DNA from: Muricea muricata
Taxonomy: Eukaryota > Cnidaria > Anthozoa > Malacalcyonacea > Plexauridae
NCBI GenBank assembly: GCA_963855995.1
Contig: OY979722.1
Coordinates: 5,022,001 to 5,086,000, forward strand
Length of the DNA: 64,000 nt
Direction of reading: 5' to 3'
Shown here: positions 1-64,000 of the stretch, piece after piece
Layout of the letters: the number at the start of each line of letters is the position of its first letter
Position numbering within the stretch: the stretch's first letter is position 1
The notes under the pieces: model-generated
Told to the model about the DNA's origin: nothing
What the model saw: only the letters and a program-made list of their open reading frames with translations
The model's database searches: none
Program-made: the position numbers and the translations under genes

Positions 1-56
1 TGCAAAATTTATGTGCACCTGAAAAATCTTCTATTTTACAAAATTAATAAAATTGA

Positions 57-1612
<1,556 letters not shown>

Positions 1613-2682
1613 CCTTAGAATTCAATCACCTTCAAATATCAGGTTTTTGTAGCAACTTATTTTAAAGCAGATCTTTTAAATACGTAAGCCATGCAATATT
1701 CTTCCTTACAAATCTAAATCCAAATATATCCGGCGTCCTTACACAAATCCAAATTTCAAAACAGATCCACTTTGTCATGAATAGTTTAAGTGAACAATGT
1801 TGTGGCATGGACTCACGTCTATTAAAACTCGGGCAAAACTAGAATTTGCGCAGCGCTGGGTGTGATAATTTTAGTACTGCGCGAAATGTAAATCCGTGAG
1901 GCAATTACTATTGTTATAGTATTGCCAATCACTTGCTTATTAACGTTATTAACTTTGACATGTGTTTTAAGTAGTCCTAGTAACATTAAAAAATTCTTCT
2001 GCTCTTCCTCGTACTATCCCCTACGCAACGTAGGTAAGTAGAGCAACACCATAAAATGTAGACAAAATGTTGTTGGTAAACGTTTAGTAGATTTGTGTTT
2101 TTGTTTTGTACGGATATATGGGTGTCTCAACAAATAACATGGTGTAACTCAATGTTATAAGCAAATAACATGTATTATATCACTTTAATTTTCCGGGAGC
2201 TCCACGTAAATTTAGTATCCAAAGCACTCGAACCGTATAAGTAATAATTAGTGCATTAATTAGTGCACATACATTAGCACTGGTGAAGGTCGGTAATAAT
2301 TCCGTGTTCTCATATAGATCTTAGTCCAAGCCCAAACCCTAATCCTAACCAACGTTTTATTTGTCATGTTTTAACTTTGGTAAATTGAAGATTTGATTAG
2401 ATTTAGGGGTTGGATTAAAATTTAATTTGGCGTGCTGAGAACACGGAATTATTACCTGAAGATCTGAGCTCACGGATCGAAACCTTTGCGATAATAAACT
2501 TACTTGGTGTTTCCACCAAAATTGGACTGGTATGCTAGATATTCGCCATGCAAACTACAACAAGAAACTTACATAAGGTATTATTTATACTAATACCATC
2601 TACATTTGTTCTGAAATTGTAATTTGTAAAAAAGAGCTGCATCCCTCTTGTCCCTGACTTCAAATCGCGTTTACATAATTTA
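1613..2682. other. Intergenic, no gene recognised
   Basis: AT-rich spacer between the 3' ends of convergent genes (DECR1 on + and GTPase A on -). No conserved coding exon was seen. Open frames here are short and lack splice context. Confidence 0.6.
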
Positions 2683-4089
2683 CTAACAAAAACAGTCACC
2701 ACCGTACGTACTTTCTGCCCTGCTTGAAGAACTCTCGACCAGATAATCATGAGTTTCCTCTTGACTTTTACACAACTCCAGTGAATACTTGGCAAGTTGT
2801 TTCAGCAAGTCATCGACTCCTTGTCGCGTCTTTGCTGATGTCGAAAAACATGCGATCACATTCTTTTCAATCTCACGACGCAAAGCTTTTTCTTTTTCTT
2901 CAGGGATAGTATCACTTGAAACGGGCAAGTCAATCTTATTCTTAACTAGAATTAGTTTTGCCGATGGTTCATACAGCTTGACCATGTTGGCGATCCCTGA
3001 CAATCTGTGTAATGAATACTCGTCATCTGCGCCATATACCAGCAACACAAACTTGCTTCCTCTGTAATAAGACTGAGTCATACTTTCATGTTTCTCCATA
3101 TCAGCTGTATCCCAGATTTCCAACTAAAAGTAAGAGATATTTATTACATTACAGGGATTGTAACAACTTTCATACATGCAGGCTGGATTCGATAGTATAG
3201 TATGATACTGTAAAATCATGTGATATCATATATAGTCAACCACGAGACATAGTCTGGAAACTCAGCCAACGTCTTTGTTCTATCTTTTTATTTGTTTTTA
3301 TACTGACTTGGTATACAGGCTTTATTAAAAAGTAGACAAATGTGAAATCGCTCTCTACTACTTCGTGAAACGCTTCAAGGTACGGAAGTTTTTATTAATA
3401 GGTTGTTTTGGGTACTTACTGTACAATGCATGTGTAATAAACAGAAAAAATGAGATATTGAAAACTTCGATATCGTGGGGGGGGGGGGGGGGCGGGGTTG
3501 TGTCTGTTCCAACAATTTAAATATGGCTTACGTGCGAACATGGGGTTGATAATTAATTGTCGGGTGGTGTATTCCTGCGCTAACTTTCAGAAAATATGCT
3601 TGCGTCTAAGCTGTTCAAATGATCAAAAAATATAACTGTTACTTTTATAATCGTTTATATATATACAAATTACTGCAAATTAAAGAGAGTGCATCTTTTT
3701 CATTCTTTGTTGACTCCAGATTAATGCAGATGTCTGACTCCGTAATTCATGATTTTTGAAAAATGCACCAAATGGCACTGGCCACGGAACTCGGTGCAAT
3801 TTTGTAAAGACTGAATTTTTCACACAACATATAAAATCGTACTTTTTAATCTTACCGGTATAATGGTTTCATCGTCCTCCAATATTTCCTTGTGTGTGCG
3901 TTTTGACTCGCGGATAATCATTTTTTCTTTGCTGAAACCTAACTTAAACATTCGTTTAAACAGACTAGTTTTACCAACACCATATACACCGGCGAAAACC
4001 ACTTTGTAAGGTCTCGTAGGACTATCGAAAAGTGCACGAGTCTTCTGGACATCGAGTTGTCTTGAAAATTTTTGATGTCTCTGTTGCAA
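2683..4089 (-). CDS. Ras/Rab-like small GTPase A (divergent G3)
   Basis: Two minus-strand exons: 4089-3856 (open to about 4089) and 3123-2683 (stop TAG). The donor is CCG|GTAAG and the acceptor TTTTAG|TTGGAA. Exon 1 has the P-loop GVYGVGKTS. Exon 2 starts LEIWDTADME (G3, with Asp replacing the usual Gly of DxxG) and continues with VKNKID (G4) and TSAK (G5). It ends in a basic-poor tail with CFC, a Rab-like XCXC double-prenylation motif, so membrane attachment is expected. The intron position is identical in GTPases B, C and D of this window. No in-frame ATG occurs upstream of the P-loop in exon 1; the position of the paralogue B start codon here reads as a non-ATG codon. The start is therefore in an unseen upstream exon, non-AUG, or lost. 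Function is unknown; signalling or trafficking is inferred from the family. Confidence 0.75.
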
Positions 4090-4684
4090 ATTGAACGTGT
4101 TTAGCTTTGAATTTGTCGCATCACAGATGCACGATAGTATGGGACAATATCAAACAAATTCAAGTATGCATGCATGACAGTTCCAAGAAATAGAATAAAA
4201 ATTACTGAGCCTAAAAGAGCATTTAGAACAAGAGTCTGAATTACTAACAAACCAGAAAGATTTAAAAATTTGGCTTGGCATTTATGTATTTGCTAGGCCA
4301 TGTTTTTTTTCCATCATACGCAAGACGATGTCATTTGTAAAAACTTGCAAAAAGGGAACATCTTTACATTCGCAGCCATGCTCGTACCCAATATCTAATT
4401 AATGGGAAATTATCAGTCTGGTTTGTCATACTATATATACAATATACTGTCAGGAAACGTTTGTGCATAATTTGTAGGGATAGAAAATTAAAACTCCGAG
4501 GGTGAAAAATACGGTAAAGTTTAACATGGATTGAACCGACCCGAAACCTCCACCCCACCTCTTTACCGTGTTTGGCCCTAACGTGGATTGTGGTGTATTA
4601 AGCCCGTTTTCCACTTGAATCGTAGCGAAACCAATGAGCGAAACGTAGCGTGTATTGTGGCTACGTCATTAGGGTGAAAAACAA

Positions 4685-4987
4685 GGGAATGCGGCGATTG
4701 GGGGCGCAAATTCAAGTCCCGGATGCAGGGTCAAGCACCTATTGGCTGAACTAATGCTTCCTTAGCAACAGAAATCTGTATGAAATGTTTTCCTCATCGT
4801 TGTTTGAGGTCGTTTTGTGGGCAAAATAGTACTTTTTTAATTGTTTTTATTCTGTTCTACAATCTGGAATTATGATATTTTCAATATATTACGGGGAAAA
4901 CATTTCAAAAAGCACTTTTTTTGTATGGGAAATCGTGAATGAGCGAACATCTAGGACTTGAATTTGCCCCCCAATCGACGCGTTCCC
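4685..4987. mobile_element. MITE-like element, about 300 bp
   Basis: Inverted ends: 4685 onward reads GGGAATGCGGCGATTGGGGG followed by GCGCAAATTCAAGTCC. The reverse complement of the right end (to 4987) reads GGGAACGCGTCGATTGGGGG followed by GCAAATTCAAGTCC. A second, more decayed copy lies at about 22035-22356. An open frame on the minus strand near 4889-5083 is contained mostly in this repeat and is not treated as a gene. Confidence 0.65.
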
Positions 4988-5211
4988 AAATTTTACCTCG
5001 CTGCTTGGTTTCGCTTCTTTCTGTCTGCCACGTGAACCAACACCAGTTTCAACCATATGTTCTCTAGCCTTTTTAGACATCAAACTATAAGAAGAATAAA
5101 CATTCCATTACTGTTACTCTTTTCTGTTCCTGTATATGTTACTTATATAGACTGCTACTTTTTTAAATAGAGCTGCATGAGCTGTATGAAATGTATTATA
5201 TAAATGACGAC

Positions 5212-5655
5212 TCATCCTTCCTCGTACATCTGCTTTTTACGTTTCCTGACTTCTTCAATATTGTCAATCTCAACCTTCAATCCCTCTAACTGAATTCCAA
5301 TCTCCAAGAACTCCTTTTCCAAGCGTTTTTTCATCCTTCCACATTCAAAGTCTTCCAGTACGTCCAAAAATCTCTGGTCGGTAAAACAATGTAGCAAGAC
5401 GCGTAATGAACCAGGTTTAATGTCTCGAACCTCTTGGTCATCTCGCTCACCGCCGAGGCCCCGAGAAACAACGCCGTCCATTGATTTTGCTAATAACTTA
5501 TAACCGGCGTATAAGGCACCCAATGAAACCGCAGTGATACATAAATCTCTCACCGATTGAGCACTGTCACTACTGATGGTAATTAAAATGCTACCGCCCC
5601 ATGAAACGCTGGCATGAAGAGCCTTCCTTGCAACTTCAGCTGCTGAGTCTTCCAT
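5212..5655 (-). CDS. Small membrane protein with TRADD-N-like C-terminal domain
   Basis: A 147-residue single-exon frame with ATG at 5655-5653 and stop TGA at 5214-5212. A good acceptor (ATTTCAG) lies about 15 bases before the ATG, so an upstream non-coding leader exon is likely. Residues 17-27 are mildly hydrophobic, and residues about 38-57 form one convincing membrane helix. The C-terminal half contains DIKPGSLRVLLHCFTD, then a GRMKKRLEKEFLEIGI segment and a charged helix to the end. The pattern of a GSL-plus-hydrophobic strand, an L/F-rich helix, GR, EFLEIGI, and a terminal strand and helix resembles the TRADD-N family found in cnidarian and bacterial immune proteins, which is often coupled to membrane segments. 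The family assignment is from memory of the motif and needs a profile search. It lies between GTPase A and the channel-NACHT-LRR gene, all on the same strand, so a shared role in innate immune signalling is inferred. Confidence 0.6.
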   Translation of the reverse strand: MEDSAAEVARKALHASVSWGGSILITISSDSAQSVRDLCITAVSLGALYAGYKLLAKSMDGVVSRGLGGERDDQEVRDIKPGSLRVLLHCFTDQRFLDVLEDFECGRMKKRLEKEFLEIGIQLEGLKVEIDNIEEVRKRKKQMYEEG

Positions 5656-6940
5656 GACAATTTTTGTTCTGAAATGTATATAGTTTAGATCAGTTTACAT
5701 GCATAAGATTGACAAAAAAAAAAACAAAATAGAAAAGAATTAGAAATATTTTAATCTATTTTATAATTATTAATTTATGTAATTACCGGTTGCCATTAAA
5801 CAACACACGAAATGTAACATTATCGCAGTCAGGCAGGGTCTTAAACTTGCCCAAAAGTACACACGAGTGCAGGGACGTAACTAGGGCGTTAATTTGGGGG
5901 CGGGGGGGGGTGTATATTCGTATATTCATGTTCTGCCAACCTGCCCGACGAGTTTCTTTTCAAATCAAATTCAAATTTCTCAATTTGCAAAGAAATCTGT
6001 CGGGCAAAACATGAATATATGAATATACACCCTCCCAATTAACGTTCTAGTGACGTCCTCTTAAATAATGGCTTACTTTCGTAGTAATTCGTGCTCACTC
6101 GTGTGTACTTTTAGAAAAGATCGCCAGGCAGCCAGCCCGACCATTCGGTTCCACGCTGTGTAAACTTCAAGTTGTTATCATTATTCACTCCTTTAGAAAT
6201 TGAACATCGAATATTTGCATAGCATTTGCGGGACTAATTCGTGGGGCTGGCTACACGCTATAACTGATAGTATAGGCTCTTCCACTACCTCAAACGATAA
6301 AGTAAAAATCGAGCGAGGGCCCTATTAACTCGTCGAGAAGTTAGGGCCTTCGTACGTTGGAATTCCCAGCAAGCCTTTCGCGCTTGTATTCGACTCTTCC
6401 GCTTTCCGGCAACCTCAATCGCAATAGCTGTATATTAATAAGTAATATATAATAAACGAGAAAGCGTTTATCAGATATTAGTATAAAATGTGTGTGTTAG
6501 TTAAGAACAAGACGCTAGCCGCGGTTTTTATACGTACTCTACACACCGGTAGCAAACCGTTTCTAGTTTATTGTATGTTGAGCTATTAATTTATGCTGCA
6601 TGCCTGCATAGGCTTGCATTGCCTCGGTTACAATTACTGGATAAAGCATAAGCAGCCGATCTGTGTCTGATTTGCAAACGGTTGTAGATCAGATACAGAT
6701 CGGTCTGATTATAGTCTGATTGGATGCAAAATGCTTTATCGTATACTTATAAAATGCTTGGATGAAAACAATCGTATTAACTATCGTACTCTTACGCCCC
6801 GTCCACACGTATCCGGATTCGTTTGTATCCGCAAACATTTTGTTGCGGTTACGCTTATCGTCCACACGTATCCGGCGAAAACGCACACCGTAACCGCAAA
6901 CTTTTGAAAACGCTCTCCAGAGTTGAAACTTTATAATCGC
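5656..6940. other. Intergenic upstream of the TRADD-N-like gene
   Basis: No coding exon recognised. It holds a decayed hAT-type MITE at 5870-6059 and, at about 6797-6910, two copies of a GTCCACACGTATCCGG motif that look like a further transposon remnant. Confidence 0.5.
5870..6059. mobile_element. Decayed hAT-type MITE
   Basis: The left end is CAGGGACGTAACTAG; the right end read in reverse complement is GAGGACGTCACTAG. The internal arms repeat a GTATATTCGTATATTCATG motif inverted around about 5965. The CAGNGACGTAAC-type start is typical of hAT non-autonomous elements. The target duplication is no longer clear. Confidence 0.55.
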
Positions 6941-6949
6941 AAAGAAATG

Positions 6950-7400
6950 AATGATATTTGGTTCGAAAATCAAACTTAAAGTTTATGTAAATCAAAGGAA
7001 AATCTGTTCCGATTTACAAATATTGATTAAACACGCATTTCGTTTGTGCTTTTATAATGATAGAACCAACATGCACATTACTATATTAAACTCACCTATT
7101 TTATGCCCAACTTCCCTCATGAAATTCGCTTGGATTTTCAGACTAATTGATCGATGTTACATCCTTGTGCCGATTCTGCGAATTTAAAGTGTACATTGAA
7201 CTATACGTTTAACATTTTCGACTGTTTCGATGGAAGAAACTTAATGTGCTTACGGCTTACCTCGATAACAACATCGGCTTTGCCAGTTCCTTCGTAAATG
7301 TGTAATTAAGTAGATTTGATCTGGTGACCAAAAGGTCATGACCCACTTTTTAACTTGATTTCCTCCACAGAAGCTGTACGTGCATATAGCGCATACGTGG
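6950..7400 (-). repeat. Leader-region copy 1, upstream of the TRADD-N-like gene
   Basis: This shares stretches with 14800-15225 and 19000-19490. All three copies, read on the minus strand, end an apparently non-coding leader exon with GAG|GTAAG (here at about 7258-7265). The motif GGTCATGACCTTTTGGTCAC is present here and in copy 3. Reading frames are not conserved among copies (in-frame stops, indels), so a 5' UTR exon plus promoter region is the preferred reading. The next acceptor downstream on this strand precedes the ATG of the TRADD-N-like gene. Confidence 0.5.
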
Positions 7401-8103
7401 CAAGGTTAAATTTTCCTGGAGGAAAGCACAACGGTGGAAACATTGTCTATTGCGTAATTCGAATCTTTGTCGGAGCGCTTGGCTTCTTTTGCGAAATCTA
7501 TCAGAATTTGTCGTTTCAAAACGTGCGGAAGGAGACGATTTGTATTAAAACCTCCTTGTCGTTTTTTATTTTATAAAGTAGGGGACGTTAAAAATTCAAG
7601 TGGAAACATTGTCAATTGCGCAGTCGAAAGTTTCATTGCCCCTTCACGATGGAGTCTCCGAATCTGTCGAAATTTAACATAATTATATATACAATATATA
7701 CAAGCAGTGTAAGATAAAGTTGTACATATAGCACACAACATGAAATGGCCAAATACACTTCAAATGAATATTAATTAACGGTCGAAATCACATCCTTGCA
7801 CCGCTGAATCAAAAACGAAGCATAGTGAATTCCCAAATCCAAGAGGGAATCAACATTACTTAGTTGGGTTTGTGGTAAACTAAAATCAGCTCAATTTGAA
7901 AGAGTAAATCCTTGTTCTCATATGTCATCGATGTCGACGACGATCATTGTCATTGAGTAATTATAAATTTTTTGTGAGGTTCCTCCTTAAATGATTACCG
8001 GCAAAGACTCGCTGATGATCGCCGACATACGAGGCTGCCAAAATTTGCATATTGAATTCTCTATGGTGCAAGAATGTGATTTTAACCGGCAATTTCTATT
8101 TAA

Positions 8104-8875
8104 GGGGGTCCAATAGTAAATAATTTCAAAATTCATCGATTTTCAAAAAGTTTACAAAATATTGTTAACGGTGTTCTCTAAACATATCCAAAATTTCAAA
8201 CAACAAAATGAATTATAAACGGAGAAATTCAGCAAATTCTACACCGTGTTGGGGTAAAACCATGATTTTACCCAGAGCAAATAATGGTATGCAATTGGTT
8301 TACTCTATTGTGTCCTTTTCCATAGCATTGTTCGATTAATGTTATTCTAATGCATGCAAAAACTTTAAAGCAGTTTTTCTCAAATTGCCGAAAACCACCA
8401 ATCACCATTATTGCATGCGCAATATCTCAAGAAGTATGTAAGCTATTGACTTCAAACTCTCAATGTGTGTTCTGTGTTACATTCTCTTGGAGATGAACCA
8501 GAATCATAAAAATATTTGCAATACCATGCAAGTTATGATAGTCAGTATCATCTCGATAATATCTAGTTTCAATATTTTGTCCGCAAAAAAATTATTTTTG
8601 CCTCAATCACCATAGTTCTGGTTCATCTCCAAGAGCATGTGATATACTATTAAAATAAAGTTATTTTAGATTTTTATCATTCATAGTTGTTGAAATATCA
8701 TGTTTACAAATATATGGATTTTTCACCATCAGGGAGTAATTAACATGGTAACCACGACAATGGTAACTTTGAAAAACTTATTTTTATGTTTGTGGTACCA
8801 TGTCCTAACGCCTGACCAAAGATGAACTGCATAGCATTAAAACACACAAAATTTTTTTTTTACTATTGGACCCCC
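8104..8875. mobile_element. TTAA-flanked non-autonomous DNA transposon, 772 bp
   Basis: Terminal inverted repeats GGGGGTCCAATAGTAAA at 8104 and TTTACTATTGGACCCCC ending at 8875 are perfect over 17 bp. TTAA lies on both sides (8100-8103 and 8876-8879). A TTAA target site with G-rich ends fits the piggyBac or Kolobok groups. There is no transposase frame inside. The interior carries an inverted pair around a CTTGGAGATGAACCAGAA motif (about 8484 and 8615). Confidence 0.85.
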
Positions 8876-9168
8876 TTAATGTGCATTTAGTCATTTTGTG
8901 TTGCTAGGATACAAGATAAGTATCATTGGAAGCTAAATAACTCTATGCTATGCTTTCTTGCTATGTAAAAATTAATTCGCTAAATTCAGCATATGATGCG
9001 TTATAGCTTGTCAAATTTCTGTTTCTTTTCTTGAGACGCCCTGTAGACGAACTGTCAATATAAATAACCCGTTAATTACTTGACATTACTTTGTCAACAT
9101 ATAAACATTAGTTAACCATTGGAGCATACCTGTTTTTTTTTGCTCTTGTTCATGCAGTAATTTTATAA

Positions 9169-12100
9169 TTAATACATGGTCATTGTGAATCTGGGTCGGT
9201 TTGGATTTTGCCTTGCCCCAACTGCCAAGGATTCGCTCACAAGTTTTTTATCTTCCTTGGTAAAATTGTTACCAGATAGCATCAAGTTAACAATCTTGCA
9301 ATTGCTGCTTTGAAGTCCCTCGCAAAGGTATTGCAAGCCGGTTTGGTTTATCTCGTTGCAGGAAAGGTCTAGCGAAGTAAGTTTGCAGTTTGCGCTTTTT
9401 AATGCATAACAGATGTGTTTCATGCTCAGGCCACCGATCTTGCTGCTAGCAAGATCTAGTTTTTTAAGACTACAGCTTTCACTCTTCAAAGCATCGGATA
9501 GAAGCTTGATACCACGATCTTTCATTTCATTTCCACCCACTGACAAACTCTCCAATCTACTGCTGTTAACACCTGTGAGGCCATGGTACAAGCACTCAGC
9601 ACCTGCATCACCTATCGTGTTGGCTGAAATATCCAATTTGGTCAAAGTGCACTCGTTGCTCCTCAAAGCATCGCGTAGAGGCTCGATGTCACGAGCCTTT
9701 AGACCATTTCGTTTAAGTGCCAGATGAGTTAGTCGAGTTCTCCCTTCTTTTAATAAATCACAAAGGCTTTTTACTCCTTCATAGTTTATGTCGTTTTTAC
9801 CAAGGTCTAAATCGACTAGCTCGCAATCTTCGTGTTGCAATGCTGCACAAAGTGCAATCACTCCTTCGTTTCTTATTTCACACTTATAAAGATTAAGTCG
9901 AGTGATGTTGCAGTTACTATGAACAAGTGCTCTGCTCAAGGCTTTTGCCCCTTCTACCATTATTGAATTTACACGGAGAGATAAACTAGTTAGATTTAAC
10001 TGTTTTTCTACCATTGCATCGCACAGACTTTCCACACCCTTCGCTGTTATTCGGTTTAGGCTGAGGTGCAAACCCATTTTCCTGCGAGGTTCACCGTTTA
10101 TGTTATCACATAAGATTTGAATACCTTCATCGTCTAGCGAGATGCGGGTGAGATCTATGTTGGTAAGAATCCGATTTTTATTGAGAAGTGTTGCAAGACC
10201 AAAGCAACCGAGGCCAGAAGTTTGCCGATTCTCAGAAAGTGTTAGCTTGGTTAAAAATGGGACAAAAACCAGGAAGTATAATAATGCTGTGCTGTCGATT
10301 GATGTGATGTCCAGTCCAGAAAGATTGCATACATTATTCGGCCCACCTCCATCCAATTCTCTTCCACACATTTTCATCATGTCATCATCTTGCATTTCGT
10401 GTAGGAATTTGATAACAAGAATTGCTAATCTCTTTTCATTCTTGTAAGGATTCGCAGCTATCCTGCCTGCCCTCTTGGCATCTTTGATTTCTTTGTAAGG
10501 TGTTAGGGAACGAATCCACTGCAAAAGACTGCAAAAGAGGAAAAATTAACCAAAAATTCCATAAAACTGATAATCAGACTTGTCGCAAAGAGAGATTTTC
10601 GTAATTTTATTTTGGAATTAGACAGTAGAAAACGAACTACCTGTTCAGGATTATGATGAAAACATTGCATTGCCTTGCATTGAGCAATGTTTTGTCGCCA
10701 ATATTAATGAACTTTGCCAACAATAAAATTTAACCATTTATTCCATGAACTCGAGTCATGTGTGATATTAAACTGAATACTAATGATTGAAAGGAAATTA
10801 TTTCAAAAATTATAAACTTCCGTATATTTGACACCTTTTTCCAGGCAAAATTTAAAATTTAAAGAACTTCAAATACTTTCACTTCAAAGTTTGTAGCTTT
10901 TCAGTGTAAAATTTTAATAGCTAGTTCTAGGCCTTTTACTCACGGTCAGATCAGCTGATAGCAAAAAGAATATTGTTGAGCATTAATCGACGTGTAATCG
11001 GATGTAAAAATTTTGAACAATATTTTTGGACAACATTGAAAAATGCTGACAGCAAAATGTTGTTCAATTCTCAGCCCTGAAAAGGTTTTTTAATATGGTG
11101 TGCCCCAATTACATACAACAGTTGAAATCTTTGTGTTTCATAGCCTCAAGATATTTTGCGTATGCTCTCCGCTGGCAATAGGAGAGTGGGAGAAAATTCA
11201 ACCTTCCTGATCAAACGTTGTAATGCAATAAGATTATTCGTGACAACGTTAACGCTCAAAAATTCGAGTAATAACAAATTGGGAATTTTATGCATACAAA
11301 ATGACCTAAAATCCGACTATAGCCCTTGTCTAAACACTAATAATATCAATAGTGTACTGGATACAAAAATTTCACTGGCTTACAACGTTCAGATTGGGGG
11401 AAATTTGCTCTTTTGAACCAACGTATTGAATGCCTCATGAAGTATTATGATGTTGTTTTTAACAAGGGTAAATATTGCACAAAACATACCTTTGTTTGGA
11501 AGCATACCTTTCAGAAAGAGTTTCCTTTGGTACATCTATCTCCTTATTTCTTATTTTTTCTCCCAGTAAACCAAAGACAAATTGCATAACCAGATGCCAT
11601 TTTGGCTCCTCCTGGTAATTTTTCAGAGAACAAAGAAATTGCATGACATCGCCAATATCCCTCATTTTGTCAACCATATGCTGGGCAGCAAGAAACTCTT
11701 GAATCGTTGTGTGAAAAAACCGGTAGTATCCTCCCCTTAACGGAGTAAGTAGACCACAACTTACAATCCGTTGGGAGATGTCTTTAGCTTCGAGCTGAAA
11801 ACTCACTTCACTCAATTCCAACTTAGATTTTGCTAGCCTCTTCAAGGTTTCCATATACTTCTCAGGCGTTTGTGGTATGTTAGATGTAAGGTAACCTCTT
11901 GTCCCAAATGTGTCTCCGTACTTTTGTGTTTCCCAAATAATTACTCTAATGGCTCTTTGATAAAGCTCAGTAATCGTCTTTGGAACAAACATTGCAACAT
12001 CTTTGTCAGTTTTTGAGCGTTCGAAGCATTCTTTTAAAGTTAAGCACACGAGGTCACATACTTGAGGTAGATAACATAAACTAAAGAATTCCGGCTGGCT

Positions 12101-13789
12101 TTTAACGGTCTTCCAAATCTTAGCACACGTGTCCGTTTCTGATAAACGGCAAAATCCTTTCACGTAATTTTCCATATCTCGTCTACAGAAACCTAACAAC
12201 TCCAGCTTTTTCTGGAAGGTAATGCTAATTTCATTAGAAATGTTTTCTGCTTTATCACGTCTCGAAGTTGCTATCACGGTAGCGCCTGGAAGAAACTGAT
12301 CTTTCAGCAGTTTTCTAATAATTGTAAGCATCGACATCGGCTTTTGGTAATCGTCCGTGGAATCGTCATCCAGCTCTACCGAAAAGGTGTCCATGTTATC
12401 CAAATCGTCAAAAATTAGAACAACTTTCTTCGGATTTGCTAAAATGAACTGATAAAGTTCTTCAAAATCTAATCCGGATGGCATTCCCTTTGCTTGCCTC
12501 AGCATCTTCTTCAGCGTTGTGGACCTATCCTTTCTAACTGTTTGAAATGTGAGAAGAAATACAATTCTGTTTTCTAAGAATTCACATTTAACCCATCGGT
12601 AGAAAAGAGCTTTTGCAAATGTGGTTTTTCCAATTCCAGTGCGACCAACGAGGAGAATTTTACCACAAATTTCTAGGATTTCGGAATTGCTGCTCGCGTT
12701 AGTCGCAGAATTGTTACCAGTGTAACTGACAGCGCTGTTTGGTGAGCTTTCACAATTAACGTCCTTGAATGGCAGCAGATGTACTAGACGATTCTTTACC
12801 AAGTCCTGGTCTTGGCCGTGGTATAAATGAACATTATAAATCTCATGTCTTCGGAAGCTTTTCCTTTCGATTTCTTCATGAATCAAAAACTGGAATCTTA
12901 AATCGTGTAGCCTGTAAGGCTCTCGATACGACTTAAAATTTGAATTTCGATCAGCGAGCACTAGAAAGTGTTCCTCTTCCATTAATGTCTTTCGAATACG
13001 CTTCAAAATTTGCCGAATTGTTACGCTTCGTTTCTCAAGCAAATAGATGAAACAGAATTCGACGTCGTTTCCAAAATCGTTGTCCCGGCGATAACGGTTT
13101 AGCACATATACGACCTCTGCTACACCAAAGGCAGCAATAACAAAATCTATAACAAAAACGGAGGTCGCTAATGTGTCGAACTTCGAACCCAAAGGGTTGA
13201 CGCACTCCACAATGGTAAGGTTGGATCCATCGTTCAAATTTTTGAAGTTTGTAACCTGTGATGTGTCTTGTGGCCACTCGCACTTAAATTGTACGGCCGG
13301 AAAGCTGGCTGAGCCAAGTAGTAAAACAAACAAGATTAAAGGCGCTAAACGAGCGAGGAATAAGTGGATAACGTACAAAGGAAATACAAAGACTTGGGCG
13401 TCACGTAAATTGTCTAGCTGCCACGGTTCCTCCATGTTTTGACTGGATAACGTGTCAAATTTCTCGACTTTAGAATTAACAATGCCAGCATACGCGACGG
13501 AGATCAAAAGTACTAGACCGAAATTTATAACGATGAATCTGCTCACTGGTATAGAGGGATGGTGTTTCTTTTCATAGCTAATGTAACACCTCATGGTCAC
13601 ATAGTTCTTTGCCACTAATTCTGCAGCGATGGTCTCATTCGGGTTGCAGCGGAAATCGTCTTTCTCTTTCAAATCGTATCCAACTCCGATCAAAATGGCA
13701 GCCAACACAAACGTCACTGCTAGAATGATGCGGCCGTATTTGTTGTAACTTTTGGACGAGAACGGGATAAATGGCTGCCAAAGATCCAT
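9169..13789 (-). CDS. Four-TM channel-like / NACHT / LRR fusion protein
   Basis: Two exons, 13789-11490 and 10528-9169, join in frame (phase 2; AAAG|GTATG to TTTTGCAG|T) to give about 1,219 residues. The ATG follows an acceptor (GTTTCAG|ATG). Residues 21-38, 84-104, 135-163 and 208-231 form four membrane helices. The two outer loops each carry two cysteines (C48/C68 and C170/C196) and N-glycosylation sequons (N51, N190). This is the topology and cysteine pattern of pannexin/innexin and LRRC8 pores. A NDVEFCFIYLLEKRS segment after helix 4 resembles the cytosolic helix that follows TM4 in those families. The NACHT domain has Walker A GRTGIGKTT at 382-390, Walker B VVLIFDDLDNMD at 456-467, the ATSRR sensor at about 507-511 and a winged-helix region ending FFHTTIQEFLAAQ. 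Exon 2 holds 12 or so 28-residue ribonuclease-inhibitor-type LRRs. By analogy with LRRC8, the NACHT and LRR parts would be cytosolic. Predicted role: membrane NLR sensor, possibly an ATP-switched pore. The channel assignment is inference. Confidence 0.85.
10529..11489 (-). other. Intron between the NACHT and LRR exons
   Basis: Donor at 11490/11489 and acceptor at 10529/10528, about 0.96 kb. No other exon seen. A second GTATG donor occurs 18 bases inside the first exon (after 11508) and would keep the frame. Confidence 0.7.
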
Positions 13790-14799
13790 CTGAAACGATG
13801 AAGAAAATTTGTAGAACAGGTTAAGGAACTAGTATATATCCGGCGTTGGAAAGTTAACTGTAGCAGTATAATATTTGTTGCTGAAACTCGAGAGGCGCTT
13901 GTGCAGCTTATTGTCACTCGAATTACCATAACTATGACAAGCTTTCAGTTAAGTTGCACACCTGCTGTTGAATGAGTCCCCTATATTGTTTACATTATCA
14001 TGATCATAGCATTCTTCAAAAATTTCTATCGAAAACGCTTGTTTACACTCTAAAATCATCTATGGACCCACCAACTGGCAGGACGTTTCCATATTACAAC
14101 CAAATCAGTGATAAACTCGGAATTATCCGGAATCAAATATTGCTATAGTAATTATACTCATGGACTGAATTCTGAATTCTCAATGCATTCGTGCTAAACG
14201 AGACGCAATGTGCTTAATTTGTCAGTAATATTTCGTTTCATAATTAATCATGTGTCTAGTTTCATTTGTTTACTACTGTTAGTGTGTGTTTTATAGTGGA
14301 GCAAAGTTTGTTTGATATTCGTTATACTGATTTTGGACACTAATAACAAGTGATTATCAAGTAAACTACGACGAGTGTAATATATCTATAGTTAGTTATA
14401 TCAAAATCTAAGTTTCGAGCCCTCTCACTATCTCATGCAAGTTATTTTTAGTTCAATAGGATAGATGGTTTTAATCGAATTAACACATTGAAGCCAAAAG
14501 ACTGAATTGCGTGCCATTATATATTTACAATAAAATTGATTAAGCTAATTTAGTTTCTATTTTACAAAGACAAAATATATCACTACTAGCTAACTAAGCA
14601 ACTGGCTAATTACATAAAATATATTGCAATTTGCGAGAACTGCGTGAATCGGTCAAATATTTTCTGAATGCTTGTATCGCCGCGACCAGCTGCAACTGTA
14701 AAACACGACCTAAATAAGGACCAGCATAACTGCATTTATCAACCATAAAATACTGACTCTTGTTTTTATACACTCTGTGAAGGAACATAGTGAACATAC

Positions 14800-15225
14800 T
14801 TTGCAACAATAGGCTTGTCTCGGTTACATCAGCATCAACATGCACATTACTATGAACTTACCTATATTGTAGTCAAATTTCCTTTTTAAGTTCGCTCAGA
14901 TTTGTCAATGTTGATCGATGCTATAAAATCCTTGGGACGATCTGCAAATTTAGACTGTACATTATTGTACTTTCGAGATTTTTCAATGTTCGTGTTTCTT
15001 AATTAAACGCGCTTTAAGAGTATATGTGTTTCAAGTTGAGCCTTGAGGAGTCCAACAGAGGGAAAATTGTATATTCTGTTCGATTGAAGAAACTAAACGC
15101 TCTTACCTCGATCACAATATTGGTTTTGCTATTTCTTGTTTCTTCAGGAATGTATATAATGTGAATGCCACGTCAATACTTCTCAGTAGACCTTTATTTA
15201 ATTCGAATTTCCTCACATGCTGAGG
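14800..15225 (-). repeat. Leader-region copy 2, upstream of the channel-NACHT-LRR gene
   Basis: Similar to 6950-7400 and 19000-19490. Shared motifs include CAACATGCACATTACTAT (also in copy 1), a TCAATGTTGAT segment (also in copy 3) and the exon end ATCGAG|GTAAGAG on the minus strand at about 15105-15115. It lies 1.3 kb upstream of the NACHT gene ATG, which is directly preceded by a splice acceptor. A non-coding first exon is inferred. Confidence 0.5.
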
Positions 15226-15749
15226 CCTCTTGTATATCGGCCCAGCAGGTGCACAACTTCAATGATCGGACTAGTATAGTTGTCTTTTGAAACAGAAATT
15301 TTTTATGAAGAAAGTTCGATCTCCTGCATTTGGTAACAACGTCACTCGTTAGTGAAATGTTCAGTCCTGCTCGGAGCATGCAAAACGTTTCAAGTCATTT
15401 TTACGTGAACTATGTATCCGACTGTCTTTTATCACTTTTTGTTATCGGGAACTGTATCATTAACCGTAAACCGCATGCATGATCTTACTCCATGCTCCAA
15501 CTTTATCAGTTTATACATGCACTACGCAATCTCACTCCTAGTTAAATGACCCCAAATCTATATTTTCCTCAAAAACATTTAAGCACGTACGCTCGGGAAA
15601 AAAGCGTAATATGATTAGGAGCGCAATAGCGATGACAGCACGCATATGCTTGGCTGATCAGCTTTTAACGTGAGGAGATGCAGGAACTATAGAACAAAGA
15701 GTCTTGAGTCGGGTAAAAATTGCAACAAGACGTTGCTGACTGATAAATA

Positions 15750-15965
15750 GTACACGCTGAAAACACACAAGTTGTTACAAATCTGTTCACAAGCTGTCAA
15801 CAAGTTGTGTTCGTACTGCTTGTTTTATACGTTGGTCGTAACAAGCTTGCAGCAAGCTGTTAGCAACTTGTAACAACCTTGATGTTATTATCAGACTTGT
15901 TACAAGGTTGTTCTAACTAGATTGATATACAGTATTGACATGGCTAAATTGAATGTTACAAGGTT
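15750..15965. repeat. AACAAGTTGT-rich palindromic repeat
   Basis: Starts ACACGCTGAAAACACACAAG and holds many short overlapping palindromes built on ACAAGTTGT and TTACAAGG. Similar material lies at 34243-34409 and near 36205-36245 and 36770-36815. Probably a decayed MITE family. Confidence 0.45.
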
Positions 15966-16318
15966 GTAACATGCAATATTGTTATATCATGATTGTGACA
16001 GACGTATTGGGGCAACCTTGTATAACAAGGCTGATGATATAAGAATTCTACTTCGTTTTCAGTGTAAGTCCATACAGTGCCAAGAGATTTCAAAGTCTTG
16101 CATCTGTGAATTTAAGTACTTCTGTAGTAACGCAAAAGCTGCAACAAACCTGCAGCAAACAGGTAATATCGTAATGGCAATATTCTTTTATTGATTCGTT
16201 GTGTGCATTTATAAAAATAATAATTGGACTATTCACATCTTTATGTTATATCTTGTGCATGTGTATGTCAAGCAGATTGAGAGTTCAAAGTAACTTCCAT
16301 CCTAACCTGCCCTCTAAA

Positions 16319-18283
16319 TCAACTACAACAGCTATGACCTGTCTTGTTCCTTTGATTAACCTCATGCAATCTCAATGAATCAAGGCTATCTTCATTCCTT
16401 TGCTTTTCAACAAACAATTTCAATGAATACTTGGCAAGTTCTTTCAGCAATTCATCAACTCCTTTTGGCGTCTTTGCTGACGTCGAGAAATGTCCGATTA
16501 CTTCCTTTTCCATGTTACGACGAAAGGCCTTTTCCCTTTCTTCAAGTATAGTATCACTTGAAACGGGCAGGTCAATCTTATTTTTAACTAGAATTAGTTT
16601 TGCCGAAGGCTCAAATACCTTCACATTACGAGCAAATTTATACAAACTGTACATTGAATTCTCGTCATCTGCACTATATACCAGTAAAACAAACTTGCTG
16701 CTTCTGTAATAAGGCATTTCATATTCATCAAAATCTGTTTTATCGCAAATTTGTAACTGAAGGTGAAAAAATATTATTTTGTTAAATTATAGGGATTATA
16801 CATAGCAACATCTATATATGTTGCATTCTAGCTCTGCACCGAGGTAATTATATAAATATTTGTTGAATCACTGATAGGAAAATGTGATTATAATAGAAGA
16901 TGTATACCTGGAAATTTTAAAGTACAGGAAGTTGTCCCCCCCCCCCCGTGGCTTACCTGGTTATTAATGGCTATAAATAAGCAGAATGTTAACAAACGTT
17001 GTGTACTGTGCTTGGTAGTATTTAAGCATTAATTGTAAGTCGTACTTAAATGCTGGAAAATAGTTGCACTTAGTGAGTTTTTAGAATAAATCCAAAAAGG
17101 CTATTTTGAACCTAAAATTTAGCAATGTAATTAAAATCTTTGCCGAAAAACATGCTTAAGTATTCGAAAATTACTCAGTAATGTGAGAGCACATTGTACC
17201 CAAATAGCTAATGAATTATTTCATGTACACAATGGTGTCTTTGAAAAAATAAGTCGCTAGAATGCGATTCTTTTAGGCAAGTGTTTCTCTTATTGGCAAA
17301 GGTAACTCCAAGATCACACTTACTCTATGTTTTAGTCTGTTGGTTGACGCATCCTGCGATATATCAGTATTTCTATGTAAGTAGATACAGTCGGTAATCC
17401 AAATACTGTCCTAATAAAAAAATCTGGGTCTTCATGATATAAAGCAAAAAACATCAACATTTGGTTTCTGATTTCTGGATTATGGATTTTGAAATAAAAT
17501 ATTGCAAAACGTTTCGCCTGAAGGTAATAATTTACATATATTATACCTCAAACTTAGCTCGTCCAATCAAAATGTTCTATTAGTAGCACGTGTCCATATT
17601 ATTTTTCGGCGAATACCATCCAATAGGAAATTCTGACCTTAGGTTTTTTCCCGGAGGCATGGTAGGGAGATTCGACTTTTGAATAATTTAACGCGACACG
17701 CGCCGATTAACATCAATGAAAAATGGCGGGAGCACACAAGAGTATATGGATATTCTACAGTATTTTTAAGTGGTTATTTATTCTAAAAACTCACAAATTA
17801 ATGCTCCTGTTTTTCAAACATTTGGGTAAGACTTACGCACAGGTACCTATGCAAAGATAGTCATGATAAACCAGGTAAGCCATTTTTGATGGGGGGGGGG
17901 GGTGTCTTTTTTTAGCACCCACCTGTAATTTCAAAATTTCCAGGTTTACATCGATTATAATTACATTTTATTGTCAGTGTTTAAAATAAATAAGGGGGCT
18001 CTTTTTCTTAGGAAACCCCTGTATTTTAAATTTGATTCAAATATAAAATCGTGTTTTTCAATCTTACCGGTATAAAGGTTTCTTCCTCGTCAAGTATTTC
18101 CTCGTGTGTGCTTATTGACCACTTGGGAACGTGCGCCGTTTTTTCTTCACTGAATCCCAAGTTAAACATTCTTTTGAACAGACTAGTTTTCCCAACACCA
18201 CGTACACCATCGAGGACAACCTTGTGGCTCCTGAGCTTTTTATAATTTGCACGAATCTTCTGGACATCGACTTGTCTTGACAT
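16319..18283 (-). CDS. Ras/Rab-like small GTPase B (degenerate switch II)
   Basis: Exon 1 18283-18068 and exon 2 16756-16319 give 217 residues. The ATG at 18283-18281 (MSRQVDVQK) is the only in-frame ATG before the P-loop. An upstream AACAG acceptor and an out-of-frame ATGTGA precede it. Motifs: P-loop GVRGVGKTS, NKID and TSAK are intact. The G3 region reads LQICDKTDFD, where the family has L-x-I-W-D-T-A-G-x-E, so both the Trp and the invariant Gly of DxxG are gone. The C-terminus is HSCCS, probably prenylated. Donor and acceptor match A and C exactly in position. It may be a GTP-binding protein with impaired hydrolysis or a non-switching paralogue. Confidence 0.75.
16757..18067 (-). other. 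Intron of GTPase B
   Basis: 1.3 kb, with a C-tract near 16938 and a G-tract near 17890. No other gene seen. Confidence 0.6.
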
Positions 18284-18999
18284 TTTTGGAACTTTCTTCT
18301 GCAAATTTAACCTATTTAATAGCTTTTTTGACTTTGTCACATGTCGATTTCGGGATTCTGTTTAGGGCATGCAAGGCAGGGTTAGGAAAAATTAGTGATC
18401 CTAAAAGAGCATTTTGAACAAGAGGTCTGAACTAAAAAAAGAAAAAATCTGAGATTATCAACTTGGAAAATATTTGACTTGGTATTTTATTGCTCTTTTT
18501 TCGTTGTTGCATGCGTTCTTCTCTTTGTCTGTTTATTACTATTTTCTTGTTTTGTTTCTATCACAGGCAAGATCTTAATTTATGTTCGTGGCCATACTAT
18601 TGCCCTAAAACTATTCTCTCGTAAATTATGGCTCCGCGCTTGATTTGGTGTCTGTGTGTGTGTGTCCCCCGTGTGTGTCTCAAAACTCAAATTTTTAAGA
18701 CTTGGTAATCGAGACGACTGGGCACGATTCAGATTTTCCATTTCTTTCGGAAACTGAATGTTTTCACACTCAGTGATCTTCAAATAACTAAAGTGTTGGG
18801 CTGGCTGTAGTAAAACGCTACTGAAGGTAGGTTCTTTGAGTACCTGAGGCGTTAAAGTAAAAGCGACGTTTCGATCGAGGGAAGGCCATTAATTTGTCGA
18901 GAAGTCACTATAGCTACTATTAGCAATAACGTAGACAAATGTACGAATTGCGTACCTACTTTTTGTGTCAAAATCATATTTTCACAACTTTACATTTAT

Positions 19000-19490
19000 A
19001 CTGACAGTTGCAAAATATATTTGGCATGTTGGCAGTAATAGGCTTGTCTCGGGTTACAACAGGTGGTTACAATCATAGTTGGCATCATGACTTAAAAACT
19101 TATCTATGTTATGGTCACCTTTCCTTATTAAATTTGCTATGCATTTTTGTCAATGTTGATCCATGCTATACTCTTGTACCGGTCGAGCGAATTCCGAGAG
19201 TACACTGAAGTACACATTCGACATCGTTGCTTGTTCGCTTTAAAAAGCAGGCTACACTGGTATATAACTATTTATACAAGTAGTATATCTGTCTCAAATT
19301 GGGGTGTCTAACCGAGGGAAAAATTGTGTATCTTGTTCGAAAGAAGAAATTTAACGCGCTTACCTCGAACACAATATCGGCTTTGTGATTTCTTGTTTCT
19401 TCGTAAATGTTTAATTGAGTAGATCTTGTGACCAAAAGGTCATGACCCATTTTAAACTTCATTTCCTCCACAGAAACTCATGCTAAACTT
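19000..19490 (-). repeat. Leader-region copy 3, upstream of GTPase B
   Basis: The best preserved copy. On the minus strand it ends ATTGTGTTCGAG|GTAAGC at about 19362. A 60-odd-residue frame starting with GTG runs through it, but the same region in copies 1 and 2 is interrupted by stops and frameshifting indels, so a 5' leader exon is more likely than protein. It lies about 1.1 kb upstream of GTPase B. Confidence 0.5.
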
Positions 19491-20491
19491 GTGACCACTT
19501 GTAACCCTGTGTAGCCCGAATATGATTATCAATGATATTAATCAACTTCTGTTGAATAAGTTGATTAATAACACTGATATTTGGGCTCGTGCTTGCCAAA
19601 AGGAACGTGGGCTGTGGGTACGAGATTGGGAACACTTTAAATCTAGTTTATTCAACAGAAATTGATTAATACCACTGATATTTGGGCTCCTATGTTTAAC
19701 ACGTGTGTTAAAAATGCGAGCGCTTCCTGATATCGGCTTGTTGTAACAGTTGTTGCAGGGTACGACAACAGACTTTTTGCAACCCTGATAATGTATCGAT
19801 CTTCAAAAAATGGCAACTAATTCAACAATCATTATCATTGACAATTAAAAATTATTACATAGCAACTAGCAACTGTAGCAAGCATCAACTCCGGTGAAAT
19901 GGCGGCCTGTGCTTGGCTGAGAAGCAGTTTCAAATGATTAAAATTTCAATAAAATTTGATTCTCTTACCGTGAAAATGTTGTAGCATATACATAGCACAG
20001 CATAGCATAGCAAGAATGAACGGCGCCTGTGCATTTATGAACACGATAGCTCCAACATTTTTATGACATTGCAATCATTTTTTAGAGAAATTTAAATAAT
20101 TTTCAAATTTCAGGCGTTTATTTAAATAATCACTTTGATTCAGGGACGTCGGAACTGGAAGGGAGGGGGGGCAATGGGACAGCTGTCCCCATGCCTTTTG
20201 CCAAGGGGGGCACAGGGGGGGCTGAAGGTGACCTTTTGATTTAGATTGATATAAGTGGATTTAAAGCAATGACGCATAAATAACTTGGCATTTCAAAAGC
20301 GGTGTCTGTAATTTACCAACTCACAAACTTCGTTCTTAGTTCTATCAGATCTCGTTCCCCAAGCCCGCGGTCCTTCTCGAAGGAACGAGAGGCTCTGGGA
20401 TAATCAGTGGGGATAATCTATAACTGGAAGCCTAAAATCTGGGCATTGCTGGTACTGCGCATGTACGAAAAAAGTGTGTATTTTAATTTAA

Positions 20492-20576
20492 AACGTGCTA
20501 ACTAAAACCTGTCAATCAAACAGCTTTTAATGTGAAGCATAAAACTGTTTGATTGACTGGTTTTAGTTGGCACGTT
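20492..20576. repeat. Small foldback palindrome
   Basis: AACGTGCTAACTAAAACC followed by TGTCAATCAAACAG is matched, inverted, by CTGTTTGATTGACTGG followed by TTTTAGTTGGCACGTT. The arms are about 32 bp with a 21-bp loop. Confidence 0.7.
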
Positions 20577-22034
20577 CTAAATGCACACCTCAAGGTTCGC
20601 TAGCTTTAATAGGCTATATACTTGAAAGCTGTGTTATTATAGGACCTTATGATACATATGAAGAACAGATTGATTTCTGTGTTAATATACAGTTATATTA
20701 ACACAGGTGGAAATTGGAAAAACAAGAAACTGTGCGGAAACAGGGGAGGAATGTTTTCAATGATATACTTCAAAAATATACCCAAAAAATGGGGTTTTTT
20801 ATAATACAGCACAAAGAATATAAAGAACAACTTTGAATTAACTTTAGCAGTAGAGTGTGGGAAATGTTTTCATATCAACATGGCTCTTAGCCAATTAATG
20901 TTACTTTAGAATTTCAAACACATCATAAATACATAATTATATATTTATATAATTTAGTATAAAGTACAAAATAATTATAATAATAAAGATTTACTCAGAA
21001 CTATTTCCACAAGTGGCTCTTCACCAACTGAGTCATAGCAACTACATGTATATTACAACATTATAATCTTTACTAAAATAGAGTAAATGAAGTCTATTTG
21101 TGCCAACCACCACATAGTATTATATTATCTATGGTAGTGAAGGCATAGCATGATCAACACTTTGTCATTTTGAAAAATTGATTGTAGTGATAACAAGCAC
21201 TTATTTCATCGGGTAAAACATTAAAGGCACTTGCTGTGCACAGCATCCTGTAAAGTATTAGATGTAGTGCTCCTATACTATAAGTGGTGTCACTCAAACA
21301 ACATTTGCATATAATCTACCACAATTGTTGATATAACGAGGTTTAGATATGTAAGCATGTTGTGTAAAGGCTGTGTATCAGTGTATGACGATTACAGTTT
21401 ACGATTATGGTTCACTTAATGACGTTTTCAAATTTCACGGTAGTTACTAGTATGTTTATTGTGAAATTGGCATTGATTTTCGGCTACGCTGATTGGTCAA
21501 CAAGCCATGTTGAGTGATTTTTTATTTTCGTTCTTCAATGTGATCGGTTAGTGTTTTCTAAGTGGCCCCACTTATAGTAGAAGCACTGTAAATGCATATG
21601 CAATCTGGTAGCTGAACTTGATCTCAGTGTACAGGAGTGATCGGCTTTAGTTGGCCAGGCCAACTTTTAGTATACAAAGATTTATGTGTGATTTACAAAT
21701 GCCACTCCCTTTCTTTCTTCAATGAGTAACCACCCAACATACTACCACATACATCCTTACAATAATGAAATTAGTGTGGGTAAAAACCATTGATGGAACA
21801 CCCTCCCTCTGCTGGCATCACTGTTTCCTAATCCTACTTCAATATCTGCAACTTACTTACTATATATAAAAATATCTAATAATATTAGTGTTCATTCATA
21901 AAATATTAATAGCACCAACCATATCTTTGTGGGACCATTGTTTATATGTCCAGCAAATTAGAGGTTTCTACTAAAGAGGTTATAAATAACACTAGAGGGG
22001 GGATTGAGGGTAAAACTGAGGAACACATTTTTTT

Positions 22035-22356
22035 GGGGGGGGAATTCAAGTCCTGGATGTTCGCTCATTCACTATCTCCAAAACGAAAATAAGCTGTTTT
22101 AGGTGGATTTTTCTACTTTTTAAAACTGTTTTGCCACGTAAAATATTAAAAATATCATTCAGAACTGTCTTAAGTAGTAAAAATAATTGGAAAGGCACTG
22201 TTTACCCACAAAACCAACAATACAAGCTTAAACAACAATGAGGGAAACATTTAATACAGATTTCTGCTGTTGCGAACATGGTTGCTAAGGATGAACTAGT
22301 TCAGCCAATGGAAGCTTGGCCCGGGACCAGAATTTGCACCCAATCCCCGCGTTCCC
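22035..22356. mobile_element. MITE copy related to 4685-4987
   Basis: The left end carries AATTCAAGTCCTGGATGTTC and the right end AATTTGCACCCAATCCCCGC then GTTCCC, matching the inverted ends of the element at 4685-4987. The left terminus has degenerated into a G-run. Confidence 0.5.
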
Positions 22357-22438
22357 TTTCTAGACTAAAAAGCACTATGATGCTATCTCTAGTGTTATTT
22401 ATAATCTGTATGGCTTTCAGCCTAACTTGACCTCTAAA

Positions 22439-23494
22439 TCAGCACCAACAGCCTTTCTCATTCCTTTCATTACCCTCATCAAGTCTGAAATGATCAACGT
22501 TCTCTTCATCATCACTGCATTCCCTTTTCCTTTTAAACAGTTTCAATGAATATTTTGCAAGGTATTTCAGTAGTTCATCAACTCCTTGTGGGGTCTTTGC
22601 TGACGTTGAAAAATTTGCAATTACTTTCTTCTTAATTTCACGACGAAAAGCTTTTTCTTTTTCTTCAGGGATAGTATCACTTGAAACGGGCAAGTCAATT
22701 TTATTTTTAACCAGAATTAGTTTTGCCGATGGTTCATATGCCTTCACATCATCAGCAAGCCCAGACAATCTATGTAATGAATACTCGTCAACTGCACTAT
22801 ATACCAGCAACACAAACTTGCTGCCTCTGTAATAAGACTGAGTAATACTTTCGTGTTTTTCCATGTCAGCTGTATCCCAAATTTCTAACTACAGAATAGA
22901 TAAAAAATTGTTAAATAAGGTGATGACACTATCTACAAACAAGTACAAGGGGGGGGGGGGGATTTTGAATATTAAATGAATGTGCTAATTAGAATCATTC
23001 TAACATTCTGGCACTTTATCTAACACAAAAATTACATGATTGAAGTTATGCCGGATGGGTTTTTGGAGGATTAACCCTCCTTAAGAAATGCCTGGGGAAG
23101 ACATTTCGTAAACAAAATGAAAGAAGACATTTCGTATCTGTAAGCACAATAGAAACCTCACAAGAAGATCACAAGAAAATAAAACGTTTCCAGGCGCTCT
23201 CAAAATGGTCAAACAATAATATATAATAAATTATTCTTATTACAATATTCTAATTAATTAAATAAAATTAATATGTGTTCTTAATCTTACGGGTATAATG
23301 GTTTTATCATCATCAAATTTTTCCTGGTGTGTGAGTTTTGAGTGACAAAACGGCTTTTTTTCTTCACTGAAATCTAATTGGAACATTCTTTTAAACAAAC
23401 TAGTTTTACCAACACTATACACGCCGGCGAAAGCGACCTTATAAGGCCTCCTAGGTTTCTTATAACTTTCAAGATCATTCCCATTCTCTGCCAT
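22439..23494 (-). CDS. Ras/Rab-like small GTPase C (DTAD)
   Basis: Exon 1 23494-23291 (ATG in TAAATATGGCAG) and exon 2 22888-22439 join at CCC|GTAAG and TTCTGTAG|TTAGAA, phase 0, giving about 217 residues. The P-loop is GVYSVGKTS. Exon 2 opens LEIWDTADMEKHESITQSYY, so Asp again replaces the DxxG glycine as in GTPase A. VKNKID and TSAK are intact and the tail ends KGCWC, an XCXC prenylation signal. It is very close to A from IWDTAD through NKIDLPVSSDTIPEEKEKA, pointing to recent duplication. It is the most 5' member of the minus-strand cluster. Confidence 0.85.
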
Positions 23495-23646
23495 ATTTAA
23501 TTAATTGTACTTCGGAACCGGAACTAGCTGCATTAAAAGTAACCTCCCCCGGTACCAGGAAGCGGTTGTGCTCAGTGAACTCCAAGCGCAGATCTAAGTA
23601 TGTATATCATTGGTAGTGCTAATTAAACTAGCCTGTGACCACTGAC

Positions 23647-23719
23647 CAGACTTCCTTTCCCCTCCCAAGGGAAAGTCGAGGAAAGGAAGACTTTCCCTTG
23701 GGAGGGGAAAGGAAGTCTG
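23647..23719. repeat. 31-bp perfect inverted repeat
   Basis: CAGACTTCCTTTCCCCTCCC continuing AAGGGAAAGTC at 23647-23677 pairs exactly with 23689-23719 across an 11-base spacer. TAGCCTG and CAGGCTA lie just outside, so this is likely the core of a small foldback MITE about 100 bp long. Confidence 0.75.
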
Positions 23720-23889
23720 CTCGCAGGCTATGCTACACTAACACGCAGTTTAGTATTTTCAAAATAGAATAGAATGGATTGGAAACTCCTATACACCAAC
23801 AGTACACGTCATTACATGATGTTTTTGTTTTGTTTTACGGAAAAATAGAGAATCTTCAGGATGACAGGTCATATAATCCAGTAACGAAG

Positions 23890-24425
23890 TAAATTTACTT
23901 CGTTACTTTACTTAAGTAAAAAAATCAGTATTTACTTAAAACGAAGCATTTTTTTAACTAAGTACTTTTTACTTGTAACGAACTACGATTTTTCGTAAAT
24001 ATTTACTTTTTTTCTTCGTTGCTTTTGTTATATTTTGGCAAAGTAAAAAAGTACTTCTCAAAGCGGAGTTAGCAGTGAGGGGACTGGTTGGAATGTGCTT
24101 GGCTCATATCTGACGAGTGCTCTATTACTGCTTTAACCTTTCTATTAGCAATTTTTATTTTCAAATGAAATGGTTTGCGAACTTATATTCTATTTAAGTA
24201 GTACTTTTACTTAAGTACATTTTTCTAATACTTTTCTTTTACTTGAGAAAAATTTTCAAGCAATACTTTTACTTTTACTTGAGTAAAATTTTCAGGCATT
24301 ATTTTTACTTTTACTTAAGTAAAATTTTCAGATAGTACTTTTACTTCTACTTAAGTAAAAATTAAGGTGTTACTTTTCACTTTTACTTAAGTGAAAATTT
24401 TGAGTACTTTGCTGAACACTGAAAG
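23890..24425. repeat. Degenerate ACTTTTACTTAAGTAAAA repeat tract
   Basis: Over 500 bp built of variants of TACTTTTACTTAAGTAAAAT, a self-complementary unit, alternating with short spacers. Low-complexity satellite-like DNA without coding content. Confidence 0.7.
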
Positions 24426-25860
24426 TAACTAACCAATGCGAACGTGTTAAGGGTATCCCAAAATGGAAGAACATTAAGAAATTAATTGTATTATTTACAT
24501 TCTTTTTCATTTTCCGCTTATAGTTGCTGTAAGACGTAAGTACTGTACAGACCCCCTTTGTAAATAGTGGTTACTGTAGGATAGGCTGAGATGAGGTAGG
24601 CCTTGTAAAGTACAGCGTGCACAACATATCACATTACTTGTTTGGCCCGCAAATGTGGTGCCAGTGGTGCTTGGATGCGTAATGCACTCTTCGTTTTTGG
24701 TTGGTTAAGTTTATTACTGATATGAATTCTGCATTGAGTCTAGATTAAATATAGGAGGTTCTCTTGGTACAGAGGCAAGCAACATGTCAGCATGACTGAG
24801 TTGATGGAATGGCCAATGAATTGGGAGTATTCTCATTCTAACGAGTTTCCAAACCATTCCAAAAGTAAATACTAGCCAAAAATCACACTTCCTTACAGAT
24901 AAAAAGTTGCTCATAAAACGTTGTGCAAATTTCAAAAAAAGTTTCATATCCCATCGTTATTTTCAAAATGTTTCCTTAGCCCCACAAAATTTCGAGAAAT
25001 AGTCGCATGACGTGCCTTCTTTCTTTCAGCCCTCCTTCTGCGTAGTAGATGGTAGTGATCAGAGAATTTCATTGGGGGTGGAGTGGCAAAAGAGGCAATT
25101 TGCCTCGGGCTCTAGGCTTAAGCGGCCCCCAATGAAACGTCGAGTGAAGTATGTTCGTGAGGGAAAAGGACCTCCAAAATGATTTTTCCCGGGCCCCTCA
25201 AATTTCTCAGAAAGGCACCGCCAGTGATACCCTCATTGACAAAACACTCCAGCACTATATGTACATGGCCTACACAGCCTACACGCGTGTAACGTAACAC
25301 CTTAAAATCGGGTCTGGTCCAAAACCAAGATGGCGTCATTTTGTCGGTTTTTGCCTGTTGTTCGACGGACGAATTGGAGCAAAATTCTCGGTAGCTCATT
25401 TGGAAAATACGTTGACGGTTTGTTGAAATATATTTATTAACATTGGGTAGATATTCTCCATCTCACTGTGAATGTAACATGTTTTATATCTGAACCAATT
25501 ACCAATATACATACCTGAAAAAATATTATTTAATATTTTAATATTAATAAGCCATAGTGCATTCCAAGATTTTTAGTCTCCACAGATTGCCGTCAGTGTA
25601 TTTTTGAAAGAAATTTTGCCCGCCATTGCCACCACAGACCACAGTGACCAATGGCCTAGCCTTTGCTCCAGAGTCCAGTCCACTCTCTGACTCTCGCAGT
25701 GAGTGTGGGATAGTGGACTCACTGGACAGGCTAGCAACGACCATGGGGAGTGGAAACGTAGTATAATAAGTCAATGAGAACACGACAACACAGTAATTAA
25801 GTATATAGTCTCACTATGCGGCACTGCATTCATGATTAATCAGCTATGAGGCCACGAAAA
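24426..25860. other. Intergenic, no gene recognised
   Basis: Short open frames on both strands only; none has family features or splice support. Confidence 0.5.
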
Positions 25861-25874
25861 GCTTGCCCTCAAAA

Positions 25875-25991
25875 ATGAAAATGATTTTTCGCCACTTAAG
25901 AATCTTGCTCTTGCCAAGTTCTCGTAAACCTTCGCCAGATATCAGTTCGCGGGAGTTTCCTCAACCTGCTCCACGCCACAGATCAGTCGCG
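25875..25991 (+). CDS. Candidate mitochondrial-targeting first exon (NDUFS3?)
   Basis: An ATG at 25875 opens 39 codons rich in Arg, Ser and Pro with almost no acidic residues (MKMIFRHLRILLLPSSRKPS at the start), ending at GCG|GTAGGC. This composition fits a mitochondrial transit peptide and it lies 1.9 kb upstream of the NDUFS3 exons on the same strand. However, its end is phase 0 whereas the first recognised NDUFS3 exon needs a preceding phase 1, so one more exon would be required between them. Tentative. Confidence 0.3.
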
Positions 25992-26890
25992 GTAGGCCTC
26001 TCGAATGCAGTCTGGATATTAATAGCTCAGGCAGCTCAAATGATTTTAGTAAATTAATACTGTACACCACATGCATGTTCGAGCTAGATCACTACAAAAG
26101 ACTTTAGTACATATTTAATGTGAATTTTAATGCATATGAGTACAAGCTTTTCACAAAAAGAGCAACTTGCTATCCTGTGCTGTTTGGGCAACTAGCTATT
26201 CCGGCTTGCAGGCAATGGCCTGCATGCCAGGGTGGATTTCATCACAGATTTTGTGTAGTACTTTTTAGATAAATCTGTCACAGAGTTTCCAAATGGTTGG
26301 TGTGACTTCCTTGTTTTCTGCTTTGTTGACGCACAAGTACTTAGTAAAATAATTGATTGAACTATATGACATTTAACTCTTCCTCAGCATAAGACTGGAA
26401 ATAGCTGTGCGTAACTCTGGTATAGCACCAACATGGAGTCCACTCTGACCTCCATGTGCAATTTTATTAATAATTTTCTGGGAATAATTTGTAATGCAAA
26501 GAGCAACACTGTTTGACAAATAAATTTGATGCATTGAAAGTCTTATCAGGCTTGACCAGGGGGGGATAAAAAGAAACCGTAATACCTGATATTTTTTGTA
26601 TCAGATACCAATATAACCAAATTTGTGTACTAGTGTGTAAAGTATATACTCAGTTATAAAAACTTGGTTAACATTGATAAAGTACATTAATTTTGAAAAC
26701 AGGCTCAATATATGGGACAAAAAGATTATTATCAACTCAGCCTGCTGTTAAAGGTAATATAATTGTAAAACAATTTAACTTGCGTATGGCCCTAAGTCAA
26801 ATAATGTTCAACATATACTTGTTCAAAAAAAGAAAGAAATATGCAAATCACATCTGAATCTGATCAGATTAGTTTTGATTTAGGTGCCAC

Positions 26891-27446
26891 TGGGGTTGGG
26901 CAATATTTAAAAAATATCAACTCACGATTATTGTCATGGAAAATATCGCGATAATATCGCGATTAATGAAATAGAAAAAATGACCATATTTTTCAAGTAC
27001 AATTAATATCAAAGCAAGTATAAACTTGTACATAATCTTATTAAAGACAAATCAACAACAGATTAAAGTAATATGAAGGCTTTTTCTTCTCTAATATTTA
27101 CTGTTCATAACTGTTGTAATATCACTTGTACTGTTCAATTTTATTCCATGTTTAGTGGAAGGAAAACTAAATTTTGAACGGGCAGTACAATTACTACGAA
27201 AAGCATTTACAATAATCGATGTCTTGCTAATACACTTTTTGAGGGTATATTTGTTGCTGGAATGCAAAGATACTTTCAACTTGTTCAGGATTCTGCAAGC
27301 TATATACATATTTCTAAGCAATATCACGATAGTAATCGAACATGACGATAATTTCGATAAATCGTCACTCAAGTTTTTAGCTTCGATACGATAATCGCAA
27401 TTGGAAATATTATGATAAATCAAAATATCGAAATATCGCCCAACCC
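26891..27446. mobile_element. Non-autonomous DNA transposon with 10-bp direct repeats
   Basis: Ends GGGGTTGGGCAATATTT (left) and AAATATCGCCCAACCC (right, ends 27446) are inverted repeats. TAGGTGCCAC flanks it at 26881-26890 and 27447-27456. The 556-bp interior is rich in ATATCGCGATAATATCG-type palindromes and has no transposase. A 9-10 bp target duplication suggests a MULE-like mover, although a shorter duplication with slightly longer ends is also possible. Confidence 0.8.
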
Positions 27447-27899
27447 TAGGTGCCACAATGGCTTGTTTTACACAACATTGTACCCAAGCTCTTTACTCTG
27501 CCTTGCTTGTATCTTCTTGTGATTTCAACTGCCATTTTTTGCTTTGATGAATCTGCAAAGACCTGATTTCTAGTTTAGAAATTAAATGCTTTTGTTATTA
27601 ATCCACTTGTCGACATATACTATAAGGGGAAAGTCGCACAAAAAATTGTAACAAATACAACTATTTACAAGCTACTATTTAGCATGCATTCAAAAAAATG
27701 TTTTAAAAAGTTACAGTTTGGATGTTTTTCAACCAAAACATGCTAGTTTTAACTGTCAAACCTGTCACTTGTGAAGGTGTTACGTGTGGTATTACTGGTT
27801 CTGCTTTTTGAGGACACTAAGCTAGAGGCTGAAGATGGAGATTTAATGTTCATTGTGTCAAACATTTTCATAATGATAATCTCTATGATCGATATTTAG

Positions 27900-30408
27900 A
27901 TGATCCAGTGTATACAAGACTTTCAGAATATGGAGAGCATGTTGGCAACATGTTACCAAAGTATGTCCAACAAACACAAGTGAACCATAACAATGAGCTG
28001 GAGATATTGATTGCTCCTGAAGGAATTCTTCCCGTATTGACGTTCTTACGAGATCATACGAATGCACAGTTCAAATCGTTAGCAGATTTAACTGCGCTTG
28101 ATGTCCCAAGCAGGGAGAATAGATTTGAGGTAAATGTCGAATGGCCTTTTGTAAGGATTAAAAATCGAGGGTATAAATTTTGCTTAGTGAGGCATCTGGT
28201 CATTACCGAATCTGTGATACAGCCCACTGAAGGGGAGGTAGATTCAGACTATATCACATCGTCGAGAATGACTTTTCTATGACAGTCACGACCAAATGAC
28301 AACTAGGCTTTACACTGGTAATTAACAAGTGTTTAGCAAAGTACTGATATTTTTTTTCCTTAGGTATATACTGTAAAACAGATAAAAAGTTGCTCTTAGA
28401 AAGTTGTATAAACTTCAAAAAAATGTTCCATAGGCCATCCTTATTTCGAAAATGTTTCCATAGCCTCACAAAATTTTCAGGAATAGTCTCATAACCTGCC
28501 ATTTTTCATCCATGACAGCTCCCTTACTTAGGAATGCAACGATACCATCTCCTTCATTTTGCATTTTCTAGGTTGTGTACAATCTCCTGTCATTACGCTT
28601 CAATTCGAGAATACGTGTCAAAACTTACACAGATGAGCTAACCGCCCTAGACTCTGCTTATCCAGTACATAAAGTTGCAGACTGGTTTGAGAGAGAGGTG
28701 TGTGAAATTCATGCAAACTGCACAAATTGTCAAGAAAACTAGCGCACTGTGTGATTAAAACTCAAGTAACTTTACCAAAGAGAAAAGCAGTGAAGTCGAC
28801 TCTTCCACATTTTGTACCGATTCTGCCATGATCCCTTGTATACCCTAATACCAGGAGCTGATTTCACAAGACTAAAGCCAGATAACCGGGCTGACTAATT
28901 CACCATAACGAGAAAGATGGGAACCTGGGAACTTTAGGAGTGTTATTTCAAGCCCTGTCTTCTAGCTTGTCGGATATTTCCCGCCCTTTTCGCTCAATTG
29001 CGGTGGAGCACGCGCACGCAATAGGCGTATGGCTGCTGTTGTCGTCACGGCTAGTTTGTACCTTGTAGGTCTGGGATATGTATGGTATATTCTTTTCCAA
29101 CCATCCAGATTTGAGGAGGATCTTGACGGACTACGGCTTCGAAGGACATCCATTTAGGAAAGACTTCCCTTTGTCAGGCTACGTCGAGGTATATTGACAT
29201 ACAAAAGAATAGTAACTTCGAACAACATTTTTATTGTTTTAATGAATCGACGTTTCGACTAAATTGTAGTCATAATCAGGATTAGTGATGATGACTACAA
29301 TTTAGTCGAAACGTCGATTCATTAAAACAATAAGAATGTTGTTCGGAGTTACTATTCTTTTGTATTTTATTAAAATACTGGGTGGCTCTCGTAAGTATAT
29401 TGACATGTTTTGTAAGTTTAGATCCGAAACCTAACAGCTCCTAGGTAAACTCAACTGGCTTCAGGACTTATTGCAGCTACCTAAGGGTCCAAAAAAGCGC
29501 TCTGATCAGACAAATTTACAGCTCGTTTGACATCCGAGTATAGTTGAGTGCACACGAAAAACAATCTGAAGTCGAGACGCACTATAGTAACGTTCTATAG
29601 GGCTAAGCTGAACTGTTAGCAAGTCAGAAAAAATGAGATTAAAAAAGAACTATTACAATGCAATTGCTTTACATAAAACTATATCAAGTGCGTATACCAA
29701 GTACATAATAACCAGTGGCGTAGCCGGCGTCGATAATTGGAGGGGCGAATATTCATATATTCGTGTTCACAGACCTTCAAAACAATCGATTTCAAAAGAA
29801 ATTAATGATGCAAAAAATGATATCTGAATATTCGCCCCTCCAATTATCGACCCTCGCTACGCCACTGATAATAACACAAGACTAGTAACAGTTAAAGCAA
29901 AAACTAAAGTTAATGAAAACCCCCCTCAAAGTCCAGAAAAAAGTAATGATTAAAGAATACTGAAATAAAAGAGTTCAAATAAAAGGCTCAATTACAATTT
30001 GTATATTGCTAAAACATACTATTTGTATATCGGTTATTAAATGAGATTTCATTTGGTTTTTGGAAGATTCACTGAAAAAAATTTGGCGCAAAGAATTTTA
30101 CGAAGTAATTTACTATGATTAGTTCCAATTCAAAAGTAAACAGAAAATAACAAATTCGGGAAGTCTGGATGCACGTAAATTGGTATATCACGGTAAATAA
30201 CGTAACATAACGTAGTTTAACCATTGTCTTAACGCTTTTTAAGGTTCGCTGGGACGACGAGCTCAAGCGTGTTGTATCTGAACCAATTGAGTTGGCGCAA
30301 GAATTCCGTAAATTTGATCTTCAAAGTCCTTGGGAACAATTCCCTCTACATCGCGACGCTGAACCGACACCATTACTAGAGGCTGAACAGAATGAGGAGA
30401 AAAAATGA
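27900..30408 (+). CDS. NDUFS3: NADH dehydrogenase iron-sulfur protein 3 (complex I 30-kDa subunit), 3' exons
   Basis: Four exons: 27900-28129, 28572-28697, 29069-29188 and 30244-30408 (TGA). All have AG/GT borders and compatible phases. The protein contains the [20 protein letters not shown] and [20 protein letters not shown] segments, then [58 protein letters not shown] and [14 protein letters not shown], the full respiratory-chain 30-kDa subunit signature. NDUFS3 is part of the peripheral arm of mitochondrial complex I, next to the N2 cluster and quinone site. The 5' exon(s) encoding the transit peptide are missing from this call: the first exon begins with two bases completing a codon, so an upstream phase-1 exon must exist. 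Introns 3 and 1 hold mobile elements, one placed immediately behind the exon-3 splice donor. Confidence 0.95.
29201..29394. mobile_element. Foldback element with hammerhead-like core (1)
   Basis: A 194-bp insertion flanked by a perfect 12-bp direct repeat GTATATTGACAT (29189-29200 and 29395-29406). The arms at about 29201-29275 and 29293-29371 are inverted copies. Each arm has GACTACAATTTAGTC directly followed by GAAAC, preceded by GTGATGAT (one arm) or CTGATTAT (other arm). A stem-loop between a CTGANGA box and GAAA is the catalytic core layout of hammerhead ribozymes, as carried by Penelope-like retroelements and retrozymes. Both boxes here differ by one base from consensus. Confidence 0.7.
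29713..29867. mobile_element. hAT MITE, 155 bp
   Basis: Starts CAGTGGCGTAGCC and ends GCTACGCCACTG, with about 45-bp inverted ends that include TCGATAATTGGAGGGGCGAA. Flanked by an 8-bp duplication ATAATAAC (29705-29712, 29868-29875). Ends and duplication length are diagnostic for hAT non-autonomous elements. Located in NDUFS3 intron 3. Confidence 0.92.
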
Positions 30409-31793
30409 TCACAAGAACTTTGAGGTTTTGTACATATCATGAGGTTTGATTGAAAATTAGAAAGTCATATTTTTTCTGTTAGTTCCAAAGCGTCTTTTCA
30501 CGTGTTTTTCGGGATATCCTGGGGAAATAGTCTCATCAATAGATCGCTATCAAAAGGTCTCTATAATAGCATTTCTTTGCCAAAAATTTAAAATTCTTAA
30601 AAAAATGTTTTAGGCGAAACAAGCGCTTGTCGACCTCAAAATTGGGAACATTTTGTTTTTATAGCAATTCAAAACAATTCTATTCTGCATGTTCGAACGG
30701 TACAAGACTTCTTTAGTATTAATTCGTAGAAATTTGCAGAATTCAACTTGTTTAAGTGACATTAAATCAAACACTAACTTCAAAAAAACTTGATCTAAGT
30801 TTGTGTTGTGCTTTAAATGGCGAGAAAGTCTGCCAAAATACGCAAAACAAGCCGCGGATTTTTTGCGATTCAAAAACTCTCGGCTGCCATGTTGTTTTCC
30901 CTACTAGTAGGATTAGCGCTATCATCCCACTAGTAGAGAGCCAGTCAGATTACAGAGTACTTAATACAGTCCATATAATAATAGCCTATGGCTATGCAAA
31001 ATTATCCGGATCTTTTTCTAATCCTACCTAATACTCTCCCTATCAACAGCCCAACATCGGCTACATGCAGGGCTCGAAATAGCGGACTGCCAATGGCCAA
31101 AGGCAGGCCATATTTTAAAATTGAAAAAAAAGTGGCATGAATGTGGTGTTGAATTTTTAACTCTCACCTGAAATACTCAGTAGAAATCTAGATCGTTTTG
31201 ATGTCTAAATATGTTGGTGCTGTATATTTGCACTTAAATCCAAGATTACTACAGTCAAATATACCAATTAAGTATAGGGCAATAAAACTAAAAATAAATT
31301 CTTATCATGAAAACATTCATTTCTGCAACATACGAGACCTCACCAGTTTTAGCAGGTAAAGAAATAAAATGACAGGCTAAATGGTGTTTGACCTGCGGTT
31401 TGGCAGGTCATATTTTTTTCTATTTCGAGCCCTGGCTACATGTAAATTAATGATGGAAGCCTTGACTATTTTTTATGATTACCGAGTTTCAAGACCGATA
31501 TAATTTCAAATCGCTTCTTATATTGAATCCTACACGAGGAGTTTTACAGCCAAATTCCAGCTAAAACCGTGTTTGTTTGCCCTTATCATTATCAAATTCA
31601 TAATAACACCTGATAACACCGCGTGCCTTGAGGCAAAATCCTTTACCATATTAGGAATTAGGTTTGATATTTTAATGCTCATCTTGCGCGACCATGCATA
31701 AGAATACGTGCAGTACAACACTATATGTTGTGAGCATAGTTTCCGGAGCTTTGGTTCTGCTGTTTGGACTCGCACTGCAGCACGCAGCCATAG
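30409..31793. other. Intergenic between NDUFS3 and the carotenoid oxygenase gene
   Basis: No coding exon seen apart from a short upstream frame at 31694 discussed with the next gene. Holds a hAT MITE at 31068-31434. Confidence 0.6.
31068..31434. mobile_element. hAT MITE, 367 bp
   Basis: Ends CAGGGCTCGAAATAG and CTATTTCGAGCCCTG are perfect inverted repeats. The 8-bp duplication GCTACATG is at 31060-31067 and 31435-31442. There is no coding capacity. Confidence 0.93.
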
Positions 31794-31800
31794 GTGAAAC

Positions 31801-34800
31801 ATGGAGGAATTGTTTCAAACGGCCCCCGAGGTTCCAGAGCACGTTGCGGCCGAAGTTCAAGGCATTATTCCCGAGTGGGTAAATGGTACACTGCTTAGAA
31901 ACGCTCCGGCAAAATACGAATTTGGAAAGCATTCTTACAAGCACTGGTTCGATGGCTTGTCTCTCCTGCATGCCTTCGTAATAGAAAAAGGCCAAGTGAG
32001 CTATCATAGCAAGTATTTGGAAACGAAAGCTTTCACGAAAGGCAGCGATCAACAGCGAATACCTTACGCGGAATTCGGGACTGCGCAGATGCCCGACCCT
32101 TGCCAAAGCATATTCTCCCGCTTTTTCTCCTATTTTTGGCCGCCCGAGCGAACTGACAACACTGCAGTGAATGTTTTTACCATGAAAGGGAAAATTTTTG
32201 CGAATAGCGATTCGCCGTTCATGAATGAAGTGAACCCACACACGTTTGAAATCCTTGATGTGGCGAATGCGAAGACCGATATCAAAAGTACGTAATGAAA
32301 TTTTTAATATTGTTTTGATTACAACTCTCCTTTTAAGCTAAAGTTGTTTATCAGCCGAAGTTGAAGGCTGGATAATACTTCATGTTATGCAAAAACCGAA
32401 TTCAATAATTGGTTTCAAGGCGTTTGGTTGTGTTTTTATTTCATTTTTGTTGGGTTTTTTAAAAAACTTTCTCCAAAAATGTGCGAATAATCGCAGCCAA
32501 TATAAACGAATCAATATGTGATCGTCGTCATGGTAATATGGCTCAAAAACGCGTCCATTTTTTTTCATAGTGGTTCGTTGACGCCATTTTTCAAATTTGG
32601 TCCGCTATTGAGTTGATATTAAAAATACTAGATGCGCGACCAGGATTCATAATAAAGTTTCTGGAACGTTCTCTGATCGATAAATTTATTAAAACACGAG
32701 CTTTCGACTGCCAGTCTGCAGTCTTCAACATGTAAATAATACTAGGTTTGAACTACTTGGACAGTGGTTTACAATTACAATGACGTACAATAATGATAGG
32801 TAATCCCGCCTACGTAATCTCTTTTAAGCGAGTGTTCTTATATATATGAAGACTATGATTGTTTCTTTAACAAAAACCTATATTGTTCTGGTAAATGTTG
32901 CGCGTTGTTGTCGGAATTTAGTGTGGTTGGCATAGGTTTTTGTTAAAGAAACAATCACAGTCTTCCTATATATAAGAACACTCGCTTAATAGAGATTACG
33001 TAGGCGGGATTACCTATCATTATGGTATATCATTGTAATTGTAAACCACTGTCCGAATAGCTATATCCGTAGAATAGTTTCAAACTTAGTATTATTTTAG
33101 TATTTACCTGTCGAAGACTGCAGACTGGCAGTCGAAAGCTCATGTTTCAATAAATTTATCGATCAGAGAACGTTTCAGAATCTTTATTAAGTTGATATAA
33201 CAACTTCCCAGTTCACTGTTAACCGATCAGGGACGAGCAATATTTTAACTTGCATGCACTCATCGCAAAACCAGTTGCAAGTTCCATGTGAATGTTTACA
33301 GTAAACACAGTTTACATGTAAGTAATAACTATCTAGTGTGACAGCTGTCGTTACAATCACAAACAGTGAGTGAAAAGAATCGGGAAGAAAAGCCAATAAA
33401 TTAGACCTATAGTAGCTTCGATCTATATACGACGCTAAAACATAGAGTTCACTGGTACTCATTCTTATGTCCATAGCTTCCAGGCTAGTATACGCCTGCG
33501 CTCACCCGCACGAGGAAAGCGATGGTAACGTTTACCACGTCATGACATCGGTTGGCCGACAATCCCTTTACAACATCGTGCAAGTACCCCCCGTGAAACG
33601 AGCTAATCACATCAAAACTGAAACCCCCCTGGAAGGAGCGAAAATCGTCGCAAGCATCAAGCCCCACAAGAGTACGACGTACTATCATAGTTTTGGCATA
33701 TCTCCCAACTATTTCATCTTCGTCGAGAATCCGTTCTGTATCAACACTTTTCAGGTGTTGCGAATGAAGATTGACCAAACGTCTTTCCATGAATGCATGC
33801 ACTGGGATCCAAAAGAACCTTCGAGGTATGTTGGAACTGCATCCAACCCATAGATATCTCATATACGCTAGATAGCGCATCTTTATATCAAAAAGTGAAG
33901 CCAAAATGTCAGCGGTATCCCCTCATAACAATAGGCGGCAGCCATATTGGTCGTTCCCACTCGTAAAAAAAAATCCTAAAAATCCTACAGAAAACACTAT
34001 ACTTTTCTGCATTTGTGTATTAAATACTTTTGAGCTGCATAAAAGAGGACTTATTGTCAACTTTGTCCATTTCCGCAATTAAAAATACACAAATTATCAT
34101 GCTCCGTGTCAACTCTGTGGGAACGACCAGCACCTGTGGTCCGGCTTCAATTTTCGCCTGCCCACAGTGTGGGATGCACCATCTTGTGTATATGAGATAT
34201 CTATGATCCAACCTTGGCACGTCGGTCCGCTGTACTAAACTACACGCATAAAAAACGCCACAGGCTTGTTGCAAGTTGTCAATTTTATCGACTTGTTAAC
34301 AAATTGTAAAAAACTTGTCAATTTCAAGTTGCTACAGGTTTGTTAAAATCAGGCTTGTTGTAAGTTGCCATTTGCAGACTTGTCAAAAAATGCAACAAGC
34401 CTGTGCGTGAATAGCAAATGTTGAGTATCGGCCTCTGAGATCAGCTTGCGACAAGTGAGAAAAACGTGTGGGACAAAAATATGATAAAAAGCTGTGAGAC
34501 GCAAGCATTTTTAAAATCTATTGTTAACTATTTGGAAAAAAGGAAAAACTGAAATGGCAACACAATCGTTTCTTTCTTGAGTATTTTCTAAACTAAGAAT
34601 GTCACTTTTGTGTTGTGGATTGTTGTATAAAACGTGCATACGTATATACCTACCGTATAGCCCCGTTTGCACGAGCGAATTTTGTGTGGTAATTCCTGTG
34701 CGACGAGTTTTATTTACTCGTGTATACCAGGCCATTTGATGGGATTGTCGAACAAAAATAGCTCATTGTAAACGGGGCAGTCGGACCTTGAGTGTTATGA

Positions 34801-37364
34801 TTGGGGTTTCGGCAATTAAATGTCCCTTTTCGTAATTGATTTCAGGCAGAAACGATAGAGTTAGAGACAAAATTGATATTTTTGAATTTGGTCTTTCTCT
34901 CGTCACAAGTTGTCAATAAAGCCACGATGTTCATACTTATTTTACAGATTTTATTTGGTCGAACGTAGTTCTGGCGCATGCGTAGGAAGCTACGAGGCGC
35001 ACAGTTTCTTCGCATTTCATCACGTCAACGCGTATGAGGGCAGCGATGGTTTTGTGGTGGTAGATTTGTGCTGTTATCCCGACGCTACCATCATAGACCA
35101 GTTTTACCTCCATCATCTGCGCAATTCCAAGCTGGACAAGGTAATATTCGATTGTGATGCTTATGTAACACACCATCTCAAACCCAAACTCGAGTCCGTG
35201 GCTTTTTCATGCAAACTTATAAGATCGGTAGCAATCATCATGAAGTATCCGTGGATAGCGTAGAAATTATAGATATCCTAGAGTGCGTACTCCTATCTTT
35301 TTGACTGTGAAAGATTTGTCTCCGAAAAATGGGGGATTTCGAAAGGCACATGCATGCACAAGACTCCCATGGGAAGGAGTTTTGCAAGTTTGAGAGGTGT
35401 CGCGATTGTCTTTGAAAGTGAGTATTAAAGGATGGCAAATATTTTTAAAAACAATTCCACAGTACGACTGCCATGATAAAAACAATTGGAAAGAAAACAG
35501 AGCGTTTTTTAAGAGATTAATTTGAGAGACATCAACCCCTCGTATAAGCAATGCGACCGAAAAAATATAAGCATCTTTTATACGCCAGTAACGTTTTTAC
35601 CACTCTCTCTGACTGCCACTGCAGTGAAAACTAATTTTGATACCAACTAATAATTATTTATAATACTTTTGGATTTTTCTCTATTGTTGTATTTTAATGT
35701 GGCCTCGCACGCGTCTCGTAAACAACTCTCAGTTATGTTAATTAGTCTATTTATAAATATCAATTACTAACTGGGTGTGTCCTTCGCACTTATATAATTA
35801 CATCACTATATTAGTAAAGAATTCTAATCCAAACAAAGGCAAAGCTATTTCCTTGATAGCCCGACTATGCAATTTCCAATTTAGGTTGGTGAAAATTTTG
35901 CTGATCCAGAGGTGAGACGATACCGTCTTCCGATACCTGGCAAAGCCGGTTCTTCTTGTTCGCACACCCCCCGGTTATCATACGAGATCCTTGGTACTGA
36001 CCTTGATCTACCTCGCATCAACTATCGTTTCAATGGCCAAGATTACAAATACATTTATGGAACAGGTTGTTAATATGCATTAGGTGCAACGTGAATGGTA
36101 GAGGCCCGAGAATAATTTCCCAAACTGAATTAGTCACGCATCTTATGTATACAAAGTCAGTTCAATATTTTGTGTGCCCTAGATAAATGTTTTTTCACGC
36201 TCTGCTTGTTTTAAGTTGTGGCAACACGTTGTTACAAGGTTCTTTCAACAACACTGATACAATCATGGTACCATAAATTGTTTCTTAAAAGTATGCGCCC
36301 TGCTAATTTGAGGGGGGCGGGGCGTTTGCTTTCGAGGGACGCCTACTTTCGAGTTTTTCTTTCGAGCATCGGCCAAGTTAAATCCACACTGAAGTATACA
36401 GCTAATTGCGTTAAGGTTGTCCTATGATAAAAGGTGAAAGCCGAAAGTACGATGGTTGTTATTATTTAAATAGTCATCTCGCAATTCGTTATGTGGAAAA
36501 CCGTGACCAGAATGGCTAGTGATGTTAATGCATGCGATTTGTATTGAATGAATGAAATAAACTTAAGCGACCCCCTGTTGACCATAATCCATCGTACTTT
36601 TCGCTCGTGGCTTTTACCTTTTAGCTTTATCAGAGGACAACCTTAACGCCATTAGCTGTATATGGTTTACATGTGGTTTAGAAAGCTTCTTTGCCTTTAC
36701 ATTACTCTCTTTCAAGGGGGGGGGGGGTTTCTTTCAAGATTCCACATAATTTCGTTACAGCAGGCTGTATCAGATTTGCTACGACAAACTTGTAACAAGC
36801 AACACAAGTTGTTGACGCTATCTTTACTTGCCCTGAGCTAGTGTTTTATGCAGGAACAATATACAACTGACATTATCATTTTCGATTTTTAACCTCTAGT
36901 CCTAGAAGACTCTAATTTATATTGCATCATGTTCTTATATTGCTCCTGCTTTTTTGAATAACTGAATTATTAATATCGGTATGTCTGCTGTTCATTCTTA
37001 CGCAGGTCCCCACGAGCACGGCCACTTCCTTGATCAGTTGGTGAAGTTGGATACGGTTACAAAGTTGAAGAAGACCTGGTACGAATACGGATGCTTTCCG
37101 TCCGAGCCTGTTTTTATAGAAAGGCCTGGGGCCAAGGATGAGGACGATGGCGTCGTCGTGTCGGGTGTTGTCGGCACGGGCGATCGGCAATCTTTCCTAC
37201 TCGTCTTGGATGCTGCAAGTTTTACCGAACTGGCAAGAGCAACTATTCCATGCCGCCTGCCACAGTCCTTGCATGGGAATTTCTTTCCTGATCTCACATA
37301 TAAGCTGGATGCGTTCCATGCGAACAAATCTGGGCCGAAACTGCATGCTGAAGACACCCAATAG
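31801..37364 (+). CDS. Carotenoid cleavage oxygenase (BCO1/BCO2/RPE65 family)
   Basis: Five exons: 31801-32287, 33477-33825, 34948-35140, 35885-36065 and 37006-37364 (TAG). They sum to 1,569 bases, or 522 residues, the usual family length. Early motifs include PEWVNGTLLRNAPAKYEFGK and HWFDGLSLLHAF. The four iron-ligand histidines are recognisable: ACAHPHEE, YYHSFGIS, FFAFHHVNAYEG and LHGNFF, along with conserved acidic residues such as NAYEG. The enzyme cleaves a carotenoid double bond oxidatively, giving retinal or apocarotenoids, and is likely cytosolic or mitochondrial. BCO1, BCO2 and RPE65 types cannot be told apart by eye. Donor 4 (GTTGTT) is weak and intron 1 acceptor use is set by phase. 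A frame of 62 codons starting at 31694 with one strong membrane helix overlaps the start in another frame. Introns hold several mobile elements. Confidence 0.92.
32620..33189. mobile_element. Large foldback element with hammerhead-like core (2)
   Basis: A 570-bp palindrome in intron 1 of the carotenoid oxygenase gene. Arms of about 240 bp run outward from a loop near 32885-32935; for example, AGGTTTTTGTTAAAGAAACA near the loop matches the other arm inverted. A 9-bp direct repeat AGTTGATAT flanks it (32611-32619, 33190-33198). Near each outer end is GACTGCAGACTGGCAGTC followed by GAAAGC, preceded in the right arm by CTGTCGAA, one base from the CTGANGA box of a hammerhead ribozyme. Confidence 0.75.
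33849..34205. mobile_element. MITE with 8-bp target duplication, 357 bp
   Basis: Ends CATAGATATCTCATATAC and GTATATGAGATATCTATG are inverted repeats. ATCCAACC flanks it at 33841-33848 and 34206-34213. It begins 24 bases after exon 2 of the carotenoid oxygenase gene. No coding content. Confidence 0.9.
34243..34409. repeat. Palindromic MITE-like repeat, CAGGCTTGTTGCA type
   Basis: CACAGGCTTGTTGCA at the left and TGCAACAAGCCTGTG at the right are inverted. The interior carries further ACTTGTTAACA and CAAGTTG motifs as at 15750-15965. Confidence 0.6.
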
Positions 37365-38890
37365 TTTCTATGTGGCATCCAATATTTCACCAGATTTTCA
37401 ATTGTATGACGTAGACGTAGTTTTTGAGTTACTATCCCAGACAAATACATCTATCACACTCGTTAAGCCTTACCAAAATTGTCTTACAAAAATTTTAAAA
37501 CCGTAAAACATCCGCTCCCCCCCCTGAATCATTGTCGAATGTTGGTAGAATTATTGGATCGTTATTTTAGGGGTTAACAACATTGTGTGGTGAGGGGGGG
37601 GGGTGAATTGAATTAAGTAAGTTGAATTACCCTGGATGGACCACGCGTTGCGATCATAGATATCTATGGTTGCGATGTGCTCAAAATTCAAGATGGCGTC
37701 GTTATTGTTGAGAAAGACAGTTGAAAGATGCTAAAACATTTAACTAGTGTCGCTGATGTTTTTCGCCCGGGATTGTAACTTCAGTTTAAATAAAACCAGA
37801 TTAGCGATAACCATGACCAACTGTTGGCGGCGTTTAGAACAAACTGAAGTTAAGCTAAATATGGCAGCTTTGAAACAACTGGTCGCTTAGTGAATGGCAA
37901 AAAAGTCTGAAAATTCGAGTATGAAATAAAAATTCGGCAAATACACGTCCACTGCTCACTTTTCTATGTTTTTCCCCATTGACATTCTTGCTTAGAGTAA
38001 TTAGGTAAATGATAAGTCCTGACATAAATTTAAAGTGTGTTCCAAAGTATCTTCAGACATGTATCTTGCAATTCCAAACGTAAGTGAAACAAAACAAGCA
38101 GTTGAGATCGACTGTAAATTTTTGACATCATAAGACAGAATGAAATACAATACTTTACATATAAATATATACGTACATTTACATACGTATATATTTACAT
38201 GATGGAAATTTTAATATTTACAAATAAACAACCAGTTACCCTACTGGTAGGAGATACAAAATAGACGAAGCGTTGTGTAAAAAACTAAAGCTCTTTGCTG
38301 CGTCAAATCGTGGATTCTTGTATTTAACTAAGAAAGCAAGGATGTTGTAGTAGAGGAAGTGTTTGGTTTTTTGTAGGTTTGCCAGCTATTGTAAGTGTTC
38401 ACAGCCAGAGAATTGTTTTCCTATTGCCCTTATATTGACTTGTCTTGCATGTTCTTTTACACATTCCGATATACATATTTTAGTCATGCTATATTAACTT
38501 TTGCCAAAACCTGGACGCGAAACATTTGTAAAATTACTACGGCACGATAAATGAGGAACTTTATCTTTGTGTGAAAATGGTCTTTGTTTGAAAGTGGCGA
38601 AAAATGAGATATTTTAATTTTGTTGGAATTTCACTTCGAATTCTGACTTTCACCGGAATTTGCAACAACACTGGGAATTTCACAGTATCCGTCGGATGTA
38701 TCAGATTGCAGATTTTCAAGTATCGAAATTGCATTCTTTTCAATTGATACACTTCCTTATCCGGTTTCTTGGTGGCAGCTGAACTTCGGAATCGTAACAA
38801 TACTCAGTAATGAAACAGACCTGATTCGAACAATCGTAATCACAGCCAAAGGTTTCAAACATTTCGAACTTGAATTAACTTGCACAGATT
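37365..38890. other. Intergenic between the carotenoid oxygenase and GTPase D
   Basis: No coding exon recognised. A solitary CATAGATATCTATGG palindrome near 37656 resembles the ends of the 33849 MITE. Confidence 0.5.
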
Positions 38891-41444
38891 ATGTCCAAGG
38901 ATGCAAATTCAAGCGGCGAAGATGGTTCAAGTAATGACGAATACGACGAGACAAGCACGCCGGAATATTACTATAACAAAAGTAAAATACCGACCTACAA
39001 AGTAATACTGATAGGGGATGTCGGCACGGGCAAATCTAGCTTGTTTTGGCGGTACAAATACGGCGCGTTTGGCAAGGCGACCACGCTACCGGGCACGGAT
39101 CGATTCCAGAAAGAATTTCTCAACGACAAAGGCGAGAAAGTGCAGGTATAGTTTTATGTCCATGTTACGCTTTTTCTTTGTATTATTTACTCAGTCGTCT
39201 CAGTGTAATATGAACATTAGCTGCTTGGCGGTGTTGGACTGTTAGTCGTACAGATGCGAAAAAACAGTAACTTCCTAGCAAGCGAGCATCACTAATTGTG
39301 TTTTCTTGTACTTCTGTGAGGTACCACGATATTCGACACGACATTCAACACGACATTCAACACGACATTCAACACGACATTCAAAAGCCGTACGCGCTCC
39401 AGCTACGGCAAACCAGTGCGATGTTTAGTTTTACTTGAGGGCTTGAGTGGACGAGCAATGTAAAGGAAATCGATTTCATACAATTTTCATACAATTTCGC
39501 TATTTCAGGGCCATGAACACTACCATGTAAGAGGATTCTTGGTAGGTGATATTCCATGAAAACCAAATTTTTAGTCTTCGGAGAAAATGTAGCAATTAAC
39601 GGTCGCAAATGCCCACTGCGTAATTTTCTGTGAATTTCAGAGGTGATAAATGGAATAAGTAAACTTCCTATACTATTAGACATCGACTGCAAAGTCTATA
39701 CTCTAACACTCGACCATATTGTTGTCTCAGACATTCAGACAACCTAAACGAAAGCATGTGCATGCATATGGCATATTATTCTTATTATTATTATTATGCA
39801 TAGTATTATTATTATTATGGCAAACTCGATCGCTTGACTGGTATAATAAATGTGCCTTGAATGGGAAGTGCTTCAAGTGCCGATGTCGCCACCGAACCGC
39901 ATAATAACCATTTCTGTTAATGATAAAATTATCATGTAGGTCTACTGTACATGTATATTGCCAGTTTTACCATTTGATTTTACTGATATAAACCACAGCA
40001 GGAGCAAATAAACAAAGAGCTTCTTATATATAGAGTAATTAATTCCACAATAGTAAAGTTCACTCTATTCTGCAGAGGCTTTTGAGGTATTAGTGCCTTT
40101 TCATTGTTTTACATGACGTTTCCAAATATGTTGAAGCTCACAGAGGATCATGTGTAAGACTACATACACTGCAAAAAATGAACAACTTGTTCGTGGTTGG
40201 TGAGAAAAGTATTGGACTGCAGACATTGTTGAACAATATTGTTGCATCTGAATCGGGTGAAACGATGCTGAACAATATTGTTGACAACATTCAACAACAT
40301 TGGCAGCAAAACATTGCAAGCAGTTGCTCACTGTCTTAATTTTTGGCTGTGTACACAGCAAAAAACGAGCAACCTGTTCTGGCCTGATGAAAACATGTTG
40401 TTCTGGCTTGAAGAATGTTTGCTGCCAACATTGTTCGACTTTGTCAGCAATGAGGTGTAACAATGCTGAACAATATTGTTGACAACATGGAACAATATTG
40501 GGAGCAGAACATTGTTTAGTGCTGTTTTCATCAGTTCAGAACAGGTTGTTCGCTTTTAGCTGTGTAATGAAAGGCACTTATGGTACTAAAGGTAACTTAT
40601 GAAACCAAAAAGCCTCTGCGGAGGAGTGGTGAAAGTTAATGTTTCTTAGGCTAGGTTAATCACCTAAATGTAGTTTATCTTCAATATTGGATGCTTTAAT
40701 TTGCTTACTCTGTTGGCATTTTTCAAAGAAAACTTGTCATAAACGAAAAACTGAGCGTGGACACCTACAGCTTATAGATAAGTGTCTTCTTAGTGTAGTT
40801 TCTTCCGCATTTCTCTCCGTTCCCCTCCCCAATCACAATTTTGCTGAGCAGTTTGTAGAGAAAATGTAGCAGCTTTAAATTGGAAATTGGAACGAAAACA
40901 TTGAAAATCGGGGGCGGGGATTAAATTTATCTTAGATGTCATGCTTCAGGGCTGTCAGGACTAATAGTTTAGAAAATGACAGTACGTATTTTGTTTTATA
41001 TAGATGATACTATGGGATACAGCAGGTATGGAGAGAATGGGATCCCTTACTTTCCACTATTATCACGGAGCACACGCAGTGATCCTAGTGTTTGCTTTAA
41101 ATGACTCGAACACATTCGACTCGCTTGGGACATGGGACGAAGATACTTCGCGTTATTCCTCTAGAGAAGTGAAACGATTCCTGGTAGCGACAAAATCAGA
41201 TGTCGAAAAGGACCAAATAGACGTCCCGAAGGCGAAAATCAATTCGTTTTGCAGGAACAAAAATATTTCCGAAGTTTACTACACTTCGGCAAAAACGGGA
41301 GACGGGGTCGAGGAAATGTTTGAAAGTGTCATGAAATCACTGTCAGGTTCTATCGTTGACAAACAGTCTCAGGAAGACATCTGGCTGCTCGGTGCGTTTG
41401 CGTCTAAAGACTCCAAAACAAAAAAGAAAGGTTGCCGTTGTTAA
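38891..41444 (+). CDS. Rab-like small GTPase D
   Basis: Exon 1 38891-39145 (ATG) and exon 2 41004-41444 (TAA) join at GTGCAG|GTATAG and TATATAG|ATGATA, phase 0, giving 231 residues. An acidic N-terminal extension of about 35 residues precedes the P-loop GDVGTGKSS. G3 is canonical (LWDTAGME), G4 is TKSD in place of NKxD, and G5 is TSAK. The tail is lysine-rich and ends GCRC, the Rab XCXC double-geranylgeranylation motif. The intron lies at the same place as in GTPases A-C, so this is probably a less derived relative on the opposite strand. A role in vesicle traffic or membrane signalling follows from the family. Confidence 0.88.
39325..39384. repeat. 12-bp tandem repeat, five units
   Basis: Four perfect copies of CACGACATTCAA (39337-39384) follow one diverged copy. 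It lies in the GTPase D intron. Confidence 0.9.
39776..39822. repeat. ATT microsatellite
   Basis: Interrupted ATT triplet run in the GTPase D intron. Confidence 0.8.
40166..40566. mobile_element. GAACAATATTGTT-rich MITE-like element
   Basis: The left end ACACTGCAAAAAATGAACAA and the right end in reverse complement TACACAGCTAAAAGCGAACA are related inverted ends. Two direct subrepeats share GCTGAACAATATTGTTGACA at about 40267 and 40462, and an internal copy of the end lies near 40350. Located in the GTPase D intron. Confidence 0.55.
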
Positions 41445-43846
41445 GGTTCATAGCGGAAATTATAGTTGTATAATGTATTATATTGTCTTTATTGATTTAG
41501 TATTTAAAATTCAGGTTATAGAAAGTATTTGTAGTATTTATTTTACCTCGAGATCCTAATATACTAACTACACTTTATATCTGTAGGTAAGGATGGTCGA
41601 TTGTATAAGTGCTATTTACCAAATGAGTGGCCGTTCATTTATCAGTGTAAAAACGCACTCAAGTAAGCGTTTAATAGAATTGCATCAATTTAAAAGATCA
41701 AATGTTAGAGGCCTAGAAAATTGCGATAAGATTTATATAAATAGGACGATTCCCTATCAGTACATAAAGCTAAACATGTATTTAAAGTGAAATATTAAAG
41801 CAGAGTTATTAACTATATAATACCTTAATTATTTATGTAAGCTAATGATAAACGCTTGGAAGTAGCGAGGGCTCTCGGCCTGAAGGGGCACACGAAAAGA
41901 TTTTTCCGGGAAAGAGTAACTCATTTCCACGATGTGCCGCCATGGTTGGCGCCGAGCGGAAAAGTTTTGAAAATTTAGGTGTCCACGTCGAAATTTAAAC
42001 TGGCTGTCGGCAAAGTTTATGTCTCTTCTGGTTCTGATTTAATGGAGTCTCTGTCCTTCATAACGTTCAGTAGATATTTTCTACATATTTTTCGGCGCTA
42101 TTTGTGTGTTAGATATTCTCATTCACTGATTACTACTATTTATTTTGCTGACAGTGAGTTTTGCCGTCAAAGGCAACATTGGAGGATCCCAGCCCACCCC
42201 CTTGCTACGCCCCTGCGCTTAATACAAGTAACGTGATCGCGAATTACTAGAGTACTTCCCCTGAAAGTATCCTGGGAACGAGTTTTGTAATACGGTAGTA
42301 CTTATTATGTAGAATGAATTATTGAAAAAGTGAGCGAATCAAAATCCTGTAATATAGAGTTGACATATTTCTAACTATTAAACACGTGGTTTAAAGCTAG
42401 TACAGTATCAGAGTTTTAGGCTGCCAACGTCCTCCAACTAAAAATTAAATGGCAACGCTATCCCAGTTTGTGTTAGAATCTAGCCTTCAGATACATTGAG
42501 TACACCGGAAAGATATAGATTTTATTTTTTTTTAATTTGTTTTTTTAAATTGCTTTTCCATCAAATACACGACACACTGTACGCAACAACACACGCAAGA
42601 ACTGCGAGTATCACACAAACATATCAGGCAAGTTGTGAGGTGTTTGTTTCGGATTCGCCTAACTGAAGATCATGAAATATTGTATGTTAGATTTATTTTA
42701 TGCTGTGATAATTTTGTTACGTCGATGTATCACACTTGAGCAGTAAATCGAACGATGACAGGAAGTTCATCTAAAGACTTCTAAAGAAAATTCTTTTTAT
42801 CCATTCTTCATTTATTTTTACGACAATGCCTATCTTTCCCAGTCTTAAAAAAAAACTAGAGAAAGAGAGGCTTAGGAATGGACGATTTCCCTTTCAGACA
42901 AATTTTTGAGTGATGAATATTCATTAGCACAGCTGGAAAGAGCATCCTAAATTAAGTAAAATGGTGAAGTTTGGTTGCAAATTATTGTAGGATGTGGAAA
43001 TTATAGTCTTGTGAAGTTTGCAAATTTTGTATACTTTTGTATTATCCGCCGAAAAGTGCAATCTCTGGGGTTCTTTACTTCATTTAGTAAAATAATCACG
43101 ACAAGCTGCTAACATTTATTATTAAAAATACAACGATCATATTTATAACTGTTCACTCTTACTTGTAATAAAACAAATGTAATGTAAAGAAATTTTCGTA
43201 TGTTGAAACTGAATATATGTCCGGTTACACTACATTAATGTTTAACAGCTAGATTAATACAACAATTACCATACCACGAATATTAATCAATATTTGAGCG
43301 AATATTAAAGGCTAATATTAATTGGCAGATCATCCGCATGCATGTTGCTTCAAGCATTCACTGAAATTCTCCGAATTCAACCTATTCTGTTTACTCAACC
43401 ATTTCAAAATACCTTTTCTATTGGATAGATGGTTACTAGGAGCTGTCAAAGTTTTATTATCAGAATAATGTAAAGATTATTTTTTTAATGGTCGACTTAT
43501 TATAAAACAAATGTAAAGTAAATATATTCAGTCTATTGATGAGCTGTCTACAATCCTAAACTAAACTGCGTCACAACTAGAGTAAATGTAAAATTACTTA
43601 TGAATACCAAGTCACAACAAAACATTTTTAAAACCGAGCTAGATTTAGTTTTTCATTTGTGTTTTACTTTATATTTTAACTGGATGTATTTCTGTTTAAC
43701 AAGTGAAAAATTTTTGCTTACTTGTTATGTATTACGTGTAGCAGGGATACTCTGAGACGAGGAACAGCTAAATATTTATAATTAACAGGACAGACAACAC
43801 ATGAAAATTCTGTGTTTACAGCCAAAATAAGACAAAATTAAACCAC

Positions 43847-46800
43847 TTAGCAGCTACAAGCAAGGCAACAACTGAAGCAGATTGCAAGTGCTGCAATGAG
43901 AGAAAAAATTGCCACAAAGCCGATCTGCCAACGAAAATATATCGTAATCTTTTCCATTATGTTGATCAAACATCCACCATGAAATATGTCATCTGGTCTG
44001 AAATTCTTTCCACAGTTGGACACTTCAACTTCACAGCAAGAATCAGGTACAGTTTTGTTGTCAAAATTGCTATTCCTTTGCCAGTCGGATGGGCCCTCCA
44101 CTCCACAACATTCCAACTTTTGCTGAATGAAATCCAAAACTGCATCTGTGCTATTTATCTCACCTAACATATTCTTCTTTATATCGGATTCCAATTTATC
44201 GCTGTCATATCCCTGGACACTGTGGCTTAGAATACCAATCACAACAATGATCATGATGAAAGCAATCAGCAAGAAAATGCCAGAGCATTTATCACAGCAA
44301 CAGGCAATGGTGGCAGATATGCACAAAAAGACTCCGATGGCAATCGCGAGTTGATAAACTGGCAAGAATTCATGATCTGTGACATCTTCGACATAGAAAA
44401 GTATTGGATCTAGCTTCTCTGGGTAATAGCCGAGTACAACTCCCCCTGCAATGAGTAAGATACCAAGAATATTGAGGAACACTGCACAGCATATGGTCAT
44501 TTTTGAAGGTCCTTCACCCTTTGCACCTCCAGGCGCGGATCCAGACCGTGGCGAACGTGGCTTGAGCCACGGTCAGATTTTTCCACTTTAAAATATTCCG
44601 GGTTGACCTTTTTCATGATATTATTTAAATTAAATATTTTGCCCTATATTCATTATGCATACCTCGGGCAACGGTTTCATATTCTATTTCGTTAATTTCT
44701 TCTCTCGTGTGAAATTGGATTTCGATTTCGTATCAAAAACGAAAAAACTACCGAAATAAATAAAATGTATTTTGCCATTTGAAAATATAATAGTTCAGTT
44801 AACACTGAACTATATAACTCGCTTGAATCAACCTGATTTTCAGGGTCTCCAGACCGCCCGCCCGTAATATGAATCTGCGATCACAACTTTGAAAAGCCAC
44901 GGTCAGCATCCATAAAATTGCGCAATGGTTACTAAATATAGCAACTTTTTGCCACGATCAGCCATGGTGCAGCGTTGCAAACCAATCACAGGGTAAGCTT
45001 TAATCACGTGAGCCACGGTGAGCCACGGTGGCTGTATTTTGGTTGCGCAATGCAAATCATCTTGTTGATACTCGATCTTTGTTATTCAATTGAGTTCGTT
45101 ATATATCGAAGTTTTATTCTAGCGAGATGGCCGCTTTCCGAATAATTGATGTCTTAAAGCAGCTCGTTGAAATCTTTCAACATGTAAAGACGAATGAGAA
45201 TATTTCAGGGGAATTGTTGTTAGTAAGGACGAGTAGATGCGCCTTGTAAAGTCTGGCGTAGGAAATATATCTGTGCGCACGTGTGGGTTTTCAAAGCTGC
45301 AGTTCCCGAGGAGCCGACTTGAAAGATCTGCGCTTAATGTTCCTGTTAGGTAAGAATTTTGAATCGAGCTAATTTGAATATACTAACAATTATTCAAATG
45401 ACACTAGTAATTTTATTCGTGTGTAAATTTTATCAGTGAAATTTAATATAATATTAACGAAGCTCGGTTCGAACACATGGCGGCTCTCTGCTCGGACAAT
45501 GGGCTAGCATGCAATCATACTATCATCGATTTTTTGAATTCAACTATTTAACAGTTTAATTTATTAATATATCAGTATTTTCATGATGCGGCTTTATAGG
45601 ACTGACTACAAGTCAGTGTTGGCTGTCATAAATTGTTTAATTGTGACATGTAAACAATGCCATTTTGGGGTTGAGTTTATTAGTATAAACCCAATATTAT
45701 AGTTAACTTACTATTTAGCAGGCAAAAAATATGTCTTAATACTGTTAGCACTTTTTTCTATATTGTATTGAATAATGCAAAATGGCTTGATTGTTTTACC
45801 CCCAGGTGACAGAGTGTTATAATGTAATCATTAAAGTAAAGTTATTGACATATAGTGCGCTAGAAAATCCTTGTAATTCTTTACTGACTTAAAATATTTT
45901 TAATTATCATTCCTATCGACTAGTCACTACTTCACTGATTCAGTCTTACTCTAGTGTATGACCTCACCTCACTAAGCCACATGTTAAGAATGACTGGAAA
46001 ATTTATATCGATTAAGTTTTATTGCTGCTAATTATTGATAATGATGTGATTAGTATCATAAACTTTGCTCTTTAGCTATGGGTGCAGTTTGTGCACCCAT
46101 ACTGTTATATCTTTTTTTACAAGCCGAAGCTAACAAACAATTAGGTGTGTGCTTCAGAACTATATACAATAAGCATGGTTCTTCAAATCAACTGGGCCTG
46201 CTAGTTTAAACTAGGCAGCCAGTTTCATTGTCATTTCTGAATAGAAAAGCAGGGTGCCCATTCAGCCTGGATGAAAAGTGTATCATACTGTACTGTACTG
46301 ATAAAAATAATGTAAATTTATAATTGATACCTAAATGCTTTTTGTTAGTACTTTAGCTAATGGAAACTATCTCTTTAATGCATGTTCTATTGCATTAACT
46401 GGGAATGAGAGTTTGTCAAATTACTTGAGATGCCTCACAAGTATAGAATTGTTTGAGAATTGAAAGTACTATGCCAACCATCCCCTTATTGAATACCAGT
46501 ACAGAAACAGAGCATTCACTTCACTTAACAATGCCTTTGCAATGTGTCTATCTGATGCAACCCTTACATTTTTGAGCAGTGAATGACAATGAAATTGAAT
46601 ATGTCTATTTCTTTCATTCTGCTTCAATGCCTCAGTGCTATTTTGTTGATCAAAAAATTCCATCTACAAAGTCAAAGAATCATTTTGTTGCCTTATGTCA
46701 ACCAGTTAAAGCTTTTCAGCCTGGAGTGCATTATTTTAAGCCACACCTTCCAACCTTACTACTGTCTGCCAAGCCAGTTCATTGTAAAGTTGCTCACATG

Positions 46801-48085
46801 CATACCCCTACAATCACTACAGCCAATTTGACTGTGAAGCCCGTCCATCCCGACGTTCTACATGTCGCACCTTCCTCTGCATGAATGACTTCAATAATAT
46901 CTACAAAAAAGTAGCCAACCCGTACAAAAAAAAAGCAAATCCGGATAGACGCGCTTTTTCCAAAGAAACGAGTATGTGAAACGCAAACCAGTGCATCGAG
47001 TCACGGCGATAGTCCTAACACTAGTCAACCCTTTTCTTTTCCCAACGTAACTCCCACCACTGAAAAGTCTGACACCAAAATGCCACGAATCCCTAAGCAA
47101 AAACCTGGATCTCCGGATATCTGGCCAGACGATATTCACAACTACGTAAATCTTGGGTCCAGTCTTCCTGAGTCTAAAAAATATGATATTCTTTGTCGTC
47201 ATTGAAACCTGGGTCTGATTATTCTTTTCCACCCGATGAAAATACAGGTAGACGTTTCCAATATGAATGCTTAACACGATTTCCATGGTTGGCTTACTCT
47301 GCTGCGGAAAACGGTAGTTTTTGCATCAATCGTGTCCTTTTTGGTGGTGAAGCACGCATAATGTAAGCAAACTGGAAGGAATGGATTAATGACCAGCGCT
47401 CTTCCTTCGAGTGCTTCTGATTTCCAAAAGTTATGTTCAGCATAGTGAAAAATCCAATGTTGAAGCAATGGCAAGAATTTCTGGGTTTTATTCCGTGTAC
47501 GAATGCGCTCTCAGGCGAGGCTTTGTCCACTGACATAAAAAAAATTTATTCTAGGCATTGGCCTCCGTATGGAAGAGTGTCGCGGACAAGGCTATGATAG
47601 AGCGGGAAATATGGCCAGTACAGTAATTAGTCAAAACCAGCGTTTGAAGCAGTAGCTTGATTAAAACTGCTTCTCCCCGAAATAGGCTTTCGAACCAATC
47701 AAATTTTGTGCAACTACATTGATGGTCGCATGTAACATTGGCCTTATCCACAGAATAGTTTTGCACGAATTATTAATACAACCTCGATAGATAATAACCT
47801 AAATATTTTTTTTACGAAATTTGTCCAAGAACACAGTAAATGTTTCCGGCGATGGGTTTCAAAATTTTTTTCGGGAGCAACGCGCCCCCCCCCCCCCCAT
47901 AAGTGCCCGAAGGAAGGTCAGCCACGGTCAGATTTTAAGCTGGATCCGCGCCTGGCACCTCTGCTCTGACACTGAGCAAACCATCCACCACCAGGAATTT
48001 CTCCACCATAACAACAAGACTGGTAGCGTGAAGCACATGATCCACCTCTCACACCTTCGTATCCAAAGCCAAAACAATTGCCCAT
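43847..48085 (-). pseudogene. Tetraspanin 1, split by a hAT transposon
   Basis: The 5' part (48085-47955, beginning MGNCFGFGYEGVRGG) and the 3' part (44529-43847) together match tetraspanin 2 almost residue for residue. Between them sits a 3.4-kb transposon after the RGA codons. The 3' part still opens at ATG 44500 (MTICCAVFLN) and encodes 217 residues with four membrane helices, a large loop with ECCG, PDSCC and two more cysteines, and a cysteine-rich tail. A shortened tetraspanin lacking the cytosolic N-terminus could therefore still be made if a promoter or splicing allowed it. Tetraspanins organise membrane microdomains. Functional status is unknown; the full-length frame is certainly broken in this DNA. 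Confidence 0.85.
44530..47954 (+). mobile_element. hAT transposon with decayed transposase, 3,425 bp
   Basis: Perfect 15-bp terminal inverted repeats, CAGGCGCGGATCCAG and CTGGATCCGCGCCTG, are flanked by a 7-bp direct repeat GCACCTC (44523-44529, 47955-47961). The uninterrupted site is visible in tetraspanin 2 at about 54675. Remnants of a transposase lie on the plus strand from about 46920 to 47620: a SKKYDILCRH stretch, then RRFQYECLTRFPWLAYSAAE with NGSFCIN, and further on CRGQGYDRAGNMAS. These are the zinc-finger and DUF4371-type core motifs of ZMYM1-like hAT transposases. Frame breaks and stops show it is inactive. A repeated AGCCACGGT motif occurs near both ends. Confidence 0.92.
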
Positions 48086-48106
48086 TTTGATATCAAGGTA
48101 ACTAAA

Positions 48107-48268
48107 AATAGAGATTACTTCATGGTTGGTGAGTGCGTACGATTTTTATTCACGAGTTGTGAAGGATCGTTAAACGAACGAGTGAGCGCAGCGAACGAGT
48201 GAGTTTAGCGATCCTTCACAACGAGTGAATAATAAAAATCGTACAAACGAACCAACCATGAAGTAATT
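48107..48268. mobile_element. Foldback element in segmental unit 1
   Basis: ATTACTTCATGGTTGGT on the left and ACCAACCATGAAGTAAT on the right (ends 48268) enclose arms containing TACGATTTTTATTCAC and GTGAAGGATCG, inverted around GAGTGAGCGCAGCGAACGAG. Absent at the matching place in unit 2 (near 54828). Confidence 0.75.
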
Positions 48269-48270
48269 TG

Positions 48271-48766
48271 TTTATTATATGAGTATAAAGATGAGTGTAT
48301 AAAGATACGGATATATCTTACTGACAAAAACAAATACTCAAGCAAAATATTAAAATGGAATTTCTTACCATTTATTGCTTTGTTTTCTTGCTGAAAATGA
48401 AACCATGAGGTTTATTTCAAGTTAATGAGGCCACGAATGTCGTCGTTATGATTTTAGGTGGTTGTTTTATCAGTGAAATTGTCTTAAATCTCTCTTTTCG
48501 GTGAGTTAAAAAATACTTGTAAAATCAGACTCCATGTTTACACTAGCCTGCGAGCAGGTGTTGCACGTTCGGGTCAGCCAATCAGAACACTGAACGATAA
48601 ATTTTCACTGGTGAAAAAACATCGTTCGTCCAATCAAAGGCCGTGAACGATGATTTTTCACCGAGTGAAATTTTATCGTTCTTGATGCCGATTGGCTATT
48701 GCAAATTTGGAACGATTATTACGCACAGCCTTATCGATGAATAAATCTCTATACTCATGTAATAAA
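48271..48766. mobile_element. Non-autonomous element with TTTATTA-type inverted ends
   Basis: The left end TTTATTATATGAGTATA and the right end in reverse complement TTTATTACATGAGTATA match over about 21 bases. Internal inverted motifs are GAACGATAAATTTTCACTGG and ATTTTATCGTTC. It directly abuts the preceding foldback and is also missing from unit 2. Confidence 0.7.
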
Positions 48767-49332
48767 ATATAATACTCTCATAAGAAACATGTAATTCTTC
48801 GATGACTGAACCACCTGGACTCCAAAGTTCATAAACTCATGTAAAAGCAGCCACTGGTGCAGAATATATAAAAGTTATGCTACGAAAATGTACTGGTAGG
48901 CATAGTATATACTATAATTATCCTTTGTTATGACGATGAATATTTCCTTCCGGCACACGCGCGCAAGCACTTCCAAACTCGTGGCAATCGGATTTTCTTG
49001 GTCGCTATTCAGCCCTCTGGACTGTCTCGCACCCAGAGCAATGCCTGTTCGCGGGTTCAGTTTGGCATTGGCTCTGAGAAAACCGAAAACCAGAGGCCTT
49101 AAATTGTTGGGTTCCGTGCAGTTGTTGTGCGGGCATGCTCCAAAGCCTGACTACTTAAGCGCGGACAGACAATAGTGTAGACTGCACACTTCAGCGTAGT
49201 GTTATATTGTAAATAATAATAGTACGCTTTTCCAACATTGAGTACCCCGCTAGCAGCTTTAAATGTATCTATCGTGAATAAACACTGTTTCTGTATAAAA
49301 ACGTGACTATAATTTGTTATTACTTGGCGAAT

Positions 49333-49608
49333 TTAAAACTCCGCCCGTTTCTGTTTTTTCCCTTTTCGAAAGTTGGCGCACCGCTCATGGGTGATTCCTC
49401 TGACTCCGTCTTTGTCAACATCAACAAACCATTTAAACTTATTTTCTAGCCGAATATCTGAACAAAACTCACATGTCAATTTGTACACTGAAATATCTAA
49501 ACAGCAGCGAGGTTCTTCGTCCAAAACTTCCGACCCAAAACGTTTGAAAACGACAAATTTTGACAGATTCGATCGCGAACTTTCTTGTTTGGACCGAGAT
49601 AAACACAT
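49333..49608 (-). CDS. Small C2HC-type open frame, copy 1
   Basis: ATG at 49608 opens 91 codons. CEFC followed about 27 residues later by HERC would fit a small zinc ribbon; a run of charged residues surrounds them (DVDKDGVRGITHERC). The same frame is largely preserved in unit 2, including a 3-base indel that keeps the frame, but that copy has an early stop. No family was recognised. It lies about 1.2 kb 5' of tetraspanin 1 on the same strand. It could be a real small gene or merely a conserved upstream region. Confidence 0.35.
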   Translation of the reverse strand: MCLSRSKQESSRSNLSKFVVFKRFGSEVLDEEPRCCLDISVYKLTCEFCSDIRLENKFKWFVDVDKDGVRGITHERCANFRKGKKQKRAEF

Positions 49609-50067
49609 CGTTTAATTATTCATTTTCAAGTAAAATATCTCGATAAAATACACATTTTAACATGTACACTGAAACATCCAAACGGCAACAAGGTTCCCCG
49701 CGCAAATTCTCATTCGACATGTTTTGAATTACTTAATTGTCTTGTATTTCGACAGATTTCGAAACGTTCAACAATTCCAATAACTTGTCTGTAATTGTAT
49801 TTGGGTGGACAATCCATAACCCTTGACCGAACACTTGATCATATAGCTTCTGCTTACTTCCGGTTTCTTCGCATGCCACATAGAAGCCGTTTCAAAATAA
49901 GGCTGGTTCTCAGCGAATTTTATATCTAAGATTGTGAAACGTAGCTCTGTAAAAAGAGCTTTTCAAGGTAGCCTAAACAAATGCAATTCCTAAGGAGTAG
50001 AGCTGTAATTGAGAAGTTATTTTGAGAAACGTGGCTAACTAATAAACATATGCGGCGCAAACATATG

Positions 50068-50316
50068 TTAAAAATTGCGGGAACCACTAAGTTTTTTTAC
50101 AAAATACAAAACAACGGTAACTCCGAACATAAACATTTTGAATTTAATCAAGCTTTCGACTATAGTTTAGTCATCATAAGGAATGATGCTACTTACACTG
50201 TCGCTTGTTATCACTGTTATGCAACTAGCGTCATTCCTGATGGTGACTAAAATATAGTCGAAAGCTAGATTAAATCCAAAATGTTTATGTTCGGAGTTAC
50301 CGTTGTTTTGTATTTT
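50068..50316. mobile_element. Foldback element with hammerhead-like core (3)
   Basis: A 249-bp insertion with near-identical 11-bp direct repeats GCAAACATATG (50057-50067) and GCAAACAGATG (50317-50327); the site is empty in unit 2 near 56480. Inverted arms carry ACAACGGTAACTCCGAACAT and its complement. The right arm reads CCTGATGGTGACTAAAATAT then AGTCGAAAGC: a GACTA/TAGTC stem between a CTGATG box and GAAA, as in hammerhead ribozymes. Confidence 0.72.
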
Positions 50317-50329
50317 GCAAACAGATGTA

Positions 50330-52550
50330 TTTAAAGCATTTCTCAAATACCGCATAAAGTTTCATTCCTACTATATAAGGCATTTTGCACGATTATACAT
50401 TTTGCTCTGCCTATGTGTCATTGAGCACTCTTTTGTATTTCGCAAAGCGAAACCAACACGGATATCTATGCTGAAACTAACACGTATATTTACGCGCTAT
50501 TTTAGGCGCTGATTTAAATTTTGTCCTTTTTCCATGGTTTTAAACCAGTTGAGTTACGACAGCAGCATGGTCACAGTCAAGATTGGTCGGCAAATTCAAA
50601 AACAGTATACATGTATTTTGAGCTTGCAGAAATGTACAATTCTTTGAATATAAACCAATTATTCCTGGAAACTTTCAACTGCGAGACTTCTACGCTCACA
50701 AGTATACCTTACTACGACTTAGCAGAATAGTTCATATCATAGAATATGGAAACGGCATCACTCATACCGTTTCATGAAATTGCGCATGTTCGATGTTGGA
50801 TGTTGTACTAGCTGTCATTTGATCGAATATTATATAGGATATTATACATATAAAATCTGAAACGTTATATATGGGATAACCATATAATGCAACTGTTTAA
50901 TCTAAGCACAAAGATGTGTAAAATAGGCAAGAATCATAAGCTTACTTGTTGAATTTTTTCCGATCGTGGGTCAGCTTCACAGATGATTTTAACAAACGAG
51001 TGTGACGCTTCGCAGTTGCGACTTGGACCTATAAAAGGCCATATGTTGATAGAATTGCGAAGTGGGCGGCGCATTACAAATACTATTTATTTTGCAATCA
51101 TTACGCAATTCTGAAGCGATGTTCAAAGTGATAGTGAAAGCGAAAACTATTCAAAACTACGAAAAAAATTATTCAAAACTAAAAAATACAACTAAAAATA
51201 AGCAATATCGTAGTTTTATTTTAAAATAAACACAACCCATTCTTATGGTACATTTTCGATTAAGGGGATGCTAGAGTAAAATTTTATATTTTCCGTCTCT
51301 AATGCTATCAAACAACAGTTTTACTATGTTGTTATGGCAGTTTCCCTGGTGTGTGGTTATGGTATACCAGAATAAAGTATCACCCTATCTCCTTAGCGGA
51401 AACCGTACTCCTGCGCCCTCCTGCTACGTTAATACAAATAACTTGATCACGAATAACTAGGGCACTTTCGTCTCGAACCACCCTCGGAACGAGGTTGATA
51501 ATATAGTGGTAGTTATTATTATTATTATCTGGAAATAGAACAAATTAACGCAAACTCACTAATATAGAGTTAATGAATTTTGAACTATAAAACACAATGG
51601 TTAAAACCATTACAATTGGGCAACTGCCGTCCTCCAGCTAAGAATGATTTGTTGCAAACTGTAAAATCTACCTACACGAGCAATTATACTAATACGTTTT
51701 CTCAAGTCTGAAGCTTTTCAAAATGCTACTTGATATAAATAAAAGCGGTCTGAGAGTAACTGCCTTGCCGTTTGTGCAGCATTGTTCTGTAATACAGACT
51801 TTTCGTGGAGGTATCTTTTAGAACACATCTTTTGTTGCTATGGTGATGACGACATACAGCTACCCCGATACCTGGGAAAGGATAGCAAATCTAACTGTCA
51901 TAATGTGCGTCATTGAGCGGGTCTGCGCTAGGGCATTCAGAGAAATCGTATCTGAGTCGAATTGGACAAATTTCAACTGCTCGATTTAATAGATTAACAG
52001 TATCGTAACCTGCGTTGACTGATTGGAGGGGCGATCTGATATTCATGCATCATGTTCTACACTGCAGTTTCTTTTGAAATCGATTATTTTTAAGATCAGT
52101 GAACACCAATATATGAATATGATGTGAGTCATCGACCTTTATTACACGACTGTAGGTTAAATATTATTTATCAAGATGTTTTAACTTCTATCCTGCCAAA
52201 AATGATTTGAGTCGAAATTTGACATATGGTCATTTTCACAGCTTAATTAATGGCGTACGAAAGTTATAGAACTATGTATCAAAGCTTAAGTTCGGCTGTT
52301 CAATTCATTGAAGTGAGATGAGCAGTATCTCACCAGAATAAAAAATTCTTAGCACCACCAACGCCGGTTGTATATACGAAAGGAGACTAGTCCTAACCAC
52401 CGGAAAGTGATTTTCCGACTGCCACACGACTGCCGACGCTTAAAAGCAATGGCAGGATAGAAAATGGCAAGCTAAAAAATGACTTTAACTTGAAAACACT
52501 GAACTTTAACACATTCGTTAAAACAACTTCCGTACAATCGACACCAGACG
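50330..52550. other. Junction of segmental units 1 and 2, no gene recognised
   Basis: AT-rich sequence shared between units. A decayed hAT-like stretch (GATTGGAGGGGCGATCTGAT) lies near 52020-52110. Confidence 0.5.
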
Positions 52551-52556
52551 CAGGTC

Positions 52557-55500
52557 TTATCTTCCAACAGGCGAACACTGTTTGAATCGTGACTTACCCA
52601 AAGCGTAGTCCTGGGGATTACAGCTTTCATGATTTGAATCGCCGATACATCCAATCCTGCACACGTGTGTGCCATGGTACTTGCTAGGTGGATGAGCCAA
52701 ACTACACAGGTCACCCAGATTTAAGCCACACCATTCCTGGATTGAAAATGATAACGGTATTCAGTCAAGCTTGTGTAACACAATCAGTACATAGCTTACT
52801 TTGTCGAACTGTGAAATGGAATTGAGTGTACATGCAATCGATTCGAGTTTATTAGTTTTCATAAAATCAAAAGTCAAACCATGCATGCATACTCGCCATG
52901 CATAACAACTTCCTCTATACCCGAGAAGATCTGTGGTTGCATGCAAAAATAGGTTTTGAGGATATAAAACGTGTAAACAAAATAGTTATATTGGTGTTAA
53001 TTGAACGAAGATTAAGTAAAAGGAAATTGAATTACGTTGGGAAACATTGATTGGCAACTGTAATAAAAAATGTAATTAGATAAGTTAAAAAAACAGCAAA
53101 ATAAAATCATTTGAACTCTGGACGTGTGACTGACTGTTTCTGTAAAAGCTCGTGCACGTTACAGATGAAGTTGTTTTTTGTTGATTTTAAATCTTACTTA
53201 AATCGTACTTACAATTTTTCATCGATTAGCGTGCTTAATGTATAGTTTTTAAACATCGAGGATTTTGGGAGACAAGGAAAAAGTCGTAATAGTTTTTCTC
53301 TGACGTTGGAGTCGAAAACGGAAGGAAAAGACTGTTGATCGTTGGGAACGAGAAGAATCGACTGCTGACAAGAGGACAAATTGTCTTTTATCCTGCTTTA
53401 TTTTTACTTAGCTGATAACTAAATCCATTTAAGCTATATATAACACAGAATTCTTGGAGTACTAATTAATATGGCGGGGATCAGTTCAAAATTTGATTGG
53501 GGGATCATCCGCTTGCTTTTTGCTTTAAGCATTCACAGAAATTATCAGAATTCAAGCTATTCTGTTTACTCAACCATTTCACAATACCTTTCCTATTGGA
53601 TAAATGAGTACTAGGAGCTGTCAAAGTTTTGTTATCAGGAAAATGCAAAGATTATATTTTTAATTGTCCACTTATTATAGAAAAAATATAATGAAAATAT
53701 ATTCAATCTATTAATGATTTGTCTACAATCCTGAACTAAATTTTAACTGCGTCACAACAAGAGTAAATGTAATGTTACTTATGAATACCAAAACATTTTT
53801 AAAACTGAGTATAGATTTAGTTTTTCATGAAAAAAATTGCCCACTTGTTATACATGCATCAGGATTAACCCAAGATGAGAGTTCAAAGCTAGATATTATA
53901 ATTATAAGGATGTTCAAGTAAATAGACAAGATATGAAAATTCTGTATTTACACCCAGAATAAGATAAAATTAAACCGCTTAGCAGCCACAAGCAAGGCAA
54001 CAACTGAAGCAGATTGCAAGTGTTGCAATAAGAGAAAAAATTGTCACAAAGCCGATCTGCCAACGAAAATATATCGTAATCTTTTCCATTATGTTGGTCA
54101 AACATCCACCATGAAATATGTCATCTGGTCTGAAATTTTTGCCACAGTCGGACGTTTCCACTTCACAGCAAGAATCAGGGACAGTTTTGTTGTCGAAATT
54201 GCTGTTCCTTTGCCAATCTGATGGGCCCTCTACTCCACAACATTCTAACTTTTGCTGAATGAAATCCAAAACAGTGTCTGTGCTGTTATACGAATTGGTG
54301 CTATTTATCTCAGCTAACATATTCTTCTTTATATCGGATTCCAATTTATCGCTGTCAAATCTCTGGACACTGTGGCTTAGAATACCAATCACAACAATGG
54401 TCATGATGAGAGCAATCAGCAAGAAAATGCCAGAGCATACATCACAGCAACAGGCAATGGTGGCAGATATGCACAAAAAGACTCCGATGGCAATCGCGAG
54501 TTGGTAAGCTGGCAAGAATTCATGATCTGTGACATCTTCAACATAGAAAAGTATTGGGTCTAGCTTCTCTGGGTAATAGCCGAGTACAACTCCTCCTGCA
54601 ATGAGTAAGATACCAAGAATATTGAGAAACACTGCGCAGCATATGGCCATTTTTGAAGATCCTCCACCTTTTGCACCTCTGCTCTGACCCAAAGCAAACC
54701 ATCCACCACCAGGAGTTTCTCCACCATAACAACAAGACTGGCAGCATGAAGCACATGATCGAGCTCTCACACCTTCAGATCCAAAGCCAAAACAATTGCC
54801 CATTTTGATATCAAATTAACTGGAAAATATAATATTCTCATGAGAAACTAGTATTTTTGCGATGACTGAACACCTGGACTCAAAAGTTCATAAACTCATG
54901 TAAAAGCAGCCACTGGTGCGGAATGTATAAAAGTTATGCTATGGAAATGTACTCGTAGGCATAGTATATACTATAATTATCCTTTGGTACACTGTTAAAA
55001 ATAAATGTATTTTTACAGCAACAACTACAGTAATATTTTACAGTTAAAGTACTGTAACACGGGTAACAGAAGAAAGTACTGTAATAAAACAATTTGTTTG
55101 TATTTTAACAGGTAAAATACTGTAATGTTTACAGTATTTACAATGTAAATACAAACTACAATATAAAGTACTTAACAATTGTCTGTAATTTTACAGTACT
55201 TTTTTTGCGTCCAAGCTGCCAGTACTTTTTACTGTAAATTTACAGAGATTTTTTTAACAGTGTATGACAATGAATATTTCGCTTCCTGCACACGCGCGTA
55301 AGCACTCCCAAACTCATTGCAGTCGGATTTTCTTGACTGGACTGTCTCTGGACTGTCTCGAACCCACAGCAATGCCTGTTTGCGGGTTCAGATTGGCATT
55401 GGCCCTGAAAAAACAGAAAACCGGAGCTATTAAATGTGTGGTTCCGTGCAGTTGTTGTGCGCATGCTCCAAAGCCTGACTACTTTAACACGGACAGGCAA

Positions 55501-58500
55501 AGTGTAGACTGCACACTTCAGCGTAGTGTTATATTGTAAATAAAACTAGTACGCTTTTCCAACATTGAATATCCCGCTAGCAAACTTGTAATGTATTTAT
55601 CATGAATAGACACGGTTTCTGTATAAAAAATAAGTTACCATAATTTGTTATTACTTGGCGAATTAAATACTCCGCCCGTTTCTGGGTTTTTTCTGTTTCC
55701 GCGAAAGTTGGCGCAGCGCTCATGGGTGATTCCTCTGACGTCGCCGTCTTTGTCAACGTCAACAAATCTTTTAAACTTATTTTCCGGCAGAATATCTGAA
55801 CAAACCTCACATATCAACTTGTACACTGAAATATCTAAACAGCGGCGAGGTCCTTCGTCCAAAAATTTCTACCCAAGACGTTTTAAAACGACATATTTTG
55901 ACAGATTCAATCGCGAAGCTTCTTGTTTGGACCGAGATAAACACATCGTTTAATTACTCATTTTCAAGTAAAATATCTCGATAAAATATGCATTTTAACA
56001 TGTACACTGAAACATCCAAACGGCAACAATTAAGGTTCCCCGCGTAAAAATTCTCATTCGACATGTTTTAAAACGACAAATTTTGACAAATTAATCGCAT
56101 CGTTGTTTTGAATTACTTAATTGTCTCCCTTGTATTTCTACAGATTTCGAAACGTTTAACAGTTCCGATAACTTGTCTGAAATTGTATATGGATGGATAC
56201 TCCATCGGCCCTTGACCAAACACTTGACCCTATAGCTTCTGCTTACTTCCCTACCTCCTACGCAGGCCTTTTTTACTTCCTGTTTCTTTACATGCCACAA
56301 AGAAGCCGTTTCAAAATTAGGCTAGTTCTCAGCGAATTTTTATATCTAAGATTGTGAAATGTAGCTCTGTAAAAAGAGCTTTTCAAGGCAGCCTAAACAA
56401 ATGCAATTCCCAGGAGTAGAGTTGTAATTACGAAGTTATTTTGAGAAACGTAACTAGTCAATATATGCGGCGGAAACATATATATTTAAAACATTTCTCA
56501 AATACCGCATAAAGTTTCATTAATCAGCCGACAGATCAAACTCACAAATCGATTGCAGTGTACTATATAAGGCATTTTTCACGAATATACATTTTTCTCT
56601 GCCTATATGTCATTGGGCACTCTTGAATTTCGCAAACCAAAACCAACACGTATACTTACGCTGAAACTACTTCTACAATCACAGATTTACCTTAATACTT
56701 AGCAGACTGGCTCATAGCATAACATATCGAGTCGGCATCACTCATACCATTTCATGAAATTGTGCATATAAGATTTTAGATGTTGTACTAGCTGTCATTT
56801 GATCGGATATTATATATTATATTATACATATAAAATCTGAAAATTTATATATGGAGTAACCTTATCCTGCAACCATTTAATCTCTAAGCACAAATAATGT
56901 GTAAAATAGGCAAGAATGATAAGCTTACTTGTTAAACCTTGTTAAATTTTTTCCGATCGTGCGTCAGCTGATTCGCTTTACAGATGATTTCAATATATGT
57001 TGATCTAATTGCGAAGTGGGCGGCGCATTACAAATACTATCTATTTTGCAATCATTACGCAATTGTGAAGCGATGTTGAAAGCGATATAGTGAAAGCGAA
57101 AACAATTTATTCAAATTTAAAAATTAAACTAAAAATAGGCAATATCTTAGTTTTACTTTAAAACAAACACAACCCATTCTTCTGGTACATTTTCGATTAA
57201 GGGAATGCTAAAGTAAATTTTTTTATTTTCAGTCTCTAATGCTATCAAACTACAGTTGTACTGAAAACTGTAAACAAACGTCAAACATAACATTCCATAA
57301 GCAACATAGAATTACGTATTCTACAATGACTCAAAACCTGAGGCTTTGCATGGGGTCCATGCTTAAGGATACTACCGTAAGAACAGATACGATTTGTTAT
57401 GAAGCGATGTGATGCATTACTATTTCCTTTCCGGCATGCACTGCACGGGCACAAAAACTCGAGAACTAACATTTTGCAATCTAATTTTAGTAGTCGGTAT
57501 GTAGCCATCAAGCTTTACAACGTGATAACAACAATCGAGCAGCGAAAATATCGAGTCAGCTAAATTTGAATAAATCCTTATGTCATCTTATTTCACTCAT
57601 GTAAAAGATGAATATAATATCCAGCCTACTAGAAATCACCCTAAGATTACCATGTAAGAAATAGAGATTGCGTTCGAGATGTTTTATAATATTCTGAAAA
57701 TTTCTGAAAATTTTCGTCAAATAAAATTATGTAACAAGTTAAGGGGTCAATTACAAAAATTTTTTTTTTCTAGTTCCTAATGCTATCAGACTAAACTTTT
57801 AATATGTTGTTATGGCAGCTTCTCTTACTTTAAAATATGTTGCTATTTGTTCTAATTGTTCCTAAAATATGTTGTTATTTGTTATTTTGTCGTTTCAGTT
57901 TTAATTTTGTCGTTTCATCATTCCTCATATTCCTCATTCCCCATATTTTGTATACATGATCTCGAGAGAAATGTTAAATTTTTCTTTTTACCCAAGACCA
58001 TGACTAGTCCTTTACAGATTACCCAAGTCTATGGGGAGTGAACTAAAATTATTTCATGTGTAGCTAAAATCGACTAATATATTTTTGTAATGGTGAAGTT
58101 GTGCATGCAAAATTGCAATTATATCTTTGCCAAATTCTAATGATTATAGTTCGCTTATTTTTGGTTCGTTTCCTAGAGAAGGACCGTTAATATATGACCA
58201 GAAGGTTTGACCTCCAAATACTGAATATCAGCCGACTTTTCGTTTGTAAAATGTTGAAAATTGGTCTTTTCAGCAACCGAAGGAAATTAAATAGCTGTTT
58301 AAAATCATGATTTCACCCTAACAAGATTTAGAGTTTGTTGAATTTCTTCTTTACTTTATAATTATTTTTTGTGTTTAAAATTTTGGATATGTTTGGAGAA
58401 CAGAAATCATATTCAAAACTGATTAAAACATATAAACTCTCATGCAGCTAACAAAACGGTAGAATTCTTTGAATATAAACCAGTTTCCAGGAAATTTTCA

Positions 58501-61500
58501 CCGTCAACCTCAAAACCTGTAGAAGCCTCGAGGCTTGGCAACAACATACAACGTAAGTGATAACTTATATGGAATCGTCATCACTCAGATACCGAACCTG
58601 CCATCCACCCAAATCGATTAAACCTTTCATAAAACTGTTCATGCATGTCAGAAAATGTACACAATCATAAATATGTGGAAGCCAGCGTATATAATTGATA
58701 TTTTTGATATTGTACTAGCTGTCGTTGGATGAGATGTTATGTACTATACGGGATACTATACATATGAAATCCTTTATAACAGTTAGATATACTTCGAGCT
58801 TTTTTGTCAAATTGCTACAAGATTACCTTAGTGTAAAATAGTGAAGAATAATAAACTTACTTGTCAACTCTTGCTGTCGTGCAAAGAAAATAAGTGCTGC
58901 AAAAAATGCCAACGATTCAGCGGATTCGCTTTACCGATATTTTAACAAACGTTTGACGCCTCAGCTGCGATATGCAAGTAGAGATTAATTGCGAAACAAG
59001 CGTGGAAATTGTAAGTTTTCTTTGAGGGGTTTTACTACTAAAATATTTTTAGCTTTAGTCATTTCTGATGCTATCATGTTGTTATGGCAGCATCTCTGAT
59101 TTATAAAAATATGTCGTTCATTCTGTTGTTGCTATGGTTACCAAAACTCTAGCTACTTGACCAGAAAGTTTGTGGAAAATTAGTCCTTTCAACAACGCTA
59201 GAAAAATAGCTCAATGTTTCTTTTGCATATTAATAACTTATAAAAAACAATGCAGCGAAATCGGGAAAGCCAATGAAAGACATTTTTTCAGGGCTGACAG
59301 TGCTAAATTTCTGCGTTTGTAATTTTAACAATAAAACTGTCCCTAACTCTTGCTGTGAGGCTCAACTTCCGACTGTGAGCAGAATTTAAGAGCAGTTGAC
59401 ATAATATTGTTTCGTGATGGATGTTTGGGCTTTTTGAGCAGTTTTATATGCGTCGCCCTATTTGTGACATAATGCTTGTTTGACTAAAGATTACATATTT
59501 TCGTTTACCAATAAGCTTCCTCGCAATTTCCTCTCTAATTGCAACACTCTAAGTTCTTCAGTTGTTGCGTTGCTGTCTTTTTCTTTATTCCATGCTTTGG
59601 CGCAATTCGCAACCTCACGATCACTGAAGGAATATTTAAAAACGACGCGAAATCAATTTTCTTTTTTCAAAATGTCCGCGTTGAACATTCTGAAAGAATA
59701 TAACGTTATTGACTAGTTGCGCTCTCCTTAAACGTATCAGTTATTCGCTAAAGTATACTTGAAGTTTTAAACAACTATACTTTTAAAGCAAGCCTTCTCA
59801 AAGATCTCACTGTCTTATTCCTTTGCCCTCCCCCCAGTTTTTCCCTTGTCTTTTACCCAAAAAAACATACTCTCTCTGAAGGTTTAAAACAGCATGCATA
59901 TTTCTGCGTGCTGGCGTAGCTGGCATAGTTATAAATAACGTGAAAAGTCCAATCTGATCTCAAGACGCTCTGCCGTTCTCATACGTCCATTTATAGCATT
60001 GCGTCCTTGTAGCGCTCAGATGTAGCCCGACGCATATAATATATTCCGCTAATCAAATTTTGGAGGAGTCGCTACCATTATGCTGTCATATTGGTACTCC
60101 AAGGACTCAGTGTCCTGATTTGCGCGATTTAAGAAAAATAACTCTAGGATTCAGTTAAATAAAGAGCACAAAAATACGAGTTGAGTCATAAAATAAGATA
60201 TATAAAACTAAATGGAATAGAAAATTCCGTCAGACACGTCTTTAAATGTGTATATCGGTTTAGAGGAATTTATATACTTGGCGAATACCTCTTTCTGGAG
60301 GACTTCAAAATACATTCCCTAAAATGACCTAGCTTGGTTTGGGGGTTCGAGTCCTCTCGGACAATTTGTTTCTGTCTTATAGCCCAAGCAAAGGACGCCC
60401 ATTTCTTTTTTCTCTCTCGGATTGGCCCGTTCTGAACTCATAGTACGCGGCTATAGCACCCATATGATAAACGTAAATACCGTCTTCAGTTGAGATATAT
60501 CCAAGTGTTTTCCGAACTTTCCCATCAACGATTTAAAGGTGTACTGTTCGGATGTTTCCACGGCGAACTGCGTCTTGAACAAGTTAGCAAGCGTCATCTC
60601 TTTATTGTGTGTGAATGTCGCACAGTGGTGATGAGGTCCGCTAAAACAGGCCATTAATTGGTTGCTAATGATGTTTCCCCAACCGTAGTTTTTCATGGAA
60701 TTTGTTTTTGTTAAGTCTGTTCCTTCATCCTCGTTAATTAAGTCAGTGTTCGTCCAGGTTGGACTGATCCCCGCAAAATCATTGGTGTGACCATCGACTC
60801 TGGCGACCAACGTCCAACCACCTCGGTTAGCACCAGCTTCGTTTATCATTTTGCAGTGCGCCTAGAAGGCGACAGACACATCTTAGTTAGATAGTTAAAG
60901 GGAGTACAAGAAAAAATGTAAATGCTTTAGTTAATAGCGCCAGCATGCTCAAACATTTTTTGGCTTTATGTGAAGATGTCAATGCAACGTTTTAAACATT
61001 GTATTCAGTTCGTAAAATTAACCTAGCTTCTTGCATAATATCATTAATATGTACCTGGTAAGGCTCACGATGCGGCGTCTTCAGCCAATGAGGACCGCTT
61101 TTTGTGTTTGGATTTAGTGCATAAATCTCCTGACAAGACCAACCAGGATTTTCTCGTGTTCCCAAAGGTATAGGTGTAAGAGTTGGCCTGTGCAAAAGGA
61201 TGAAGATATAATTTAAGACCCACAGTTTGATCAAAAACTTTTTCCTTCAAATCTTTATCAGGCCAAACAATAAATCACAACAGATTTTATCAACACCTAT
61301 AACAGCAAGTCAACAAAAATTTAATTTTCAGTATATGTACTCTTTGTCTTATATACTCGAGCGAAAATATTGTGTGTACTGTTACTCTGGGTTTATATCT
61401 ACTGAAAGATATGCCTTCCAATGGAAGGAATCGAGACCTTTGGAATACATTGGGCTAGCATTCCAAAAATCGTAGGTTCCGTTGTCGTCATGGTCAGAAT

Positions 61501-62647
61501 CGGAATATTTTTCAGCTTGCCCAGCATGAGCTAAAGTCGCTGTAACATCACAAGGAACAATGAAATTGCCAAGTCAGTCGGAATTCATTACCTTGGGGTA
61601 ATAGGAGGACATTGGGTTGGTTGAGGACATGGTGGTTGTGGAGGGGGACATGGAGCAGGTTTCGCACACAAATGACCATGTTTGTCCACTTCAATAAGTG
61701 TCTTGCCATCACTACCGTCACGTCCTGGGACGCCAGGAACACCGGGTGGTCCTGGAGGACCAGGAGGGCCTGCTGGACAATAGATCACCTGCAAAGATAA
61801 ACCACATATACATTAGAGCACGTGCATCTTTAAAGTTTAGCGTAAAGCAAAGAATAAATATTTGTCGCATTGCTCGTGTAGAGTGGCTTAGTTAAATGGT
61901 GTAAAATAATCTGTCCTAAGAAACCGTACATTTTAATAGGCTGACGTCAACATTTTTATATTATTTTATATCAATATTTTATGTCATCGTACGTTTGTAA
62001 CTGACAAAAGCTATAGTATGCTATAATATCTAAATCGATCCGAGACCACACCACCCGCCGATTGATCTAGTTTAGATTGAGTTCGAATTGGTTTGAACTC
62101 GTTTTTGACTGTCCTCAATCGGTCCGTTATAGTCGAGGTTTACTTGCATCGATCTAGATCCATCTTTAAAGCCTTTTTAGATTTTAAGAACTTCTGATAA
62201 TTTTGTAACACAGGGTAATTCAAGCTATTAAGATCACTGAGATAGATCGCGATTTGTTTTGAATGCTTTACCTCAGTTATTTTCATCCAAACAGACTAAG
62301 CAGGTATTGTTGATGCATATAAGTTTATTTAATCATAACACAACACAAAACAACAGATATATTTATAGATGCCTTTCATTCACCCTTAACATTTATTTGT
62401 CCGCACAAAAATAAAACAGCTCAGCTATGGCTGAATAAGGCTCATCATCGCAGAGTAATCCAATACAACGACTATCTTATTTGAGCTAAGCCAAACTGTT
62501 AATGCAGTACGTAATTCGTACCTTAGATCCGTCTTTAATCACAACACCGTCTTGGTTAGTAAACTCTTTAAAAAACGATTTGGAAGATTGCGTCGACGTG
62601 GGCGCGAAAATGAAGACAACAAAAACAGCCACAAAACAAGTTCACAT
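52557..62647 (-). CDS. Secreted collagen / fibrinogen-like (intelectin-like) lectin
   Basis: Five exons in compatible phase: 62647-62522, 61788-61592, 61187-61055, 60861-60481 and 52736-52557, totalling 1,017 bases (338 residues). Exon 1 encodes a signal peptide, but codon 2 is TGA as sequenced. Exon 2 has a short collagen run (GPPGPPGPPGVPGVPGRDG) and a Pro/Cys linker. Exon 3 gives CQEIYALNPNTKSGPHWLK and exon 4 CKMINEAG then GGWTLVARVDG, the start of a fibrinogen-related domain. The last exon provides EWCGLNLGDLC and VCRIGCIGDSNHESCNPQDY, completing the domain; it ends at TAA or at an alternative donor GG|GTAAGTC. Collagen-plus-FReD proteins are secreted ficolin-like recognition or matrix molecules. 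The 7.7-kb last intron contains tetraspanin 2. The last-exon link rests on domain logic and phase only. Confidence 0.7.
53979..54803 (-). CDS. Tetraspanin 2, intact
   Basis: A 274-residue single-exon frame with ATG at 54803. The N-terminal extension MGNCFGFG has the Gly-2/Cys-4 pattern of N-myristoylation plus palmitoylation and is rich in Cys and Gly. Four membrane helices follow at about residues 53-75, 95-113, 122-144 and 245-268. The large extracellular loop carries CCG (ECCGVEG), PDSCC, a further Cys pair (SDCG and GGC) and NST/NKT glycosylation sites. The tail is cysteine-rich. Its unit-1 paralogue is broken by a transposon. It lies on the same strand inside the last intron of the collagen/fibrinogen-like gene. 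Role: membrane-domain organiser; partners unknown. Confidence 0.9.
   Translation of the reverse strand: MGNCFGFGSEGVRARSCASCCQSCCYGGETPGGGWFALGQSRGAKGGGSSKMAICCAVFLNILGILLIAGGVVLGYYPEKLDPILFYVEDVTDHEFLPAYQLAIAIGVFLCISATIACCCDVCSGIFLLIALIMTIVVIGILSHSVQRFDSDKLESDIKKNMLAEINSTNSYNSTDTVLDFIQQKLECCGVEGPSDWQRNSNFDNKTVPDSCCEVETSDCGKNFRPDDIFHGGCLTNIMEKITIYFRWQIGFVTIFSLIATLAICFSCCLACGC
54990..55262. mobile_element. TA-flanked MITE (Tc1/mariner-like), 273 bp
   Basis: Ends CACTGTTAAAAATAAA and TTTTTTTAACAGTG with TA on both sides (54988-54989, 55263-55264). Unit 1 shows the empty site TTTGTTATGACGATGAAT at about 48925. The interior repeats TTTACAGTA and TACTGTAA. Confidence 0.9.
55660..55946 (-). pseudogene. 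Small C2HC-type open frame, copy 2 (interrupted)
   Basis: Counterpart of 49333-49608. ATG at 55946; the frame meets TAG where copy 1 has TCG (about 55870), then continues in the same frame through CEVC and THERC. The 3' end differs by a frame-changing indel. Confidence 0.35.
57760..59110. repeat. Partial third segmental unit
   Basis: Shares short blocks with the ends of units 1 and 2: TGTTGTTATGGCAGC segments (57803, 59080; compare 51330) and TGTACTAGCTGTC (58715; compare 50803 and 56785). No tetraspanin. Order suggests an older, eroded copy. Confidence 0.5.
59120..60470. other. Gene-free part of the large lectin-gene intron
   Basis: No conserved exon. The longest frame (from 59480) starts with TTG and has no family features. 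Confidence 0.5.
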
Positions 62648-62932
62648 GGTGTTCTTTTAAAATTTTAATCCGGAGACAAAGGAAATACATGTCGCGTGAA
62701 GAGCTTTCGTAAAAATCGATACATTGATGCACTTTATTTTCTAATCGGAAACTTTTAATTTTTTATTCTTCGGATTAAATTTTAAAAGAAAACCATGTGG
62801 ACTTGTTTTGTGGCTGTTTTTGTTGTCGTCATTTTCGCGCCCACGTCGACGCAATCTTCCAAATCGTATTTTAAAGAGTTTACCAACCAAGACGGTGTTG
62901 TGATTAAAGATGGATATAAGGTACGAATTTCG
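62510..62932. repeat. Inverted duplication of the lectin signal-peptide exon
   Basis: Arms 62510-62675 and 62768-62932 are inverted copies, about 95% alike by eye, with a 92-bp spacer. Each arm has the start codon, signal peptide, donor AAG|GTACGAATT and some upstream DNA. Confidence 0.9.
62795..62920 (+). CDS. Inverted copy of the signal-peptide exon (intact)
   Basis: 42 codons beginning MWTCFVAVFVVVIFAPTSTQ, then a short hydrophilic stretch to DGYK and donor AAG|GTACGA. It is the plus-strand twin of exon 1 of the lectin gene but has TGG at codon 2 where that copy has TGA. No collagen or fibrinogen exon is seen downstream within the remaining 1.1 kb, so it is an orphan exon or the start of a gene continuing past the window. 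Confidence 0.6.
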
Positions 62933-63099
62933 AGCCTACATTTGTGCTATTTGGGTGGAATGCTTTTATACGGAGTTAAGGCAAGTCTGATGTGTGTCCT
63001 TTACTGGAGTTTTGACCTAGTTGTTTGAAGTAGTATACTTGTGAGAGGTGACTCCTCCCATGGGCACCTCCATAGGAGGAGTAAAACAGTATCAATTCC

Positions 63100-63135
63100 A
63101 TATATTTATTTATTTATTTATTTATTTAGCTATTT
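63100..63135. repeat. TATT microsatellite
   Basis: Run of TTTA tetranucleotides. Confidence 0.85.
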
Positions 63136-63330
63136 TGTTTACTTATTTATGACTATCTATATTTTTTTTTAATTTTTGTAGCGGATTACAATTTTTTTAC
63201 TCGACCCCCTACATATATTTAGTGCGTTTGCCATGATGACGATGATGTTTATGGGTCTCTATAAACACATCCCACTTGGGTAAGCGTATATGGGCTCATA
63301 TGAACAGTAAAATTCTTATATATTTTTTTC

Positions 63331-63573
63331 ATGCGCGCGCATATCAACAGTTTGCGTCCCGTAAGCATAACGCTCGACGTACCTGCATATAAAGCTGATG
63401 GGCGCCAAATTGTAGTATCGAAGAGATTCCCAAGCAGATTAATCATTTTGTACAATTTTTTAAGCCCTTCTGTGGGGCTTGAACGAAGAATAGAAAATGA
63501 AAAGAAGAATGTCTCGTTTCGTGTCGCCCCAGAAGAGATTGGACTGCTATTACGTGACTTTCTCGACCAATGA
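63331..63573 (+). CDS. Hypothetical 80-residue frame
   Basis: ATG at 63331 to TGA. Not recognised. Contains a basic N-terminal half and a VSFRVAPEEIGLLLRDFLDQ C-terminus that looks like a folded acidic helix. Downstream of the orphan signal exon, but no splice link is evident. Confidence 0.25.
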   Translation: MRAHINSLRPVSITLDVPAYKADGRQIVVSKRFPSRLIILYNFLSPSVGLERRIENEKKNVSFRVAPEEIGLLLRDFLDQ

Positions 63574-64000
63574 AATCGCGTAATTTTTGCATTGTTTTGT
63601 GGGAGAATTTTTGGCATAAAAATTTACATAGCAAGTCGAATTCGTGCACAAATACGTCGAATTCACGCACAAATACAGTATATCGAATTCACGCGCGAAG
63701 AAATCGAAGTAACACACAAAAACAGTTCGATCTGTCATTACAACTGGACGGAGCAAATTGGCTTGGTTATTTATAAAATAATATATCTACGAGAAATCTG
63801 AATAGCTCGGCGTAAGTCATTTTCAAGAGAGACAAGGAAATCTTCGGTGTTTGGCATTCATCTTGCTCCGACCATTTCATTTTTTTCTAGTTGTGATTTG
63901 TCAGCGCCCCCCCCCCCCCCCGGTTCGTTGTATTAATATTTACTTAAGCACTGCAAATTATCATGCTAATTAGTTCTGGCTATTTATATTCAAATATAAA

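Follow-up and report, generated by a model that had tools for sequence, protein, structure and literature searches.

In plant resistosomes such as ZAR1, the N-terminus of the NLR itself turns into a membrane pore, with a soluble coiled coil inserting on activation. LRRC8/VRAC channels (PF12534) join a four-TM domain to cytosolic LRRs, and two cysteines per loop are the pattern of pannexins and LRRC8. Connexins (PF00029; Cx50, Cx46, Cx43, Cx36, Cx26) have a short N-terminus, four hydrophobic helices, and three cysteines per outer loop, and the cited text of a 2022 survey accepts none outside chordates, although it names a doubtful connexin-like sea urchin transcript, GHJZ01010392.1 (PMC8769644). 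Animal NLRs arrange NACHT, HD2, and LRRs in a standard order, and the N-termini given for anthozoan NLRs in the cited part of another study are CARD, DD, TIR, HEPN, and others (PMC8260672).

The window analysed here, a stretch of 64,000 nucleotides from the anthozoan Muricea muricata, contains a minus-strand gene (13789-9169) that encodes a predicted four-helix membrane head followed by a NACHT and LRRs. NACHT, HD2-like region (below its cut-off), and LRRs stand in the order of animal NLRs, whereas the N-terminus is a four-TM connexin-like head. The likeness to LRRC8 is limited to layout, because a NACHT sits between head and LRRs; moreover, profile tests place the TM domain in another family. 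In contrast to the ZAR1 coiled coil, the head is predicted to be a permanent multi-pass membrane domain.

Gene model and domain order

Exon 1 forms one unbroken frame from the ATG at 13789 to the donor at 11490/11489 (Table 1). The predicted splice from 11490 to 10528 (AAG/GTATGT ... CTCTTTTGCAG/TC) keeps the frame and yields 1219 residues with a terminal stop only. The head is fused to NACHT and LRRs, and this architecture is independent of the predicted splice, because intronless paralogs are collinear with the window protein: residues 11-1202 align with 13-1132 of L057 at 25% identity, and residues 13-1192 with 15-1182 of L055 at 26%. C-terminal LRRs belong to the same protein through the predicted splice in the window gene, while L057, L040, and L055 each hold head, NACHT, and LRRs inside one open frame.

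The NACHT displays the Walker A motif GRTGIGKT and the Walker B motif VVLIFDDLD, as read from the sequence, and exon 2 comprises eight LRR_6 stretches (Pfam, E 9.7e-30). The HD2-like region scores below the Pfam cut-off of 33.1 bits in the window protein as well as in L057 (26.1) and L040 (30.9). An earlier note on this DNA had described four helices with cysteines C48/C68 and C170/C196, a TM part and NACHT within one uninterrupted exon, and a full NACHT with Walker A and B followed by an LRR array; hydropathy peaks, cysteine positions, the single open frame of exon 1, and the Pfam matches agree with each of these points.

CAG lies immediately 5′ of the ATG at 13789, and a coding exon upstream of it was considered. 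This exon was set aside: rows of the family alignment A1 have a methionine at or near this position (row starts picked by eye), and any exon upstream of 13789 is therefore presumed, rather than proven, to be 5′ UTR.

Table 1. Features of the Muricea muricata gene, in window positions.
Feature	Positions	Strand	Basis and remarks
Exon 1	11490..13789	-	Single open frame that runs from the ATG through the connexin-like head and the linker to NACHT and the helical region
Connexin-like four-TM head, residues 1-240	13070..13789	-	Hydropathy, family alignment, profiles
TM1, residues 21-39	13673..13729	-	Hydropathy peak; preceded by N-terminal stretch of ~20 residues
Outer loop 1 (EL1), C48 to C68	13586..13648	-	Cysteines align with positions one and three of connexin EL1
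TM2, residues 86-104	13478..13534	-	Hydropathy peak
TM3, residues 140-158	13316..13372	-	Hydropathy peak; H142 and R147 near-invariant
Outer loop 2 (EL2), C170 to C196	13202..13282	-	Contains a single N-glycosylation sequon; cysteines align with positions one and three of connexin EL2
TM4, residues 211-229	13103..13159	-	Hydropathy peak
NACHT domain, residues 378-545	12155..12658	-	Pfam E 2.5e-22, 79.9 bits (cut-off 26.7)
NLRC4_HD2-like helical region, residues 693-748	11546..11713	-	Pfam E 0.0007, 20.5 bits (cut-off 33.1)
Predicted intron	10529..11489	-	GT-AG, frame preserved
Exon 2	9169..10528	-	LRR array and stop codon

The head and its match to connexins

All four head cysteines are invariant across 17 aligned heads of this genome, in an alignment where identity to the window head falls to 19%. 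Two cysteines are present in EL1 of 17/17 heads and in EL2 of 16/17, the exception being L014 with four in EL2. As in connexins, four predicted hydrophobic helices follow a short N-terminus in the same order, the outer-loop cysteines are in register with positions one and three of each connexin loop, and the stretches past EL1 and ahead of TM4 align. Unlike connexins, the heads lack the middle cysteine of each loop, so that two stand against three, and are rich in sequons in outer loop 2. This loop accounts for 34 sequons, distributed over 14 of the 17 heads, versus none in either the N-terminal segment or the one past TM4, a pattern which supports outer placement of EL2; the loop assigned to the cytosol also has sequons (6 in 558 residues, in 4/17 heads). 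An AlphaFold model of the window head alone has a pLDDT of 43 and is unusable.

The relationship to connexins emerged with a family profile of 17 heads (A2) and not with a profile of 22 copies (A1); A2 is more diverse and trimmed, while A1 includes the linker and many close copies. The A1 search gave TMEM9 at 0.64, one connexin at 4.1, and nothing else. Against 177,635 PDB sequences, all 27 matches of A2 at E<=10 are connexins (best 1.6e-4); they represent variants of about seven proteins and are hence non-independent. Cx32 is the top PDB match for one paralog. Pfam Connexin (PF00029) matches 12/17 heads at E<=0.1 and ranks top in 11 of these 12, and L043 is the sole head above its cut-off (35.3 versus 31.3 bits). 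The window head matches the L043 head (C15:10579620) directly, with E 1.1e-6. Run against the whole 453-Mb genome, Pfam Connexin returns 18 matches, of which the best 16 are all heads (E 2.1e-6 to 0.059), and no free-standing connexin above the Pfam cut-off. Further, hhalign of A2 gives 96.5% against three connexins together, over 194 columns and with the cysteines in register, and 90–93% against single connexins; the window's own sub-family of 8 heads alone reaches 95.4%. We conclude from these profiles that the heads are very probably homologous to connexins.

The connexin likeness might also reflect chance or convergence in a four-TM protein whose cysteines are paired, and several comparisons count against homology. 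On its own, the window head yields nothing against Pfam Connexin at E<=10 or against the PDB; its lone weak Pfam match is Ninjurin (0.1–0.18). Pfam Connexin likewise fails to match four more of the 17 heads (L010, L011, L014, and L047), and four of the five unmatched heads fall within the window's sub-family. When the 17 heads are split in halves, HMMER gives E 1.7–16 for one profile and 1.9–560 for the other against three connexins, neither of them significant, and local shuffles equal the real scores in up to 129/1000 cases. By hhalign, the half that excludes the window head gives 79% against connexins over 82 columns only, and 1.1% against one single connexin. Moreover, one in 200 connexin shuffles attained 87% against A2; this shuffle and the weak split-half profiles would suit a coincidence. 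On the other side, each search direction singles out the other, with all three profiles the real hhalign scores exceed 200/200 local column shuffles, and connexins score 16–26 bits where tetraspanins, LRRC8, and reversed connexins remain at or below 2.9 bits. Coincidence is thus a highly improbable explanation. The profile evidence supports connexin homology at the level of the family, and extends it to the window copy through its family alone.

The earlier note had proposed a pannexin/LRRC8-like pore fused to NACHT-LRR. While the fusion stands, the profiles favour connexin over the proposed kinship. The head's two-cysteine loops do fit the pannexin/LRRC8 pattern, and LRRC8-type genes are present in this genome. 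However, hhalign of A2 gives 6.0% for pannexin-1 as against 90–93% for single connexins (0.7% and 1.4% with the two other profiles), and the genome's own LRRC8 reaches 0.5–0.9%. The Pfam results for the 17 heads include neither Innexin (PF00876) nor Pannexin_like (PF12534) at E<=10, 0/27 PDB matches of A2 is a pannexin, innexin, or LRRC8, and the genome's PF12534 and PF00876 matches, compared by eye, coincide with no NACHT match. On these Pfam, PDB, and hhalign comparisons, pannexin, innexin, and LRRC8 were rejected as relatives, and the chance that the head is a pore of their type is slight in the extreme.

A candidate receptor-channel

We favour, with a probability of about 0.6, a family of NLRs in which the connexin-homologue head acts as a ligand-gated hemichannel, and for which we infer fold, disulfides, oligomer, pore, gating, and immune role. 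The head would be embedded in the membrane with both termini cytosolic and two disulfide-tied outer loops, the NACHT-LRR part would extend into the cytosol, and subunits would join via the connexin-like head. A cytosolic signal might be sensed by LRR or NACHT and, with nucleotide exchange, the NACHT ring would rearrange or cluster. Consequently, a large pore could open, or assemble, and pass ions, ATP, or Ca2+ as immune output. The earlier note had envisaged an NLR with its own membrane pore as effector: the fusion to a large-pore-type head holds, and the effector role is conditional, being marginally favoured if connexin homology is granted.

The same head could instead be a mere membrane anchor or localisation module for the NLR, connexin-like but forming no pore. 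No residue tested proves a pore, head dN/dS is relaxed (medians 0.36–0.63), and the head sequences are far diverged, all of which would suit an anchor; the four outer-loop cysteines, invariant in 17/17 heads, would be needless for one, and we consider this reading unlikely. True gap junctions, with NACHT-LRR controlling the coupling of cells or the self-recognition of the colony, would accord with homology to connexins and with an exon-by-exon search that found no innexin above cut-off in this genome, which would leave room for another junction protein. Docking is nevertheless improbable for these proteins, because outer loop 2 is sequon-rich and each loop is short of one of the three connexin cysteines. 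In the cited text of the survey, N-glycosylation is said to prevent gap-junction formation by the innexin homologues of chordates (PMC8769644). We therefore regard the gap junction as very unlikely, and return to the receptor-channel, in which immune-type receptors with a connexin-like head may open their own pore.

If so, sensor, switch, and membrane pore may share one polypeptide in an animal NLR, with a logic comparable to that of plant resistosomes, and such an architecture stands beside at least 36 NACHT matches in one genome.

Family members and a possible origin of connexins

The heads are set apart from described connexins by their fusion to NACHT-LRR, by a non-chordate host, and by the lack of a free-standing genomic copy over the Pfam cut-off. 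The connexin match had raised doubt about a cnidarian origin of the DNA, but this lack and COX1 on contig C74, which shares 87% identity with a hexacoral-like sequence as against 75% with the human one, led to the doubt being set aside. Tentatively, early animal NLR-type receptors might have had a connexin-type pore that cnidarians retain as receptor-channels, while chordate connexins would descend either from such a head or from a free-standing ancestor of both that has since been lost. If true, connexins are no de novo invention of chordates. The connexin-like heads of this cnidarian, seen in both search directions, offer a concrete candidate source for the question of connexin origin.

The fusion described in the earlier note is confirmed, and it extends beyond one protein to a family: heads were found upstream of 36/96 NACHT matches in the genome. 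The window head has 47 same-genome matches at E<=1 (best non-self E 1.3e-46), and a scan of viral contigs with A1 found no relative. These sequence matches place the window gene in a large family of NLRs with a probable connexin-homologue N-terminal domain. Median dN/dS, calculated for 14 heads other than the window copy, amounts to 0.52 (21 pairs, 7 copies), 0.63 (6 pairs, 4 copies), and 0.36 (3 pairs, 3 copies), which indicates that the heads tested are under purifying selection.

Layout of the window gene and its family

The minus-strand gene of the window encodes a predicted spliced product of 1219 residues, in which an N-terminal four-transmembrane (TM) domain, the head, precedes NACHT and an LRR array. 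Its coordinates and motifs were correctly given in the earlier note, and the architecture described there is true and important; the channel family it named, pannexin/LRRC8, is wrong, the head being connexin-like.

Features of the window and of its head-NACHT-LRR gene
Feature	Position	Strand	Remark
Two-exon gene (predicted)	13789-9169	minus	
Exon 1	13789-11490	minus	single open frame
Four hydropathy peaks of the head	residues 21-39, 86-104, 140-158, 211-229		within first 240 residues
Head cysteines	residues 48, 68, 170, 196		window protein
NACHT	residues 378-545		E 2.5e-22 (Pfam)
HD2, weak match	residues 693-748		under Pfam cut-off
Intron	11489-10529	minus	GT-AG; in-frame join to exon 2
Exon 2		minus	LRR array; LRR_6 E 9.7e-30
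Ras-family GTPase pieces (n=4)	2686-3120, 16322-16786, 22442-22888 (minus); 41004-41441 (plus)		
Open frame of 147 residues	5215-5655	minus	no Pfam match at E<=0.001
RPE65/carotenoid-oxygenase-type exons	31798-37361	plus	
Two tetraspanin genes	43850-44572, 53982-54815	minus	about 10 kb apart

With the 310-residue window head as query, the 453-Mb genome yields 47 head matches at E<=1, some of which are fragments of one gene; the search counts are lower bounds. For 36 of the 96 genomic NACHT matches, the same strand carries a head match no more than 4 kb upstream, the distance being within 620 bases in 34 of these pairs. Not every one of the 36 is necessarily intact: introns or decay divide several heads among open frames. 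Four of the 47 head matches lack an adjoining scored NACHT: L047, L049, L048, where the head is broken, and C12:12561849.

Among six long open frames scanned at paralogous loci, three contain Connexin, NACHT and LRR matches within one frame (L057, 1147 residues; L040, 1189; L055, 1235), the Connexin match being under the Pfam cut-off in each. The L043 frame (989 residues) combines Connexin above cut-off (32.1 bits) with NACHT and has no LRR match, that of L045 (1382 residues) holds the second half of the head with NACHT and LRR, and that of L050 (645 residues) holds NACHT and no Connexin match. L057 and L055 are collinear with the window protein over nearly its full length at 25-26% identity. 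Thus, the fusion does not depend on gene prediction.

At L047 (C3:42645117), a head-like four-TM open frame (3010-3972) contains no NACHT, and adjacent open frames resemble a retroelement by eye; it is possibly a free-standing or orphaned head. At L049 (C11:9333318; 2226-4054), the first head half is closely followed by a helical/LRR part, as if the remaining head and NACHT had been deleted.

Relationship of the heads to connexins

The window head by itself retrieves nothing notable from Pfam or the PDB. A diverse, trimmed alignment of 17 heads (A2) took over half of the 22 rows in the first alignment, dropping the other 11 as close copies, and added six heads, of which L041 and L042 are partial. 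C48, C68, C170, and C196 are invariant across it. Against 177,635 distinct PDB sequences, the A2 profile gives 27 matches at E<=10, all to gap junction proteins that amount to variant entries for some seven connexins (Cx50 1.6e-4, Cx46 6.8e-4, Cx43 5.8e-3, Cx36 6e-3, Cx26 0.13).

Pfam Connexin is matched by 12 of the 17 individual heads and ranks top in 11 of these, with one above cut-off: L043 (E 1.4e-8, 35.3 bits against 31.3), whose sole Pfam match it is. The others are L042 (1e-6), L044 (4.3e-5), L032 and L028 (1.6e-4), L040 (4.8e-4), L024 (5.2e-4), and, more weakly, L017 (0.013), L012 (0.019), L015 (0.08), L041 (0.082), and L016 (0.097); the window, L010, L011, L014, and L047 heads give no Connexin match. 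Further weak Pfam matches occur among the heads, for example UPF0182 in L032 (5.5e-4) and L042 (0.002). In the reverse search of the whole genome, Pfam Connexin yields 18 matches at E<=1 from 20 scored candidates, with only the best above cut-off. The best 16 (2.1e-6 to 0.059) are heads of this family, 15 adjoining a NACHT match and one being the C12:12562077 head (compared by eye), while the last two (0.44 and 0.6) are at chance level. In phmmer, the L043 head retrieves Cx32 first (0.0029) in a 17-entry PDB list that includes unrelated proteins from 0.14.

Two rival readings are that the likeness is due to chance and that the head is pannexin-type. In profile-profile comparison, A2 matches three connexins at 96.5% probability over 194 columns (E 9.9e-10 for that single comparison), with the four head cysteines aligned to the first and third cysteine of each connexin loop; the window's sub-family of 8 heads reaches 95.4% over 202 columns and the other 9 heads 79.0% over 82. 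The real scores lie above all 200 local column shuffles for each profile (67.5 versus <=45.5; 60.4 versus <=36.6; 42.0 versus <=33.4), and one shuffle attained 87% probability. Single connexins give 90-93% for A2; with the two sub-sets the values spread to 38-93% and 1-40%. The controls LRRC8, tetraspanins, and reversed connexins remain at 0.5-13.2%, and pannexin-1 at 6.0%, 0.7%, and 1.4% with A2 and the two sub-sets. By HMMER, A2 scores 23.2, 16.3, and 26.4 bits against the three connexins, reached by 0, 1, and 0 of 2000 block shuffles each, compared with -5.6 and -3.7 for LRRC8, 1.2 and 2.9 for tetraspanins, and <=2.3 for reversed connexins. Neither half-family HMMER profile is significant against the three connexins (E 1.7-16 and 1.9-560), the real scores being attained by 3, 14, 5 and 5, 129, 13 of 1000 shuffles; therefore, HMMER needs the full family to reveal the link. 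Connexin homology of the heads is well supported at the family level. We regard the protein as an NLR joined to a homologue of connexins and do not class the head itself as a connexin, because it lacks the middle of the three cysteines in each loop of the aligned connexins and, in the window copy, does not reach the Pfam cut-off.

Outer loops, selection, and a putative pore

Outer loop 1 contains two cysteines in all 17 heads and outer loop 2 in 16, L014 having four. Outer loop 2 carries 34 N-glycosylation sequons across 702 residues (14/17 heads), outer loop 1 carries 3 across 630, and the middle loop 6 across 558 (4/17 heads), whereas the N-terminal and post-TM4 segments have none; this pattern agrees with outer loop 2 facing outside. 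In the copies tested, the heads are under purifying selection: median dN/dS is 0.52 for seven C11/C1 copies (21 pairs), 0.63 for four C14 copies (6 pairs), and 0.36 for three C2/C5 copies (3 pairs), the pairs being non-independent and the window copy not among them. These fairly high values leave room for rapid change at some sites.

The head could serve as a membrane anchor only; the connexin family and the strictly kept outer-loop cysteines suggest instead a pore. Less probably, it could form gap junctions; N-glycosylation is said to block gap junction formation by chordate innexin homologues (abstract of PMC8769644), and, with the middle loop cysteines also lacking, we infer that a hemichannel is the likelier form. 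Most likely, the protein would work as an NLR in the membrane, its NACHT-LRR part controlling the opening of a connexin-type hemichannel, with ion, ATP, or Ca2+ flux as output.

Connexins are said to have arisen de novo, and a 2022 survey (PMC8769644) recognised none beyond chordates. The accessible text of Slivko-Koltchik 2019 (PMC6391747) has them acquired late and lists Hydra, the cnidarian it includes, as lacking connexins. A survey of cnidarian receptors, in the part available (PMC8260672), counts 35 Pfam domains co-occurring with NACHT in 15 cnidarians, names HEPN, CARD, DD, ZU5, glycosyl transferase, NB-ARC, WD40, TIR, and transposon-type domains, and applies TMHMM to TLRs and CTLs. The accessible portion of a 2026 ion-channel survey (PMC13183375) is silent on a connexin-NACHT fusion. 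Among the papers listed from a collection of 5.39 million open ones, none describes such a protein judging by title and abstract start; preprints and most subscription papers lie outside that collection.

Other genes in the genome and the window

LRRC8-type genes (PF12534) give 12 genomic matches at E<=1 (best 1e-50), including C11:12643604 and C4:16032157; LRRC8 is known mainly from chordates. No innexin exceeds the Pfam cut-off in an exon-by-exon search of the whole genome (best 0.0139), which does not prove absence; the single weak match, L039, looks like a DEG/ENaC-type channel by eye.

Within the window, the small-GTPase pieces form a local cluster around the head-NACHT-LRR gene, and the 147-residue open frame is reminiscent of how other NLR-like proteins of anthozoans begin at the N-terminus. 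The tetraspanin genes are highly alike by eye and probably a recent duplication. Elsewhere, the COX1 match on contig C74 has no stop; its identity is 75% with human COX1 and 87% with a hexacoral-like one, and the genome is taken to be probably cnidarian. A second COX1 copy with one internal TAA, on nuclear contig C1 (38414782-38416095), is likely a mitochondrial insertion.
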